64,000 nucleotides of DNA from Globisporangium splendens (lineage: Eukaryota > Oomycota > Peronosporomycetes > Pythiales > Pythiaceae), in the NCBI GenBank assembly GCA_006386115.1, contig VFIW01000006.1:1-64000 (forward strand), written 5' to 3'. Shown in pieces: positions 1-64,000 of the stretch. Positions within the stretch are counted from its first letter, which is position 1. Each line of letters begins with the position of its first letter. The notes below the pieces were generated by a model, which worked only from the letters and a program-made list of their open reading frames with translations, had not been told where the DNA came from and did not search any database. The position numbers were made by a program, and so were the translations under genes.

Positions 1-414
1 AGACCCCGTAACAGAGCTAACCGGCTCTGTGACTCGAGACGTGATCGAAGCATCTAAGCGCGACGTTCACAAGTGCAAGTGAGGCTGACAAAGCACAGCC
101 AAAACGTACTACAACGATTAAAGCCATTTACAAAATGGCACACGAAGAAACTACAAATGCCAGAAAAACTAGAAAATTACGAAAAACCCGGACGCAAGTG
201 TGAGAATGCTTGTGTTACGGCAGGATATGATAGCTGAGAACCCACCAATTCTCTTCCCCAGGGAATCTTAAACTCTAAGTTCAATAGATTCTTTATCATT
301 ATCGCTCCTCTGACTGCTAGTTTTACATTACCTGACGTCCTCGTTTCCAGTTTGGCACTGGTCTGCAACAACGACAACAGCAACGACTGTGCTTGAACAA
401 CAACTCCTTACTCT
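1..414. other. intergenic, no gene seen
   Basis: AT-richer than the flanking coding DNA. Only short ORFs without family motifs occur on either strand. The last part is presumably upstream sequence of the broken ABC transporter that follows. Confidence 0.5.
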
Positions 415-2492
415 TTGACCGCGTTATCAACCAGCATGGCGGAAAGAATGCTGACAGCAAGGAGAAAATTACGTATGCGTCCGGGATGGCAAAGGGCTCA
501 TGCCCTCAATGACCATGTCTCAAGCAAGATAGAAGCCGCTTTGAGTCACGCACTCCCGCAGATGGAGATTCGTTTCAACGATCTCTCACTCACGGCTGAG
601 ATCGAGGTCGCACCTATCGAGCCCACCAGATCCCCCAACGCCAAAGCAGAGCTTCCAACAATCACGAACGAGCTGAAGAAAGGCTTCGCCGGTATGCTGA
701 CTACCAAGAAAGTCGTGCGCAAAGAGATTCTCAAGAACGTCAGCGGCATGTTCAAGCCTGGCACGGTCACCTTGCTCCTTGGACAGCCTGGCTCGGGCAA
801 GTCGGCACTGATGAAGATCTTGAGTGGACGCTTTCCTGTCGAGAAGAACATCACAGTTGAAGGTGAGATCACGTACAATGGACAAGTGCAACAAGAGCTC
901 AAGAAGGTGTTGCCGCAGTTCGTTGCGTACGTGAACCAGCGCGACAAGCACTACCCGACACTGACCGTGAAGGAGACGCTCGAGTACGCGCACACTTTCA
1001 GCGGCGGTGAGCTCACTCGCCGAGGCGAAGAGCTCTTGTCTCAGGGGTCTCCAGAAGAGAACAAAGCAGCTCTCGAAGCTCAAGCCATGTTTGCGCACTA
1101 TCCCGAAGTCATCATCGAACAACTCGGACTCCAGAAGTGTCAAGACACCATCGTCGGTGACGCCATGCTTCGTGGTGTCTCCGGTGGCGAGCGCAAGCGT
1201 GTGACCACGGGTGAGATGGAGTTCGGCATGAAGTACGTGACGCTCATGGACGAGATCAGTACGGGTCTCGACAGTGCGGCAACGTTCGACATCATCAACA
1301 CCCAGCGCAGCATCGCCAAGAAGCTCCGCAAGACGGTGGTGATTGCGTTGCTGCAGCCATCGCCAGAAGTGTTTTCTTTGTTCGATGACGTGATGATCTT
1401 GAACGCCGGCGAAGTGATGTACCACGGTCCTCGGGAGCAGATTGTGGACTACTTCGAGGGTCTGGGTTTTGAATGTCCACCAGGTCGTGACATTGCTGAC
1501 TATCTGCTGGACCTTGGAACAAAAGAGCAGCGAATATATGAAGTCGCGCTTCCTCAACAGCGAGCGAAGCATCCTCGATACCCAAGTGAGTTTGCGGAGG
1601 TGTTTCGTCGCTCATCTGTCTACGCGGATATGCTGAATGCGCTTGTGGGCCCTCATAACCCCGAGTTGTTGGAAAATGTGGGGCTCCATATGGAGCCGAC
1701 ATCCGAGTTCCACCAGTCGTTCTGGCGAAACACGCTGACACTCATTAAACGAGAGTCGTTGATGCAGATGCGCAATACACCGTTTCTAGTGGGGCGAGTG
1801 GTGATGGTGCTGTTCATGGGGATGCTGTACTCGAGCACATTTTACCAGTTCGATCCGGCCAGCATTCAAGTGGTGATGGGTCTTTGCTTCACTGCAGTGC
1901 TCTTCCTCGCACTCGGTCAGGTAGTGCTTCTCCCGACGTTCTTGGCTGCTTATGAGATTTTTTTACAAGCAGCGCGGCACCAACTTCTTTCGCACTCTAT
2001 CATACGTATTGGCCAACTCGCTCAGTTTGATTCCCGTGGCATTGGCGGAGACGATTGTTTTTGGATCACTGGTCTACATTTGGATCTACTGGTTGAGTCC
2101 CATGAGCTGGTGAATTCGTGCCATCGCAGTCAATCAGTACCACTCAGATGAGTTTGACGTGTGTATTTACAACGACGTCAACTACTGCGAGCACTTTGAC
2201 GGACAAACTATGGGTGGGTACTACTTGGGTCTTTTCGACGTTTCGACAGAGAAGGAGTGGATCTCGTATGCCATCATTAACCTCGCCGCACTGTACTCCG
2301 CGCTCATGTCCTTTTCGCACTTTGTACTGGAATTCCGCGGACCAAGTCACTGTGAAGCAGTTCACCGAGGTCGGCTTCGGCATGAAGCACAGTAACACTG
2401 CTAGAGACTGTGCCGTCTTGATCGGCGTCACCTTGTTTTGCCGCCTCTTGGCGCTGCTGGCGTTGCGTTCCGTCAACCACCAGGAGGAGTAA
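415..2492 (+). pseudogene. ABCG/PDR-type ABC transporter, decayed
   Basis: The first half encodes a recognisable PDR nucleotide-binding domain: Walker A GQPGSGKSALMK, signature VSGGERKRVTTGEM and the MDEISTGLDSAATFD Walker B/D-loop region, followed by the start of the first membrane domain. Decay is visible at four places. A run of seven T near 1963 breaks the frame in membrane domain 1. A segment of that domain is missing before an in-frame TGA near 2112. The remaining extracellular and TM6 region runs in another frame to about 2330. There it joins directly to the last 40 or so residues of the family (TVKQFTEVGFGMKH to SVNHQEE), so the whole second NBD-TMD half is deleted. It is clearly a paralogue, not a copy, of the transporters at 5654-9652 and 17457-21692. 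Full-length relatives are about 1,400 residues. An ORF from 415 could still give a 578-residue NBD-only product. Confidence 0.85.
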
Positions 2493-3100
2493 GCAGCACC
2501 CTTGACCCATACGCGCGAGTCTCGAAGTCCCTTTTATTGCTGTTGCATTTTTGCTGCACATGTGTTTTCTTTCCATTTCACTTTCGAGATGGCTCTTGAT
2601 GCATAATTCAATGCATACACTGCATGCTTCTCGCAATGTTTCTTTGTTGTGATGGTTGATCTCTTTGTCTCGCTCGTAAAGTCGACCACGCATTCAAAGC
2701 AAATGCGGCCTGACAATTGCCCTGGCATGAGGATTACGCCTTGCTGTCCTTCGTTCACTCCTCTTGTCACTGCAATAGGCTCGACTTGACAGTGAGCAAT
2801 TGCGTATATTAAAGATATGCGGAATGTTATTGTGAGTACATTATCGAAATCTGCATCTGCGAAAGGAATTCTAGAATGCGTATTTATTTGAATTGAACGT
2901 ATTTACTTGAACGACAAACCAATGAGTACTTAATCGAGCGGCAACTTCAACCCAGCACCGACGTGGATCATGCTTCGATTTGTTCACCATCAGCGCAGAA
3001 GACCATCACTCTTGCCGAAAGCACAAGAGGTCTGCGTGAGGGGGAAAGGTTGCCTTTCGCACATTAGTTCACAGTTCCGCAGAGGAAGGAAGGCGCGCGC
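2493..3100. other. intergenic, no gene seen
   Basis: AT-rich between the ABC pseudogene and the ankyrin gene. No ORF with a family motif on either strand. It should contain the promoter of the ankyrin gene, but I see no clear core motif. Confidence 0.45.
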
Positions 3101-4579
3101 ATGGCGGAAGTCCGCGGCCATGCCGGCAGTGCGAGCGTCGCGGTGCCACTCTCGTCCTCTTCACTCCCTGCTCCCTCTCTGGAAGCGATGCCCCCGCGAG
3201 CGCCAGACGGCGGCGGCGATGCCTCGTGCTGCATGACGGTGCTCACGTCGCCCGGTCTCTTCCGCTTCATCACGACGTTCATGCGGGGGCTTCCGCTTGC
3301 GGCTCTGCGATTCGAGTCGTCCCGCGTGCCAGCGTACGAGTTCCGCACTGCTGACGTATTTCCGAAACGGATCGGACGGTTGCCTCAGATCGCTGTCGCG
3401 GAGAACAATCGGGAGATGTTGGAGATGCTGTATGGATTGTATGCGTCGGCGCTCCCGTATTACCGAGAGATGGCGAAGCTCGACTTTAAGGAGGTGTTGC
3501 ATTGCGCGGCGTTCTTTGGACGGCTTGAATTGCTGGAGTGGCTGGTGAGCAAGATGCAGATTAAGAGCAAAAACGATCGAGCAGAGCAGACAAAGCATTT
3601 GATGAAGTATGCTGTCCAGTCAGGGAATATTGAACTGCTCGAGTGGGTACATCGTCGTTTCCCAGGAAAGCTGTCGCGGCATGATGTCGTGAACCAAGCA
3701 GGATGCGGAGAGCTGGCCGTTGTGAAGTGGATCTTCGATCACCAATTCGGATACTGCGGCGAAGCGATGTACGAGGCCGCGCGATATGGGCGTTTCGATA
3801 TCGTGTGCTTTCTGCACGAGCGGAGTCTGGAGAAAGGTGTCACGAACCCGTCTGCAATGGATGTTGCCGCAAAGAATTGTCATTTGGACATCGTCAAGTT
3901 CTTGCATTATAATCGTTCTGAAGGGTGCAGTACGCTCGCTATGAATAACGCCGCTGCGTATGGATATCTGGAAATCGTACAATTTCTTCATGAACATCGT
4001 TCCGAAGGGTGCTCTACCGCTGCGATGAACTGCGCCGCTCGCGGTGGCCACCTGGACGTTGTACGATTCCTGCACGAAAATCGGTATGAAGGGTGCACCA
4101 CAAGCGCGATGGACTATGCAGCACGTTATGGTCACTTGGAGATTGTCCAATTTTTGCATGACCATCGCGCCGAAGGGTGCAGCACACAAGCCATGGACGA
4201 CGCAGCCAAGTTTGGACACTTTCATATCGTCCAGTTCTTGCATCACAACCGGCGGGAAGGTTGTTCGACAAACGCAATGGATGCGGCCGCCGCACGAGGC
4301 GATTTGGATATCCTCAAGTTTCTTCACGACCATCGGAATGAGGGCTGCACAACGGAAGCCATTGATGCGGCCGCAGCGAACGGACACTTGCTGGTCGTGC
4401 ACTTTCTCACAGCATATCGTCGTGAAGGTTTTACGCATCGAGCAATCGTTGGGGCAATGAAGAATGGTCATTCCCATCTCGCGACGTTCCTGACCGCCGA
4501 ACGAGCTGAGAAAGTATCAAAACAGGTATGCAAAAGCGCTCCTTCGTCAATGCAGGAGTTTATGTCCAGGCTACGTTGA
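3101..4579 (+). CDS. ankyrin-repeat protein, oomycete expanded family
   Basis: A 492-residue intronless ORF. After a low-complexity N-terminus (to about residue 40) there is a region resembling the leader of the large oomycete ankyrin family. From about residue 110 to 470 follow 11-12 degenerate ankyrin repeats of about 33 residues. The central ones share the core GHLDIVKFLH..RSEGCST.AMD.AA. Such proteins are scaffolds; the ligand is unknown. No transmembrane segment or signal peptide is evident. The central repeats (about 3880-4330) are alike enough to suggest recent internal duplication. The start was chosen as the first ATG of the open frame. The neighbours are transporter copies with no functional link. 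Confidence 0.85.
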   Translation: MAEVRGHAGSASVAVPLSSSSLPAPSLEAMPPRAPDGGGDASCCMTVLTSPGLFRFITTFMRGLPLAALRFESSRVPAYEFRTADVFPKRIGRLPQIAVAENNREMLEMLYGLYASALPYYREMAKLDFKEVLHCAAFFGRLELLEWLVSKMQIKSKNDRAEQTKHLMKYAVQSGNIELLEWVHRRFPGKLSRHDVVNQAGCGELAVVKWIFDHQFGYCGEAMYEAARYGRFDIVCFLHERSLEKGVTNPSAMDVAAKNCHLDIVKFLHYNRSEGCSTLAMNNAAAYGYLEIVQFLHEHRSEGCSTAAMNCAARGGHLDVVRFLHENRYEGCTTSAMDYAARYGHLEIVQFLHDHRAEGCSTQAMDDAAKFGHFHIVQFLHHNRREGCSTNAMDAAAARGDLDILKFLHDHRNEGCTTEAIDAAAANGHLLVVHFLTAYRREGFTHRAIVGAMKNGHSHLATFLTAERAEKVSKQVCKSAPSSMQEFMSRLR

Positions 4580-5414
4580 GCGACGGCAGTGTACCCATGC
4601 TTGACACTAGCTATCGAAACAGTCGCTCTTTGTTAATGTATTGTGGTTCCGTGTCGTTGGATTATGTGTGCTTACAAAACTGTGCGGTAGAACCTCTACC
4701 CCACTCTTCAGCCGTAGAAGGGTCCTTCTCCCTGTGAATTCAAATGCTGACGTAAATCTGGAGGCTAATTTGTGGGTGATTGCCTGCAATGGCTTGAACG
4801 TATGCAAGCGATCTTTCGAGACATGTCGTCCATTTGCTTGTTGTAATGAGGCTCTCACACAAAACTGGTTGCGAGTCATTTGGATACTTTCTCACTTTCT
4901 TTTTCACAAGTCGCGGATGGGTCGCTCACAAAAGTATCGGGTAGCCAAGCCCACAAACAACATAAAATGATAAATCATACTTCGACGTGCCTTGTATATG
5001 CTCTACTCGCGAAGACAAATGATTTAGTATCCTGCTTTACAGTTCATGAACTATATACCAAAGTAGTATCATCGTCCACTCCAACTCCACGCAAGCTGCT
5101 GGTCAACGAACAAGCGAGTGAAGTGTGCGACTTATGCTTGGCACGCAACTCAAGGATCGATAAATCATCATCTCGTTTTCTGGCAAAATAGGTGACATTT
5201 TTCTCCAAAGCCAACCGCAATACATCGAATCGCAGCTGCAGCTTCTGTCCATGCTTTTCAGTCGACTCTTTTGGTCTATGAGCTTTGGGCAGCATACCTC
5301 AGCAGCTCATGACCGCTCGTGATTGAGGCGGTCACAAGAACTGAGCTCATTCTACAGTTCACCGACTGCCCGACACACTGGAGCTCACAAAATTGCACCG
5401 ACAGTAAGATATCC
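4580..5414. other. intergenic, no gene seen
   Basis: Only short ORFs on both strands without motifs. The right end is the presumed 5' flank of the left PDR transporter copy. Confidence 0.45.
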
Positions 5415-5653
5415 ATGAATCGCATCCCAATTTTGCAGGCTGCAGCCTCAACTGCCAGCACTGATTGCGGAGGCGACAGCGATGACGAGTAGAAAGTCTC
5501 TCCTGACGACTTGGAGTCATTCGACCACCAAGTTTACCAAGAAAAGCAGCTTAACCTCAGGACAGGTAAAGATCTGCTGGCACACGGGTCGCACGCACTG
5601 CATCATTACATCACGGCCAAGCTTGAAACAGCCCTAGATCGCGATCCCTGCCC
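5415..5653 (+). pseudogene. disrupted N-terminal coding segment of the left PDR transporter
   Basis: Aligns with the first 85 or so codons of the intact copy on the minus strand (starting at 21692). It opens with ATG at 5415 and a matching start (RIPILQA in both), then hits an in-frame TAG near 5490. The same frame continues with clearly related residues (GKDLLAHGSHALHHYI against GKDLTSHGSNTLHHYI). Near 5645-5665 a net 7-nt loss relative to the intact copy throws the frame off just before the ATG at 5654. The segment is visibly diverged from the other copy, unlike the identical region that follows. I cannot exclude an unusual intron removing the stop and frame change, but see no convincing GT-AG pair. 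Confidence 0.7.
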
Positions 5654-8600
5654 ATGGACGTTCACAACCTCTCTGCTACCGCGAAGCTGGCTGCTGGTGC
5701 AGATGACAGCAAGCTCCCGACAATCGCGAACGAGCTCAAAGCTGGACTCAACGGCTTATTTGCAAAGGAAACGGTTGTGAACAAGGAGATCTTGAAGAAC
5801 ATCAACGCTGTGTTCAAGCCAGGCACGATGACTCTGGTGCTTGGACAGCCTGGTTCGGGCAAGTCGTCACTGATGAAGATCTTGAGTGGACGATTTCCGA
5901 TGGAGAAGAACATCCAAGTCGACGGGCACATCACGTACAATGGCCAACTGCAACAAGATATCATCAAGCGACTGCCACAGTTTGTTGGTTTCGTGCCTCA
6001 AGAAGATAACCATCACCCGACCCTCACGGTCAAAGAGACTTTCGAGTTTGCTCACATGTTCTCGGGTGGTGAGCTTCAACAACAAGGCGAAGAACTGCTG
6101 ACCAACGGCACTCCCGAAGAAAATAAAGCTGCTCCCGACGCGTCCCAAGCCATGTTTGCACACTCTCCCGATATCGTGATCGAGCAGCTGGGGCTTCAAG
6201 ATTGCCAAGGCACGGTCATTGGTGACCCGATGCTTCGTGGTGTCTCTGGCGGTGAACGCAAGCGTGTGACCATGGGGGAAATGCAGTTCGGCATGAAGTA
6301 CGTGGCGTTCATGGATGAGATCAGTACGGGCCTTGATAGCGCCGCGACGTTCGATATCGTCAGTACCCAAAGAAACATCGCCAAGACGCTTCGCAAGACC
6401 GTAGTCATGTCGCTGCTCCAGCCGACACCAGAAGTGTTTGCCATGTTCGACTACGTGATGATCTTGAACGAAGGTGAAGTCATGTACCACGGTCCTCGCG
6501 AACGAGTACTTGGCCACTTTGAAAGCTTGGGATTCGTTTGCCCGCCAGAGCGCGATGTGGCCGACTTCCTGATTGATCTCGGAACGAGTGAGCAGCGCAA
6601 GTACGAGACTGGCGGAGTTGGTAGTCTCTTGCCGAATCACCCAAAGCACGCGAGCGAGTTTGCTGATGCATTCCGTCGGTCCAGTATTCACCAAGATATG
6701 CTTTCTGAATTGACGGCTCCAGTTGAACCGAAGCTTCTGGACCAGGTGGAGCTTCACATGGATCCAACGCCTGAATTTCATCAATCCTTCTGGGAGAATA
6801 TTTGGACGCTGACCAAGCGAGAGTTCCTCGTGTTGCTTCGGAACAAAGCATTTGTCATCGGCCGGGGTCTCATGGTCTTGATCGTCGCGCTGCTCAACGC
6901 ATCCACTTTTTACAAATTCGACCCCACAAACATCCAAGTGGTGCTTTGCATTATCTTTATCGGCGCTGTGTTTCTCTCGCTTGGACAAATGGCGCTCATC
7001 CCGATGGTCATGGAGTCTCGAGACATTTTCTACAAGCAACGCGGAGCCAATTTCTTCCGAACATCGTCGTACGTATTGGCGAATGCTGTGAGCCAGATCC
7101 CGCTGCTCGTCGTGGAAGCGCTCCTGTTTGGTGCAATCGTGTACTGGTTGTGTGGGTTTACGGCATCCGCGAGTGCGTTTTTCACCTACGAAGTGCTACT
7201 TCTGTTGACGAATATGGTGTTCAGTGCGTGGTTCTTTTTCATCGCGTCCGCGTCACCAAACTTTCTCACGGCAGATCCTTTGGCGACGTTCACGGTCCTC
7301 GTCTTCATTCTGTTTGCCGGGTTCGTAGCACTCAAAAGCCAAATTCCGGACTTCTTGATCTGGTTATACTGGATCAGCCCGTACAGTTGGAGTATCCGCG
7401 CGATCGCAGTCAACGAATACCGTTCGTCAAAATACGACGTGTGCACGTTTGGAGATATCGACTACTGTGCTCAGTTTGAGAACAAGACCATGGGCCAGTA
7501 CTACCTGAGCCTTTTTGATATGCAGTCGGACAAGGAGTGGGTCACGTACGGCGTGATCTACCTCATCGCTGCGTACGTGGTGTGTCTTTGCTGCTCCATT
7601 TTCGTGTTGGAGAATGCACGGTATGAGACCCCAGAGAACGTTGCCGCAACCATCAAAAACAGCGACGCCGCCGAACAAGGCAACTACGTGATTGCCGAGT
7701 CGCCCAAGTTCTCTTTTACTACTGCACGTGGTTGTCGGTTCATGAAAGATCGTGAGACCGCCGTGGCAATGCCATCACCAACCCACGTTGTCACGCCCGT
7801 TACCATCGCCTTCAACGATCTGTGGTACACGGTTCCTCAGCCGAACGACCCGAAGCAATCGATCGATTTGCTCAAGGGTATCAGCGGCTATGCCTTGCCG
7901 GGGACGATGACAGCTTTGATGGGGGCGTCGGGTGCTGGCAAGACAACACTGATGGACGTCATCGCTGGTCGGAAGACTGGCGGACAGGCGAGGGGCAAGG
8001 TCTTGCTCAACGGCCACGAAGCGACTGATTTGGCTATCCGTCGGTGCACTGGGTACTGTGAGCAAATCGATAGTCACTCCAGCGCGTCCACTTTCCGTGA
8101 AGCCTTGACTTTTAGCGCGTTCCTCCGTCAAGATAGCAGCATTCCCGATAGCCAGAAATACGATTCGGTGAACGAGTGCATGGGTTTGCTCGACATGCAC
8201 GACATCGGTGACCAAATCATTCGAGGAAGTTCAGCCGAGCGGATGAAACGCCTGACGATTGGAGTGGAGCTTGCAGCGCAGCCGAGTGTGCTTTTCTTGG
8301 ATGAGCCTACGAGTGGACTCGATGCTCGGTCGGCAAAGCTGATTATGGATGGCGTTCGGAAGGTGGCCAACACGGGTCGAACCATCGTGTGCACGATTCA
8401 CCAGCCTTCGTCCGAAGTGTTCTTCTTGTTCGACAAGTTGTTGTTGCTGAAGCGCGGTGGTGAGACTGTCTTCTTCGGTGAGTTGGGGGAACGCTGCTGC
8501 AACCTGGTGGACTACTTTCAGGCAATCCCCGGCGTTGTTCCTCTCCCGCATGGCTATAATCCAGCCACTTGGATGCTTGAATGCATTGGCGCTGGCGTGA

Positions 8601-9652
8601 ACAATGACAGCTCCAACGACATCGAGTTCCCCAAATGCTTCGATGGAAGTGAGCAAAAGCGCGCGCTGGACAATGCATTGACGCAACAAGGAGTGGGACG
8701 CCCTGCTCCAGGGACCCCAGAGCTGCTGTTCTCCCAGAAGCGCGCTGCAAGCTCCAGCGTACAGGCGCAGTTTGTCATCAAGCGCTTCTTCGACTTGTAT
8801 TGGCGCACACCCGACTACAACTTGACTCGACTGGTATTGGCGCTGGTTCTAGCACTTCTCTTTGGTTTGGTGTTCACAGAAGCGGACTACAAGCTGTTCC
8901 AGGGGATCACTTCTGGGGTGAACATGATCGCAGTTGCAATGGTGTTCATGGGACTCATTTCATTCGATGCCATCATTCCGATGACCAGCATTGAGCGCGC
9001 ATCCTTTTATCGAGAGAGAGCGACTGGAACGTACAACGTCTTCTGGTATCTTTTGGGCTCGACGCTGGCGGAGTTGCCTTACGTGTTTGCAACTGGATTG
9101 ATCTTCACAGCGGTGTTTTTCCCATTGGTGGGGTTCGCAGGCTTCGGCACTGCCGTTGTGTTTTGGCTGAACCTGTCGTTCGTGATCCTGTATCAAGCGT
9201 ACTTGGGACAGCTTCTTGCGTATGCATTGCCAAGTGCAGAGGTGGCGGTTCTCGTTGGCATGTTAGTGACGTCGATTTGCTTCCTGTTCATGGGGTTTGT
9301 TCCACCAGCGAGTGCGATACCGTCTGGATACAAATGGCTCTACAACATCGTTCCGCACCGGTATTCCTTGGCCGTGCTAGTCGCACTTGTCTTCGGTGAT
9401 TGTCCAAGCGATACGACTTTTGATCCCACGACCGACATATTTATCAACGTCGGTACTGAGCTTGGCTGCCAACCGTTGCAAAACACTCCGATCGCCTACG
9501 GCAATATCACGGTGAAAGAGTTCATCGAAGACGTGTTTGAGATGAAGCACGACGATTTGTGGACCAACTTTGTCGTCGTGGTAGGGATAACGGTACTGTT
9601 CCGTGTGCTGGCCTTGCTGAGTCTTCGGTTCATCAATCACAGAAAGTCCTGA
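5654..9652 (+). CDS. PDR/ABCG full-size ABC transporter, left copy, N-terminus lost
   Basis: An open frame of 1,332 residues in the reverse NBD-TMD-NBD-TMD order of pleiotropic-drug-resistance ABCG exporters, which move hydrophobic compounds out of the cell at the plasma membrane. NBD1 has Walker A GQPGSGKSSLMK, signature VSGGERKRVT and MDEISTGLDSAATFD. Membrane domain 1 follows (about residues 400-650). NBD2 has GASGAGKTTLMD, a weaker signature region (SAERMKRLTIGVEL) and LFLDEPTSGLDARS. Membrane domain 2 runs to the end. Apart from its first 30 or so residues the protein is identical to the copy at 17457-21692. The first in-frame ATG after the upstream lesions is 5654, so about 80 N-terminal residues are absent. 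The catalytic and membrane parts are complete, so it may still work or be a recent pseudogene. Confidence 0.8.
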   Translation: MDVHNLSATAKLAAGADDSKLPTIANELKAGLNGLFAKETVVNKEILKNINAVFKPGTMTLVLGQPGSGKSSLMKILSGRFPMEKNIQVDGHITYNGQLQQDIIKRLPQFVGFVPQEDNHHPTLTVKETFEFAHMFSGGELQQQGEELLTNGTPEENKAAPDASQAMFAHSPDIVIEQLGLQDCQGTVIGDPMLRGVSGGERKRVTMGEMQFGMKYVAFMDEISTGLDSAATFDIVSTQRNIAKTLRKTVVMSLLQPTPEVFAMFDYVMILNEGEVMYHGPRERVLGHFESLGFVCPPERDVADFLIDLGTSEQRKYETGGVGSLLPNHPKHASEFADAFRRSSIHQDMLSELTAPVEPKLLDQVELHMDPTPEFHQSFWENIWTLTKREFLVLLRNKAFVIGRGLMVLIVALLNASTFYKFDPTNIQVVLCIIFIGAVFLSLGQMALIPMVMESRDIFYKQRGANFFRTSSYVLANAVSQIPLLVVEALLFGAIVYWLCGFTASASAFFTYEVLLLLTNMVFSAWFFFIASASPNFLTADPLATFTVLVFILFAGFVALKSQIPDFLIWLYWISPYSWSIRAIAVNEYRSSKYDVCTFGDIDYCAQFENKTMGQYYLSLFDMQSDKEWVTYGVIYLIAAYVVCLCCSIFVLENARYETPENVAATIKNSDAAEQGNYVIAESPKFSFTTARGCRFMKDRETAVAMPSPTHVVTPVTIAFNDLWYTVPQPNDPKQSIDLLKGISGYALPGTMTALMGASGAGKTTLMDVIAGRKTGGQARGKVLLNGHEATDLAIRRCTGYCEQIDSHSSASTFREALTFSAFLRQDSSIPDSQKYDSVNECMGLLDMHDIGDQIIRGSSAERMKRLTIGVELAAQPSVLFLDEPTSGLDARSAKLIMDGVRKVANTGRTIVCTIHQPSSEVFFLFDKLLLLKRGGETVFFGELGERCCNLVDYFQAIPGVVPLPHGYNPATWMLECIGAGVNNDSSNDIEFPKCFDGSEQKRALDNALTQQGVGRPAPGTPELLFSQKRAASSSVQAQFVIKRFFDLYWRTPDYNLTRLVLALVLALLFGLVFTEADYKLFQGITSGVNMIAVAMVFMGLISFDAIIPMTSIERASFYRERATGTYNVFWYLLGSTLAELPYVFATGLIFTAVFFPLVGFAGFGTAVVFWLNLSFVILYQAYLGQLLAYALPSAEVAVLVGMLVTSICFLFMGFVPPASAIPSGYKWLYNIVPHRYSLAVLVALVFGDCPSDTTFDPTTDIFINVGTELGCQPLQNTPIAYGNITVKEFIEDVFEMKHDDLWTNFVVVVGITVLFRVLALLSLRFINHRKS
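5741..9592 (+). repeat. left arm of a 3.85-kb inverted duplication (PDR transporter core)
   Basis: Reverse complement of 17517-21368. Every stretch I compared is identical, and all opposite-strand ORFs within it match residue for residue. The last differences are at about 5740 (codon AAA against AAG) and 9593 (GTA against GTG). Outside these points divergence rises at once: about six changes in the 75 bp after the stop codon, and many changes with indels upstream. Confidence 0.8.
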
Positions 9653-10276
9653 CTGAGTATAGTAGGAACACATCTGCATTGCTGGTTTCCACTTGTCTGC
9701 AAAATCAGCTCCACGTTGCATACTTCATAATGTCAAACACTGCATAGCGTCCTTGCTTTCGTCATCGCCACTGTGTCGTATTTTAGTAGCGACATAAGCA
9801 AAATCAGCGTCAGGCACAACTAAACCAAAATCATGCGCTTTTTCCACAAAGACACGGTCCATACCAACTAAAAACGACGTACCCTAAAGATACCGCCCAG
9901 AGTGGCTGGGCTTTGTGGCGCTTGGCGGCATGAGGTCGACGAAAAGTGGGGTGCAGAATGGAAGCGTACTAGATGTGCAATTTCTGGAAAAGTCTTTTAA
10001 CTCCCTTTCAATGATGAATAGTGAGACTGGAATCAATTGGTGCTAGAATAGATACTATAGCACGAATACCTTTAAAACAGGCACATATGGCATCAAGCAA
10101 AGATATTGATTCTAGAAGGGTTACAAGTGTCGGTCGACCATCATTCTGTTTCTCTTCTTGAAGTGAAAAGGAAAGCAGTCTGCTGTACAAGCAGCATGCA
10201 TGCCACTGCTATAGCAATGCAATTCGAATTCCAGCAGAACGCGCGTACTTCCCTGTTGAACGACCCTGTACTGCCA
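9653..10276. other. intergenic between convergent transporter and NmrA-like gene
   Basis: The first 80 or so bases are a diverged match to the 3' flank of the other transporter copy (reverse complement of about 17380-17456). Homology then stops. No gene is seen in the rest. Confidence 0.55.
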
Positions 10277-11188
10277 CTACGCGATCTTGTTGGGATTGCG
10301 CTTGGCATCCTCCATGAGCTCCCGGATGCCACGGAAATGGATGGTCGGGAAGTAATCGGCGCGATCGCGCGCCACCTTGGCTTGATCGAACTGGCCAGCG
10401 CCGGACACGGTGAAGATTCCGTACTGCACTTCGATCGCTTCTCGCTCGCCATTCTTCGTGACCATCGTGTCGATCAACGTTGAGAGGCTTTGGAACTCGA
10501 GTTTCAAGTCGGGGATCGTCTCTCTCAACAACGCGGCAATCTCCAACCACGAGGTCTCTTCACCCTGCATGTAGAGGTATGGTCTCCATGGCGTGGTGGA
10601 CTTGAGCAGCTGGGCAATCGCCTGCACCACGTCACGGACAGCGTTGATCGCGAAACGCTCTTTCCCAGTCCCCGGGATGGTCATGACCTTCGTGGAATAG
10701 TTGACTGGGAAAACCTCGATGTCTGGGAAGTGCCGGTTGGCTGAAGGCACGAGGTAGTCGGAAAACCAGCCCACGGAAACGAGCGTCCACTCGATCTCGT
10801 GCTGGTTGCGAAGCGCTTCTCGCACGGGCTCGTGATTCGGATAGTAGAAGCTCGGCTGGTCGGGGTAGTCTTCGAGGTTGCCGCCGTACTCGGCGGGGAT
10901 GAAGCGCTTGCACTTGGGGCTGCGCTTGCACGCTTCGATCAAGGTGAGCGAGACTTCCGTGTAGGCCATGGTGTAGTCGAGAATGGCGCAGATCACGGCG
11001 TCGCAGTCGTCGATCTGTTGGACGAGCTGCGAGAGCGAGTAGTCAGTGATGCGCTGCGAGACGCCATGCAGACCATCGAAGAACGGTTTGTGCGATCGCG
11101 TGAGGATGACGACTTCGTGGCCAGCGAGTGGGAGCCCCTCGGCGAGGTACTTGGCAAGGGATCCACTTCCAGCGATGGCGATGCGCAT
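10277..11188 (-). CDS. NmrA/isoflavone-reductase-like NAD(P)-binding protein, left copy
   Basis: A 303-residue protein starting MRIAIAGSGSLAKYLAEG, a Rossmann beta-alpha-beta start with a glycine-rich turn, as in NmrA-like and isoflavone-reductase-like atypical short-chain dehydrogenases. A central RFIPAEYGG motif is typical of this group. Members bind NAD(P)(H) and act as reductases or redox sensors; the substrate cannot be told. No signal peptide or membrane segment is evident. The frame is open upstream to 11323, but the ATG at 11188 puts the Rossmann strand at the N-terminus and is preferred. It is identical to the copy at 12334-13245 except for the last codon (Ala here, Val there). The two genes point away from each other across a 727-bp diverged spacer plus identical upstream DNA. 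Confidence 0.85.
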   Translation of the reverse strand: MRIAIAGSGSLAKYLAEGLPLAGHEVVILTRSHKPFFDGLHGVSQRITDYSLSQLVQQIDDCDAVICAILDYTMAYTEVSLTLIEACKRSPKCKRFIPAEYGGNLEDYPDQPSFYYPNHEPVREALRNQHEIEWTLVSVGWFSDYLVPSANRHFPDIEVFPVNYSTKVMTIPGTGKERFAINAVRDVVQAIAQLLKSTTPWRPYLYMQGEETSWLEIAALLRETIPDLKLEFQSLSTLIDTMVTKNGEREAIEVQYGIFTVSGAGQFDQAKVARDRADYFPTIHFRGIRELMEDAKRNPNKIA

Positions 11189-11397
11189 GTTGGTTGGTTT
11201 GTTGGTATGAGGCGGTGTGTGCGCAGTGAGCGATGGTTGGCAAATTGTAGAATGAGACTGGTTTGCGAACGGTGTGAAGGCCGGATTTGGATGATGACTT
11301 TCCAGACGGACCGACGCCACCACCTGCTGCTACAGAAGTGTTGTGTGCTATCGTAGGTTGCCTTACCAGGCGCTTCAAGAACACCATGCTTTGTTTT
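10284..11397 (-). repeat. left arm of perfect-looking 1.1-kb inverted repeat (NmrA-like gene)
   Basis: Reverse complement of 12125-13238. It covers the gene and about 210 bp upstream. Identity ends abruptly two codons before the stop codon on one side and in an A-rich run on the other. Confidence 0.85.
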
Positions 11398-12124
11398 CGT
11401 CTCCAAGAAAGCTCTCGCAGAACCTACGAGAATCGTGTGTTAATTGTGGATGTACAAGAAGGGAAGGTTGGCGTGTATGCGCACCCATTTGTCACGTGTT
11501 TGAGCCACTGGACACCTGGTGACTAAACTAATGGGTTGACGTAACACCCTCATGCTCTAAAATGCCTGATTTGGCAACGCCTGTTTTCGGCTCGGATTCG
11601 TCACATTTGTTGCTGCAGTTCGGAGTCGGTGACGAAGCAGCAGACATAACTCAATGCAATGAAAATGAGCGCGGGCTATGACAAAAACAGTACGCCAAGA
11701 GCATGTGCACATCTCTCTGTCGACTCTTCAGATTAGTCCTAACTTGGCAAGCAGGCTTCTGCAAAGCGAGGAATGTTGGCAGCCTGTGATAACACGCAGC
11801 AAAGGGTTTAGTTGATCCGGCTTATGGCTGGATTACGGCCCGGATTCGTCACAGTACTGCCGCACTTTTGTGAGGGCGATGAAGCAGCTGACGAGCTCAT
11901 ATCGAAATGGACGCATGTTGCCATGAGACAAAATGGATACCGCCAAACACAAAAGCAAAGGTTTGCAACATCTTTGTCAACCTGTTAGTTTAGTCACCAG
12001 TTCTACAGTCGCCAAGGAGGTGGCATACTTCATATTAGCGTACAGTCAATTCATCGGGGTTTCACTCCATCTATTTCACCATCAACACACGACTGGCGCA
12101 GGATCTCAGAGATTTTAAAAAAAC
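11398..12124. repeat. inverted-repeat spacer with diverged direct and inverted repeats
   Basis: The region between the two NmrA-like copies. CGGATTCGTCACA occurs at 11593-11605 and 11841-11853, each followed by loosely similar sequence (GCAGTTCGGAGTCGGTGACG against GCACTTTTGTGAGGGCGATG), so an old direct duplication with about 248-bp spacing is likely. CTGGTGACTAAACTAA at 11516-11531 reappears inverted at 11985-12000, so the inverted duplication continues into the spacer in diverged form. No gene seen. Confidence 0.6.
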
Positions 12125-13238
12125 AAAACAAAGCATGGTGTTCTTGAAGCGCCTGGTAAGGCAACCTACGATAGCACACAACACTTCTGTAGCAGCAGGT
12201 GGTGGCGTCGGTCCGTCTGGAAAGTCATCATCCAAATCCGGCCTTCACACCGTTCGCAAACCAGTCTCATTCTACAATTTGCCAACCATCGCTCACTGCG
12301 CACACACCGCCTCATACCAACAAACCAACCAACATGCGCATCGCCATCGCTGGAAGTGGATCCCTTGCCAAGTACCTCGCCGAGGGGCTCCCACTCGCTG
12401 GCCACGAAGTCGTCATCCTCACGCGATCGCACAAACCGTTCTTCGATGGTCTGCATGGCGTCTCGCAGCGCATCACTGACTACTCGCTCTCGCAGCTCGT
12501 CCAACAGATCGACGACTGCGACGCCGTGATCTGCGCCATTCTCGACTACACCATGGCCTACACGGAAGTCTCGCTCACCTTGATCGAAGCGTGCAAGCGC
12601 AGCCCCAAGTGCAAGCGCTTCATCCCCGCCGAGTACGGCGGCAACCTCGAAGACTACCCCGACCAGCCGAGCTTCTACTATCCGAATCACGAGCCCGTGC
12701 GAGAAGCGCTTCGCAACCAGCACGAGATCGAGTGGACGCTCGTTTCCGTGGGCTGGTTTTCCGACTACCTCGTGCCTTCAGCCAACCGGCACTTCCCAGA
12801 CATCGAGGTTTTCCCAGTCAACTATTCCACGAAGGTCATGACCATCCCGGGGACTGGGAAAGAGCGTTTCGCGATCAACGCTGTCCGTGACGTGGTGCAG
12901 GCGATTGCCCAGCTGCTCAAGTCCACCACGCCATGGAGACCATACCTCTACATGCAGGGTGAAGAGACCTCGTGGTTGGAGATTGCCGCGTTGTTGAGAG
13001 AGACGATCCCCGACTTGAAACTCGAGTTCCAAAGCCTCTCAACGTTGATCGACACGATGGTCACGAAGAATGGCGAGCGAGAAGCGATCGAAGTGCAGTA
13101 CGGAATCTTCACCGTGTCCGGCGCTGGCCAGTTCGATCAAGCCAAGGTGGCGCGCGATCGCGCCGATTACTTCCCGACCATCCATTTCCGTGGCATCCGG
13201 GAGCTCATGGAGGATGCCAAGCGCAATCCCAACAAGAT
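12125..13238 (+). repeat. right arm of perfect-looking 1.1-kb inverted repeat (NmrA-like gene)
   Basis: Mirror image of 10284-11397 about a centre near 11761. Corresponding positions sum to 23522 along the whole arm, so there are no indels between the arms. Confidence 0.85.
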
Positions 13239-13245
13239 TGTGTAG
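12334..13245 (+). CDS. NmrA/isoflavone-reductase-like NAD(P)-binding protein, right copy
   Basis: 303 residues, the same as the left copy except for a C-terminal Val in place of Ala. The N-terminal Rossmann glycine-rich turn GSGSLA and the RFIPAEYGG motif mark an NmrA-like NAD(P)-dependent or NAD(P)-sensing protein. There is no family evidence for a specific substrate. ATG 12334 is chosen over the longer open frame from 12199 because it aligns with family N-termini. The 210 bp of upstream DNA is shared with the other copy, so both are expected to have the same proximal promoter. Their 3' sequences are unrelated from the stop codon on. Confidence 0.85.
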   Translation: MRIAIAGSGSLAKYLAEGLPLAGHEVVILTRSHKPFFDGLHGVSQRITDYSLSQLVQQIDDCDAVICAILDYTMAYTEVSLTLIEACKRSPKCKRFIPAEYGGNLEDYPDQPSFYYPNHEPVREALRNQHEIEWTLVSVGWFSDYLVPSANRHFPDIEVFPVNYSTKVMTIPGTGKERFAINAVRDVVQAIAQLLKSTTPWRPYLYMQGEETSWLEIAALLRETIPDLKLEFQSLSTLIDTMVTKNGEREAIEVQYGIFTVSGAGQFDQAKVARDRADYFPTIHFRGIRELMEDAKRNPNKIV

Positions 13246-13602
13246 GGTCGGACCGATGGCCATTTCGTTGCCATCTGCATAATGCTTCAAGTTGGCTCAG
13301 CTGCTCTACCTTTCGCCTCAACGCGCTTACGGCTCCAGATGATCCACGTGATGATTCTTACCACTTGATGTTCTTTCCAACCTTTACTCCTCTATCTGGG
13401 GCTCGTTTCTCCAGTGTTTTGTCCCACAAACCACATCAACTTGAATGCAAATGCGGTTGGCTAGGTCAACGATCCAGTGCGTTCGAGTTTGTTGCGCACG
13501 GGTATCGATGCCTGCACACTATGCGTGCACCTACTCGATCGACGACTCACTTCAGGAAACAAAAGTAATCCAGATATATTGTTTTACACCCAAGATTCAG
13601 AC
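13246..13602. other. intergenic, no gene seen
   Basis: 3' flank of the right NmrA-like gene and of the convergent M96-like gene. Unlike the 3' flank of the left NmrA-like copy. No motif-bearing ORF. Confidence 0.45.
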
Positions 13603-14946
13603 TTAGCGAACGCCGGTGCCGATGACATCTGGCGCCTCCAACAGCTTATTTTCGACCAGCATGCTTAGGTCATCAATGCACTGCTCGTTGCTCGATAGCA
13701 GATATTTGGCGAGGACGTCCGATCTGTGCGCGAGGTCTTCACGACACTCACTGACAGTCGACACTCTCGAATGGACGACAGTCCCGACGATAGAGGATGC
13801 GCACGACGACGGTGCCTTCTGCAAGACGATCCACCCCGTGTCCGATGAATCCGTGTTTGCCAACGTGCTTTGCCCATCGCCACAGTATTCAACCCGCCAG
13901 ACGTACAAAGTCCTTGTGTCTTCTTTATACTGACGCATCACCCCCTTGGCATGGACAATGACGTCGTTTCCATCAACGTGAAGCTGTTGCTGAAACTTCA
14001 TCACGAAGCACATGTCGTCTTGCTGCCCCGTTCCCCGATACTTAGCGCGCAAAAAAGAATCGTCAGATTGCGGGATGCCGTACAGCGTGCTGTGCTTGCA
14101 CACCGTCATTAGTGACTGCCATGCCGCTTTCGAAAGAACATGTAGGTTGAACGGGAGGAGTCTAGCGTCCACAAGCTCGCCGAGACGAGTGTGCGTGTCG
14201 TCAAAGCCCAGCGTCCTCGTGGTCGAGTGGTCCACGCCTTCTTTCAGTATCTTGCCGATTCCACTTGCTCCGAAGACCTCATCTGCTCTCGCATAATCAC
14301 TGGCCAGTTGCGTCCTCAGACGCTCAAACACGATCGCGTCGCGCCACTCGATGAACCGCTCGTGCTCATACCGCAGTGCGGCACCGTGAGCTGTTGTAAC
14401 CGCGCTCTTTCTCGACCGCTCTGTTATGTCCCGCCACAATCGTTTCAAGACACTCGCATTTTCCACCACCGTGGCTTTTAGGTACTTGTTTTCCATCTCG
14501 ACCTTGTGTCTTCCTTGTCGCTGTCGGTCCGCGAGTCGGCGCCACGCAGGCGCAAGCCTGTTGACCGTCAAGCGTCTCTCACCATTCCGGACGGCAACCA
14601 GCTCCTGCTCGAGCTCCGCAGCCTGGCGTCGGAGGAACTGGAGCTCCTCTTTCTCCCGGTCGCGCGTGGAATTGCGACTACGCTTCTTTCTGTTGTGTGT
14701 GTTCGAAGACGCCGATGCTGCTGCTGAGCTGCTGCTGTCGTCGCTTCGCAGCGCATTTCCAGCGTCATCGTGCGCCAAACTGGAGGCTGACGATCCACTG
14801 GACGTGGCTTCCGAGGGAGGAGCAGCCGCTTCGATCGCAGGCGCATGGATGGAGTGTAGAAGCGCCTCCGAGTCCACCAGCAGGTCCTCCACGTCACACA
14901 GAAAGTAGTGCAAACCCGTCGCATCCGTGAGCTCCATCGCTTCCAC
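13603..14946 (-). CDS. M96 mating-specific-like basic/coiled-coil protein
   Basis: A 447-residue intronless ORF. An acidic N-terminus and Ser-rich linker (to about residue 80) lead to a basic stretch, RKKRSRNSTRDREKEE, running straight into a coiled coil (QFLRRQAAELEQELVAVRN) and a second helix around ADRQRQGRHKVEMENKYLK. This is the layout of the large oomycete family annotated as M96 mating-specific-like. The basic region plus heptads resembles bZIP. The C-terminal 250 residues resemble the START-like part of these proteins. DNA binding and a nuclear site are inferences. It sits in the right arm of the inverted duplication but has no mirrored copy on the left. Confidence 0.65.
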   Translation of the reverse strand: MEAMELTDATGLHYFLCDVEDLLVDSEALLHSIHAPAIEAAAPPSEATSSGSSASSLAHDDAGNALRSDDSSSSAAASASSNTHNRKKRSRNSTRDREKEELQFLRRQAAELEQELVAVRNGERRLTVNRLAPAWRRLADRQRQGRHKVEMENKYLKATVVENASVLKRLWRDITERSRKSAVTTAHGAALRYEHERFIEWRDAIVFERLRTQLASDYARADEVFGASGIGKILKEGVDHSTTRTLGFDDTHTRLGELVDARLLPFNLHVLSKAAWQSLMTVCKHSTLYGIPQSDDSFLRAKYRGTGQQDDMCFVMKFQQQLHVDGNDVIVHAKGVMRQYKEDTRTLYVWRVEYCGDGQSTLANTDSSDTGWIVLQKAPSSCASSIVGTVVHSRVSTVSECREDLAHRSDVLAKYLLSSNEQCIDDLSMLVENKLLEAPDVIGTGVR

Positions 14947-15597
14947 CGAATATTGAAAATGACACGGAAACTGGAAGAGATGCAGATTGGATGGGGACGC
15001 TGATGAGTTTCACAATTGTATCCGATACGTGTTAAAAAGCAGTGATGATGATGGTGCGGAATTGATTGCGACACCGCACGTAAGCCTATCGTGATGAGCG
15101 AGAGAGACAGGGCTGGTGGAAAACCTGGGGAGGTTGACATATGGGTTATTGTGCCTTTCGGAGAAAAAAACGGACAGACCCTTGTTGAACTTTGAAGAGT
15201 TCAAAGGGTTTAACGACTCGTTGGGATAAAAACCGACATTTCTCACATTGGGTTTTGAAAACAAAGAACGAGCGTCAGGGTAATTGGCTCGTTTGACAAA
15301 AACCACACTCAAGAGTGTTGGTGCACTGCATTCTCCTCAAACGAACGCTTCCAACCCTACATAACGCATTCACACCAAATCCACTGCTTTACCTGCTATA
15401 AAAGGCATTCTTATTGCAGAATACAACCACCATGTGTCTGTAACGATGCATTTCAATATACAGAGTTACTTATCATCCCCAAGTGTCGATTCTTCGAGAA
15501 ATTACGATTCTGGACACTTGTCTGAAACAAAACGCCATTCTGCATCCATCCACCAAAGCGACACATCAGCGCCGAAGCGGGAGCTCAACTTGTAACA
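14947..15597. other. divergent intergenic region
   Basis: 651 bp between the divergently transcribed M96-like and PPPDE genes, so it should carry both promoters. A 7-bp-arm palindrome, CTTTGAA-GAG-TTCAAAG, lies at 15190-15206. No ORF of interest. Confidence 0.4.
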
Positions 15598-17213
15598 ATG
15601 GCGTCACCTTCCCCTTCTTCTTCTTCTCCCGCCTCCAGCGCCGTGAGCCTGCGCGTGTACGACCTCAGTCGCGGCATGGCGCGGCAGCTCTCGCCCGCGC
15701 TGCTCGGCAAGCAGATCGACGGCATCTGGCACACGGGCGTGCTCATCTACGGAAAGTGAGTAGCGCGTATCAAAATGGGATATGTCGTGGCGTGACTGTG
15801 GTATAACAACGCTCGGGTCTGTGTGTTTACAAATGGTTAGGGAGTATTTCTTTGGCGGCGGGATCCAGGTGATGGCGCCAGAGCTCGTGGTCGCGCGGTA
15901 TGGGATGCAACCCGTGCAGGTCGTTCCGCTGGGAACGACGTCGGTGCCGGTTGAACGCTTTGAAGACTTTCTCCGTCAGATCAGCCCGCGGTTCACGGCG
16001 ATGACGTACGATCTGCTGCGAAATAACTGCAACAACTTCTCGAATGAATTGTCCATGTTCTTGGTTGGCATGGGGATCCCACAGCACATTCTGGATCTCC
16101 CGAATGAAGCGCTTTCGACTCCACTAGGGTACGTTCTTGTGCTATTTTTTTTTTATTTTTATTTTTTAGTGAAACGAGTGCGATGTCTCATCCTAACGGC
16201 AACTGTTTGGACATTGTAGAGCGATGCTGCGACCGATGATCGAGAACATGCAGCGCGAAATGAACGCGACTGGTGCTCAGCCGTTCGCCATTCCGTTCAA
16301 TGATTCGTCACTCGCCAATGCTCCTGTGGCAGCTCCAGCACCCGCAAGCGCTTCTTCTGTGGCTCTATCGTTTCGCCGATTCAAAATCTCTGGAAAGCCA
16401 ACCATGCACTTGGCAAAGATTGTGGCAAGAGTAGGCGAACTCAATGAGAAGAACAGTGTGGGGGTTCTCACCGACGATGAAATTGCAGCGCTGCGGAAAT
16501 TTTCGACGCAAGTGACCGACGACGTTGATTTGAAGGTCCTAGAAGGCGCTACTACGCAGGAAGAGAGTTTTCAACTGTGGAAGATCTTAGTGAAGCTTTT
16601 GTCTCAAGAGCATGGCTCGTCATTCTTCTTCCCCGCACTCGGTATTTTTCGAGTACTTTTGCTGCTTCCAGTGAAATCAGCTGAAATTCTCGAGGTGAAG
16701 AACAAGTGCTTCGACCAGTTGCTTTTGGTGACCGAAAACAGCAGCGTTCATCTCTCAGACGCCCAGGTCATTCTTCTACTATCGGTGTTGGTGAATGGTT
16801 TTGCGAATCCCGTGGCAAGCGAATTGGTGCTCTCTCGGTCGGTTCGATTCCTGCCGTTCGCTTTCAGTGCGATCGCAGATTCGTCTAACCACGAAGTGAG
16901 AGTCCTTGGCGCGAACCTTATCAGTAATTGCTGTCTCGCACTAAAGATCGAGGAGGAAGTGGTGATCACGACAGTGATTTGTGGGGCAGTGGAAACCCTG
17001 GATCGTCTCTCTCGAGATCAGCATCAGTCATCCACTCATCAACAAACAATCGAAGGTGTGATTGTTGGAATCGGCAGTTTGCTGTACAACTTTGAAGCCG
17101 CTCGCAGCTTGTCAGTGGAGTTGGGACTTCCAGAGGTGCTTCGACGACTGCACACGACTTCCAGTCTCGTCAGAATTCAGCCGTTGCTCTCGGAAGTCGT
17201 CGCAATGATTTAG
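15598..17213 (+). CDS. PPPDE (DeSI-type) thiol peptidase fused to a PUL domain
   Basis: Exons 15598-15755, 15841-16128 and 16220-17213 with GT-AG introns give 479 residues. The N-terminal half is a PPPDE/DeSI domain. The likely catalytic pair is His in [20 protein letters not shown] and Cys in [12 protein letters not shown]. DeSI enzymes are isopeptidases acting on SUMO or ubiquitin conjugates. After a Pro/Ala/Ser linker, residues from about 205 to the end form an armadillo-like helical array with [35 protein letters not shown] and [14 protein letters not shown], matching the PUL domain that binds Cdc48/p97 in PLAA-type proteins. The enzyme may therefore act on Cdc48-bound ubiquitin-like conjugates. 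The start is the first ATG before a Ser-rich leader. Confidence 0.85.
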
Positions 17214-17456
17214 ATATTCGATTTTGTATAAGATATTCATAAATTCACGACAGTGGCTGACTCGTTTGCTACACATGGCAGGATGACTGAAGATAGCGCG
17301 AATGAACGAATCAATATGTAGGGCTGAAATGAACATCCATGAGGTCGAGAACAAAAAATAAGAATGCAACACTCGTGAATATGAAGCATGCAACGCGGAG
17401 CTGATTTCGCAGACAAGTAGAAACCAGCAGTGCAGATGTGTTCCTACTATACTCAC

Positions 17457-20400
17457 TCAGGACTTTCTGTGATTGATGAACCGAAGACTCAGCAAGGCCA
17501 GCACACGGAACAGCACCGTTATCCCTACCACGACGACAAAGTTGGTCCACAAATCGTCGTGCTTCATCTCAAACACGTCTTCGATGAACTCTTTCACCGT
17601 GATATTGCCGTAGGCGATCGGAGTGTTTTGCAACGGTTGGCAGCCAAGCTCAGTACCGACGTTGATAAATATGTCGGTCGTGGGATCAAAAGTCGTATCG
17701 CTTGGACAATCACCGAAGACAAGTGCGACTAGCACGGCCAAGGAATACCGGTGCGGAACGATGTTGTAGAGCCATTTGTATCCAGACGGTATCGCACTCG
17801 CTGGTGGAACAAACCCCATGAACAGGAAGCAAATCGACGTCACTAACATGCCAACGAGAACCGCCACCTCTGCACTTGGCAATGCATACGCAAGAAGCTG
17901 TCCCAAGTACGCTTGATACAGGATCACGAACGACAGGTTCAGCCAAAACACAACGGCAGTGCCGAAGCCTGCGAACCCCACCAATGGGAAAAACACCGCT
18001 GTGAAGATCAATCCAGTTGCAAACACGTAAGGCAACTCCGCCAGCGTCGAGCCCAAAAGATACCAGAAGACGTTGTACGTTCCAGTCGCTCTCTCTCGAT
18101 AAAAGGATGCGCGCTCAATGCTGGTCATCGGAATGATGGCATCGAATGAAATGAGTCCCATGAACACCATTGCAACTGCGATCATGTTCACCCCAGAAGT
18201 GATCCCCTGGAACAGCTTGTAGTCCGCTTCTGTGAACACCAAACCAAAGAGAAGTGCTAGAACCAGCGCCAATACCAGTCGAGTCAAGTTGTAGTCGGGT
18301 GTGCGCCAATACAAGTCGAAGAAGCGCTTGATGACAAACTGCGCCTGTACGCTGGAGCTTGCAGCGCGCTTCTGGGAGAACAGCAGCTCTGGGGTCCCTG
18401 GAGCAGGGCGTCCCACTCCTTGTTGCGTCAATGCATTGTCCAGCGCGCGCTTTTGCTCACTTCCATCGAAGCATTTGGGGAACTCGATGTCGTTGGAGCT
18501 GTCATTGTTCACGCCAGCGCCAATGCATTCAAGCATCCAAGTGGCTGGATTATAGCCATGCGGGAGAGGAACAACGCCGGGGATTGCCTGAAAGTAGTCC
18601 ACCAGGTTGCAGCAGCGTTCCCCCAACTCACCGAAGAAGACAGTCTCACCACCGCGCTTCAGCAACAACAACTTGTCGAACAAGAAGAACACTTCGGACG
18701 AAGGCTGGTGAATCGTGCACACGATGGTTCGACCCGTGTTGGCCACCTTCCGAACGCCATCCATAATCAGCTTTGCCGACCGAGCATCGAGTCCACTCGT
18801 AGGCTCATCCAAGAAAAGCACACTCGGCTGCGCTGCAAGCTCCACTCCAATCGTCAGGCGTTTCATCCGCTCGGCTGAACTTCCTCGAATGATTTGGTCA
18901 CCGATGTCGTGCATGTCGAGCAAACCCATGCACTCGTTCACCGAATCGTATTTCTGGCTATCGGGAATGCTGCTATCTTGACGGAGGAACGCGCTAAAAG
19001 TCAAGGCTTCACGGAAAGTGGACGCGCTGGAGTGACTATCGATTTGCTCACAGTACCCAGTGCACCGACGGATAGCCAAATCAGTCGCTTCGTGGCCGTT
19101 GAGCAAGACCTTGCCCCTCGCCTGTCCGCCAGTCTTCCGACCAGCGATGACGTCCATCAGTGTTGTCTTGCCAGCACCCGACGCCCCCATCAAAGCTGTC
19201 ATCGTCCCCGGCAAGGCATAGCCGCTGATACCCTTGAGCAAATCGATCGATTGCTTCGGGTCGTTCGGCTGAGGAACCGTGTACCACAGATCGTTGAAGG
19301 CGATGGTAACGGGCGTGACAACGTGGGTTGGTGATGGCATTGCCACGGCGGTCTCACGATCTTTCATGAACCGACAACCACGTGCAGTAGTAAAAGAGAA
19401 CTTGGGCGACTCGGCAATCACGTAGTTGCCTTGTTCGGCGGCGTCGCTGTTTTTGATGGTTGCGGCAACGTTCTCTGGGGTCTCATACCGTGCATTCTCC
19501 AACACGAAAATGGAGCAGCAAAGACACACCACGTACGCAGCGATGAGGTAGATCACGCCGTACGTGACCCACTCCTTGTCCGACTGCATATCAAAAAGGC
19601 TCAGGTAGTACTGGCCCATGGTCTTGTTCTCAAACTGAGCACAGTAGTCGATATCTCCAAACGTGCACACGTCGTATTTTGACGAACGGTATTCGTTGAC
19701 TGCGATCGCGCGGATACTCCAACTGTACGGGCTGATCCAGTATAACCAGATCAAGAAGTCCGGAATTTGGCTTTTGAGTGCTACGAACCCGGCAAACAGA
19801 ATGAAGACGAGGACCGTGAACGTCGCCAAAGGATCTGCCGTGAGAAAGTTTGGTGACGCGGACGCGATGAAAAAGAACCACGCACTGAACACCATATTCG
19901 TCAACAGAAGTAGCACTTCGTAGGTGAAAAACGCACTCGCGGATGCCGTAAACCCACACAACCAGTACACGATTGCACCAAACAGGAGCGCTTCCACGAC
20001 GAGCAGCGGGATCTGGCTCACAGCATTCGCCAATACGTACGACGATGTTCGGAAGAAATTGGCTCCGCGTTGCTTGTAGAAAATGTCTCGAGACTCCATG
20101 ACCATCGGGATGAGCGCCATTTGTCCAAGCGAGAGAAACACAGCGCCGATAAAGATAATGCAAAGCACCACTTGGATGTTTGTGGGGTCGAATTTGTAAA
20201 AAGTGGATGCGTTGAGCAGCGCGACGATCAAGACCATGAGACCCCGGCCGATGACAAATGCTTTGTTCCGAAGCAACACGAGGAACTCTCGCTTGGTCAG
20301 CGTCCAAATATTCTCCCAGAAGGATTGATGAAATTCAGGCGTTGGATCCATGTGAAGCTCCACCTGGTCCAGAAGCTTCGGTTCAACTGGAGCCGTCAAT

Positions 20401-21692
20401 TCAGAAAGCATATCTTGGTGAATACTGGACCGACGGAATGCATCAGCAAACTCGCTCGCGTGCTTTGGGTGATTCGGCAAGAGACTACCAACTCCGCCAG
20501 TCTCGTACTTGCGCTGCTCACTCGTTCCGAGATCAATCAGGAAGTCGGCCACATCGCGCTCTGGCGGGCAAACGAATCCCAAGCTTTCAAAGTGGCCAAG
20601 TACTCGTTCGCGAGGACCGTGGTACATGACTTCACCTTCGTTCAAGATCATCACGTAGTCGAACATGGCAAACACTTCTGGTGTCGGCTGGAGCAGCGAC
20701 ATGACTACGGTCTTGCGAAGCGTCTTGGCGATGTTTCTTTGGGTACTGACGATATCGAACGTCGCGGCGCTATCAAGGCCCGTACTGATCTCATCCATGA
20801 ACGCCACGTACTTCATGCCGAACTGCATTTCCCCCATGGTCACACGCTTGCGTTCACCGCCAGAGACACCACGAAGCATCGGGTCACCAATGACCGTGCC
20901 TTGGCAATCTTGAAGCCCCAGCTGCTCGATCACGATATCGGGAGAGTGTGCAAACATGGCTTGGGACGCGTCGGGAGCAGCTTTATTTTCTTCGGGAGTG
21001 CCGTTGGTCAGCAGTTCTTCGCCTTGTTGTTGAAGCTCACCACCCGAGAACATGTGAGCAAACTCGAAAGTCTCTTTGACCGTGAGGGTCGGGTGATGGT
21101 TATCTTCTTGAGGCACGAAACCAACAAACTGTGGCAGTCGCTTGATGATATCTTGTTGCAGTTGGCCATTGTACGTGATGTGCCCGTCGACTTGGATGTT
21201 CTTCTCCATCGGAAATCGTCCACTCAAGATCTTCATCAGTGACGACTTGCCCGAACCAGGCTGTCCAAGCACCAGAGTCATCGTGCCTGGCTTGAACACA
21301 GCGTTGATGTTCTTCAAGATCTCCTTGTTCACAACCGTTTCCTTTGCAAATAAGCCGTTGAGTCCAGCCTTGAGCTCGTTCGCGATTGTCGGGAGCTGCG
21401 ACTTGCTGCCATCTGCACCAGCAGCTAGCTTCGCGGTGACAGAGAGATCGTGGACACGAACCTCCATTTGTGGTGGATCTCGACCAAGGGTCGTGTCGAG
21501 CTTAGTCGCGATGTAATGATGCAGGGTGTTTGATCCGTGCGAAGTCAGGTCTTTGCCAGACCTATGCTGAAGCTGCTGTTCTAGATAAATTTGGCGATCA
21601 CTGGATTCCAAGCCGTTGGGAAGAATGTCATCGTTGCCTCCACTGTCATCGGGACTGACAGCCTGCAGAATTGGTATGCGAGACGTCGACAT
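17457..21692 (-). CDS. PDR/ABCG full-size ABC transporter, intact copy
   Basis: 1,411 residues, the normal full length for this family, in one exon. N-terminal cytosolic leader (about 100 residues), NBD1 with GQPGSGKSSLMK, VSGGERKRVT and MDEISTGLDSAATFD, membrane domain 1 of about six helices, NBD2 with GASGAGKTTLMD, SAERMKRLTIGVEL and LFLDEPTSGLD, then membrane domain 2 with a large extracellular loop before the last helix. It is expected in the plasma membrane as an ATP-driven exporter of lipophilic compounds. The N-terminus, unlike that of the left copy, is open. The 5' end (MSTSRIPILQAVSPDD) is shared in form with the broken start at 5415. The start is the first ATG of the frame. Confidence 0.92.
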   Translation of the reverse strand: MSTSRIPILQAVSPDDSGGNDDILPNGLESSDRQIYLEQQLQHRSGKDLTSHGSNTLHHYIATKLDTTLGRDPPQMEVRVHDLSVTAKLAAGADGSKSQLPTIANELKAGLNGLFAKETVVNKEILKNINAVFKPGTMTLVLGQPGSGKSSLMKILSGRFPMEKNIQVDGHITYNGQLQQDIIKRLPQFVGFVPQEDNHHPTLTVKETFEFAHMFSGGELQQQGEELLTNGTPEENKAAPDASQAMFAHSPDIVIEQLGLQDCQGTVIGDPMLRGVSGGERKRVTMGEMQFGMKYVAFMDEISTGLDSAATFDIVSTQRNIAKTLRKTVVMSLLQPTPEVFAMFDYVMILNEGEVMYHGPRERVLGHFESLGFVCPPERDVADFLIDLGTSEQRKYETGGVGSLLPNHPKHASEFADAFRRSSIHQDMLSELTAPVEPKLLDQVELHMDPTPEFHQSFWENIWTLTKREFLVLLRNKAFVIGRGLMVLIVALLNASTFYKFDPTNIQVVLCIIFIGAVFLSLGQMALIPMVMESRDIFYKQRGANFFRTSSYVLANAVSQIPLLVVEALLFGAIVYWLCGFTASASAFFTYEVLLLLTNMVFSAWFFFIASASPNFLTADPLATFTVLVFILFAGFVALKSQIPDFLIWLYWISPYSWSIRAIAVNEYRSSKYDVCTFGDIDYCAQFENKTMGQYYLSLFDMQSDKEWVTYGVIYLIAAYVVCLCCSIFVLENARYETPENVAATIKNSDAAEQGNYVIAESPKFSFTTARGCRFMKDRETAVAMPSPTHVVTPVTIAFNDLWYTVPQPNDPKQSIDLLKGISGYALPGTMTALMGASGAGKTTLMDVIAGRKTGGQARGKVLLNGHEATDLAIRRCTGYCEQIDSHSSASTFREALTFSAFLRQDSSIPDSQKYDSVNECMGLLDMHDIGDQIIRGSSAERMKRLTIGVELAAQPSVLFLDEPTSGLDARSAKLIMDGVRKVANTGRTIVCTIHQPSSEVFFLFDKLLLLKRGGETVFFGELGERCCNLVDYFQAIPGVVPLPHGYNPATWMLECIGAGVNNDSSNDIEFPKCFDGSEQKRALDNALTQQGVGRPAPGTPELLFSQKRAASSSVQAQFVIKRFFDLYWRTPDYNLTRLVLALVLALLFGLVFTEADYKLFQGITSGVNMIAVAMVFMGLISFDAIIPMTSIERASFYRERATGTYNVFWYLLGSTLAELPYVFATGLIFTAVFFPLVGFAGFGTAVVFWLNLSFVILYQAYLGQLLAYALPSAEVAVLVGMLVTSICFLFMGFVPPASAIPSGYKWLYNIVPHRYSLAVLVALVFGDCPSDTTFDPTTDIFINVGTELGCQPLQNTPIAYGNITVKEFIEDVFEMKHDDLWTNFVVVVGITVLFRVLALLSLRFINHRKS
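17517..21368 (-). repeat. right arm of a 3.85-kb inverted duplication (PDR transporter core)
   Basis: Mirror of 5741-9592; corresponding positions sum to 27109. Flanking sequence on both sides differs from the left copy at several percent or more, so the identity is confined to the coding core. Confidence 0.8.
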
Positions 21693-24338
21693 CTTTTGCG
21701 CCGGCGCAGCCTCGTATCCAGCTCACGGTGAATCCCAAAATGAGTCCAGTGCGAAGGTGGTCGGGAACTGCTCTGATGACTGACTCGAGGGCGCTTGATA
21801 AAACAACTGGAATGTGGAGTCACTGTTGGGATCGGCACATTGCAATTGGCCCCAAAGCGGAGAAAGGCGCAACATAACGGTTTCATACAGTGGGACACCC
21901 ATGGTAGCAGGTCGCGTGGCACCTGCCAGGTGCTATTGCATCAGAGCGCGCGCTGCATTCTTGCGATGCCTGCACCGCCCTTTCTGCTGTCAGTCACGAA
22001 AGCCCTCGTGTTTTTGTTGAAGAAAGTGGTCAACGGATGTCGACAAGAAAACGAGGAAAGAATTGACACTGGTGGGCATGGGTCAAATGGACAAATGCCA
22101 TGTGCTTCCCGTTTAGAAGCCGAGACCTCGAGAAGTTCTCGAGCGAGAGTGAGTCGACACCAGAACACGATTCCATGTGAATCACAACCCTATTCGTTTG
22201 TGCATGGCTGTATTAATTTTAATCCCCATGACAATTAAGTTGGTCTGACAAAGTGCGACAGTCAACACCTGATTTGTGACTCCGCCGCTGCGAAAGGCTC
22301 CCAGTGCAATATGCAAATCGAGTCACTCTCGAAAATGTTGTTTTCAAAGCGCATGGCGAGAGACTCGGCCATTTATTTCGTGGTACCAAACACCACCATC
22401 AACCAGGAAAAGCAATGTTGTTCATTGCAGAGATGCACGCCGCCACACGCGCCATCTGCAGGTGCGTGCGTGACCATGCCTCATCGGCTTCAAACTTCTC
22501 GGTGCGCGTGCGGGCGTTATCGTCTAAACGACGATTGCGTCTGTCTTGCTCATCCCTGTCTGCAGCAGCCAACCAGCCTAACGACCAGCCGACCCAGACT
22601 GCAGTCTATCATCAGTTTTCAGCCACAGTGGTACCGATCGGAAATGACGGGGTATTGCATCTTCCTCAGATAACCCATCATCCTCGCATCATCCTCGCAT
22701 CACTAAGTTTAAGCTGTTGTTGCACCTCACTTCTACAGATTTGCACTGGTCAGCATCCCACTTTTGCTGCAACATTCCCACTCTTTTCTGATTTGATCGT
22801 TTTAAACAGGGTACTCGACAGTAGTGGTGGCTGAAAACTGAGGATAGGATTTGCTCGTGGGCGTCAGGCTTGCATGCAGACTTCAAATTTAGACCGTTGT
22901 TTTACCTAATGCTGGCACGCACCTCGGGAGCGACTGGGTCGATCGAAGACAGAGCTGGATTGGGTACAGACTCTTGTAGAAACCAAACACTAACCGAGAG
23001 CCTCCGAGACAATGTGAGTTGATGAGTTTGTCAAGGACCATTTCTCCACCATCAGGGAGGGGAACAGAATGATGTTTAGTTTCCCGTTTCTGCACTCATA
23101 TAACATGGCCACTTGACGCAATGCTGACATTTAAAAAAAAGTACAAACGCAACCAGCTTTCCTGTGAAAGTGTGCGACTTTTTTAGGCTGGGTTGTTTGC
23201 GATTGCCGCCACAGCACCGTGTGCGGCGTCTCGTGGGTTGTGGCAATTGTCATGGTCGCTCTGTGCGCGGTGCTTCTGCTGACGTGGTGCGTGTAGCGCT
23301 GCCGTGCTCGCTGCCTGTACCGTGTTTCTCGTGATGCGGCGTATGAGGAGCTGGTCGTGGTCGTTCTGCGTGTGTGACGTGGTGAGTGGTGCCTATCCTA
23401 CTTCAATCAGTACAACAAAGTGGCGCAGCTGGTAATAACGATCAATAGCAATTGAACCCTGTGATGTAAAATATGCTCATTTCTAATGATTAATGAATGT
23501 GATTAAGACAGGCTCATCTCATGGAACATGAGTAAATGAGAACTCACTCCATATCGAAAACGCACTGCACTCAACACACACAAAATGGAAGCGGAAAACC
23601 ACAGCGTCAGTCATAAAAAAAAGGTGAGAAGCTCAGTTTGTGTTTGCATACATCTATCTGAACCACGCTGCTATTACAGATTCTGTTAATATGGATTCCA
23701 ACCGCCAGCTTGCGCTCGCGGTATTTTTTCTAAGCATCGAAGTGGAGTCATTTCCGTTCTTGTTTGATCTCAGGCAGCCATACAAACGGACGCGCTCATC
23801 GCTGATTTCTTCGGGCTAAAGGCAGACTCGTTTCTCTTCCGGCGAACTTCGACAACGCGCAACCATGTAGTGTCCAACTGGCGTACTGCAGCCACCCCCG
23901 TTTAATTCCAGCTTTCCACTCCGTCCTATGTCCGACCATGTCGTCCACAGATCGCGATATGGAGAAGCCAGTCGTTGCTGGCGCTTGGTACTAAGCGCTG
24001 TTTGTGCCCATCCCATCGACCCGTGAGACGATCGGAAGCTACTCCAAGTCAAATGGGCGTGATTTTGTCGGCCTGATCTTGACGCAATCACTCACACTTG
24101 AATGCTAGCTATCCATTTCGCCATTACTTGCTCGTGCGTGTTTTGAGATGATGGATGCGTGAAGGCACCACCTTTTCAAAGCGACCTTCGGCCTCCGTAA
24201 CCTGTGTGTTTTGCATTTTTTCTTGTGCCGTGCCCTCGCGACTCCAGGAATGCTTTTGAGCAAAATACTTGATGCTGCCACAACCTGTGTGATGGCTATC
24301 TCCATGAGAACAGCAGCGTCCTGCATGGCCACGACTCA
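21693..24338. other. 2.6-kb intergenic stretch, no gene seen
   Basis: 5' flank of the intact transporter followed by sequence without recognisable coding content. ORFs such as 22304-22834 (+) are rich in Ser, Cys and His, lack motifs and overlap in several frames. A GT-rich, TG-repeat-like stretch lies at about 23200-23390. The stretch ends at the left LTR of the retrotransposon nest. Confidence 0.5.
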
Positions 24339-24692
24339 TGTAAGGGGTCGACGGCTCAATTGATGGTACCATTTACCCAATTATTTCGGTACATCGAATG
24401 TTGGTAGATGATTACGACATATTTAGGAATGATTGTATGTTTATGCATAGGTAAAGATAGGACGAGAATCCATCTGTTATCTCAGAAGCCCTCCTGTCCA
24501 CACAAAATGAAGAAAAATCAGATATGAGAAAATCCAGTAAAAAATCAAGTAGCACGCAAGTGGAAGAAAACGAGTAGGAAGAGCCCCAAGGGGAGCAAGG
24601 ACTAGCAACGAAGTAGTTGAGTTTTTTTTTTCTTGAACAGTTTTCTCAATCTCACTTCTCAATTTACCATCAAACACTCAAGCCTCCTCACA
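24339..24692 (+). repeat. 5' LTR of element A
   Basis: 354 bp, TGTAAG...CTCACA. The central part from about 24398 to 24530 is nearly identical to 43973-44105 in the 3' LTR, with small indels elsewhere (including a longer T-run near 24625). Confidence 0.85.
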
Positions 24693-24694
24693 AG

Positions 24695-24705
24695 TGGTAG
24701 CACTT
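24695..24705 (+). promoter_or_regulatory. primer-binding site of element A
   Basis: TGGTAGCACTT two bases after the LTR, complementary to a tRNA 3' end ...AAGUGCUACCA. The same 11 bases occur at the same place in B1 and B2. An A1-U72 acceptor pair is implied, as in eukaryotic initiator tRNA-Met, which is an inference. Confidence 0.65.
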
Positions 24706-24968
24706 GTTGGTCAAGTCAAGACTCGCCTCGCCTCGCCTCCCTTCGCTCCGCCTCGGTGTTATCCTTCCCGTCTCGGTGACTGCCTGTTCCGGCCGACGCT
24801 CACCAATAGCCACCGTCTGCTGACAACACAAGGAACGCTCGCTCGAAAGGTTAGCTTTAATGCCATTGTGCTTGCGCTGACCTAGAGATTAACGAGAATC
24901 ACTGTTCCTTAGTTGGCTTATTGTGTGGTTTGTGTGCTTGCTGGTGTTGGACGTGTGCGTCCGAGCAG

Positions 24969-25292
24969 ATGGGAAAGCGAAAGACTCGAGAACCAGAAAT
25001 CGTCGGATCCTCTTTTGCGCCGCTCTCCACCAACGCTGAAAATCTTGATCGTCTGCGCACTAAGTTCTCCCAAGCATTGGAGCGTCAATTCGGTCTCATC
25101 AAGCATATGCGCAACGAGATCCCCAACTGCCACAGCCACGTCGAAAGAAACGCGCTTCAAGAACTCACAGATCGTCTGCTCAGTCGTCTCAACCAAGTCG
25201 AAACTCTAATCACGACATTCGCGGACCGTAAAATCAAAGAAGTCAAGAGCGATCAAGAGGAGCGCAGTTCCAAGAAGAGCAGAACCGAGTAA
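24969..25292 (+). CDS. leader ORF of element A upstream of gag, unknown function
   Basis: A 107-residue ORF between the 5' LTR and gag. It begins MGKRKTREPE and ends with the basic tail SSKKSRTE, so it is charged with possible nuclear-localisation clusters at both ends. The middle (NLDRLRTKFSQALERQFGLI and LLSRLNQVETLI) has leucine-spaced heptads, suggesting a short coiled coil. An upstream in-frame start at 24921 is possible. Separate small ORFs before gag are unusual in Ty3/gypsy elements. It could be a former N-terminal part of Gag, an accessory protein, or chance. No homology is recognised. Confidence 0.5.
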   Translation: MGKRKTREPEIVGSSFAPLSTNAENLDRLRTKFSQALERQFGLIKHMRNEIPNCHSHVERNALQELTDRLLSRLNQVETLITTFADRKIKEVKSDQEERSSKKSRTE

Positions 25293-25508
25293 AAGCGATC
25301 CCACAATTTCAAGTTGCGTCAAGAGAGGCCATCAAGTTGCGAGTGACCAGTATCAAGTCTAATTCAAGCTTCATTTCCAAGACTTCAGAAGTAAAATTTA
25401 TCTCAAAGTAGTGTAGAAAATTGAAAACAATAATCGCAATAAAAGAAGAAGAAAAGAATAGGAAAGAAATGCAAAAGAGAAACCAATATCAACAATTAGT
25501 ATATCATC

Positions 25509-26126
25509 ATGGCGTCTCGAGAACTGCTCAGACAATTTGCAGAAATCTCCGAGAGGCAGCAGCGCCTAATGGAAGAGTTGGCGCGCAAGGAGACAAGAGC
25601 AGAAGGTATCTCATTGCCTCATTTCTCAGGAGCAATTGGTGAATCAGTCGACCTCTACTTCGACCATGTGATGAGGTTCCTGGCCGCCAAAAATATCAAC
25701 TGGGATGATGGAACGTAAGGACCGTGTATTGTCGCGATGATGACCGCCAACTTTCGAGGAAACGCCGCAGCATGGTACATGCTGAGCCGCGACAAGGTCC
25801 ACGACATCCAAGAACTCATGCATAATCTCACGAAAGAGTTTGTGCCACAGGACAATCAGCGACGGTTGCGAGACAAGTTGTACAACCTACGCCAAAGTCG
25901 ATGTGAATCCCTAGAAGACTACATCGGCAAGTATCGGATGCTGTTGATGCAGACCCGCGACATCAGCGAACTGGATAAAATCACGTACTTTACTTGTGGT
26001 CTTCTGCCGCAGCTGGGTCGAGAAGTCGAGTACCGCCACTGCGATGATATTTCCGAGTGTTTTTATGTTGCTTTGGAATATGATCGTACTTATTTTGGTG
26101 GGTCGTTCCGGCAGCAAAGTGACAAT
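25509..26126 (+). pseudogene. Gag of element A, nonsense mutation and truncation
   Basis: Starts MASRELLRQFAEISERQQRL and shows a retrotransposon Gag domain: LPHFSGAIGESVDLYFDHVM, then AAAWYMLSRDKVHDIQELMH, LTKEFVPQDNQRRLRDKLYN and GKYRMLLMQTRDISELDKI. A TAA at about 25716 interrupts the frame, and coding resumes in the same frame. At 26126 the LTR of element B1 cuts it off, so the nucleocapsid zinc knuckle is not present. Confidence 0.8.
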
Positions 26127-26777
26127 TGTAAAAGGGCGCTGTTCCAAACAGTCCCTTAAACACGGCACACACGCTTGTGCCAGAGGAAGCGTCTCCCGAC
26201 TTGGAGGGAGGAAGGAAGACTTGAGGGCTTGGTGGTAAAATTTGCAACTGAATTAAAATGCTTATGGTTCCTGACACTACATGTAAATGAACCCCAAGGG
26301 CTCCTAGAGGTTTTATAACTAAAACCTAAACATACACAATATAACCTATGAATATGATATATAAAACCTTGGGTACACTGAGGTTGAACCCACGAGATCT
26401 TCGAGAAGCTTGAACTTGAAGTTCCGTGGAAAATTCCCTGCAAAGTGATTGGCTACAGCCACTCACTTTAGGTGGCAGAGACACGTTGGTCTCATCACCA
26501 GTGCAGTTTCCCAAGTAGGAACCATCACTCAGTACTTGATTAGTACATGTATGTCATCACTCTGTACTGATTAGTACATGTGAACAACATTCTGCACTGA
26601 TCAGCACAGAGAGCGCTCGTGACTTCATGGGATGACGTCACATGTGCATGTGGGGAGTGTCGTACCGTAATCCCTTTGTTAATTGTCTCTCCACAATGCA
26701 CACTGAAGGTGGTGTGTGTCACACTAGATCTGAGAACAGATCCACCTTCATGTAATGGCTAGGTATAGCCCATTACA
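26127..26777 (-). repeat. LTR1, 3' LTR of B1
   Basis: 651 bp with TGTAA/TTACA ends. The U3 side (26531-26777) is unlike LTR2 and LTR3 and includes two copies of a near-palindromic GTACTxGATTAGTAC unit plus a third partial unit (about 26526-26610). One TGACGTCA palindrome lies at 26633-26640. Confidence 0.85.
26633..26640. promoter_or_regulatory. CRE-like palindrome TGACGTCA in LTR1 U3
   Basis: A perfect 8-bp CRE, the classic bZIP (CREB/ATF) binding site. It is followed by CA(C/T)GTGCATGTGGGG-like sequence shared with the other LTRs. Functional use is inferred from conservation in all three LTRs. Confidence 0.5.
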
Positions 26778-26790
26778 TCATCCCCTCCTT
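26778..26790 (-). promoter_or_regulatory. polypurine tract of B1
   Basis: Minus-strand AAGGAGGGGATGA directly beside the 3' LTR, the position expected for plus-strand DNA priming. Confidence 0.6.
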
Positions 26791-26853
26791 AAAGTCACAA
26801 GTACCTTGCGTACTTTTGCAGACCTTTCGGAGCAGTTCACTTTCCAATCGGCC

Positions 26854-27912
26854 ATGAAGCGACCAAGCGACCAAGTGAACCGTGAAGAACGTCCTTTGCC
26901 CAAGCGACAGCAGACAGCTCCAGAACTCTTCGACATATCTCCCATTCTGAAGAAGAAGGGGGATCTCGAGTTCTACAAGGAGCGGTTCTTCAGTTGGCGT
27001 CGGATCAACAATCGTGATCCGAACCAACCCATCGCAGCCCAGAGAGACTCATGGCGAACATTTGTTCGTCTTGAGAACGAGAACCAAATGGAGCGTCTTC
27101 TTCGTCGTGGCAACGCTCGTGCCGAAAGAAGAACTCCTGCTGACGACAGAGCGAATCCCAGCTCTGGTCGTCGTAGTGTCGCTCCTCGCGACGCTACAAG
27201 TGGTTCTCGTAGCTGCGGACCACGTCGGGAACATCAGACTCCATCGTCTGACGTGGTTCCCACGTGTCCGAGCTCGGTGGATATCCACGCCACCGAACTC
27301 TGTAGAAGCGTTGAGGACTCAACCGCTTCTTCCCACGAGTCTGTCGATCTTCATGATCAACAATCGACTCAACCACCCAGCGATGATCTCCCTGAGAGTC
27401 TATCAATGGGGGTGGGGCTGAACGCGAAAACGATTGAGCGACTCTGGAAGTGGAAGAGTGCTCATCACGCTCAGATTGAGACACTGGAAGTTCGCGATGC
27501 GATCCTTTCGGATCGGTGCGAGAGCCTCGAGGACCAAGTGAAGGAGCAAGAGTCGCGGATCGACTCGCTGACCTTTGGTCCCGCTCAGTATCGGGCTTTG
27601 GAGTCCCGTTTCGAGCAACGGTTCGAGCAAGTCCAGGGCGAACTTGAGCGACTCCGAAAGGCTGAGAAGGCTCGTGAAATGCATCACGAACGTCTATTGC
27701 GCTCTGTGGAAGAGGCAGGGACGGCTCTTGAGGTACTCCGCAAGGAGTATAACTCGCGCCTTCTCGTGCTGGAAGCTGTGAAGGAGGAGTCCTTCGATGT
27801 GCTTCAGCGCCTTTACGCTGAGAAGAATCTCCAAAGCGATGAGCTGTTTGCTCTTCGCAATCAAGTGGAGAGTCTTCAAGATCAGCTTGATCGTTTGCGG
27901 AAGATCTCGTAG
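26854..27912 (+). CDS. antisense accessory ORF of element B1, coiled-coil protein
   Basis: 352 residues on the strand opposite gag-pol, starting 77 bp inside the 3' LTR. The N-terminus MKRPSDQVNREERPLPKRQQ carries bipartite basic clusters typical of nuclear signals. A conserved block follows (SWRTFVRLENENQMERLLRR), then a variable Ser-rich middle. From about residue 190 to the end is a long coiled coil (AKTIERLWKWKSAHHAQIE onward). B2 carries the equivalent ORF at 33822-34871 with the same start context, nearly the same length (349 codons) and about 60-70 percent identity. Codons 1-113 lie beyond the pol stop, so pol cannot explain the open frame there. The rest overlaps the pol linker and chromodomain. 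The frame is also open upstream into the LTR (from 26755). No known family is recognised. Confidence 0.7.
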   Translation: MKRPSDQVNREERPLPKRQQTAPELFDISPILKKKGDLEFYKERFFSWRRINNRDPNQPIAAQRDSWRTFVRLENENQMERLLRRGNARAERRTPADDRANPSSGRRSVAPRDATSGSRSCGPRREHQTPSSDVVPTCPSSVDIHATELCRSVEDSTASSHESVDLHDQQSTQPPSDDLPESLSMGVGLNAKTIERLWKWKSAHHAQIETLEVRDAILSDRCESLEDQVKEQESRIDSLTFGPAQYRALESRFEQRFEQVQGELERLRKAEKAREMHHERLLRSVEEAGTALEVLRKEYNSRLLVLEAVKEESFDVLQRLYAEKNLQSDELFALRNQVESLQDQLDRLRKIS

Positions 27913-30900
27913 GATCAGCTGATCCGCTTGGAAGGTAAGGCTTTAGTCTACCCACATAAAATGTAGGGTGTAGACGCATGCGTGTAGGTATGTCTAGCGT
28001 GTAGGCATCACCATTGCATTTCACTACCTTGAACGGTCCAATGAACCTTGGCAGAAGCTTCGAGCTCCCCAAGTTGGACACTGCATGTTCAGGCAGGTTC
28101 GCCGTGCTAAGTAATACAAGATCATTGATCTTATATACTTGCTTGTTCTTCCTTCCGCTCTTGTCTGCTTGCTCCTTTTGCAGATCCTGAGCCTTCGCGA
28201 TTGCGTCTCGAACAAACCTCACAACGGCTTGTCTCCTCACAACAAAGTCATCGACTTGCTGTTCCTCACGACTTGTTAGGTCGTTGAGGGGTTTCATCGA
28301 GTCAAAATTTGCTTTTAACTCGGCAACAGCATTCAGGTCATACGACGACTGCGGCTTATTGCCTTTAGCCGTAGTCCCTCCCCCACTTAAGGTAGAGACC
28401 TCACCCATTATGGAAGCAGGCACTCGAGGGTGAATGCCATAGTTCACATAAAATGGAGAGTGACCCGTCGAGACATGCGTGGAGTTGTTCAACGCAAACT
28501 CTGCGAGAGGGAGAAACTCACTCCACTCTTTGAAAGACGTTGCGTAGCTGCGCAACACGTCTTCAAGGACACGATTCACTCGCTCTGTTTGACCATCCGT
28601 TTCTGGATGTGCCGCTGTTGACATGGCCAACTTGGTGTCCAGAAGTCCGAACAGTGCACGCCAAAACCTGGACGTAAACCGAGTGTCACGGTCAGACACG
28701 ATCTCAACGGGCAGGCCATGCAGACGGAATACGACGTCTACAAAGACCTTGGCCGCCATTTCGGCTGAGATCTTGTCCGAAACCGGCGCAAGATGGACCA
28801 TCTTGCTGAATCGGTCCACAAACACAAGGATGCCATTGCGTCCGTGTTTGTCTCGAGGAAGTCCGAATATGAAATCCATACTCACAGACTTCCAACTGTC
28901 CGAAGGGACAGCCAATGAACGAAGTGGTGCCTGAGTGGAACCAGAAGGGTTCACTCGTTGGCAGATCTCGCAAGTCCTCACATACTTGCGAACCCACTTG
29001 TACATGTGTGGCCAGTAGTAATCCCGGGAAAGGCTGAGAAACGTTTTCTCACGTCCGAGATGGCCACCCGAAGTACTGTCATGGTACTCATACAAGAGTC
29101 GATGACGCAGACCTTCGTCGTTGGGAACAACAACCCTTGCTGTATCCCCTTGTTCAACCGCATAGTACAACAACCCGTTGTGTACTCGGAAGCGGTGAAC
29201 TCGCGATCTTGTGCGTGACGGAAGACCTTGCAGTGCTTTGTCCGAAGGGTTTTTGAAATACTTCAACAAGTCCTGACATGTTTCGTCAGACTTGTACCCT
29301 TCGACAATGTCTTCTCGCACTGTAGTCGTAGCTTGCACTGCGATCGCTTGAACATCTTCGCAGAGTCGACACGCTCCGTCCGTGTCTTCACTCTTGGTCT
29401 TCGGATCATAGTCCGGACGTCTTGACAGCGCATCGGCTAAGATGTTCGTCTTGCCTGGCTTGTAGTGTACAACAAAGTTGTACTCTGCAAAGAAAGAGAA
29501 CCATCTCGCCATTCTTTGCGACAAGTGAGGAGTCTTTACCGCTGTACGCAGCGACGCATGATCTGTGTAGATCGCAAAGCGCTCCTCGCCAAGCAGGTAG
29601 ACACGGAACTTGACCAAAGAATACTTCATCGCAAGAAGTTCTTTGTCATGAACTGGGTAGTTCCGTTCTGCGGGTCGGAGTTGTCGTGACTGATACGACA
29701 CAACTCGCTCATGACCCTCATCATCGTGTTGCATCAACGCGCAACCGATGGCATAGTCGCTTGCATCGCAAACCACATGAAAAGGCTTGTCGTGGTTTGC
29801 AATTGCCAGCACGGGAGCTTCTCGCAAACTCCTCTTGACTTCGGCAAATGCCATTTGGTGGTCACTGGACCACTCCCACTCAATGTCCTTCTTCAGGAGC
29901 TGTGTGAGGGGTTGCACCAACGCTGCATAATTGCGCGTGTACTTGTGCAAGTCAGTTGGCCAGACCCGCCATTGTCGTAGCTGTTTGACGTTTCTGAGGC
30001 CGGCCAATCGTCACAGCTTTGACCTTCTTCCGGTCACCTCGAACGCCATGGCTTTCCCACACAGCATGCCGAGAACGGGGATCTCTGGTGGCAAGAAATA
30101 TCACTTCCTTCCGTTACGTAGAGCTTGTTCTCTCGCATGACCTGAAGACTTGACGTTGAATGGTCAAGATGAACATCAACGGTCAGACTTTTCACCCGTG
30201 TTTTACTAGAACAATATATCGTCAAAGTAACTCGGTGCAAACCCTCTCAATTGGACGAAGTAAATTCGTGCCATCCTATTGAAAGTCGCGGAGCGTTCTT
30301 CAAACCCGTGCATCACTAACCATCCCACATCATACCACTCGGGGTACTCACTGGCCGTTTAGTGTACATCACCTCCTCGCATTCGAATCTGATATCACCC
30401 CCATCTTTCAGATCGATAGCACTAAAGACGGTGCTGCCAACCATTCCATCAAGGATCATATCCTTGCGTGGAACCGGAGTTTGGGCTGGAATGGTAGCGT
30501 CGTTCAGCTTGTTGAAAGCGTGGACGATGCGCCAACCACCAGTTGCCTTCTTCACACAGAAGGTTGGGCTACAATGTGGAGACTTGCTCTCTCGCACATG
30601 CCCAGCCTTGGCACGTTGCGCAAAGAACTCGTCGATCGCAACGACTTGTTCTCTTGGCAACGGCCACTGTCGTGTGATACAATACTTCGTGCCAGGAAGT
30701 ATGTCAATCTCGTGACGAATGCCTCTATCGAATGGCAGTTCGTCCGGCACCTTGTCTGGGAATATGTCCTCATATTCCCTGGCAAGTTCATACACGGGGT
30801 TCGTTTTGAGAGCGTCCCATGACTGCTCCTCGAACCTCTCCTTCCGTGTCTTCTCATCGAACACTTCAGCCTCCGTTGCTGATACTGTGTTGATGTCTTC

Positions 30901-31952
30901 TGCATCGTCAATATCGACGATCATGCAGACCTGCAAAATTTCGCCTTTCGCTAGGCTACGCTTCAGCGTCTTCTTGCTCATCCATGGCAAGGAAATCAAC
31001 TCTTCGACTGAGCTTGGAGGATTTTCAATCTTCATGTGACGGATTACATCCACGTCACCATCTTCATTGTAGACCGCGATATTCGCAAACTCGCTTGAAA
31101 TGTCTTGTGCTTGGACACTTCCTTCGTCACCTTGACATGTACCTTGATCAGGGGCACACGGGACACTCTTCTTGCTGGTCTTCTTCTTCTTCTCTCGGGA
31201 TGGCTCTTCGGCTCTTTTCCCATTCGTTTCTTCCACGCACATCGCCTCGCTCTTAGGGTCGATGGCAAAGGAGACAGTCTTTTTCTGGCGCCTGACTGCT
31301 CCACCTCCAGTAGTCTTCTTCAAGATGGGTGCCGCTCGTGAACATGGGGGCCATCGCACACCGCAATATCACGAGGGTCATCTGGGATCTCTTCCACAGA
31401 TGTATACACCCACACCACTTCGTCCGTTGTTGTGCAGCACAAGTCAACATCACGTGACTTGTCAACGGAGATCTTCATCCAGTCAATGCTAGGTTGATAA
31501 CGCTTCAACCATGGCATGCCCAGAATCAGATCAAACTTGTCATCGAGGTCGAGTAAAATGAACTCGTCTTCACCTCGGAAATCTTCACACTTCATTGCCA
31601 AGCGCACCACGCGCTTTGGCATCTTCACAGTTGACCCGTTGGCCAACCGGATAACCATCGTCTTGTCTTCATTCGCATCAGGCATTGGTACTTTATGCCT
31701 GACGATCACTTCATTTCGAACAAAGTTGTTCGACGCACCAGTGTCAACCAAAGCACGTAGAGGCGTTGCAATACCGTCTACATGAGCTTTGAGAACGATC
31801 AAACTTGACGTTTGACTGACACTGTTCTCCTTCGTGGAAACTGCATGTGCATCATGCACATTGGGGCCAGAGTCCTGTGTTTCCACAACATCCACAGTCC
31901 TCTTTTCCGGGCCAGTAGGAGGCCCCGCCCCTACTGTCCATTCCCGTTTTTT
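27194..31952 (-). pseudogene. Pol of element B1 (protease, RT, RNase H, integrase, chromodomain), decayed
   Basis: Reads from the frameshift site near 31950 down to 27194. Protease has RALVDTGASNNFV. RT begins around GGWRIVHAFNKLNDATIP, but its catalytic part (about 30010-30400) is scrambled by several frame changes, although a YFDD codon run survives near 30212-30222. RNase H (DASDYAIGCALMQHD, IYTDHASLR), the integrase HHCC zinc finger (HLGREKTF to CEICQR), the D,D35E core (MDFIFGLPRD; SDRDTRFTSRFW; TDGQTERVNRVLED) and a C-terminal chromodomain (RFYRVRWRGYPPSSDTWEP) are open in one 937-codon frame. The Pol C-terminal linker and chromodomain overlap the opposite-strand ORF. With RT broken, the copy cannot move by itself. 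Confidence 0.85.
31896..31952 (-). promoter_or_regulatory. -1 frameshift signal of B1: slippery site plus hairpin
   Basis: On the minus strand AAAAAAC (31952-31946) is followed, after a 9-nt spacer, by a stem with arms CAGTAGGGGC and GCCTCCTACTG and a GGG loop. The single unpaired T is a bulge. It occupies the same position as the signal in B2, and one stem pair differs in a compensatory way (G-C here, A-U there). Confidence 0.65.
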
Positions 31953-32049
31953 GGCCCAGGTGACCGGTCGAACCGACGACCGTAAGAACGATCGTGGTTG
32001 TTCGAACGAGCACCCTGTGGCGTTTGCCGACCCGGCAAAGACACTTTGC

Positions 32050-32986
32050 AGTTCCGAGCAATGTGACCCGGCTTCCCGCAACGGAAACACTTCCCATCGT
32101 TGCGAGGACGCTCATTTCAAGGCGTGGAAATGTACGAGATGTCCATAGGCTCGGGACCATCATGCGCAACATTCGATTGCCGCATTGGTCTCGACGCAAA
32201 CCCTTGGAACTTGGCTTGCTTCATGCTAAACTCTTCTTGCATGGCACGTTCAATGGCTTCGTCCAGCGTCTTGGGATACTCACGGAACAGTTGGTTCCGA
32301 ATCGGACCATCGTTCAGACCCACCATGAACGTCACAACTTGCGTCGAAACGTCAATCGGCTCGTCAACGATGCTCGATACCAAGTAGCGAGCACGTTGTG
32401 CATACGAGTGAAGGTCGAAACGGCCTTGACGAAGCTTGAGGAACTCGGCGCGCGCACGGAACTCGCTCTGCGGAGGTTCAAACGCCTTCTTGAGTTCGGT
32501 CTTGAAGTTTTCGTAGCTGGGGAAGCAGTTTAGATCCGCTAAACGCTTGCCATACGCCCAGCTCTTCGCACGACCCACAAGGTTGGACATCGCGAACAAC
32601 ACTTGCTGCGAAGGGTCTCGCAGTTGTCTTGCAGTGATAGCTGCATCCAACTCGACGAACCATCGCGAGAGGGGTTCGTTCTCTCCGCCGCGATACGGAG
32701 AGACGTCCAGCTTCAATGGCACCGTCCTAAATGAGGAAACAGGGGTTGCGACCTGCTTCCGGGAGGACATGATCTCGTGGTGCATGAAGCTGACCACCGC
32801 GCTCTTCTGGTCTTCCGGAGACGCCGATCGAAGCAGACTGACCACAGCAGCCTCTCCGATGACATCTCGCATGCGCTCAAGCGCCATCCACTCATGAGAA
32901 GACAAGTGAGGGAAACCCTCAATAGTCAACTCGACAGTTTCCGGTACTGCTGGACCGAGTGGGGTTCCTGTAGCATCCATGTCCAC
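32050..32986 (-). pseudogene. Gag of element B1
   Basis: Starts at 32986 (MDMDATGTPLGPAVPETVEL) and is open to 32117. It holds a gypsy Gag core: LDVSPYRGGENEPLSRWFVE, KKAFEPPQSEFRARAEFLKL, FMVGLNDGPIRNQLFREYP. The CCHC zinc knuckle (CFRCGKPGHIARN) is encoded at about 32055-32100 but in another frame, so a frame change near 32117 breaks the protein before the knuckle. B2 Gag keeps these parts in one frame. Confidence 0.8.
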
Positions 32987-33091
32987 GACAAGGATGCTCG
33001 CAGGGTCTTCAGTCTTGGACAGGAATGCGCGACGTGCTCAAAGCCGCGTCGTCAAACCTTTTCGCTTCACTGGGTCGCTGGAAGGACCGCT

Positions 33092-33104
33092 CGAAGTGCT
33101 ACCA
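33092..33104 (-). promoter_or_regulatory. primer-binding site of B1
   Basis: Minus-strand TGGTAGCACTTCG two bases from the end of LTR2, the same core as in A and B2. Confidence 0.65.
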
Positions 33105-33106
33105 GG

Positions 33107-33745
33107 TGTAAGAGGGCGCTGTTCACAACAGTCCCTTAAACACGGCACACACGCTTGTGCCAGAGGAAGCGTCTCCCGACTTGGAGGGAGGAAGGAAGAC
33201 TTGAGGGCTTGGTGGTAAAATTGCAACTGAATTAAAACGCTTATGGTTCCTGTCGCTACATGTAAATGAACCCCAAGGGCTCCTAGAGGTTTTATAACTA
33301 AAACCTAAACATACACAATAAAACCTATGAATCTGATATATAAAACCTTGGGTACACTGAGGTTGAACCTGCGAGATCTTCGAGAAGCTTGAACTTGAAG
33401 TCCCGTGGAAAATTCCCTGCAAAGTGATTGGCTACAGCCACTCACTTTAGGTGGCAGAGACACGTTGGTCTCATCACCAGTGCAGTTTCCCAAGTAGGAA
33501 CCATCACTCACGTGTCTAGAGTACTGTTGTGCGTAATCACGCCGAATCTCAATGATTGCGAGCGACCAACACTCAACTCAGACACAGATTGCTCTGACGT
33601 CGGACGATGACGTCACCTGTGCATGTGGGGATCACTTTTATGTGTTTCACCCAATATCTTCGCACCCACAATGCACTTCCACAAGGTGGTGTGTGACACA
33701 CACAAAGAGCCACCTTGCATGTAATGGCAGCCTGAGCCCATTACA
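33107..33745 (-). repeat. LTR2, chimeric middle LTR shared by B1 and B2
   Basis: 639 bp. From 33107 to 33489 it follows LTR1 (for example GGGCGCTGTTC, the 50-bp block around GTGCCAGAGGAAGCG that LTR3 lacks, and TTTCCCAAG). From 33511 to 33745 it follows LTR3 almost base for base and is unlike LTR1. The switch lies in the shared 33490-33510 stretch (CAAGTAGGAACCATCACTCA). In element orientation the U3 is B2-type and the R-U5 side is B1-type. Confidence 0.85.
33608..33615. promoter_or_regulatory. CRE-like palindrome TGACGTCA in LTR2 U3
   Basis: A perfect 8-bp palindrome. A second CRE at the position used in LTR3 is broken here by one base (TGACGTCG at about 33595-33602). Confidence 0.5.
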
Positions 33746-33758
33746 TCATCCCTCCCTT
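33746..33758 (-). promoter_or_regulatory. polypurine tract of B2
   Basis: Minus-strand AAGGGAGGGATGA beside LTR2, matching the B1 tract in form and place. Confidence 0.6.
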
Positions 33759-33821
33759 AAAGTTCCATCACGGACTTTACTTCTTTCGGAAGAGGCACCC
33801 GCTCTCACTTTCCAATTGACC

Positions 33822-34871
33822 ATGAAGCGATCAAGCGACCAAGTGAAGCGCGAAGAACAGCCCGAGCCGAAGCGGCAGCGGACGACTCCCGGCTTGTACG
33901 ACATCTCCGCTATTCGCAAGAAGCGTGGAGGACGTCGGTTCTACAAGGAGTTGTTCTTCCTTTGGCGCAAGATGTCCGGCAGCGACGATCCTGGCCAGTC
34001 CAGCACAGCGAAGCTCGAGTCGTGGAAGACGTTTGTCCGACTCGAGAACGAGAATCTTGTCGAGCGTTTGCTAGGGAACCTAGGAGGCACGCTCGAGAAC
34101 GACCATAAAGAGCTTGGCTCTCGTCGTTCTAGTGCTCGCGAGAGCACTACAAGCTCTGTTCGTAACTGTGAACCACGTCGGGGACATCAGACTGAAGAGT
34201 CTCTCGAGGTTCCCACGTGTCCGAGTCCGGCGGATAGCCAAGCCACCGTACTCTGTAGAAGCGTTGACGGTTCAACGACTTCTCTCCTCGACGACGAGTC
34301 GATCGATCCTCGTGATCGACTATCGACTCAACGATCCAACGACGCTCTCCCTGATGATCGATCAGAGGAGGTGGGGCTGAACGCGAAAACGATTGAGCGA
34401 CTCTGGAAGTGGAAGAGTGCTCACCACGCTCAGATCGAGGCTCTTGAAGTTCGCAACGCGGTACTCGAAGACCGGTGCGAAAGCCTCGAAGACCGGTTGA
34501 AGGAACATGAGTCGAAGATCGACTTGCTCTTCGATGGTCTTGCCCAGCGTTCGGCAATGGAGTCACATTTCGAACAGAGGTTCGAGAAGATTCAAGCCGA
34601 GCTTGAACGACTCCAGAAGGCTGAGAAAGCTCGCGATGCGTATCACGAACGTCTACTGCGCTCTGTGGAAGAGGCAGGGACTTCTCTTGAGATACTTCGG
34701 AAGGAGTATCATGGTCGCCTTCTCGCGTTGGAGACAGTAAAGGACGAGTCCTTTGATGTGCTTCAGCGCCTTTATGCCGAGAAGAAGCTCCATGGCGATG
34801 AGTTACAGACTCTTCGCGAGCTGGTGGAGCGACTTCAGGATCGACTTGATCGTCTGCCAAAGGCTCTGTAG
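33822..34871 (+). CDS. antisense accessory ORF of element B2, coiled-coil protein
   Basis: 349 residues, opposite strand to gag-pol, beginning 76 bp inside the 3' LTR with the same ATG context as in B1 (TTTCCAAT then CC-ATG). The N-terminus MKRSSDQVKREEQPEPKRQR keeps the basic clusters. The block SWKTFVRLENENLVERLL and the C-terminal coiled coil (AKTIERLWKWKSAHHAQIEA to LQDRLDRL) are conserved with B1. In codons aligned over 34620-34802 against 27661-27843 I count 12 synonymous and 13 replacement codons among 61. Many replacements are D/E, K/R or aliphatic exchanges, as expected for a constrained protein. The frame is open back to 33552, inside the LTR, so a longer form is possible. It overlaps the pol 3' end at 34147-34871. 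Confidence 0.72.
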   Translation: MKRSSDQVKREEQPEPKRQRTTPGLYDISAIRKKRGGRRFYKELFFLWRKMSGSDDPGQSSTAKLESWKTFVRLENENLVERLLGNLGGTLENDHKELGSRRSSARESTTSSVRNCEPRRGHQTEESLEVPTCPSPADSQATVLCRSVDGSTTSLLDDESIDPRDRLSTQRSNDALPDDRSEEVGLNAKTIERLWKWKSAHHAQIEALEVRNAVLEDRCESLEDRLKEHESKIDLLFDGLAQRSAMESHFEQRFEKIQAELERLQKAEKARDAYHERLLRSVEEAGTSLEILRKEYHGRLLALETVKDESFDVLQRLYAEKKLHGDELQTLRELVERLQDRLDRLPKAL

Positions 34872-37800
34872 GGTTCGCTGACCCACTTGGAAGGTAAGGC
34901 TTTAGTCTACCTACATAGAACGTAGGGTGTAGTCGCATGCGTTTAGGAATGTCTAGTGTGTAGGCATCACCATTGCATTTAACCACCTTGAACGGTCCAA
35001 TGAACCTTGGCAGAAGCTTCGAGCTTCCCAAGTTGGACACTGCATGTTCAGGCAGGTTCGCCGTGCTAAGTAATACAAGATCATTGATCTTATATACTTG
35101 CTTGTTCTTCCTTCCGCTCTTGTCTGCTTGTTCCTTTTGCAGATCCTGAGCCTTTGCAATTGCGTCTCGAACAAACCTCACAACGGCTTGTCTCCTCACA
35201 ATAAAGTCATCGACTTGCTGTTCCTCGCGACTTGTCATGTCGTCTAGAGGTTTCATCGAGTCAAAATTCGCTTTTAACTCTGTGACAGCATTCAGATCCG
35301 ACTGTGGCTCCTTAGCCATAGTCTCTCCCCCACTTAAGGTAGAAACCTCTCCCACTAGTGACGCTGGCACTCTCGGGTGGAGTCCGTAGTTCACATTGAA
35401 CGGGGTATGACCTGTCGAGACATGCGTGGAGTTGTTCAACGCAAACTCTGCGAGAGGGAGAAACTCACTCCACTCTCCGAAAGACGTCGCATAACTGCGC
35501 AACACGTCTTCAAGGACACGATTCACTCGTTCAGTTTGACCGTCTGTCTCTGGGTGTGCTGCTGTTGACATGGATAGTTTTGCATCCAAAATGCCAAACA
35601 GAGTTCGCCAAAACCTAGACGTAAACCGAGTATCACGATCCGACACGATCTCCGAGGGCAGACCATGTAGACGGAACACCACGTCTACAAAGACTTTCGC
35701 AGTCATCTCTGCCGAGATCTTATCCGAGACCGGAGTAAGATGCACCATCTTACTAAATCGGTCCACAAACACCAGGATGCCATTCCTGCCGTGTTTGTCT
35801 CTTGGAAGTCCGAATATGAAATCCATACTCACAGACTTCCAACTGTCCTGAGGGACAGGTAATGAACGAAGTGGAGCCCGAGTAGAGCCGGATGGCTTAA
35901 CTCTTTGGCACACTTCGCAAGTACGCACATACTTGCGAACCCACTTGTACATGTGAGGTCAGTAGTAATCTCGAGACAAGTTGAGAAACGTTTTCTCACG
36001 TCCGAGATGGCCACTCGAAGGACCGTCATGATACTCGTACAAGAGTCGATGACGCAGACCTTCGTCGTTGGGGACAACGATCCTCGCTGGATCCCCTTCG
36101 TCAACCGTATAGTACAGCAGCTCATTGTGCATGCTGTAACGGTGAACACGCGATCTTGCTCTTGGTGGGAGGCTTTGGAGTGCCTTCTCTGAGGGATTCT
36201 TGAAATACTTGATCAGTTCTCGGCATGCTTCGTCTTGCTTGTATCCCTCAGTGATCTCTTCTTGGACTGTGCTTGTCACTCCCGTAGCAATCGCGTTGAC
36301 GTCTTCACAGAGTCGTCACGCTCCGTTCGTGTCGTCACTCTTGTTCTTCGGATCATAGTCCGGACGTCTTGACAGCGCATCGGCAAGAATGTTTGACTTG
36401 CCGGGCTTATAATGTACAACAAAGTTGTACTCAGCGAAGAAGGAAAACCATCTTGCCATTCTTTGCGATAGGTGAGGCGTCTTTACAGCTGTCCGCAGTG
36501 ATGCGTGATCAGTGTAAATAGCGAACTGCTTTTCACCAAGCAAATAGACTCGGAACTTTGCCAATGCATACTTCATGGCCAATAGTTCCTTGTCATGGAC
36601 CGGATAGTTCCTCTCTGCGGGCCTGAGTTGTCGTGACAACTCTTTCTTTGCCCTCATCATCGTGTTGCATCAGTGCACACCCGATGGCATAGTCGCTCGC
36701 ATCGCAGACTACATGGAACGGCTTCTCATGGTCTGCGAGAGCTAGGACAGGAGCTTCTCTTAAGCTCTTCTTTACTTCGGCAAACGCTGCCTGATGTTCC
36801 TCTGACCATTCCCACTCATTATCTTTCTTCAAAAGACTCGTGAGGGGTTGCACTAACACTGCATAGTTGCGCGTGTATTTGTGCAAATAGTTGGCCAAAC
36901 CCAGCCACTGACGTAGCTGTTTGACGTTCTGAGGAATAGGCCAATCGTCGATAGACTTGACCTTCTCAGGATCGACCCGAACGCCATTCTTGCCAACAAA
37001 GCAACCGAGTATAGGGATCTCGGGGGCGAAGAAGATGCATTTCTTCAAGTTAGCGTACAGTTTGTTCTCACGCATAACTTGAAAGACTTGACGAAGATGT
37101 TCAAGGTGAACATCGACATCTTTCTTCCCTTCCGAGGCCTTGCTGTGAACGAATATGTCGTCAAAGTAGCTCGGTGCAAACTCTCTCAATGGACGAAGTA
37201 CATTCGCGACCATTCTGTTGAAAGTTGCTGGTGCGTTCTTCAGACCTTGTGGCATCACCATCCACTCCCACAGCATACCACTAGGGGTGCTAACTGCTGT
37301 AAATGGTACATCGCTCTCACGCATTCGAATCTGATAGAACCCGTCTTTCAGATCGATCGCGCTAAAGACAGTGCTGCCAACCATTCCATCAAGGATCATA
37401 TCCTTGCGTGGAACTGGGGTCTGAGCAGGTATGGTCGCATCATTCAATTTGTTGAATGCATGAACAATGCGCCAACCGCCTGTGGCCTTCTTCACACAGA
37501 AGGTGGGACTACAGTGCGGAGACTTGCTCTCGCGCACATGGCCAGCCTTCTGTCGCTGCGCGAAGAACTCGTCGATCGCATCGACTTGTTCCTTCGGTAG
37601 CGGCCATTGCCTCGTGATACAGTACTTCGTTCCCGGAAGTACATCTATCTCGTGACGAATGCCTCTGTCCTGCGGCAATTCGTCCGGCACTTTGTCCGGA
37701 AATATGTCCGCATATTCCTTGACAAGTCCATACACGGGGTTTGTCTTTAGAGCGTCCCACGACTGCTCATCAAACCTCTCCTTCCGTGTTCTCTCATCTA

Positions 37801-38839
37801 ACACTTCCGCAGTGTTGATGACATCGTCGGCAACTTCATCGACGATCGCACAAATTTGCGAAATTTCGCCTTTCGCCAGGCTACGCTTAAGCGTCTTCTT
37901 GCTCATCAACGGCAAGGAAATCAATTCTTGAGCCAGACTTGGAGGATTTTCCACTTGTACGTGACGCACTATCTGGCTGTCACCTTCTTCATTGTAGACT
38001 GCGACGTTCACATATTCGCTTGAAGTGGCTTGTTCTTGTCGCTTCACTTCATCTTCTGCCTTTCTTGTGTCTTGATCAGGGACGCTTGCAGATCTTCGTT
38101 CTTCTTCGTCGGTCTTCTTGTCTTCTTTCCTTCTGCCAGAGCGGAACTCTTCATCGCTCTTGGCTACAGGAGTAGTCTTTTTCTGGCGCCTGACTACTCC
38201 ACCTCCAGTGGTCTTCACGGGCTTGTCATTTGAGTGTGAGGGGCCATCGCACGCCTGACTCTCATTAGACACATCTTCAACAGATGCATATGCCCAAATC
38301 ACCTCTCTTGCTGCCTGGCAGCTGAGGTCTTCGTCGACTTGCTTGTCGACGCTGATCTTCTTCTTCTTCCAGTCAATGCTCGGTTGGTACCTTCTCAACC
38401 AGGGCATTCCCAGAATCAGATCAAACTTGTCATCGAGGTCGAGTAGAATGAACTCATCTTCGCCTCGGAAATCATCACATTCGATTGCCATACGCAACAC
38501 GCGCTTAGGCATCGTCACTTTCGATCCATTCGCCAAGCGAACGATCATTTCCTTGTTCGAGATAGGCAGGTCCAAACCTTGCCTTCTCACCACTTGTGTG
38601 CGGACAAAATTGTTCGACGCACCAGTGTCTACAAGAGCCCGTAGAGGTTCTGAGTAACCATCTACCTTAACCTTGTGGACTATCAAGGCTGGCTCTTGCT
38701 CGACACGCTCACATCTGTTCGCGGAAACTTCATGTGCATTGCGCACACCGGGGCAAGAGTTCTGCGCTTCCACGACATTCACAGAACTCTTTGTTCGCCC
38801 AGTAGGGAGCCCCGCTCCTACTGGTCGTTCCCGTTTTTT
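34147..38839 (-). pseudogene. Pol of element B2, nearly complete with a few lesions
   Basis: After the -1 frameshift site at 38833-38839, one frame runs through protease (ALVDTGASNNFVRTQV), RT (FSAIDLKDGFYQIRM; SYFDDIFVHSKA) and the start of RNase H down to 36593. There a loss of about 14 nt relative to B1 shifts the frame. RNase H resumes (36316-36660) and meets a TGA (near 36316), then the zinc finger part (35959-36279) ends in TGA for an expected Trp codon (about 35956). The rest, 34147-35952, is open with the integrase core (MDFIFGLPRD; SDRDTRFTSRFW; TDGQTERVNRVLED) and the chromodomain (RFYRVRWLGYPPDSDTWEP). The catalytic residues of all enzymes are still present. Confidence 0.88.
38799..38839 (-). 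promoter_or_regulatory. -1 frameshift signal of B2: slippery site plus hairpin
   Basis: In the gag zero frame the minus strand reads A-AAA-AAC (38839-38833), a textbook X-XXY-YYZ heptamer, 27 nt before the end of gag. After an 8-nt spacer comes a hairpin, CCAGTAGGAGC, loop GGG, GCTCCCTACTGG, with one bulged base. Moving back one base at the heptamer enters the long pol frame, which continues KRERPVGAGLPTG. The pol frame lacks its own ATG before protease. Confidence 0.75.
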
Positions 38840-39861
38840 GGCTGTTGGGAACGCTCGAATCGCCGGCCTCTGCCTGGTCGATTCGATTGCGAACCGTGTG
38901 TCGCTCGCTGGCTTGGTAAGGACACCTTGCAATTTCTTGCGATGTGACCGGGCTTGCCACAACGGAAACACTTCCCGTCATTGCGTGGGTATCTGCTTGT
39001 AGTCGCATCGGCATACGAGATGTCCATCGGTTCTGGACCGTCGTGTGTGACTGCGTGTTGTCGAACAGGACGAGGGCCGAAACCGTTGAACTTGGCTTGC
39101 TTGATGCTGAATTCTTCTTGCATCGCTCGCTCGATGGCTTCATCCAGCGTCTTGGGGTACTCGCGGAACAGCTGGTTCCGAATTGGACCATCATTGAGCC
39201 CTGCCATGAATGTCACAACTTGCGTTGAGGCATCAATCGGCTCATTCACGATACTTGACACGAGGTATCGTGCTCGTTGAGCGTACGAGTGTAGGTCGTA
39301 TTTACCCTGACGAAGCTTTAAGAACTCAGCGCGAGCCCGAAATTCGCTCTGCGGAGGCTCAAAAGCCTTCTTCAGCTCTCGCTTGAAGTCGTCCAGGTCG
39401 TAGAAGCAATGTGGCTCCGCCAATCGCTTCCCATACGCCCAACTCTTGGCTCGACCCGCAAGGTTTGACATCGCAAACAACACTTGCTGCATTGGGTCCC
39501 GTAGTTGTCTTGCAGTGATTGCTGCATCCAACTCAACGAACCATCTCGCTAGAGGTTCGTTCTCTCCGCCACGGTACGGAGATACATCGAGCTTCAGAGG
39601 TGCCACTCTCATCGTCGTGACAGGAGTTGCGGGCTGTCGATGAGAGTTCATGATCTCGTGATGCATGAAGCTCGTAGCCGCGTTCCTCTGCTCATCCGGC
39701 GACGCTGATCTCAGCAAACTGATCACAGCCGCCTCACCGATGACCGCTCGCATACGCTCGTGGGCTGCCCACTCGTGGCTCGACAAATGAGGGAAGTGCT
39801 CATTCGTCAGCTCCACGGTCTCTCCAGGCATCGAGCCCATCGGCGTCTCAATCCCTTCCAT
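38818..39861 (-). CDS. Gag of element B2
   Basis: 347 residues starting MEGIETPMGSMPGETVEL, preceded by the primer-binding site and a leader of about 105 nt. The gypsy Gag core (LDVSPYRGGENEPLARWFVE, KKAFEPPQSEFRARAEFLKL, FMAGLNDGPIRNQLFREYP) is followed by one CCHC zinc knuckle, CFRCGKPGHIARNC, and a basic Arg-rich tail. It forms the particle shell and binds the RNA. It appears intact and overlaps pol by 150 or so nt in the -1 frame. Confidence 0.88.
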   Translation of the reverse strand: MEGIETPMGSMPGETVELTNEHFPHLSSHEWAAHERMRAVIGEAAVISLLRSASPDEQRNAATSFMHHEIMNSHRQPATPVTTMRVAPLKLDVSPYRGGENEPLARWFVELDAAITARQLRDPMQQVLFAMSNLAGRAKSWAYGKRLAEPHCFYDLDDFKRELKKAFEPPQSEFRARAEFLKLRQGKYDLHSYAQRARYLVSSIVNEPIDASTQVVTFMAGLNDGPIRNQLFREYPKTLDEAIERAMQEEFSIKQAKFNGFGPRPVRQHAVTHDGPEPMDISYADATTSRYPRNDGKCFRCGKPGHIARNCKVSLPSQRATHGSQSNRPGRGRRFERSQQPKNGNDQ

Positions 39862-39953
39862 TGTTTCTCACAATCGGACAGGGGTCTTGGAGTGTCCGCG
39901 CACGCTACACAAGCGGCCTATGCAGACTCTTGACTTGGTCGTTGGAAGGACTA

Positions 39954-39966
39954 CGAAGTGCTACCA
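39954..39966 (-). promoter_or_regulatory. primer-binding site of B2
   Basis: Minus-strand TGGTAGCACTTCG, two bases after the end of the 5' LTR, identical to B1. Confidence 0.65.
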
Positions 39967-39968
39967 GG

Positions 39969-40575
39969 TGTAAGAGGCTATCCGAGACAGCCTCAAACAC
40001 GGCACGCACGCTTGCGCTTGAAGAGGAAGACTTGAGGGGAACTTGGCAAAAATGCAACTGAATTGAAATGAGCTTATGGTTCCTGACACTACATGTAAAA
40101 CACCACTAGGGCTCCTACACGTTTTATAACTAAAACCTAAACATGCACAATAAAACCTATGAATCTGATATATAAAACCTAGGGTACACTGAGGTTGAAC
40201 CCAGGGGATCTTCGAGAAACTTGAACTTGACGTCCCGTGGAAAATTCCCTGCAAAGTGATTGGCTCGCGCCACACTTTAGGTGGCAGAGACACGTCGGTC
40301 TCATCACCAGTGCAGTTTACCAAGTAGGAACCATCACTCACGTGTCTAGAGTACTGTTGTGCGTAATCACGCCGAATCTCAATGATCGCGAGCGACCAAC
40401 ACTCAACTCAGACACAGATTGCTCTGACGTCAGACGATGACGTCACCTGTGCATGTGGGGATCACTTTTATGTGTTTCACCCAATACCTTCGCACCCACA
40501 ATGCACTTCCACAAGGTGGTGTGTGACACACACAAAGAGCCACCTTGCATGTAATGGCAGCCTGAGCCCATTACA
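39969..40575 (-). repeat. LTR3, 5' LTR of B2
   Basis: 607 bp, TGTAA/TTACA ends. It lacks the block of about 45 bp after GCACGCACGCTTG that LTR1 and LTR2 have. The U3 side (40330-40575) is almost identical to LTR2 33511-33745. Confidence 0.85.
40425..40445. promoter_or_regulatory. two CRE-like palindromes in LTR3 U3
   Basis: TGACGTCA at 40425-40432 and again at 40438-40445, 13 bp apart centre to centre, so both could be bound on nearly the same face of the helix. Candidate bZIP sites. Confidence 0.5.
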
Positions 40576-43500
40576 AAAGTGGGTGACACTCAGGATCTAA
40601 TCCTAGGCAAACCGTTCTACCATTGGTATGATCCACAAATCAACTATCGCGCTCATGAAGTATTTTTCAAACCAGAAGTAGACGCCACTCTGGCTATTCA
40701 AGTATCCAGCGCCGAGTTCAAGCAAAAGCTCAAGAAACAAGAATACGAAGAAGTATATCGAGTTAAGATTTGTCAAGTTGCAACCGAGATTATCAAGACT
40801 CCACTAGATGTGCAGAAACTGATCAATAAATACCAAGATGTTTTCCCGGAAGCGCTACCGGATGGATAGCCTCCTCGACGACGTGTCGAGTTTGAACTGT
40901 GTATGAGACCAGACGCCACGCCAAGTAACCGTCCACCGTTTCGACTCTCCAAGATGGTGCAAGATGCGTTAGACGTCTTCGTCGAAGAAAAGCTCAAGAA
41001 AGTCTGGATTGAATTGTCCGACTCGTCATGGGTGTCAAATGTGTTCGGCATCCCAAAGAAAGACCCAAGTTCCGGCAAACAAACGTCAAGATCGGAGTGG
41101 ATCCGCTCAGGCAATTCTACTCTACCGATTCGTTGGGTAATTGATTACCGGTACGTCAACTCGCAAACGGTAGTCCCGAAGATCCCGTTGCCACGAATCG
41201 AAGAGCTCTTTGATAAGATGCAAGGTGCATCAGTATTTTCGGTTTTAGATCTCGCTCAGGGTTACCATCAAATGCGAGTCTCACCGGAATCGCGCAAGTA
41301 CACTGCATTTCGCACACACTCAGAGACCTATCAATGGTGTGTTGCGCCAATGGGCTTAGCGGGAATGCCAGGCGTATGGTCACGTCTTATGCGCATTCTG
41401 TTCGGAAAATACCCGTTCATCGTCGTGTATCTCGACGACATTTGTGTCTTTTCCACCACCATGGAAGATCATGTCAAGCATTTGGATGTCCTGTTTGAAG
41501 TACTGCGTCGTGAGAAATAATATGCTCATGAAGCGAAATGTCACTTTGCTTCAACTTCTGTCAACTTCCTCGGACACACCATCTTTGCTCAAGGACTTGC
41601 GGTCGACACGAAGAAGACTGACGCTATCGCGAAATGGACAACTCCCACAAATCAAAAGGAATTGCTGAGTTTTCTCGGACTTGCAGGATATTATCGCCGT
41701 TTTGTCTGCAACTTTGCAACGCTCGCATTGCCATTGAGCTCGCTGATGAAGAAAGACACCAAGTGGGAATGGAATGAACCGCAGCGAATGGCTTTTAATG
41801 CACTGAAGGATGCGCTTCAGCGAGCACCTGTGCTTAAACTGCCTGACTTTGATCGTGAATTTACTGTCACGACCGATGCTCCAGGGCATTGTGTTGGTGG
41901 TGTACTCTCGCAAAAATATGGCTCCGCGGATCATCCAATCGCGTTTTACTCCAAGAAGCTGGGCACGCACGAACTCAATTGGCCAACGCACGAGAAAGAA
42001 CTTTTTGCCATCAAGATGGGATTGGAGAAATGGCGTCACTATCTTTACGGTAGACCCTTTATCCTATTTACTGACAACAGTGCATGTTCATGGCTGTTGC
42101 ATCATACCAAAGTATCCGCCAAACTCGCGCGTTATTTGACGTTCTTTGCGCAGTTCAATTTCCAGATCCATCACGTCAGTGGGAGCTTAAACGCCGTTGC
42201 AGACGCACTCTCACGCCAGCCACAAAACGTCGGTTCGATTCAATTTCATCGCGGCACTGCCGACTGCCGCCCACACGCGCTCAAATATCGTAGTACCTTT
42301 CGAGCCACGACCATGCCGAAAGAAGTTGCTGGGGGAGTGTCTGTGCCTCAAATTCATTCCGCCATGGCCGCGTCATACAGTTCAGTATCTCTCGCACCTG
42401 CCGAGCGCAATGCTTTCATCAGCGCTTATAAAAAGGATAAGAAGTTTCGCGACGCATGGGAAAACCAAGACACGTCAGGTAAGTTCGTAAAGATGGATGA
42501 GCTGCTCTATCTCCGCACGCAGAATAACACTCTTCGTTTGTGTGTACCTGAGAATTATCAACTTCGCACGAAGATCATCGCGAGTTTCCATGATTCAGCC
42601 ATCGCAGCGCATCCAGGTATCCGTCGAACATACCTCCGAATTGTGCAATGGTACTATTGGTAGAGTATAGAAAAGACATCCATGACTACGTCAGCAGCTG
42701 TGAGACATGTGCAAGATGGAAGTATAGCAATGCAAAGAAGAATGGCAAGCTGATTCCGATCGCTATCCCAGAGGAATGCTGGGAAGTTGTTTCAATGGAC
42801 TTTATCACCAGAATCGAATGGATTCGATGCGATTTTCACAGTCGTCGACAAACTCTCCAAGCGAGCCAAGTACGTCGCAGTCAAGACTACCGACGACGCA
42901 GAAAAAATTGCCCACGTCTTCTTCGATAACGTCGTTCGCCACCACGGCATGCCAGCTGTGATCATAAGCGATAGGGATCCGAAGTTCACGTCGCACTTTT
43001 GGCGCTCGTTAGCGAAGATTATGGGAATCAAGTTGAATATGACCACGTCACATCGTGCCCAAGCTGATGGTCAAACTGAACGACAAAACCTGATATTGGA
43101 AGACGCTCTTCGGTGCGCGACATCGTACCACGGTCGTGACTGGTCAGAAAAACTGGCAACGACAGAGTACGCTCACGCAACATTAACCAGCGCTTCAACT
43201 GGACTTTCGCCGTTTGAAATCGACACTGGACGTAAGGAGCATCATCCGGTGGGTCTACCCGCAGCAAGTAATATAAGCAAACGCAAAGAAACAACCGATC
43301 TTGCTGAGATTGCAAAAACCTTCCACGATGAGAGAGAAAAGATAATTGACAAAGCGGAGAAGCAACTTAAGCAAGCACAAGAGTCTCAGAAACGCTACTA
43401 CGACCAAAAGCGAAGCAACGTCACATTCAAGACTGGAGACTTAGTGATGCTCGACACACGTCGCATGTCGCTTCAACACGCGGCACAAGACATCGAAGTG

Positions 43501-43915
43501 AAAAGAGCCAAACTTGCGGCAAGGAAGATTGGACCGTTTCCGATTGAGAAGATGATCGACGACAACGTCGCCAAGTTAAAACTGCCAAGTCGCATGAAGA
43601 GGATGATTCCGTCGTTTAACGTTGACATCTTATCTCACTATGTGCCGAATCATGACCGCTTCAAAACACGACTGCTCCCGAAAGCATCACGCGTCTACAT
43701 TGATGAAGATACCGGCGACGAGATGTATATCGTCGAGAAGTTACTTCGCCAACGCCGAGTAAACCGCAAGACGCAATGGTTGATAAAGTGGCACGGCTAT
43801 CCTGAGAACGAAGCCACTTGGGAAAATGAAGACAACGTCAAAAACGTCTCCCATTGGAATGTTCTCATCGGAGAATATCAACAGCTCCAACGAGAAGTCA
43901 ATCGCGGGAGGATGT
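40576..43915 (+). pseudogene. Pol of element A (protease end, RT, RNase H, integrase, chromodomain)
   Basis: Resumes in the C-terminal part of protease (DLILGKPFYHWYDPQINY). RT shows RWVIDYRYVNSQTV, FSVLDLAQGYHQMRV and VYLDDICVF. RNase H has LPDFDREFTVTTDA and FTDNSACSWLL. The integrase finger (HPGIRRTYL to CETCARW), the D,D35E core (SMDFIT; SDRDPKFTSHFW; ADGQTERQNLILED) and a chromodomain (WLIKWHGYPENEATWEN) follow. Lesions are TAG at 40867, TAA at 41518, TAG at 42661 with a frame change, and a compensating frame change near 42790. The final stop TAA falls inside the 3' LTR. Confidence 0.88.
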
Positions 43916-44272
43916 AAGGGTCGACGGTACCATGATGGTACAATGTACCAATATTTCGTTACATCAGAATGTTGGTAGATGATTACGACATATTTAGGAA
44001 TGATTGTATGTTTATGCATAGGTAAAGATAGGACGAGAATCCATCTGTTATCTCAGAAGCCCTCCTGTCCACACAAAATGAAGAAAAATCAGATATGAGA
44101 AAATCCAGTAAAAAATCCAGTAAAATATCAAGTAGCACGCAAGTGAAAGAACACGAGTAGGAAGAGCCCCAAGGGGAGCAAGGACTAGCAACGAAGTAGT
44201 TGAGTTTTGTTCTTAAACAGTTTTCTCAATCTCACTTCTCAATTTACCATCAAACACTCAAGCCTCCTCACA
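43913..44272 (+). repeat. 3' LTR of element A
   Basis: 360 bp, TGTAAG...CTCACA, related to 24339-24692. Its first 60 bases differ most from the 5' LTR, and it has an extra CCAGTAAAAT-like unit near 44115. Confidence 0.85.
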
Positions 44273-45204
44273 GTGGGCATCCGTTGCCGTCAGCCAAAGG
44301 ACGCTGACTAAAACGCATGGACAGAGAGTTGGATTGGCTTGTGCAGCCGCAATGAGGCACCTGTTGGTTGTGGAGAAAATTGGTATGGAGTATCATTTTC
44401 CGCCCCAAACAGGTTCTTTTTTTCGGCTGAATCAGATATCAAAATAATAACGATTTACCATATCACCCTGTTGACCGACACTTGATGTGATGCGTTTCAC
44501 TTGCCAGACAGTTCAATTGCAGACCAAAAAAGAGTGATTCGAAATCATCTCCTCGTCACATTCGCATCGCACGCAATTCGAAGGAAGCTCTGTGCGCATC
44601 ACAGCAGTTTTCACAGAATAGTATCATAAGAAGGTTCTCCGGAATATTATAAGCGGCCAGCCTGGACGGATCGCGGCACTCCATCCCACGCTATTTGCAT
44701 AGCATGGAGTGGTCATTGCGCTACTCAAGAGAGACAAAGGAGTGCTGTGGCGTCTGCTTTTCAGGCTTCTGTAGCTCGTATGGTGGCCAGTACGACAGAA
44801 TCACCGTGTGCGGGAGATCAGCCAGTTCTGTTCAAGCCATGGCATGGGCGACCACGACGAGTGCAGAACTTCTCGACACTGTGAGAGCTTCTGGAAAGAC
44901 GGGAAGCACAATCCCTATTCGATCGTCTAGCGAAAGCGGCTGATTCTGACGCCACCTGCATCCCGGGCCGCCTGCAGTGCCGTTCTCAGCTTTGCCCCGT
45001 CGTGGTCACGACTCCACAGTCATCTTTCTTTTCTGGTAAACCTGCAGCAGCTTCTGTGTCAATTGGGCAGACAAGTAAACATGAAAGCGGTGTCAAATCA
45101 ATTGCCATTCAATTTGACCAACCTACTTGGGCATTATCAGCAGATGCTGATATGCCAATCAGTGAGATGGTAAACACAAACACACATACGCTACAGCCCC
45201 GCAC
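44273..45204. other. intergenic, no gene seen
   Basis: Between the retrotransposon nest and the end of the dipeptidase gene. Short Ser/Thr-rich ORFs only, no family motif. Confidence 0.5.
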
Positions 45205-47615
45205 TTAGCGGATTGGACGGTAGCCAGACTTCTTGAATCGGTTGGAGCAGCGACCGATGACGACACCAAGACCAAGCGAGACGACCGCGATGAGGGCGGC
45301 CATCCAGTACGAGACCTGGTGATGCGACGGCGATGCAGTTGTCGTAGCGTCGTCCCCGGTCGAGCGCACACGCACCGTCTCGGCAGATGGGGTCGGCGAT
45401 GGCGCAGAAGTTCCCACAACTGGTCGAGGAGTTTGCGGCAGGAACGTAACTGGAGGAAGCGACGTAGCTGGTGATTGAGTCGAGAGCGGCACGAACGTGA
45501 CTGGAGGCTGTGTCGTCGCAGGCGCAACGGTTGGCTTGTCCGTCACCTCCACCGTGGCTGGGGCAATGGACGGCAAGCCCACTACCGATGGCACCACAAC
45601 AGTGTCATCGCCACTCTCCTTCGATGTCTCCTCCGTCTGGTTGCTTCCATAGTACCCAACTTGCTGGAGCCACCACTTGGGGTAGAACAGCGGCGTCGCG
45701 GTCAAGTGCGTCGCCGAGAACATGTTGGACATCTGGTAGCCGTCGTGGAAGACCGTGATGAGGTACTCGAACAGCTCGGAGAACGTGCGATGGCTCTGCG
45801 ACGCAAACAGCGCGCTCTGCTCGGTCAAGAACGCGATCATGGCTGCGTCGCCCTCACGTTGCTTCACGCGCGCAGCTTCGCTGAGCAAATCGGACTGCAG
45901 ACTGTTCACGAGATCTTCGAGTTCCAACTGCACCTTCTGGACGAATGGGTGCGCGTACTTGTAGACCCGCGCGACCCAGTTGCCGACGATCGCATGCACC
46001 CAGAAGGACGACTCGCGGTCGAACGCATGCAGCGAGCCGCGTGTGTACTGGCTCGGGACACTGCTCACTTTGGTGTACACTGGCGCATAGGACGTCGCGT
46101 GCGGCGCGTACTGGCCAAACCAGATATACGCGTTGTCGGCGTTCGCCGGGTCCAAGATCGACACGAACGAGTAGCTGGCGCGGAAGATCGAGATCGCGCG
46201 CTCAAAGGAGCCCGACGTCACGTCGTCCATGGTCATGTTGCCGTTCACGCCGCCGTCGTACCGGTCCGGGTCGCCGTAGGGGCCGCCCGCCGGACCCTTG
46301 GTCATGTCGAACGCCGTGCCTTCGTAGTGGTCGCGCTGGAAGCGCATGATGTCCTGCGGCGACAGTGTCTGCGCCGGCTTGACCGAGAACGGGTAGTCGC
46401 TCGAGAATACGTCGGTCTCCGCCGACAGGTTTAGACTCGGGTCTGCGAGCGTGAACAACCGCCAGACGCGGCGTGTCGAGTAGTACTGGTGGCCCTCGGC
46501 GCGCGGCTGCGAGTAGATGCGCGTGAAGTCGAACGACTCCGAGTGGTTCCAGATCCCGTTGCGCAGCGCGACGTCGTAGATGTTGTCGGACGCCAGGAAC
46601 GCGTCTGTGTTGTTCAAATCCATCTCGTGGATCACAAACTGGTTCGCGACGGCGCTCATGTGGTCGTCGGGCACGCGCTGCGCGGCCCAGATCGCCGACT
46701 TGCCCGTGTCATCCGGCAAGATGTGGAACATCCACGCCTCCGTCGCGTCCGTGACCGTGAGCGCTTCGCCGGCTTCAGCGTACACTTCGTCACCCTCCCA
46801 TTCGGCGCCATAGTATCCGTACTGGACCGCGAGGTCGCCCATGATGCGGATCGCGGCGCGAGCGGTCTTGGCGCGCTGCAGCGCAATGCGCGACAACGCG
46901 GCCACATCGAAGAGCGCGGCGCCGCCCTGCGTGATGGGCTTGCTCACGAAGCGCGCGCCGCACGTCGACTCGCCGATCGCCACCTGGTGTTCATTGATGA
47001 TCCCGTAGGCACCATCGATGTACGCGAACGTCTCGTTCACCTCGGGGATCGTGCCGATCACGGGCGTTGCCGTGCGGTTCGGGAACCGCGCGTCCAGGTT
47101 CTCCGGCAGGTACTCCTTGCCGCGCGCGCTTCCAACTAATAGTTAACCCAGACAAGACATATGAACATATTAGCACACACAGAGCAGGAACGTTCGCATA
47201 AGTGGCGTCATTTACCGTAGCGCGGGTAGTAGAAGCTCGCAAGCACGACGTCGTGGAGCGCATCGGGTGCGTGCAGCTGCGCCGGCACCTTGACGATGCG
47301 GAAGTCGCACAACGAGCAGTCGTTCGTGTGCGTCGTCATTGGCGCGCCTGTCGTCGACGCCTATCGCGTCAGGTCGTCCCATAAACCATAAGCACATCTA
47401 GTTTTAGTTTATTTGGGTTTTTTTTGCCATTGGGTTCAGTGAGAAAGCACCCACATGGCTGCATCTCAGGGCTAATCGAATCTGCCATTCTATTCGCATG
47501 TACAAGCGCATTGTACCTTGGCGCCGACGAGGATGGCGGTGCAGCGGTCTTCAGCGGCGTGCGCCGCGGTGGCCACGAGCGCGGACGCCACGAGCAGCGA
47601 GCGCGTCCAGAGCAT
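45205..47615 (-). CDS. C69-family (PepD-like) dipeptidase, secreted and membrane-anchored
   Basis: Exons 47615-47517, 47360-47216 and 47135-45205 (GT-AG, phases fit) give 724 residues. A signal peptide (MLWTRSLLVASALVATAAHA) precedes CTAILVGAK; this Cys is the expected N-terminal nucleophile of family C69 after processing. THTNDCSLCDFRIVKVPAQ and YPRY follow, then the conserved stretches GIINEHQVAIGESTCGARF, GYYGAEWEGDEVYAEAGEAL, WMFHILPDD and FWVHAIVGNW. The C-terminus has a Thr/Pro-rich, probably O-glycosylated stalk (about residues 590-680), one membrane helix (YWMAALIAVVSLGLGVVIG) and a basic tail. It therefore probably hydrolyses dipeptides at the cell surface or in the vacuole. The extended ORF on the opposite strand is a GC-rich shadow. 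Confidence 0.88.
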
Positions 47616-49342
47616 GGGCGTGAGTGGTGGGGACAGAAGGGAAATCTCACGAATGCGGTCTTTTTCGCGGCTTGCACTTGGGGCGAATGCTCGAAGCCAT
47701 CCATGTCGATGACACACTCATCCAGATTGCGCTGACCCATTGTGAGGTGAATGAAAAATCAGGGGTGGTGGATACCACCTGGTTTGGCGTTGTGATACCT
47801 GCAATATACCCTTCTTTGAGACAAAACGATGAAAATGCACCATGTTTTGAGTGACTGACGCAATGGCTGCAGAGAATGATGTGTGTGTGATGCAACCTGG
47901 TTATCAGTTGTGACATGTCAAACACACCTTCTTTTGGTTTACATGCTGCAATATAACTGGCTGAAAGCAAACTTTAGATTTTGGCCAATCAAGATGCGCT
48001 GATTCATAGGCTGGCAGAGGGGGTACAACTGAACGAGAGCGAGGCTACTTCTGGCTTCAGTCCAGAAGGTCGTGCGGTTGGTGGAGACTTACCGCCTTCT
48101 GCGCGCATGTCGTCACGCGCGTGTGGCCACATCGGGATGCGATGATTCGGACACGGCCAGCAGCGACACGTACGGTTAATCGTCCGCGTATTGTACACGG
48201 CCGAAGCCAAAATGTCACTGGCTGACGGGAGGGGATCTTTTGGAACTCTCCTGAAACAAATTTGAGCCGATTTATAACGCACATCTGGTTGCAGCACACA
48301 GACACTGAATCCAGGCAGGTAGGCAGCACGTACTAAAACTTCAGTAGCAGCGCACGAAAGTCGACAGGCCGACTGATAAACTACATGTAGAATGGATTTT
48401 TCGATTGGTCTGCTGGAGATTCATCGTCGCATCAGCTTTATTTTTGTGCTGGTGTGTGTGTGAGGAGCGACGGAAATGACAGCAAGTGGCTACATTTTGT
48501 CCTCGAAATGCGCGCATGCAGTGTTCGCCACACTATCTAGGGTTGATGAGGTGTGTTGCGTCCTAGTGTTACCCGACATGGGGAATTTTGCAAGCAGGGG
48601 GTCAGGTGGGCGGTCAGATTCGCCCTACCCCTAGTCGCCTAAGCTGGCGTCGGCATCACAGTTTCTGCTCCTTTTCCGTGGCGATCCCACTGCACACACT
48701 TCGCCCCGTCATAACAAATATCAGACCCTTCATCTGTGCTGCTACTATTTTAAACAGGCTTCTGACAGTTTGTAAATCTCTGCTACACTATACGTGACCT
48801 GCCTATAGAGGTGTTGGACTCTTTCCGCACGATCTTGAACACACACCAAAGTCACACAAAACCCGCAAAGCATCGTCTGCAGCCATTTTCCACGGCCATA
48901 CAAACTCCCATACAACGCGAGCAAGTGGGTGGGGAGAACAAGCACACAGTACACACGCCGACACAAATATTTGGAACGTTCTCTTTAGCCTTTGTGTCCT
49001 AGAATAGAAAACGCGCCTGCCTATAAAGGAAGCAACTCGCTCAACAGCCTTCATTTCCGATCGATCGCCTCGGCCGCCTCATCAGCGAGCGCGCACGCGA
49101 TACTAAATAACTCTCCATACATTGGCATCACTCCCCCGCGGCGTCGCGCATCCTACGGCAACTTCAGCGCGTCCTAAACGTAGGGGAATATCTGGCGTTT
49201 CCGCTCTGTTCTTTCTCTGTCTCGACACTCCACCAGTCGCGTTGGCGTGCGTGCGCGCGGCAAAATTTGAGGAAGCCCCAGACGGCAACCAGCACCAGCT
49301 TCCCGCATTGGAGAGCTGAGAGAAGGCATTTTCCATATAGAG
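47616..49342. other. 1.7-kb divergent intergenic region, no gene seen
   Basis: Lies between the start of the dipeptidase gene and the ankyrin/FYVE gene, so it should hold both promoters. ORFs at 48004-48329 (-) and 48588-48797 (+) are short and without motifs. No RNA gene recognised. Confidence 0.45.
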
Positions 49343-50500
49343 ATGGAGGTGCTCATGGACAAGTACGGCGACGACAGCCGCGAGGACAAGCTGTTCCTGC
49401 CGACAGACGACGACCAGTACGCATACAGCGGTGGCTCGGACACGCGCACGAGCGACGTGAGTCTGCCGACGCCCCCGCGCAAGTCGTCGTCGCGGCTGAA
49501 TGCGGAGGAGGTGTTCCAGAAGAACATTGTGGGCATCTTGAACAAGCGCGGGTACAACGTGCGCGACTCGATCCTCGCCGAGAGCTCCGAGACGTCGACA
49601 GCGAGTATCACGAGCACTGGGTCTAGTGTTTCGTCCGTGCTGCTCGGGCTGCGCGAACCAGTCCACGGGCAGGGCCCTCTGCATATCGCGGTGCGCAAGG
49701 GCGACTGCCAGGTGCTCGATGCGGTGCTGGAGAACGGGTATGCGGACGAGATCATCAATGTGCAGGATAACAACGGCAACACGGCGCTCCATTTCGCCGC
49801 GGGCTCGTGGCGGCGACCGCAGTGCATGGCGATGATGGTGAGTCTACTCACAGCGGGCGCGGACGTCAACATCAAGAACAAGCGCGGGCTGACGCCCATC
49901 GCGGTCCACATGCTCACGCTCAAGATCGACAACCCGACGGTGCTCCTCAAGCTTCTTGAGTGTGGCGCGGACCCCGATACCGAGATTGAAGGGTCGTCGC
50001 TTTTGCACATCGCTGCGCGCCGCGATTTCGGCGTCATCTCGGGCGTACTCGTGGCGTTCCGAGCGTCGCTGACGTCGCTGAACCAGGACGGACTCATGTG
50101 CTTCGAGGTCGCGTCGAAGCGCATCAAGCGGTTCATGGTGCGCAGCATCCACAGTCCGCCGATATATGTGCCGCAGTCGCAGCGCAACAAGTGCATGCTG
50201 TGCAATCAGACGCTGCTGAGTCCGAAGAAAGTAGTTTCGAATTTCCTCAAGAGAATGATCGGCATGAAGGTGTCACGCCACCAGTGCAATTGCTACCACT
50301 GCGGACTCATCTACTGTGTCGACTGCCTCAAGCGAACGCAGGTGCCCGACATGATCCCGTTCACGCGGTCCCCGGAAGACCGACGCGACAAGATGAAGAC
50401 GTGCCGCCTGTGCGAGTCGACGCTCCTGGAAAGGTTACAGAAGGAGAAAGCACAGCGCGCGTTCGACGCGCACCTCATGGGCTTTGGCGCCGCCGCCTAG
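49343..50500 (+). CDS. ankyrin-repeat protein with C-terminal FYVE-like zinc finger
   Basis: A 385-residue intronless ORF. A disordered acidic/Ser-rich N-terminus (to about residue 105) is followed by four ankyrin repeats: GPLHIAVRKGDCQVLDAVLE, NTALHFAAGSW, GLTPIAVHML and SLLHIAARRDFGV. From about residue 280 a Cys-rich domain has CMLC, CNCYHCGLIYCVDCLKR and CRLCES, four CXXC-type pairs spaced as in FYVE-related fingers. The canonical RRHHCR motif is replaced by SRHQCNCYHCG. FYVE domains bind phosphatidylinositol 3-phosphate on endosomes; whether this variant does is uncertain. Ankyrin-FYVE fusions are common in oomycetes. The start ATG follows the A-rich context CATATAGAG. Confidence 0.82.
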   Translation: MEVLMDKYGDDSREDKLFLPTDDDQYAYSGGSDTRTSDVSLPTPPRKSSSRLNAEEVFQKNIVGILNKRGYNVRDSILAESSETSTASITSTGSSVSSVLLGLREPVHGQGPLHIAVRKGDCQVLDAVLENGYADEIINVQDNNGNTALHFAAGSWRRPQCMAMMVSLLTAGADVNIKNKRGLTPIAVHMLTLKIDNPTVLLKLLECGADPDTEIEGSSLLHIAARRDFGVISGVLVAFRASLTSLNQDGLMCFEVASKRIKRFMVRSIHSPPIYVPQSQRNKCMLCNQTLLSPKKVVSNFLKRMIGMKVSRHQCNCYHCGLIYCVDCLKRTQVPDMIPFTRSPEDRRDKMKTCRLCESTLLERLQKEKAQRAFDAHLMGFGAAA

Positions 50501-50887
50501 GCATTATTACTATTAGTACTACCTACTACTGGGGAAACTCAAGGGCAAACACCCCCAGTCAGCCTCGCCTCTCTTTTTCTGTGGCGCAGAAGAACAACAC
50601 ACACACCAGACAAGCCGAGCGATTTTCGTCAATCCAAGATGCCGTCAATGAGGGAAACGCCACGGTACGATTGATGGATGGATTTGCTCAGGACGTGTGT
50701 GTACTTTTGATTCGTAGACCACACAGATGCATGCATACACCACTAACTTAACATCGCTCGTTTACTCGAGCATTACTGTGCACAATATTTGCGTTGCTTT
50801 AGCAAGTGGTACGCTGTAACTTTTGTGAGTAATGTATTGTTTCTCATTTCTCTACTGATCCCCAGGTCAATTGACCTGCCAGATCTA
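50501..50887. other. convergent intergenic, no gene seen
   Basis: 3' flanks of the ankyrin/FYVE gene and the RNA methyltransferase gene. Confidence 0.5.
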
Positions 50888-51761
50888 CTAGTAGTCTGCC
50901 ATGCTGGCGTCAAACATGCTCGGCACGCCGTACGTGAGCTCCTGGTCCGTGATGATGCGCTGTTGCTCGCGCTCGGCAGCCTTGTGCTCGTCCTTCTTGA
51001 ACGTCGGGTACGCGTCCAGCAGGAACTTGCCCTGGGTGTCCGTCGCCTTCATGGGCCGCGGCGGGAACTTGGCCCATTTCGTGAAGTTGTGAAACACGAT
51101 CGCCGCGACGACAGTGGTATCCAGGCTCAACGCCGTCGACTGCGCGCCGTGGCACGGGACATGAACGAGTGAGTCGCAGATCGCGAGCTGGTCATCAGAG
51201 AGCCCCGGGACCTCGTTGTCGATCACGAACGCTGTCGAGCCACGGAAAGGCGCCTGGTGAGCAGCTTTGCGTTTAACACAAGCGCATAATACGATTGCAT
51301 GAGGGAGACGATACAAAAACACACACACACATGCGAAGCAGGTAGAAGTTCCAGCATACCGGAAGACGATGCGTGCTGCTTGACGCCGATAATGTCGCAC
51401 CCTCTGCTCTTCAGGTACGCCTTCGCCTCGTCAAACTTGTAAAAATGCACGATATCCACGTATTTATGCGCGCGGTGCGAGCCATGGGTCCCGAAGCGCA
51501 GCGAGCCAACTGCCATGTAGCATTAACAAAAAAATCAAAGCGCAGCATCAGGATGTGAGCGCGTTGGTCAACAACTCAGCAATGAAAGACGTGGTGAACC
51601 CACGAAGATTGTCACGTACCGACGATGACTTGAGTGGCGCCGAAGGCCGACGCAGTGCGCAGATACGTGCCGAGGTTCTGCTTGGAGCTCTTGTTCGAGA
51701 GCACAGCGTAGAGCGCCGGCAGCGGCAGCGCCGATGTCGCGATAGCTTCGGAGCTGCTCAT
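50888..51761 (-). CDS. SpoU-type (SPOUT) RNA 2'-O-methyltransferase
   Basis: Exons 51761-51620, 51509-51360 and 51264-50888 (GT-AG) give 222 residues. The N-terminus ALYAVLSNKSSKQNLGTYLR and SAFGATQVIV fits the first motif of SpoU enzymes, in which a conserved Asn and Arg act in catalysis. FVIDNEVPGLS is motif II and VPCHGAQSTALSLDTTVVAA is motif III, together forming the knotted S-adenosylmethionine site. Such enzymes methylate ribose 2'-OH in tRNA or rRNA; the target is unknown. The acceptor at 51264/51265 was chosen because the next AG breaks the frame. It lacks an RNA-binding extension, so it may act as a dimer like TrmH. The site-1-protease-like gene ends 98 bp upstream on the same strand. 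Confidence 0.8.
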
Positions 51762-51858
51762 TTTCGTCCTTTTTTGGGCGTTCGACCAGTCAGAAAGCGT
51801 ACTTAGCGATGTGGACCACATTGTATAAAACATGTGGCTCACATCAGGTATCCTCGAT

Positions 51859-54800
51859 TTAGTGACGTGTCACATTGGTCGTTGCTTCCACGACCTGCAC
51901 TGTGACTCGTGTAGCCATGTTGCACTCCTGCTTGCGGTAGAAATGGCAAAAGCTCTGACGCGTCGGTCGCATTTCGTTCGCCTGGAGCACCTTTGAGTGC
52001 TTCTTGAGCTCTTCCAGGCGTCCATCGACGTGTGCTGGTGGTGCCACCATCGTCCGAAGCTCCATGGCCGCCGCGTTCTCGCTGGACGAAGGCGATGGCG
52101 TTTGAGAAAACACACTTGGGGAAGTCTTGTCGGCAATGAACTCCACGTCCAAGTGCTCCAATTGCTGCATCTTCCTTGGTGATGATACCTTCGGTGCTAC
52201 ACTTAATGGATTGAGATTCCGGATCGGCCTTGCTGAAGACGAGCTGGGCGTCTCGCTGCTGCTGGGATTCGTGGACTCGGGTAGATGTCCGTCGTTCGTG
52301 AACCTCAACAATGACCGCACCATGTCAAAACAGTGCTGGAAGCCCGAGGATGCAGGATGCACACTCGCATCGATGCACGAGCTGTCGCCAAAGACAGCGA
52401 TGCGGCCACCATTGCGAGACGGGACCTGGTACAATCCGAGCACAGGGGTGTCGTCCAGGTACGATTCCGTCTGGTTCAGCATCATCGCGCTCTGGTCGAA
52501 GACATCGATGCGGCCAAGATAGCCACCTACGGGAAACTTTGTGAGATACGAGCCTGACCAGTAGGGAAACGAAGGAGTACTTTCAATGGAGAGCAAGGAG
52601 ACTGCACTGCTGGAGACGGCGCCGTTGCCAAACTCGATGTTGAAATCGCGCAGCAGATTGTTGAGAGCAGGGATATTGGCGCCACCGGTGATCGCGTGCC
52701 AATTGCTCAGCGTACTCGTATCAAACATGTCCATTGTGTCCAGGATCTGGTCGTCGTACCAGTCAGCAAACACGAGCAGCGAGACGTTCGCGTACTTGAT
52801 CGCCTGGTGCAGCGCCACGATCTCATCGTGGAAGTACTCTTCCTCGGGGTCCACCAACAAAACAACGCCGTACTGTTGCAGGTTCATGCACGAGTACTCG
52901 AACGGCAGGATCTCAATGAAGTAGCCCTCCTGGATCAGAAAATTCCAAAGTTGATGGAAATTCGTGTGCGGATGATCGCCCGCTGAGTCTAAGAGCTCGT
53001 GGTGGTTTTCCAGTTTGTCGCCTGGCACAAATGCTGACGGGTACGGGATGTTGTGGAACTGGTCCCAAAGAATCCGCTTTGCTGGCGGTGGCGTCGGTAT
53101 GACTGCGACCTTGATGGGCACGCGAACCTCATCGAGGTGCTTTCCATTGCGGATCGAAAGCGATAACGAGCCAGTCACGACGCCACGGAACGCTGCGGCG
53201 GTCGCTTTCACCTCGACAAACACGCCGATGGATCCAAAATACGGCCAAATGGCATCTGGTAACGCCACGGAGACAGTCAGGTGGTCACCATACTGTTCCC
53301 CGATCCACTTTGGCGTTCCTTCAATCGTACCAGAGATGGACGCAGGATTCAGGATCGTCAGGTTAACCATGAGCGGGAGCGAGTTGTGGTACAAGGGCTG
53401 CGAGCACAGCGGCCACATGTACGGACAGTTGGTGGCGTCAATACTCTCTGGGTACGATGATGGCGTGAGTCCCCTCGCCTGTTGTGGCTTCGCAGCTTGC
53501 GGGCTATCGCTTCCAGCATCCGCTTTTGCTGCGAGATCTGCTTGATGGTTGGCCCACAAGTCCCGAACAAGGTCACTCGCTCGCGTAATGTTGAGCTTCC
53601 CGTTGCCCTGTTCGAAGATATGGTTGCGAATGACAAACTCGTGCTCATCGTACCGAGCCTCCAATCTGTCGGCACTCTTAATGAGAATTTGCTTCACGGA
53701 CGCTGGATTCAGCAAAGACCATCGGTGCTCTGCCGGGATCATCGACGCGAGCAACGCGATCGAGCCCGTCACAATCGGCGCCGACACGCTCGTTCCGGAA
53801 AGCAGCGTGCATCCGCGCGAGACGTCGAACCCCGGGATATCCTCCGATAAAGTCACGATGTCAGGCTTCACGCGGCCCGAGCCGAACGGCAGCTCCCACG
53901 TCGTCATCCCGCGTGACGAGAAGTCCGCGACATCCCCATCTCGCGTGATGCCGCCGACACCGATCACCTCCATCTGGTCGGCCGGGTTGGTCAATGTGCC
54001 ATACTTTGGCCCACTGTTGCCAACAGCAGAGACCTGTGTCAACAATAGCATAGGATTAGGTTCGAGCAAAAAACAAATGAATGACTGATCAAACGAACAC
54101 TCACGATGATCACCCCGTTAGCCGCAAGCTCTTGGATCTTTTCCACAAACGGTCGGTCTCGGAAGTCAGGACCTCCGGTGCTCAGGTTCAGCGTGTGAAT
54201 CCCCTGGAAGAGCGCGTAATTGAACGCATCGAGAAACCACGACGTGAACGACAACTGATCCGTCGTAAACATGCGAAACACGTACAGATCGGCGTCGGGA
54301 GCGATCCCGGGACATCGCGAGTCGCTGCCGCTGATGACGCCCGCGACGAACGTGCCGTGGCCGACCAGGTCCTCGTTCTGCTTCTCGTGGGTCCAATTGA
54401 TGCGCTCCTTGACGTTCTGGAACCGCGAATTCGAGAGCCCCGTGTCGAACACGCCGATCTTGACGCCGTGGCCAGTGTACCCGTTGTCCCGCATCGCCTT
54501 GATCCCGAGCTCTTCGGTCAATGATTTGGGTTTGGTGCGCAACTTACCGTTGCGAAGCTGTCGCTTCTCCTTTGCGATCGCACTCACTGTCCTCCTCGAA
54601 GCAGCAGTAGTAGTACTGGCAATCGTATCTTTTGGATCGGAGCCTTGTCTGGGAACCTGGAGCAGCTCCACCTCGCGGTACACTTTGTTTACCTGGAAAT
54701 ACTTGATTCTCTCCTTCTTTGAGCGATCGTCAAGATCCACGTACCTGTGTAGCTCCTCCTCCGATCGGTGGCACATCTGGGTCATTTGCCCAGCACCACT

Positions 54801-55418
54801 TGATTGTCTGGTGCTGCCGTGGAGGCTACACGTGAACAGCTTGAACACGACGAAATCCGACGGCGCCAGTCTCGCAAACTCGGAGCGCTGCATGATCTCC
54901 ACGCCAAATGCCTCAGCAGTACCAGAACTACCGCGCCTTCTATTCGTAATCCATCCTGGGAGGACATCATCGCTCAGCACACTGCTCACGTACTGCTCAT
55001 GCCTCTCGAGCGTGTCGTAGTCACCCATGCGTGCAATGAACTCCTGTCCGACCTGCTGCTCGTAGAACGCGCACATCGTCGACACTGGAGGCATAACGCG
55101 GACTTCAGGATATCGCATATGCGCCTGGGAAAGCCGTGATCCCAATGGTGCTGGTGGTACTGCTGATGGGTTCATCGCCATGACGCCGACATCGCACCAA
55201 ACGGCGCTCCACAGCGCGAAAAGCGTGACGACGACGGTCCCCAAGACGTCGCCTGCGCGGCGCATGGACGCAGGACGGCGACGCCTCTCGTCTCCTCTTG
55301 ATGGCTGCTGCTGGCGGAACGGGGGCCTGCGGACGACGAGCGTGGCCTCGTGCGTCGAGCCGGCGATGCGAATCACCCGCTGCCGCATGGGGTCGCCCAA
55401 TATGAACAGTCCAGACAT
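51859..55418 (-). CDS. site-1-protease-like (SKI-1/S1P, subtilase S8) serine protease
   Basis: Exons 55418-54105 and 54033-51859, one 71-bp intron, 1,162 residues. The subtilisin triad is visible: Asp in KIGVFDTGLS, His in LVGHGTFVAGVISG, Ser in LLSGTSVSAPIVTGSIALLA, with the oxyanion Asn in VSAVGNSGPKYGTLTNPADQ. The last matches S1P (MBTPS1), the Golgi protease that cleaves membrane transcription factors such as SREBP and ATF6. The long post-catalytic region with ILWDQFHNIPYPSAFVPGD and FADWYDD also follows S1P. The N-terminus has a hydrophobic segment at about residues 55-80. An internal Met52 (55265) would place it as a signal peptide and may be the true start. The last 150 residues are Ser/Pro-rich and I see no C-terminal membrane helix, unlike animal S1P. 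Confidence 0.87.
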
Positions 55419-55924
55419 GGTAAACAGACAGAGTGATGGTCTGTCATCACAATGAGTTGTACCGTGCGACCTCTATATGAGAAACAGCGTCGAAAAAACG
55501 GCAGCGACAGAGTTTAGCGGCCGCCTAAAGCATGAGAATGCTGAAGCAACACTGTTTCTGTTTCTCTCGCTTTCATGGTTGGACGTTGTCATTTTGAATG
55601 ACAGCATGTGGATTGATGGCGCTTGTGTGGCAGGCATCAGCATGCAGATAGGCAGAGTTTTGCTCTTTCGTCTATCCTGATAATCTGCGTGTCTTCTTTA
55701 TCTTGATGCTTGTGTATTCATAGCTCTCATTTTCCGTTGGTTTGTGTTGAGACGATGTGGTCTTCGCGACAATGAATGATGCTGCTCTTTGCTTCGATTC
55801 TCGGTTGCTGACACCACATCGACAACTAGTCCGAAACACTGTCTTTCTTTCGCAAAAGTTGTTGCAAGGTGTTCTTTTTTGTTGTTGAACCGAATAAGCA
55901 GGTTGAGTGCATTTACAGTGTGTG
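55419..55924. other. intergenic, no gene seen
   Basis: Between the protease start and the end of the TFIIS-N/SAM gene on the same strand. T-rich near the latter, consistent with a 3' flank. Confidence 0.45.
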
Positions 55925-57855
55925 CTACTTTTTCTTTTTGAGTAGCCCTTTATTGCGCATTTCCTCTCTATGATCCTCGTACGCGCCATACCGCGAGCTA
56001 CAAAGCACGCAAATAGTCAAACAGAAATCAGCTAAGAACCATTCACAGAATAGCACAAAGCGCAGCACAACAAACGTTCATACCTCCGCTCTTCTTCATG
56101 CTGAATCTCGTCGAAACTCGCCTCCATGTTGTACGAGTCCACAGAGTCCAACGAGTAACTTCGCTTCCGGCCCTTTCGGAACATAGCTGAGATCGCGCCG
56201 GGCGCGTACTCGTCGCCGTCGCTCACCACAAAACTATCGTCGCTATCTTCGTCACTGTATGGATTATCTCGTCGCTTGCTGTATCCCGATCGATCGCGAC
56301 GTGAGCCCGACGAGGATCCATGTGATCGCGACGACGCGGCCGTGCGGTGCTTCCGCTTTAGATCGTCCAGCGCCTGCTGGATCAAGCGGTGGTGGCCCTT
56401 CTTCGGAATCAAACCAGGCAAATCCTCCTTCTCAATGTTGCCCAGCAGCTTGATCGAATCGAAGCCATTGTCAAAGAACGACGGTGCGTACTCGCTCATG
56501 TCCACTTCAAGACCTACAACAATAATAGGTGCCATGCAAGCGTCACGATTAGCCTACACCAACCATGGAGCTCCTCGGCATAAAGAATGAAGAAAACACG
56601 CACCTCTGAGCCACGCGATGACTTCTCGCTGTCCCTCATTGTAGGCCACATTTTTCTTCTTCGCACCCGCAGCACCGCCTGCTCCCTTTTGCGTCGGACT
56701 CTTCTTCGCGCCTCCCTTTGATGGCGGTGGCACACTCGACGTCCCACAAATGCGAGGAAACATTTTGTCCAAAAGCGCTTTTCTATCGCTGATGGGAGGT
56801 TCTGGGGTCGCTCTTCGTCCAGCCGCGGCGGAACTGCTGCTGCCACTGCTGCGTGCCGAGTTTGGAGTCGAACGCTGGCCTTGTGACGATGAAGCGCTCG
56901 GCGACGGCCTTCGCGCGCTGCTCTGGTAGACTTCATTAAGTCCGCCCACTTCCTGAAGATTCTTGTCGCGGATCGCGCGCAATTTCTCCTGTCTTCTTCG
57001 ATGCTGCTCCTCAAGAGATCTAAAAGATAAAAATACAATATGAAAAGGAGTCATTAGCCATCCCTGCCACACAATCTTCTTCATGACAAACACGAATGGG
57101 AACTCACAAGACTCCGTTTGTGGGCGATGCGCGTCGCGCTTGGGACGTCGGCATGACGCGGCGAGGCATAGGTGCCGACGAGCGCTCCGCGGGGGCCGAC
57201 GCCGCGCGCACCACGTTCGCCGCGCGGGGCGGCGTGACCGTTCGGCGCTGCTGCATCAGCCTGTTCTGCGCCACGGAGCTGCGCGACGGCGCCGCCGAGA
57301 TTGTCGTCCCCTTTCTGCCCTTCGCGACGGGGCGTGTGAGCACCTGCACGGTGCGCGAGTCGCGCTTCGCTTTTTCCGACGCATACCCCTGCTGCAACCG
57401 CTTCCGCGCTTCTTCAAACCGCGCACCCTCCCCTATGCAAATACACATACAGTTCACATAGAGACGTTGTCAGTAGCTGTCCTTCTAATACAAAAACCAA
57501 GATAAAAAAATGTATTACCGTTCGAAGAAGACGATGTCGCTTGGCGTCCTTGGCTGGAAGACGACGCGCTGGGCTTGTCCTTGGCGGAAGGCGGCATGCC
57601 GACCTGGCTCATCCACTTGTTCATGAGGCTCGTGCTGTAGCCGCGCACGATCTCGTCATCGTGCTTGGTGAGCTTGCGCACCATGGCGCCGATGCCCGTC
57701 TGCTTGAGCAGCTCCACGTCCACCTTGAGTGTCGTGAGCTTGCCGAGGATCTGCTGCATGCCGGGCGCCACAGATGCGTCCGACGCCCAGCCGTCGCGCT
57801 GCACCACGCTCTTGATCTGCTGCGCCATGGCCGTGACCTGCTCCGGCGACGCCAT
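55925..57855 (-). CDS. nuclear protein with TFIIS N-terminal domain and SAM domain
   Basis: Five exons, 57855-57519, 57432-57108, 57019-56604, 56513-56084 and 55997-55925, all GT-AG and phase-consistent, giving 526 residues. Residues 1-85 form a TFIIS N-terminal (LW) helical bundle: ILGKLTTLKVDVELLKQTGI, MVRKLTKHDDEIV and LMNKWMSQVG. This fold binds short motifs in transcription-elongation factors. A long basic, Ser/Ala-rich region follows, with a helix LEEQHRRRQEKLRAIRDKNL. Then comes a SAM domain spanning the exon 3-4 joint (EVIAWLRG + LEVDMSEYAPSFFDNGFDSI ... LLGNIEKEDLPGL ... GHHRLIQQALDDL). The acidic region SDEDSDDSFVVSDGDEY and a basic tail end the protein (RNKGLLKKKK). A role in transcription elongation or chromatin is inferred from the first domain only. 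Confidence 0.8.
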
Positions 57856-58238
57856 CTTCCTGTCTTCCTGTACAGAGAGCGAGCGAAGGGGGACCACCTA
57901 CCTGTCTATTGGGCACTGCAATGATCGCGCGGTTTTAGTATGGGGAATAGTATGGCCGGTGGTGTCGTAGAAGCTGGACCGCGTGGCTCAGAAACCCTCT
58001 TCGAACAATAGACAAAACCGCACTTAGTCGGAGAATGCATGGAAGAGGAAGCGAACGACAATAGTAAAACCTTCTAGACAGTGAAAAACCTTGATAGGTA
58101 CTGAACGTTTTGTATAAAGTACGATTCTTCTGGAAGGTTGTAAAGTGCGCATAAGTGAGAGTGATGGCTTACTCGGAGATAAATGGCATGGTACGGTTCG
58201 GTTTCCAGCCATTGGTGTCATTTTGACCAATTGACGCA

Positions 58239-60082
58239 TTGTTGATGAGCATGTTGCGCATTGCAGTGGCCGTGCGGCATCGCCATCGCTCGGCGCCGGT
58301 ACCCGCGCTGCTGGAGGAGTGTCGCAAGCGCCGCCTGCCGTACATTCTCGGCATCGAGACGAGCTGCGACGACACGGCGGTGGCCGTGCTGGATCGCGAC
58401 GGGAACGTGCTCAGCAACGTGATCTCGTCCCAGTGGGAGCTCAACGCCAAGTGGAAAGGTACTGCATGCCGTTGATGGTGGTGGGCTATTGCGCATAATG
58501 GTAGTCTAATTGTATGCCTGCGCTATTCCGAATAGGCATCGTACCGGCACTTGCAGCTCGTGCGCACCAGGAAAACCTTCCGCATGTGATTGCAGCGTCA
58601 CTCGAGCAGAGGTACGATGCTTGTTTGGTGCACATACGAAATCCAGGTCATGCGCGTTGGAGCTGAGTTCAAACGGACTTTGACTGTTGCATTACGTGCA
58701 TCCTTTGCCTAGTGGGCTAGATAGTGTGGAGCAGTTGAAGGCGATCGCAGTCACGTCGGGACCAGGGCTCTCGCCGTGTCTCGATGTTGGACTCATCGCT
58801 GCGAGAGATTTGTGCATCGCGCACCCATCAGTAGACTTTTTGCAGATCAATCACCTTGAGGTACGGTACGCCAATTCGTCTTTTGCTCTATGTTTAAGCT
58901 TGCTGAACTCACTCTCCCATCGCTTTCTATGCATGCGTAGGCACACGTGCTGGTCTCTCGATTACCCCAAGTGAGTCCACGTGGCTTGGAAGGTTTGTTG
59001 CTATCATTTCGCTATGGCTAACCTAGTGTACAATGCTCGTTATTCCTGTGTATCTGTGCGCAGCATGTGATCACGCGTCCCGAGTTCCCGTTTGTCGTGT
59101 TGCTGGTATCAGGAGGTCATTGCTGCCTCGTGCTGGCAAAGGTATTAGACGATTACTTGCAGCAGCATCAGTGAAACCTTCCGTCATCGGGCTCGCTGTA
59201 TTGCGTGCTTCTGCTACAGGGCATCGGATCGTACGAGCTACTGGGCAACACTCTAGACGATTCTGTTGGTGAAGCGTTCGACAAAGTCGCGCGGATGCTC
59301 GAGCTCACGTCCTCTGGTAAAGGTGGCGTCCACGGCGGACGCCTCATTGAGGAGATGGCGTCCCGTGGCAATGACCGTGCGTTCGATTTCCCAGAGCCAA
59401 TGAAACACAGAAAGGTATGCTGCTGATGGCTTCGAGCTTGCGTATTTGACGTGCTAAAGCTACATTTGTTGTTGCTGTAGGATTGCGATTTCTCGTACTC
59501 AGGGCTCAAGACGGCGATGCTCCGAGAAGTGAAAAAAGTATGCGAAATCGTCATTTCGCTCTGTATTAAGCCGGCCAATCCTCAACGATCTGTGATATGA
59601 AAATCTCTATGATGCAGTTTGGTGAGCTCGACGAAAAGACGAAAGAAGACCTGTGTGCGTCGTTCCAGCGTCGCGCAATCGACCAGCTGCTCACGAGAGC
59701 GCGACGTGCATGTCAGTGGGGCAAAGAGCGCTTGAGAACCGATATCACCAGTATCGTACGTCATCAATCATGTCTCGTCATGTTACTGTCTGCTTAATGA
59801 ACTTGCTTCAATGTGCTGTAGGTCGTGTGCGGAGGTGTGGCTTCGAACCAGTACCTTCGCCGTCGCATGGAGCACGTCGCAGCTGAGGAAGGCGTGCGCG
59901 CCATTTTCCCACCGGCCAAGTACTGCACCGACAATGGCGTGATGATCGCGTGGGCGGGGCTCGAGCGCCACGAACTGGGCATGCGAAGCGACCCCGTGAC
60001 TGCGCGGTACACGCCGCGGTGGCCACTCGATACCTTGACTCCCGTGAGACCATCACCGACTTCGGTACTAAAGCAGCCTTGA
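58239..60082 (+). CDS. QRI7: tRNA N6-adenosine threonylcarbamoyltransferase, mitochondrial type (Qri7/OSGEPL1/TsaD)
   Basis: Nine exons: 58239-58458, 58536-58611, 58713-58860, 58941-58970, 59064-59141, 59220-59414, 59481-59537, 59618-59755 and 59822-60082. Phases fit throughout, giving 400 residues. It transfers the threonylcarbamoyl group to A37 of ANN-decoding tRNAs. The ASKHA fold is marked by ILGIETSCDDTAVAVLD, SGPGLSPCLDVGL, the metal-binding NHLEAH (two His), LLVSGGHCCLVLA, LDDSVGEAFDKVARML, SYSGLKTAM, VVCGGVASNQYLRRRM and YCTDNGVMIAWAG. The N-terminus (MLMSMLRIAVAVRHRHRSAP) is basic without acidic residues, suiting a mitochondrial target peptide, which separates Qri7 from cytosolic Kae1. 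One exon is only 30 nt. Divergent from the TFIIS-N/SAM gene, 383 bp apart. Confidence 0.9.
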
Positions 60083-60165
60083 ACACTGAGGTGAGACACT
60101 CGCTAGAGAAGAGCATAATAGAGACTTCATTCCACAATGCTGTTTACTGTCATTCGCAAGCCTTC

Positions 60166-62627
60166 TCACTTGCGTATCGCCCGCCGAATCTTCCGCTGCG
60201 TCTTAGAGAGCGCATGTAGCTCCTCGAGGATGCTCTCCACGTTGGCTTCGTCTTCCGCATGAGTGGGTTCGCGCTGCTGTGACATGGGTACAACAACTTT
60301 GGTTGCGTTGCTGTTCGTTCTAGACGAGGACGAATGGCGTCTCACCTTCGAAGCTTCGTGCTTCTCATCCCACGCTGCTCTTTCTTCTGCTGCATCGTCA
60401 GCGTCCTCGTTGTCTCGTTGACTCACAAACGCGTGGAACTCGTGGTAGTCGATGTACCCATCGCGGTTGGTATCAAATTTCAACCTCAACAACTTCACCT
60501 CCTGGTCACTCAGCTTGAAGCCAATGTTGTGCATCGCCAACTGGGAATCGCGCATGGAGAGAGCGCCGCAGCCCGTGCGGTCGTACTGGTAGAAGAGCAA
60601 CTTGATCTCGCGGTCTGAGAGTCTGGTCTTCTTGAGCTGCCACTTCTTGAGGAACGCGCGGCGGTTGAAAAAGTCCCAGAGCAGCTCACCGTAGTCGATT
60701 TCGCCGCTCTGGTTCGGATCAAACTGCGCAAACAGCACGCGCGCTTGCTCCTCGGTGAGCACCACACCCTGAGCCACAAGTGCTCGTCGGAACTCGCCGC
60801 GATCCAATGTGCCACTGCGATTGACATCAAATTTGCGAAAATCCTGTAAGAGATCCCCAGTACCTCCTTTGCCACTAGGTAGATCCAGGAACGCTCGTTT
60901 GATCTTCCGCATCGCGCTTTCAAACACGCCGAGCGCGACGACTTCGCCAGCCTCACCGGCCGCATGACGACGGCCATGCAGGTCGTACACAAAGTTGTCC
61001 ACATTTCTGTCGCCATTGTGCCGATGGTCCAGGAGCGTGTCGATTTGCGGTTGTGACAAGGGACCAGGACCCAAAATGGGTCCTTTCTTGTGTCTCTCAG
61101 TTCGTTCCAATGCGATGCGCATGGTCTGCGTGACGCGCTCCTGGTCGTGCTGCGCCGCGATCTTCGTGCGCTTCACCTGTTGCGTCAGCGTGTCTAGAAT
61201 CTCATGGTACTCGAGCGTATCCGCGATCAATTGAGAGACGCGCCGCGCATCGTCCCGTGTTTGATCGTGCGCACGCAACTTGCGCTGGCTCTGGCTTAGA
61301 AGCTGCTGCTTCCGCAGTGCCGCGGTGGTCTCGGTCTTGGTCTGCAACTGCGTTGCCGCGAGGATATCGCGCTTGGATTTGTGCAATTCTAGTTGGAAAC
61401 TGCGACGATCCCGCGTCCACTCGTTTACCTCGAGATTTGAGTCCATGGCCATGCTACGACTGCTTTGCCCTCTATTGATCGTACTGCTTGTCTTTGTGTC
61501 GGACACCGAATGACGACGACGGACGTTTGTAGGCTCAAATGTGAACTGAGAGTGCACCGGAGTCGTTTGTTCACTTGCACTAGACAGTTTGTCGTGATCT
61601 GATGCTACGATACTTGCGATCTTGGGTTGTAAGTTGGCACTGGAAGCTTGAGACGATCCCGAAGTCGTGGACGTTCTAGTTATTAACGCTGATGAGGATG
61701 ATTTCTTGATCATGCTCCTTTTCTTATGGTCGCCAGGTGGAGTGAGCGTTTTCGGTGTGGTATTGGCGCTACTTTCAGCCACATCCTGTGGTTCCGGTGC
61801 AACATCCTCGTCGCCAGCAGCAGCCGTGGAATTTACAATTATGGGGTCGATCTCATCGCCTCCATGAGCACTCATTTTGTCATCGGACTCCATGGAAAAA
61901 GTCGTGGATGTGCGATTTGCGTCGCCGTAGTCTGGGAGCTCATCGTCGTCCTCGTCCCAATCGCATTTGTCGTCTTCCACGCGATGGTTAATTTCTTGCT
62001 CTGTTGCTGCATTGTGACCTGTCATCTTCTTCGAATAAGAAGTTTGAGGCTCTGGATGTTCATCTTGCTCATGTATTAAGGAAGGGGAAGAAGAAGGCGC
62101 GTCCACCACCTGCTCAGCTCCGCGCTCCCCACAGATGGCGAGCGTCCACGGCTCCGACTGAACCGAGGCATCGTGTTGGCGCACAAGATCATCCGAGAGA
62201 GCAGCCACAGTGCGATGTCGTCCCTCAGCGGTGCTGCTTTGCCGTGTACCAACCACTGACGCACCGCGTCATCAATGGCACGGCCGTCACGCTGTTGTTT
62301 GGATTTTGAAGCTGAGACCCTTGTCTGCAACTTGGCAAAGTCGAGATTTGGCTCACTATCGCTTCCAACAGCTCGTTCCAATGCGCTTGTTATATGCGCC
62401 TTGGTAATTCTCCGCGTCACATGCAGTTGCCCAACGTCTGTGAATACATTCCTCACCGCCGCGTTGAACACAAGCGCATACTGCGGCACCGTCTCCTCGT
62501 CCACATCCACTCTTGCTTGCACAAACGCCTGGTGCTTGGGGTCCCGCGTCCACGGCGCAATCACGAGATGGACACATTTATGCTGCCAATGGAACGCGCT
62601 CACGGGTTTTGCACCACGGCTGGGCAT
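60166..62627 (-). CDS. EF-hand protein with long coiled-coil/disordered N-terminus, possible frame break
   Basis: A 696-codon frame (62256 to 60166) ends with two EF-hand pairs. Loops DVNRSGTLDRGE, DPNQSGEIDYGE and DTNRDGYIDYHE are canonical. The third (DRTGCGALSMRD) is degenerate and probably does not bind calcium. Upstream are an acidic/Ser-rich region and a coiled coil around QLIADTLEYHEILDTLTQQV. The start of this frame looks noncoding, whereas another frame from ATG 62627 (MPSRGAKPVSAFHWQHKCVH) reads well down to RDDIALWLLS near 62200. The two join smoothly if two bases of a GAGAGA run (62195-62200) are ignored. I infer one gene of about 818 residues with a 2-nt indel or sequencing error there. 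Otherwise the annotated start is ATG 62256. It converges with the Qri7 gene, only 83 bp apart. Confidence 0.7.
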
Positions 62628-63610
62628 TTGCTTGCTGTGTCGCATGGGTGGTGGTGGTCGCATGCACCACCGCTGGCTGGGGTCACATAAAGAGAGAGAG
62701 AACAGAGAACAAGCAGAGAGAAGGATGAAGAAGGGGACTTCAAGCTCGCAGCTCCTCCTGCAATCAGTCAGAGCGGGTTCTCTCAGAGAATTGGCGCACA
62801 GGGCAATGGAGAAAGAATGAGAAGAGAGTAGACAATGGAGCGCGACACCGCGCATAAACATCAGCATGGGGGATGGCTCGAACCAAGACGATGAACGGCG
62901 GACCTCGCGCGTTTCATTGGCAGCCAAACAAAGAACAGGAACCGTTTCGTGTTTTTCGTGTGAGCGTTTGTCACGCTGGACCCTTCATAATAGGTGTAAA
63001 GGTTACTATGCAGAATATACACAATTAATAAACATCTTTAATTAACTTATATAGGTCTATATAAAGTAGACAGGATCACAAAGGTAAAAGATCGCGTTTG
63101 GTACCTGCTGTTCTGTTTTGTGGCAGCGATTTCTCCCTCTTTATAATGACGCATCATGACGATCACCTGATCAGCATCCTTCGCTCTCCTTCCTTACAAA
63201 CTCCCTATCAAAATCCTGCCCAGTCGCAGGCAAGTTTGGTACCTCAAGTCAGTAAAGCGGGGTTCAAGCCTTTTGTGGCGTGCAGCTGGCAGCGTCGCAG
63301 AGTGTTGGTCATGTATCGCAACTGATCTGCTCACAGATCCATCGAATGTCCTCGCGGTGATTGCGGTCATTGCTGCTCTGCTCAGCTCCTCCGTAGAAAC
63401 AAAGGCGGCATAAACCTCATCCATCAGCGTCGATCGAATCAGGCAAGCAGACGCACTGCTTCCGTGGCTCTTCTGCCGGTGTTCGCGTTCGATTCTCGCG
63501 CGGCGCGTGTAGCTAGCGTTCCATTCCCAGATTCAGTGAGTGGCTCCAAGAACGCAACGCAGCAAACACACAGTACACGTGGACTTCCTTCTGTCAGTTA
63601 AGACGCGCAG
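62628..63610. other. divergent intergenic region
   Basis: Between the EF-hand gene and the acyltransferase gene. AT-rich at 62985-63070. No coding or RNA gene seen. Confidence 0.5.
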
Positions 63611-64000
63611 ATGACGCACCGGTATGCGACTGGGCTGCTCGGGCTGCTCTCGGCCGTGTTCCTGCTCTCGCTCGGGAGCAGCGGTGGACCTGTGGCTGGC
63701 GATGACGCGGACGAGTACCAAAACAACGACTTTGACGCGAGTGAGAGGAACCAGGAGGATAGTGTGCTGCAGACGCGACCTGTGTTGCTCATCCCCGGAT
63801 TCGCGTCCACCCAGTTGAACGCGTGGAAGAAAGTGTCGTGCAAGAACTCGTTCCAGAAGAATCTGTACCGGGATGTAAACATCGGAGACCGTAAGTGTGT
63901 ATTCTCTGGTTTGTTAGCGCGTTTATCGAAGCATGACGGGCTGAGTGTGCTGCACTTGCTGTAGGTCTTTGGATCGACGTCGCGCGCATCTTGGCGCAGG
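63611..64000 (+). CDS. LCAT/PDAT-like lipid acyltransferase, 5' part only
   Basis: Exon 1 is 63611-63890 and exon 2 begins at 63965 after a 74-bp GT-AG intron. The window ends inside exon 2. The N-terminus is a signal peptide or anchor (YATGLLGLLSAVFLLSLGS), then an acidic linker. RPVLLIPGFASTQLNAWKKV is the opening strand and lid region of LCAT-family enzymes, and LWIDVARILAQ follows the splice. The family transfers acyl chains from phospholipids to sterols or diacylglycerol (LCAT, PDAT). The catalytic Ser-Asp-His lie beyond the window, so the exact activity is open. Confidence 0.78.

Follow-up and report, generated by a model that had tools for sequence, protein, structure and literature searches.

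An antisense protein gene probably interlocked with pol in chromodomain Ty3/gypsy elements of the oomycete Globisporangium splendens

Introduction

Ty3/gypsy elements of plants are described as carrying antisense accessory ORFs (aORF-3R), examples being Grande gene23, RIRE2, Retand (TRP28) and PvRetro13. These ORFs are placed between pol and the 3′ LTR, a nuclear role has been proposed for them, and some contain SMC-like stretches (PMC7264820, PMC11963269). Retand is called a non-chromovirus (PMC11963269). Among fungi, brtn is the antisense gene of the Boty elements of Botrytis cinerea (Zhao et al., 2011, as cited in PMC7264820 and PMC8365987), and HBZ is mentioned as an antisense case in the same literature (PMC11963269).

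Here we compare with these systems a stretch of 64,000 nt, hereafter the window, located on contig C162 of the 53.3 Mb G. splendens genome. A preliminary description of the window had proposed that two diverged gypsy elements each encode a conserved protein antisense to gag-pol. We consider it likely that chromodomain Ty3/gypsy elements of this oomycete carry a selected antisense protein gene interlocked with pol, most probably encoding a nuclear, trans-acting accessory protein. The ORF resembles the plant aORF-3R, as these are described, in lying antisense to gag-pol at the 3′ end and in being kept in most copies, and differs from them in that it overlaps the pol of a chromodomain element over two thirds of its length. 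In B1, codons 1–113 alone lie between pol and the 3′ LTR and the rest overlaps pol. The ORF would thus be like aORF-3R in its working but, lying mostly over pol, stands outside them in the strict positional sense.

Results

On the minus strand of the window, two Ty3/gypsy elements (B1 and B2) lie head to tail (Table 1). The B1 pol piece matches, in order, the Pfam families PF17917, PF17921, PF00665, PF24626 and PF00385, that is, RNase H precedes integrase and a chromodomain follows integrase, the order found in chromodomain Ty3/gypsy elements. The LTRs have TG...CA ends, with a polypurine tract, seen by eye, just inside the 3′ LTR, and the pol linker of B1 is Ser/Pro/Arg-rich, also by eye. As pol is interrupted in both elements, neither window copy is itself autonomous. 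The middle LTR of the pair (26127–40575) is a hybrid, resembling the B1 LTR over the first ~360–420 aligned positions and the B2 LTR thereafter. The outer 5-bp flanks do not match each other, and the pair therefore looks like a product of LTR–LTR recombination, not two simple insertions. A third, more distant gypsy element with a short linker adjoins B2 in the opposite orientation (41662–43917).

Table 1. Coordinates of the antisense ORFs and of the elements that carry them (window positions unless another locus is named)
Feature	Coordinates	Strand	Remarks
B1 3′ LTR	26127..26777	-	TGTAA...TTACA as read on +
Polypurine-tract-like stretch after B1 3′ LTR	about 26778-26794		by eye
INR-like motif before B1 ATG	26837..26843	+	TCACTTT, 17 nt before ATG; motif match
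B1 antisense ORF	26854..27912	+	352 aa; open from ATG to stop
B1 N-terminal helical domain	26929..27129	+	predicted, about residues 26-92, wholly outside pol; AlphaFold2 block pLDDT about 71-88
B1 antisense coiled coil	27394..27906	+	predicted, residues 181-351; hydrophobic period and AlphaFold2
B1 pol piece	27194..30007	-	RNase H, integrase, SH3_Tf2-1, linker, chromodomain
B1 pol chromodomain	27200..27379	-	pol residues 877-936; Pfam PF00385, E 8e-12
B1 pol linker	27380..27934	-	SH3_Tf2-1 to chromodomain, pol residues 692-876
Shared hybrid LTR	33107..33745	-	B1 5′ LTR and B2 3′ LTR
INR-like motif before B2 ATG	33805..33811	+	same motif as in B1
B2 antisense ORF	33822..34871	+	349 aa; open from ATG to stop
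B2 pol piece	34147..35952	-	integrase, SH3_Tf2-1, linker, chromodomain
B2 5′ LTR	39969..40575	-	
Lineage D antisense ORF	L081:189-1799		536 aa; same phase as B; 378 codons outside pol

Both ORFs of about 350 codons reported earlier are present and uninterrupted. The B1 ORF starts 76 nt inward of its 3′ LTR, and B2 has the same layout. Pol stops on the opposite strand at 27194 (B1) and 34147 (B2), and it is true for B1 that the first 113 codons lie past the pol stop, as had been pointed out. The wording "antisense to gag-pol" holds for the linker and chromodomain at the C-terminal end of pol but not for the whole of gag-pol. ORF position 1 lies over pol position 1, position 2 over 3 and position 3 over 2, a phase given as sas11 in the OLGenie nomenclature (PMC7531306).

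An open frame such as this could be a by-product of the codons that pol uses and of how young the copies are. Chance antisense ORFs of 390 aa do exist inside two ABC-transporter genes of the window (20070–21242 and 5867–7039), so that ORF length alone proves little and the evidence has to come from substitutions and copies. The ABC-transporter pair (5654–9652, plus strand; 17457–21692, minus strand) is part of a large interrupted inverted duplication (5654–21692) with near-identical genes in inverted order, which also includes a reductase-like pair, recognised by eye (10277–11323, minus strand; 12199–13245, plus strand).

The motif TCACTTT found upstream of both start codons fits the oomycete INR core promoter motif YCAYTYY (PMC3599244). 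Among the 78 loci taken for copy comparison, which are not independent of each other, it stands at −17 in 71 copies, at −25 in 2, and is absent in 5; an FPR-like stretch with 1–2 mismatches (by eye) follows 2 nt after it. No INR-like motif was seen before the start of the corresponding ORF in lineage D (100 nt, by eye) or lineage E (150 nt), both described below.

With B1 as query, 106 of 115 scored places in the genome lacked an in-frame stop and 9 had one (best 115 of 486 candidates); with B2, 99 of 116 places were free of stops and 17 were not (best 116 of 479 candidates). The two lists overlap and some places are partial and, since the best-scoring candidates alone were scored, decayed copies are under-represented. 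Stops or frameshifts in most copies had been named as an outcome that would speak against the gene; among these best candidates most places are stop-free, and the antisense ORF at the 3′ end is retained in most of the copies scored, as in the plant aORF-3R. Seventeen aligned loci combine two N-terminal types with three coiled-coil types (a, that of B1; b; and c, that of B2) in mosaic fashion. Many copies are near-identical, which is compatible with a mere by-product. One in-frame stop is present in 8 of the 78 loci. Five of these (L032, L040, L049, L055, L076) have the same stop, a TGA that replaces CGA at codon 72; this codon is part of the most conserved motif and is CGN in the other copies. 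These five form no clade and are not mutual nearest relatives; the sharing is due to recurrent mutation or to spread by recombination or gene conversion. This means either that some copies can do without the protein in cis or that this CGA is a site of repeated mutation.

Selection was measured as omega from pairwise counts between diverged types, with bootstrap 95% ranges in parentheses and the pairs L001–L031, L001–L066 and L066–L031 given in this order. Antisense omega was 0.41 (0.26–0.64), 0.30 (0.14–0.56) and 0.48 (0.28–0.77) outside pol, and 0.33 (0.21–0.52), 0.41 (0.27–0.64) and 0.38 (0.24–0.56) over the pol linker. Over the chromodomain it was 2.30, 0.98 and 1.90, with ranges that all include 1. 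Across all 12 pairs, values were 0.20–0.70 outside pol and 0.63–3.55 over the chromodomain, and over the linker 0.33–0.42 in 11 pairs and 1.06 in one pair with few differences. Between B1 and B2, 176 linker codons hold 53.3 synonymous and 61.7 nonsynonymous differences (dN/dS 0.33, bootstrap 95% 0.21–0.52), which bears out the synonymous excess of the preliminary description. A polymorphism test used the 30 top protein-score matches per family, a choice that favours low pN/pS.

Dual-frame site classes in 8 pairs gave, for the linker, an NN/SN ratio of 0.42–0.59 in the ORF and an NN/NS ratio of 0.74–1.63 in pol, which by this measure is under no clear constraint there; for the chromodomain, NN/NS in pol was 0.07–0.57 and the ORF ratio was mixed, 0.38–1.56. 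Among pol-nonsynonymous changes in the linker, antisense-silent ones were commoner (Fisher p 6e-6, 5e-3 and 5e-4), and Fisher tests of the chromodomain classes gave 0.048 and 0.039 in two pairs. As read from these substitutions, purifying selection acts on the antisense frame both in the N-terminal part that does not overlap pol and opposite the pol linker, and pol is the selected gene in the chromodomain stretch. The earlier suggestion of selection on the antisense protein is thus upheld outside pol and over the pol linker, by both omega and site classes and again in lineage D, but not over the chromodomain, where the constraint is on pol. Since the preferred strand flips at the chromodomain border, a positional mutation bias is unlikely as an explanation; with the antisense frame selected over the linker and pol over the chromodomain, the two genes are interlocked. 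Selection can be read segment by segment in this way thanks to the several hundred scored places (some partial), the diverged families and the non-overlapping part.

Judging by the same measures, the pattern is repeated in full in lineage D and, for the outside-pol and chromodomain part, in lineage E. The pol of L081, from lineage D, is 59% identical to B pol over 716 residues, and the D antisense ORF matched 81 places, of 135 candidates. Six diverged copies (L083–L088) were compared with L081, L080 and L082 being too close to inform, and gave omega values of 0.40–0.56 for codons 1–214, 0.24–0.36 for codons 215–378, 0.88–3.34 over the chromodomain and 0.18–0.41 over the linker (the range for L083 includes 1). 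Among these six, a single in-frame stop is present in three copies and two stops in another, and the frame changes in L088. In L080, pol changes frame at the start of the chromodomain (after PPPAPPLRDSEG it differs from L081), and the antisense ORF has a frame shift nearby.

A conserved segment of the D antisense protein aligns with the N-terminal domain of the B protein (LYDVSTI...EEFYIDLFHSMR...WGAFV in D, LFDISPI...EFYKERFFSWRR...WRTFV in B). By hhalign the match has E 2e-4 to 7e-4, probability 27–45% and score 28.5–29.9, as against scores of at most 19.1 in 60 column shuffles (one of three set-ups); plain BLAST gives E 0.13. The whole-length comparison (E 1.3e-5, probability 80%) includes the stretch facing the chromodomain, which is kept similar by pol. 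The profile matches make it probable that the D and B antisense proteins are homologous.

Lineage E (L090/L091) has a 511-aa antisense ORF from ATG in the same phase as B, with 112 matches (110 of 174 candidates scored). Its C-terminal end lies over a long linker and resembles a coiled coil (period 3.55, power 6.9). Between E1 and E2 (L092), omega was 0.33 (0.19–0.49) outside pol and 2.33 (1.21–6.59) over the chromodomain, the linkers being too similar to tell; E1 and the closer L093 gave 0.49 (0.24–1.01) and 1.30, with an uninformative linker. No homology was detectable between the E and B antisense proteins. Two short-linker gypsy copies, the one at 41662–43917 of the window and L089 (1525 nt), whose chromodomain-like ends were recognised by BLAST to B and by eye, respectively, contain no antisense ORF of at least 100 aa over linker and chromodomain. 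This fits a long linker that accompanies the antisense coiled coil, in a small sample (n = 2).

With these lineages, a by-product of pol becomes a practically negligible explanation. It would have to account for 113 (B), 378 (D) and 176 (E, tested piece) codons outside pol, with omega there of 0.30–0.48 in three B comparisons, 0.24–0.56 in six D copies and 0.33 between E1 and E2; under pol-only constraint, moreover, pol position 3 would vary most, which is not so over the B linker. Alternatively, the function could reside in the antisense RNA, through double-stranded RNA or interference with sense transcription, and the open frame could be incidental; antisense transcripts of other elements may act so (PMC7264820). 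Codon-phased antisense selection where pol is absent or under no clear constraint would be unexpected for an RNA, and we hold this possibility to be hardly credible. We favour a selected antisense protein.

AlphaFold2 was run on B1 with an 18-sequence alignment (pTM 0.28). Residues 1–25 are predicted to be disordered and to be followed by helices at 29–35, 38–51, 60–75 and 79–92, a second disordered stretch (92–180, pLDDT below 50) and a single helix (181–351; block pLDDT 89–98 except at the two ends, 64 and 83). Modelled alone, the N-terminal domain again has helices 38–51, 60–75 and 79–92, with pLDDT about 77–88 in residues 31–80 and pTM 0.53. Most invariant columns of the 18 aligned sequences fall in this domain, which holds the invariant residues W48, W67, F70, V71, L73, E74, N75 and E76. 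In the C-terminal 166 residues, hydrophobic positions recur with a spacing of 3.5 (power 10.6 for B1 and 15.4 for B2) and, together with the predicted helix, this agrees with the C-terminal coiled coil of the preliminary description. The disordered hinge is predicted to face the chromodomain (B1 codons about 115–176) and the long helix the pol linker. Ordered domains of the one protein thus appear to face disordered segments of the other, the disorder being a matter of prediction for the antisense protein and of appearance for the pol linker.

No Pfam family scored above the cut-off for the antisense proteins of B1, B2, D, the E piece and the relatives P0072 and P0077, and no solved fold stood out in comparisons with the PDB, where profile matches are mostly to coiled coils of unrelated proteins. 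For PF04195 (TRP28), hmmscan gave no match in B1 and B2 at E 0.1, or in D, the 383-aa E piece, P0072 and P0077 at E 0.5; a remote relationship to the Retand TRP28 proteins may nevertheless exist. A protein search in which the best 8000 candidates were scored returned 84 relatives, 65 of them G. splendens gene models (FI667) and 19 jgi/ena/lgn entries of 43–86% identity on short contigs, probably metagenomes; no other named species was among them. In the public gene model P0069 the antisense ORF is fused with sense pol, and in P0068 with a Copia-type protein; both are probably annotation artefacts across nested or neighbouring elements.

The protein-like order of its domains and an origin otherwise unexplained would suit a host gene that was captured in reverse by an ancestral element and now imitates a host chromatin protein or acts as its decoy. 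We regard such a capture as very improbable: two protein searches (8000 candidates scored each) yielded no named host gene, the entries being 'hypothetical' G. splendens models, a single Copia-like fusion and others with a generic name or none, and Pfam and the PDB gave no family.

Discussion

We suggest that an antisense mRNA would be initiated in the 3′ LTR or else at an INR-type core promoter shortly before the ATG. Its product would begin with a basic, nuclear signal-like N-terminus, followed by a small helical domain, a flexible hinge and a coiled coil through which it oligomerises. Its most likely role would be that of a nuclear accessory factor that acts in trans and controls either transcription of the element or its integration at the nuclear stage. 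Action in trans fits the finding that copies with a codon-72 stop, and others whose pol is broken, have survived.

LINE-1 ORF1p is a coiled-coil protein that offers a comparison of the chaperone or particle type. The antisense protein could be real and yet, instead of regulating transcription, have a structural role or assist replication, for instance as a nucleic-acid chaperone or a component of the particle, or act in nuclear import. Its weak PDB profile matches include coiled coils of LINE-1 ORF1p (best E 0.003), along with many unrelated ones, its N-terminus is basic, and a review of the plant elements also treats import of the pre-integration complex (PMC7264820). On the other hand, Pfam recognised no RNA-binding domain, and expression from its own antisense start would decouple the protein from gag-pol, which suits a regulator better. 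We think this alternative rather unlikely, yet worth keeping in mind; a regulator of transcription or nuclear integration would be our first choice and a particle or replication accessory our second.

HBZ of HTLV-1 is a bZIP protein. Like the G. splendens ORF, it is encoded on the antisense strand at the 3′ end of a retroelement, has a coiled coil, and would have a similar role. Unlike HBZ, B1 and B2 are without a bZIP basic region beside the coiled coil: Pfam gave no bZIP match in either (E 0.1), and the helix is preceded by residues that are not basic. A bZIP_1 match below threshold (E 0.13) does lie in the coiled coil of one relative, P0077. The role of the protein would be analogous to those proposed for the plant antisense accessory ORFs and for HBZ.

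Overlapping antisense genes are difficult to establish, and the reality of HIV-1 asp has been disputed for decades. The asp gene resembles the present case as an antisense gene over a retroviral gene (env) that is judged by dual-frame selection, and differs in frame, asp being in sas12 and the G. splendens ORF in sas11 (PMC7531306). In contrast to asp, the G. splendens gene has a non-overlapping part, itself under selection. Compared by description only, brtn is alike in being an additional gene that runs antisense in an LTR element, and in that its host too is a filamentous plant pathogen. Antisense accessory ORFs are thus known in plants, fungi and retroviruses, and the oomycete host and the reciprocal overlap appear to be new. 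The preliminary description knew of none in oomycetes, and we too found no description in the open-access literature searched.

We tentatively propose, as a possibility we would put at a little short of even, that the ancestor of a clade of oomycete chromoviruses (at least lineages B, D and E) already had the antisense gene, that the long disordered linker exists because the opposite strand encodes a coiled coil, and that two selected proteins have been interlaced since the common ancestor. The finding bears on why some chromovirus integrases have very long linkers, and on whether antisense accessory proteins arose more than once in the retroelements of plants, fungi, oomycetes and animals. 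In public annotation, copies appear as host 'hypothetical proteins', which inflates gene counts. As the constrained strand switches at domain boundaries, these elements offer a clean test case of two selected proteins in one stretch of DNA.
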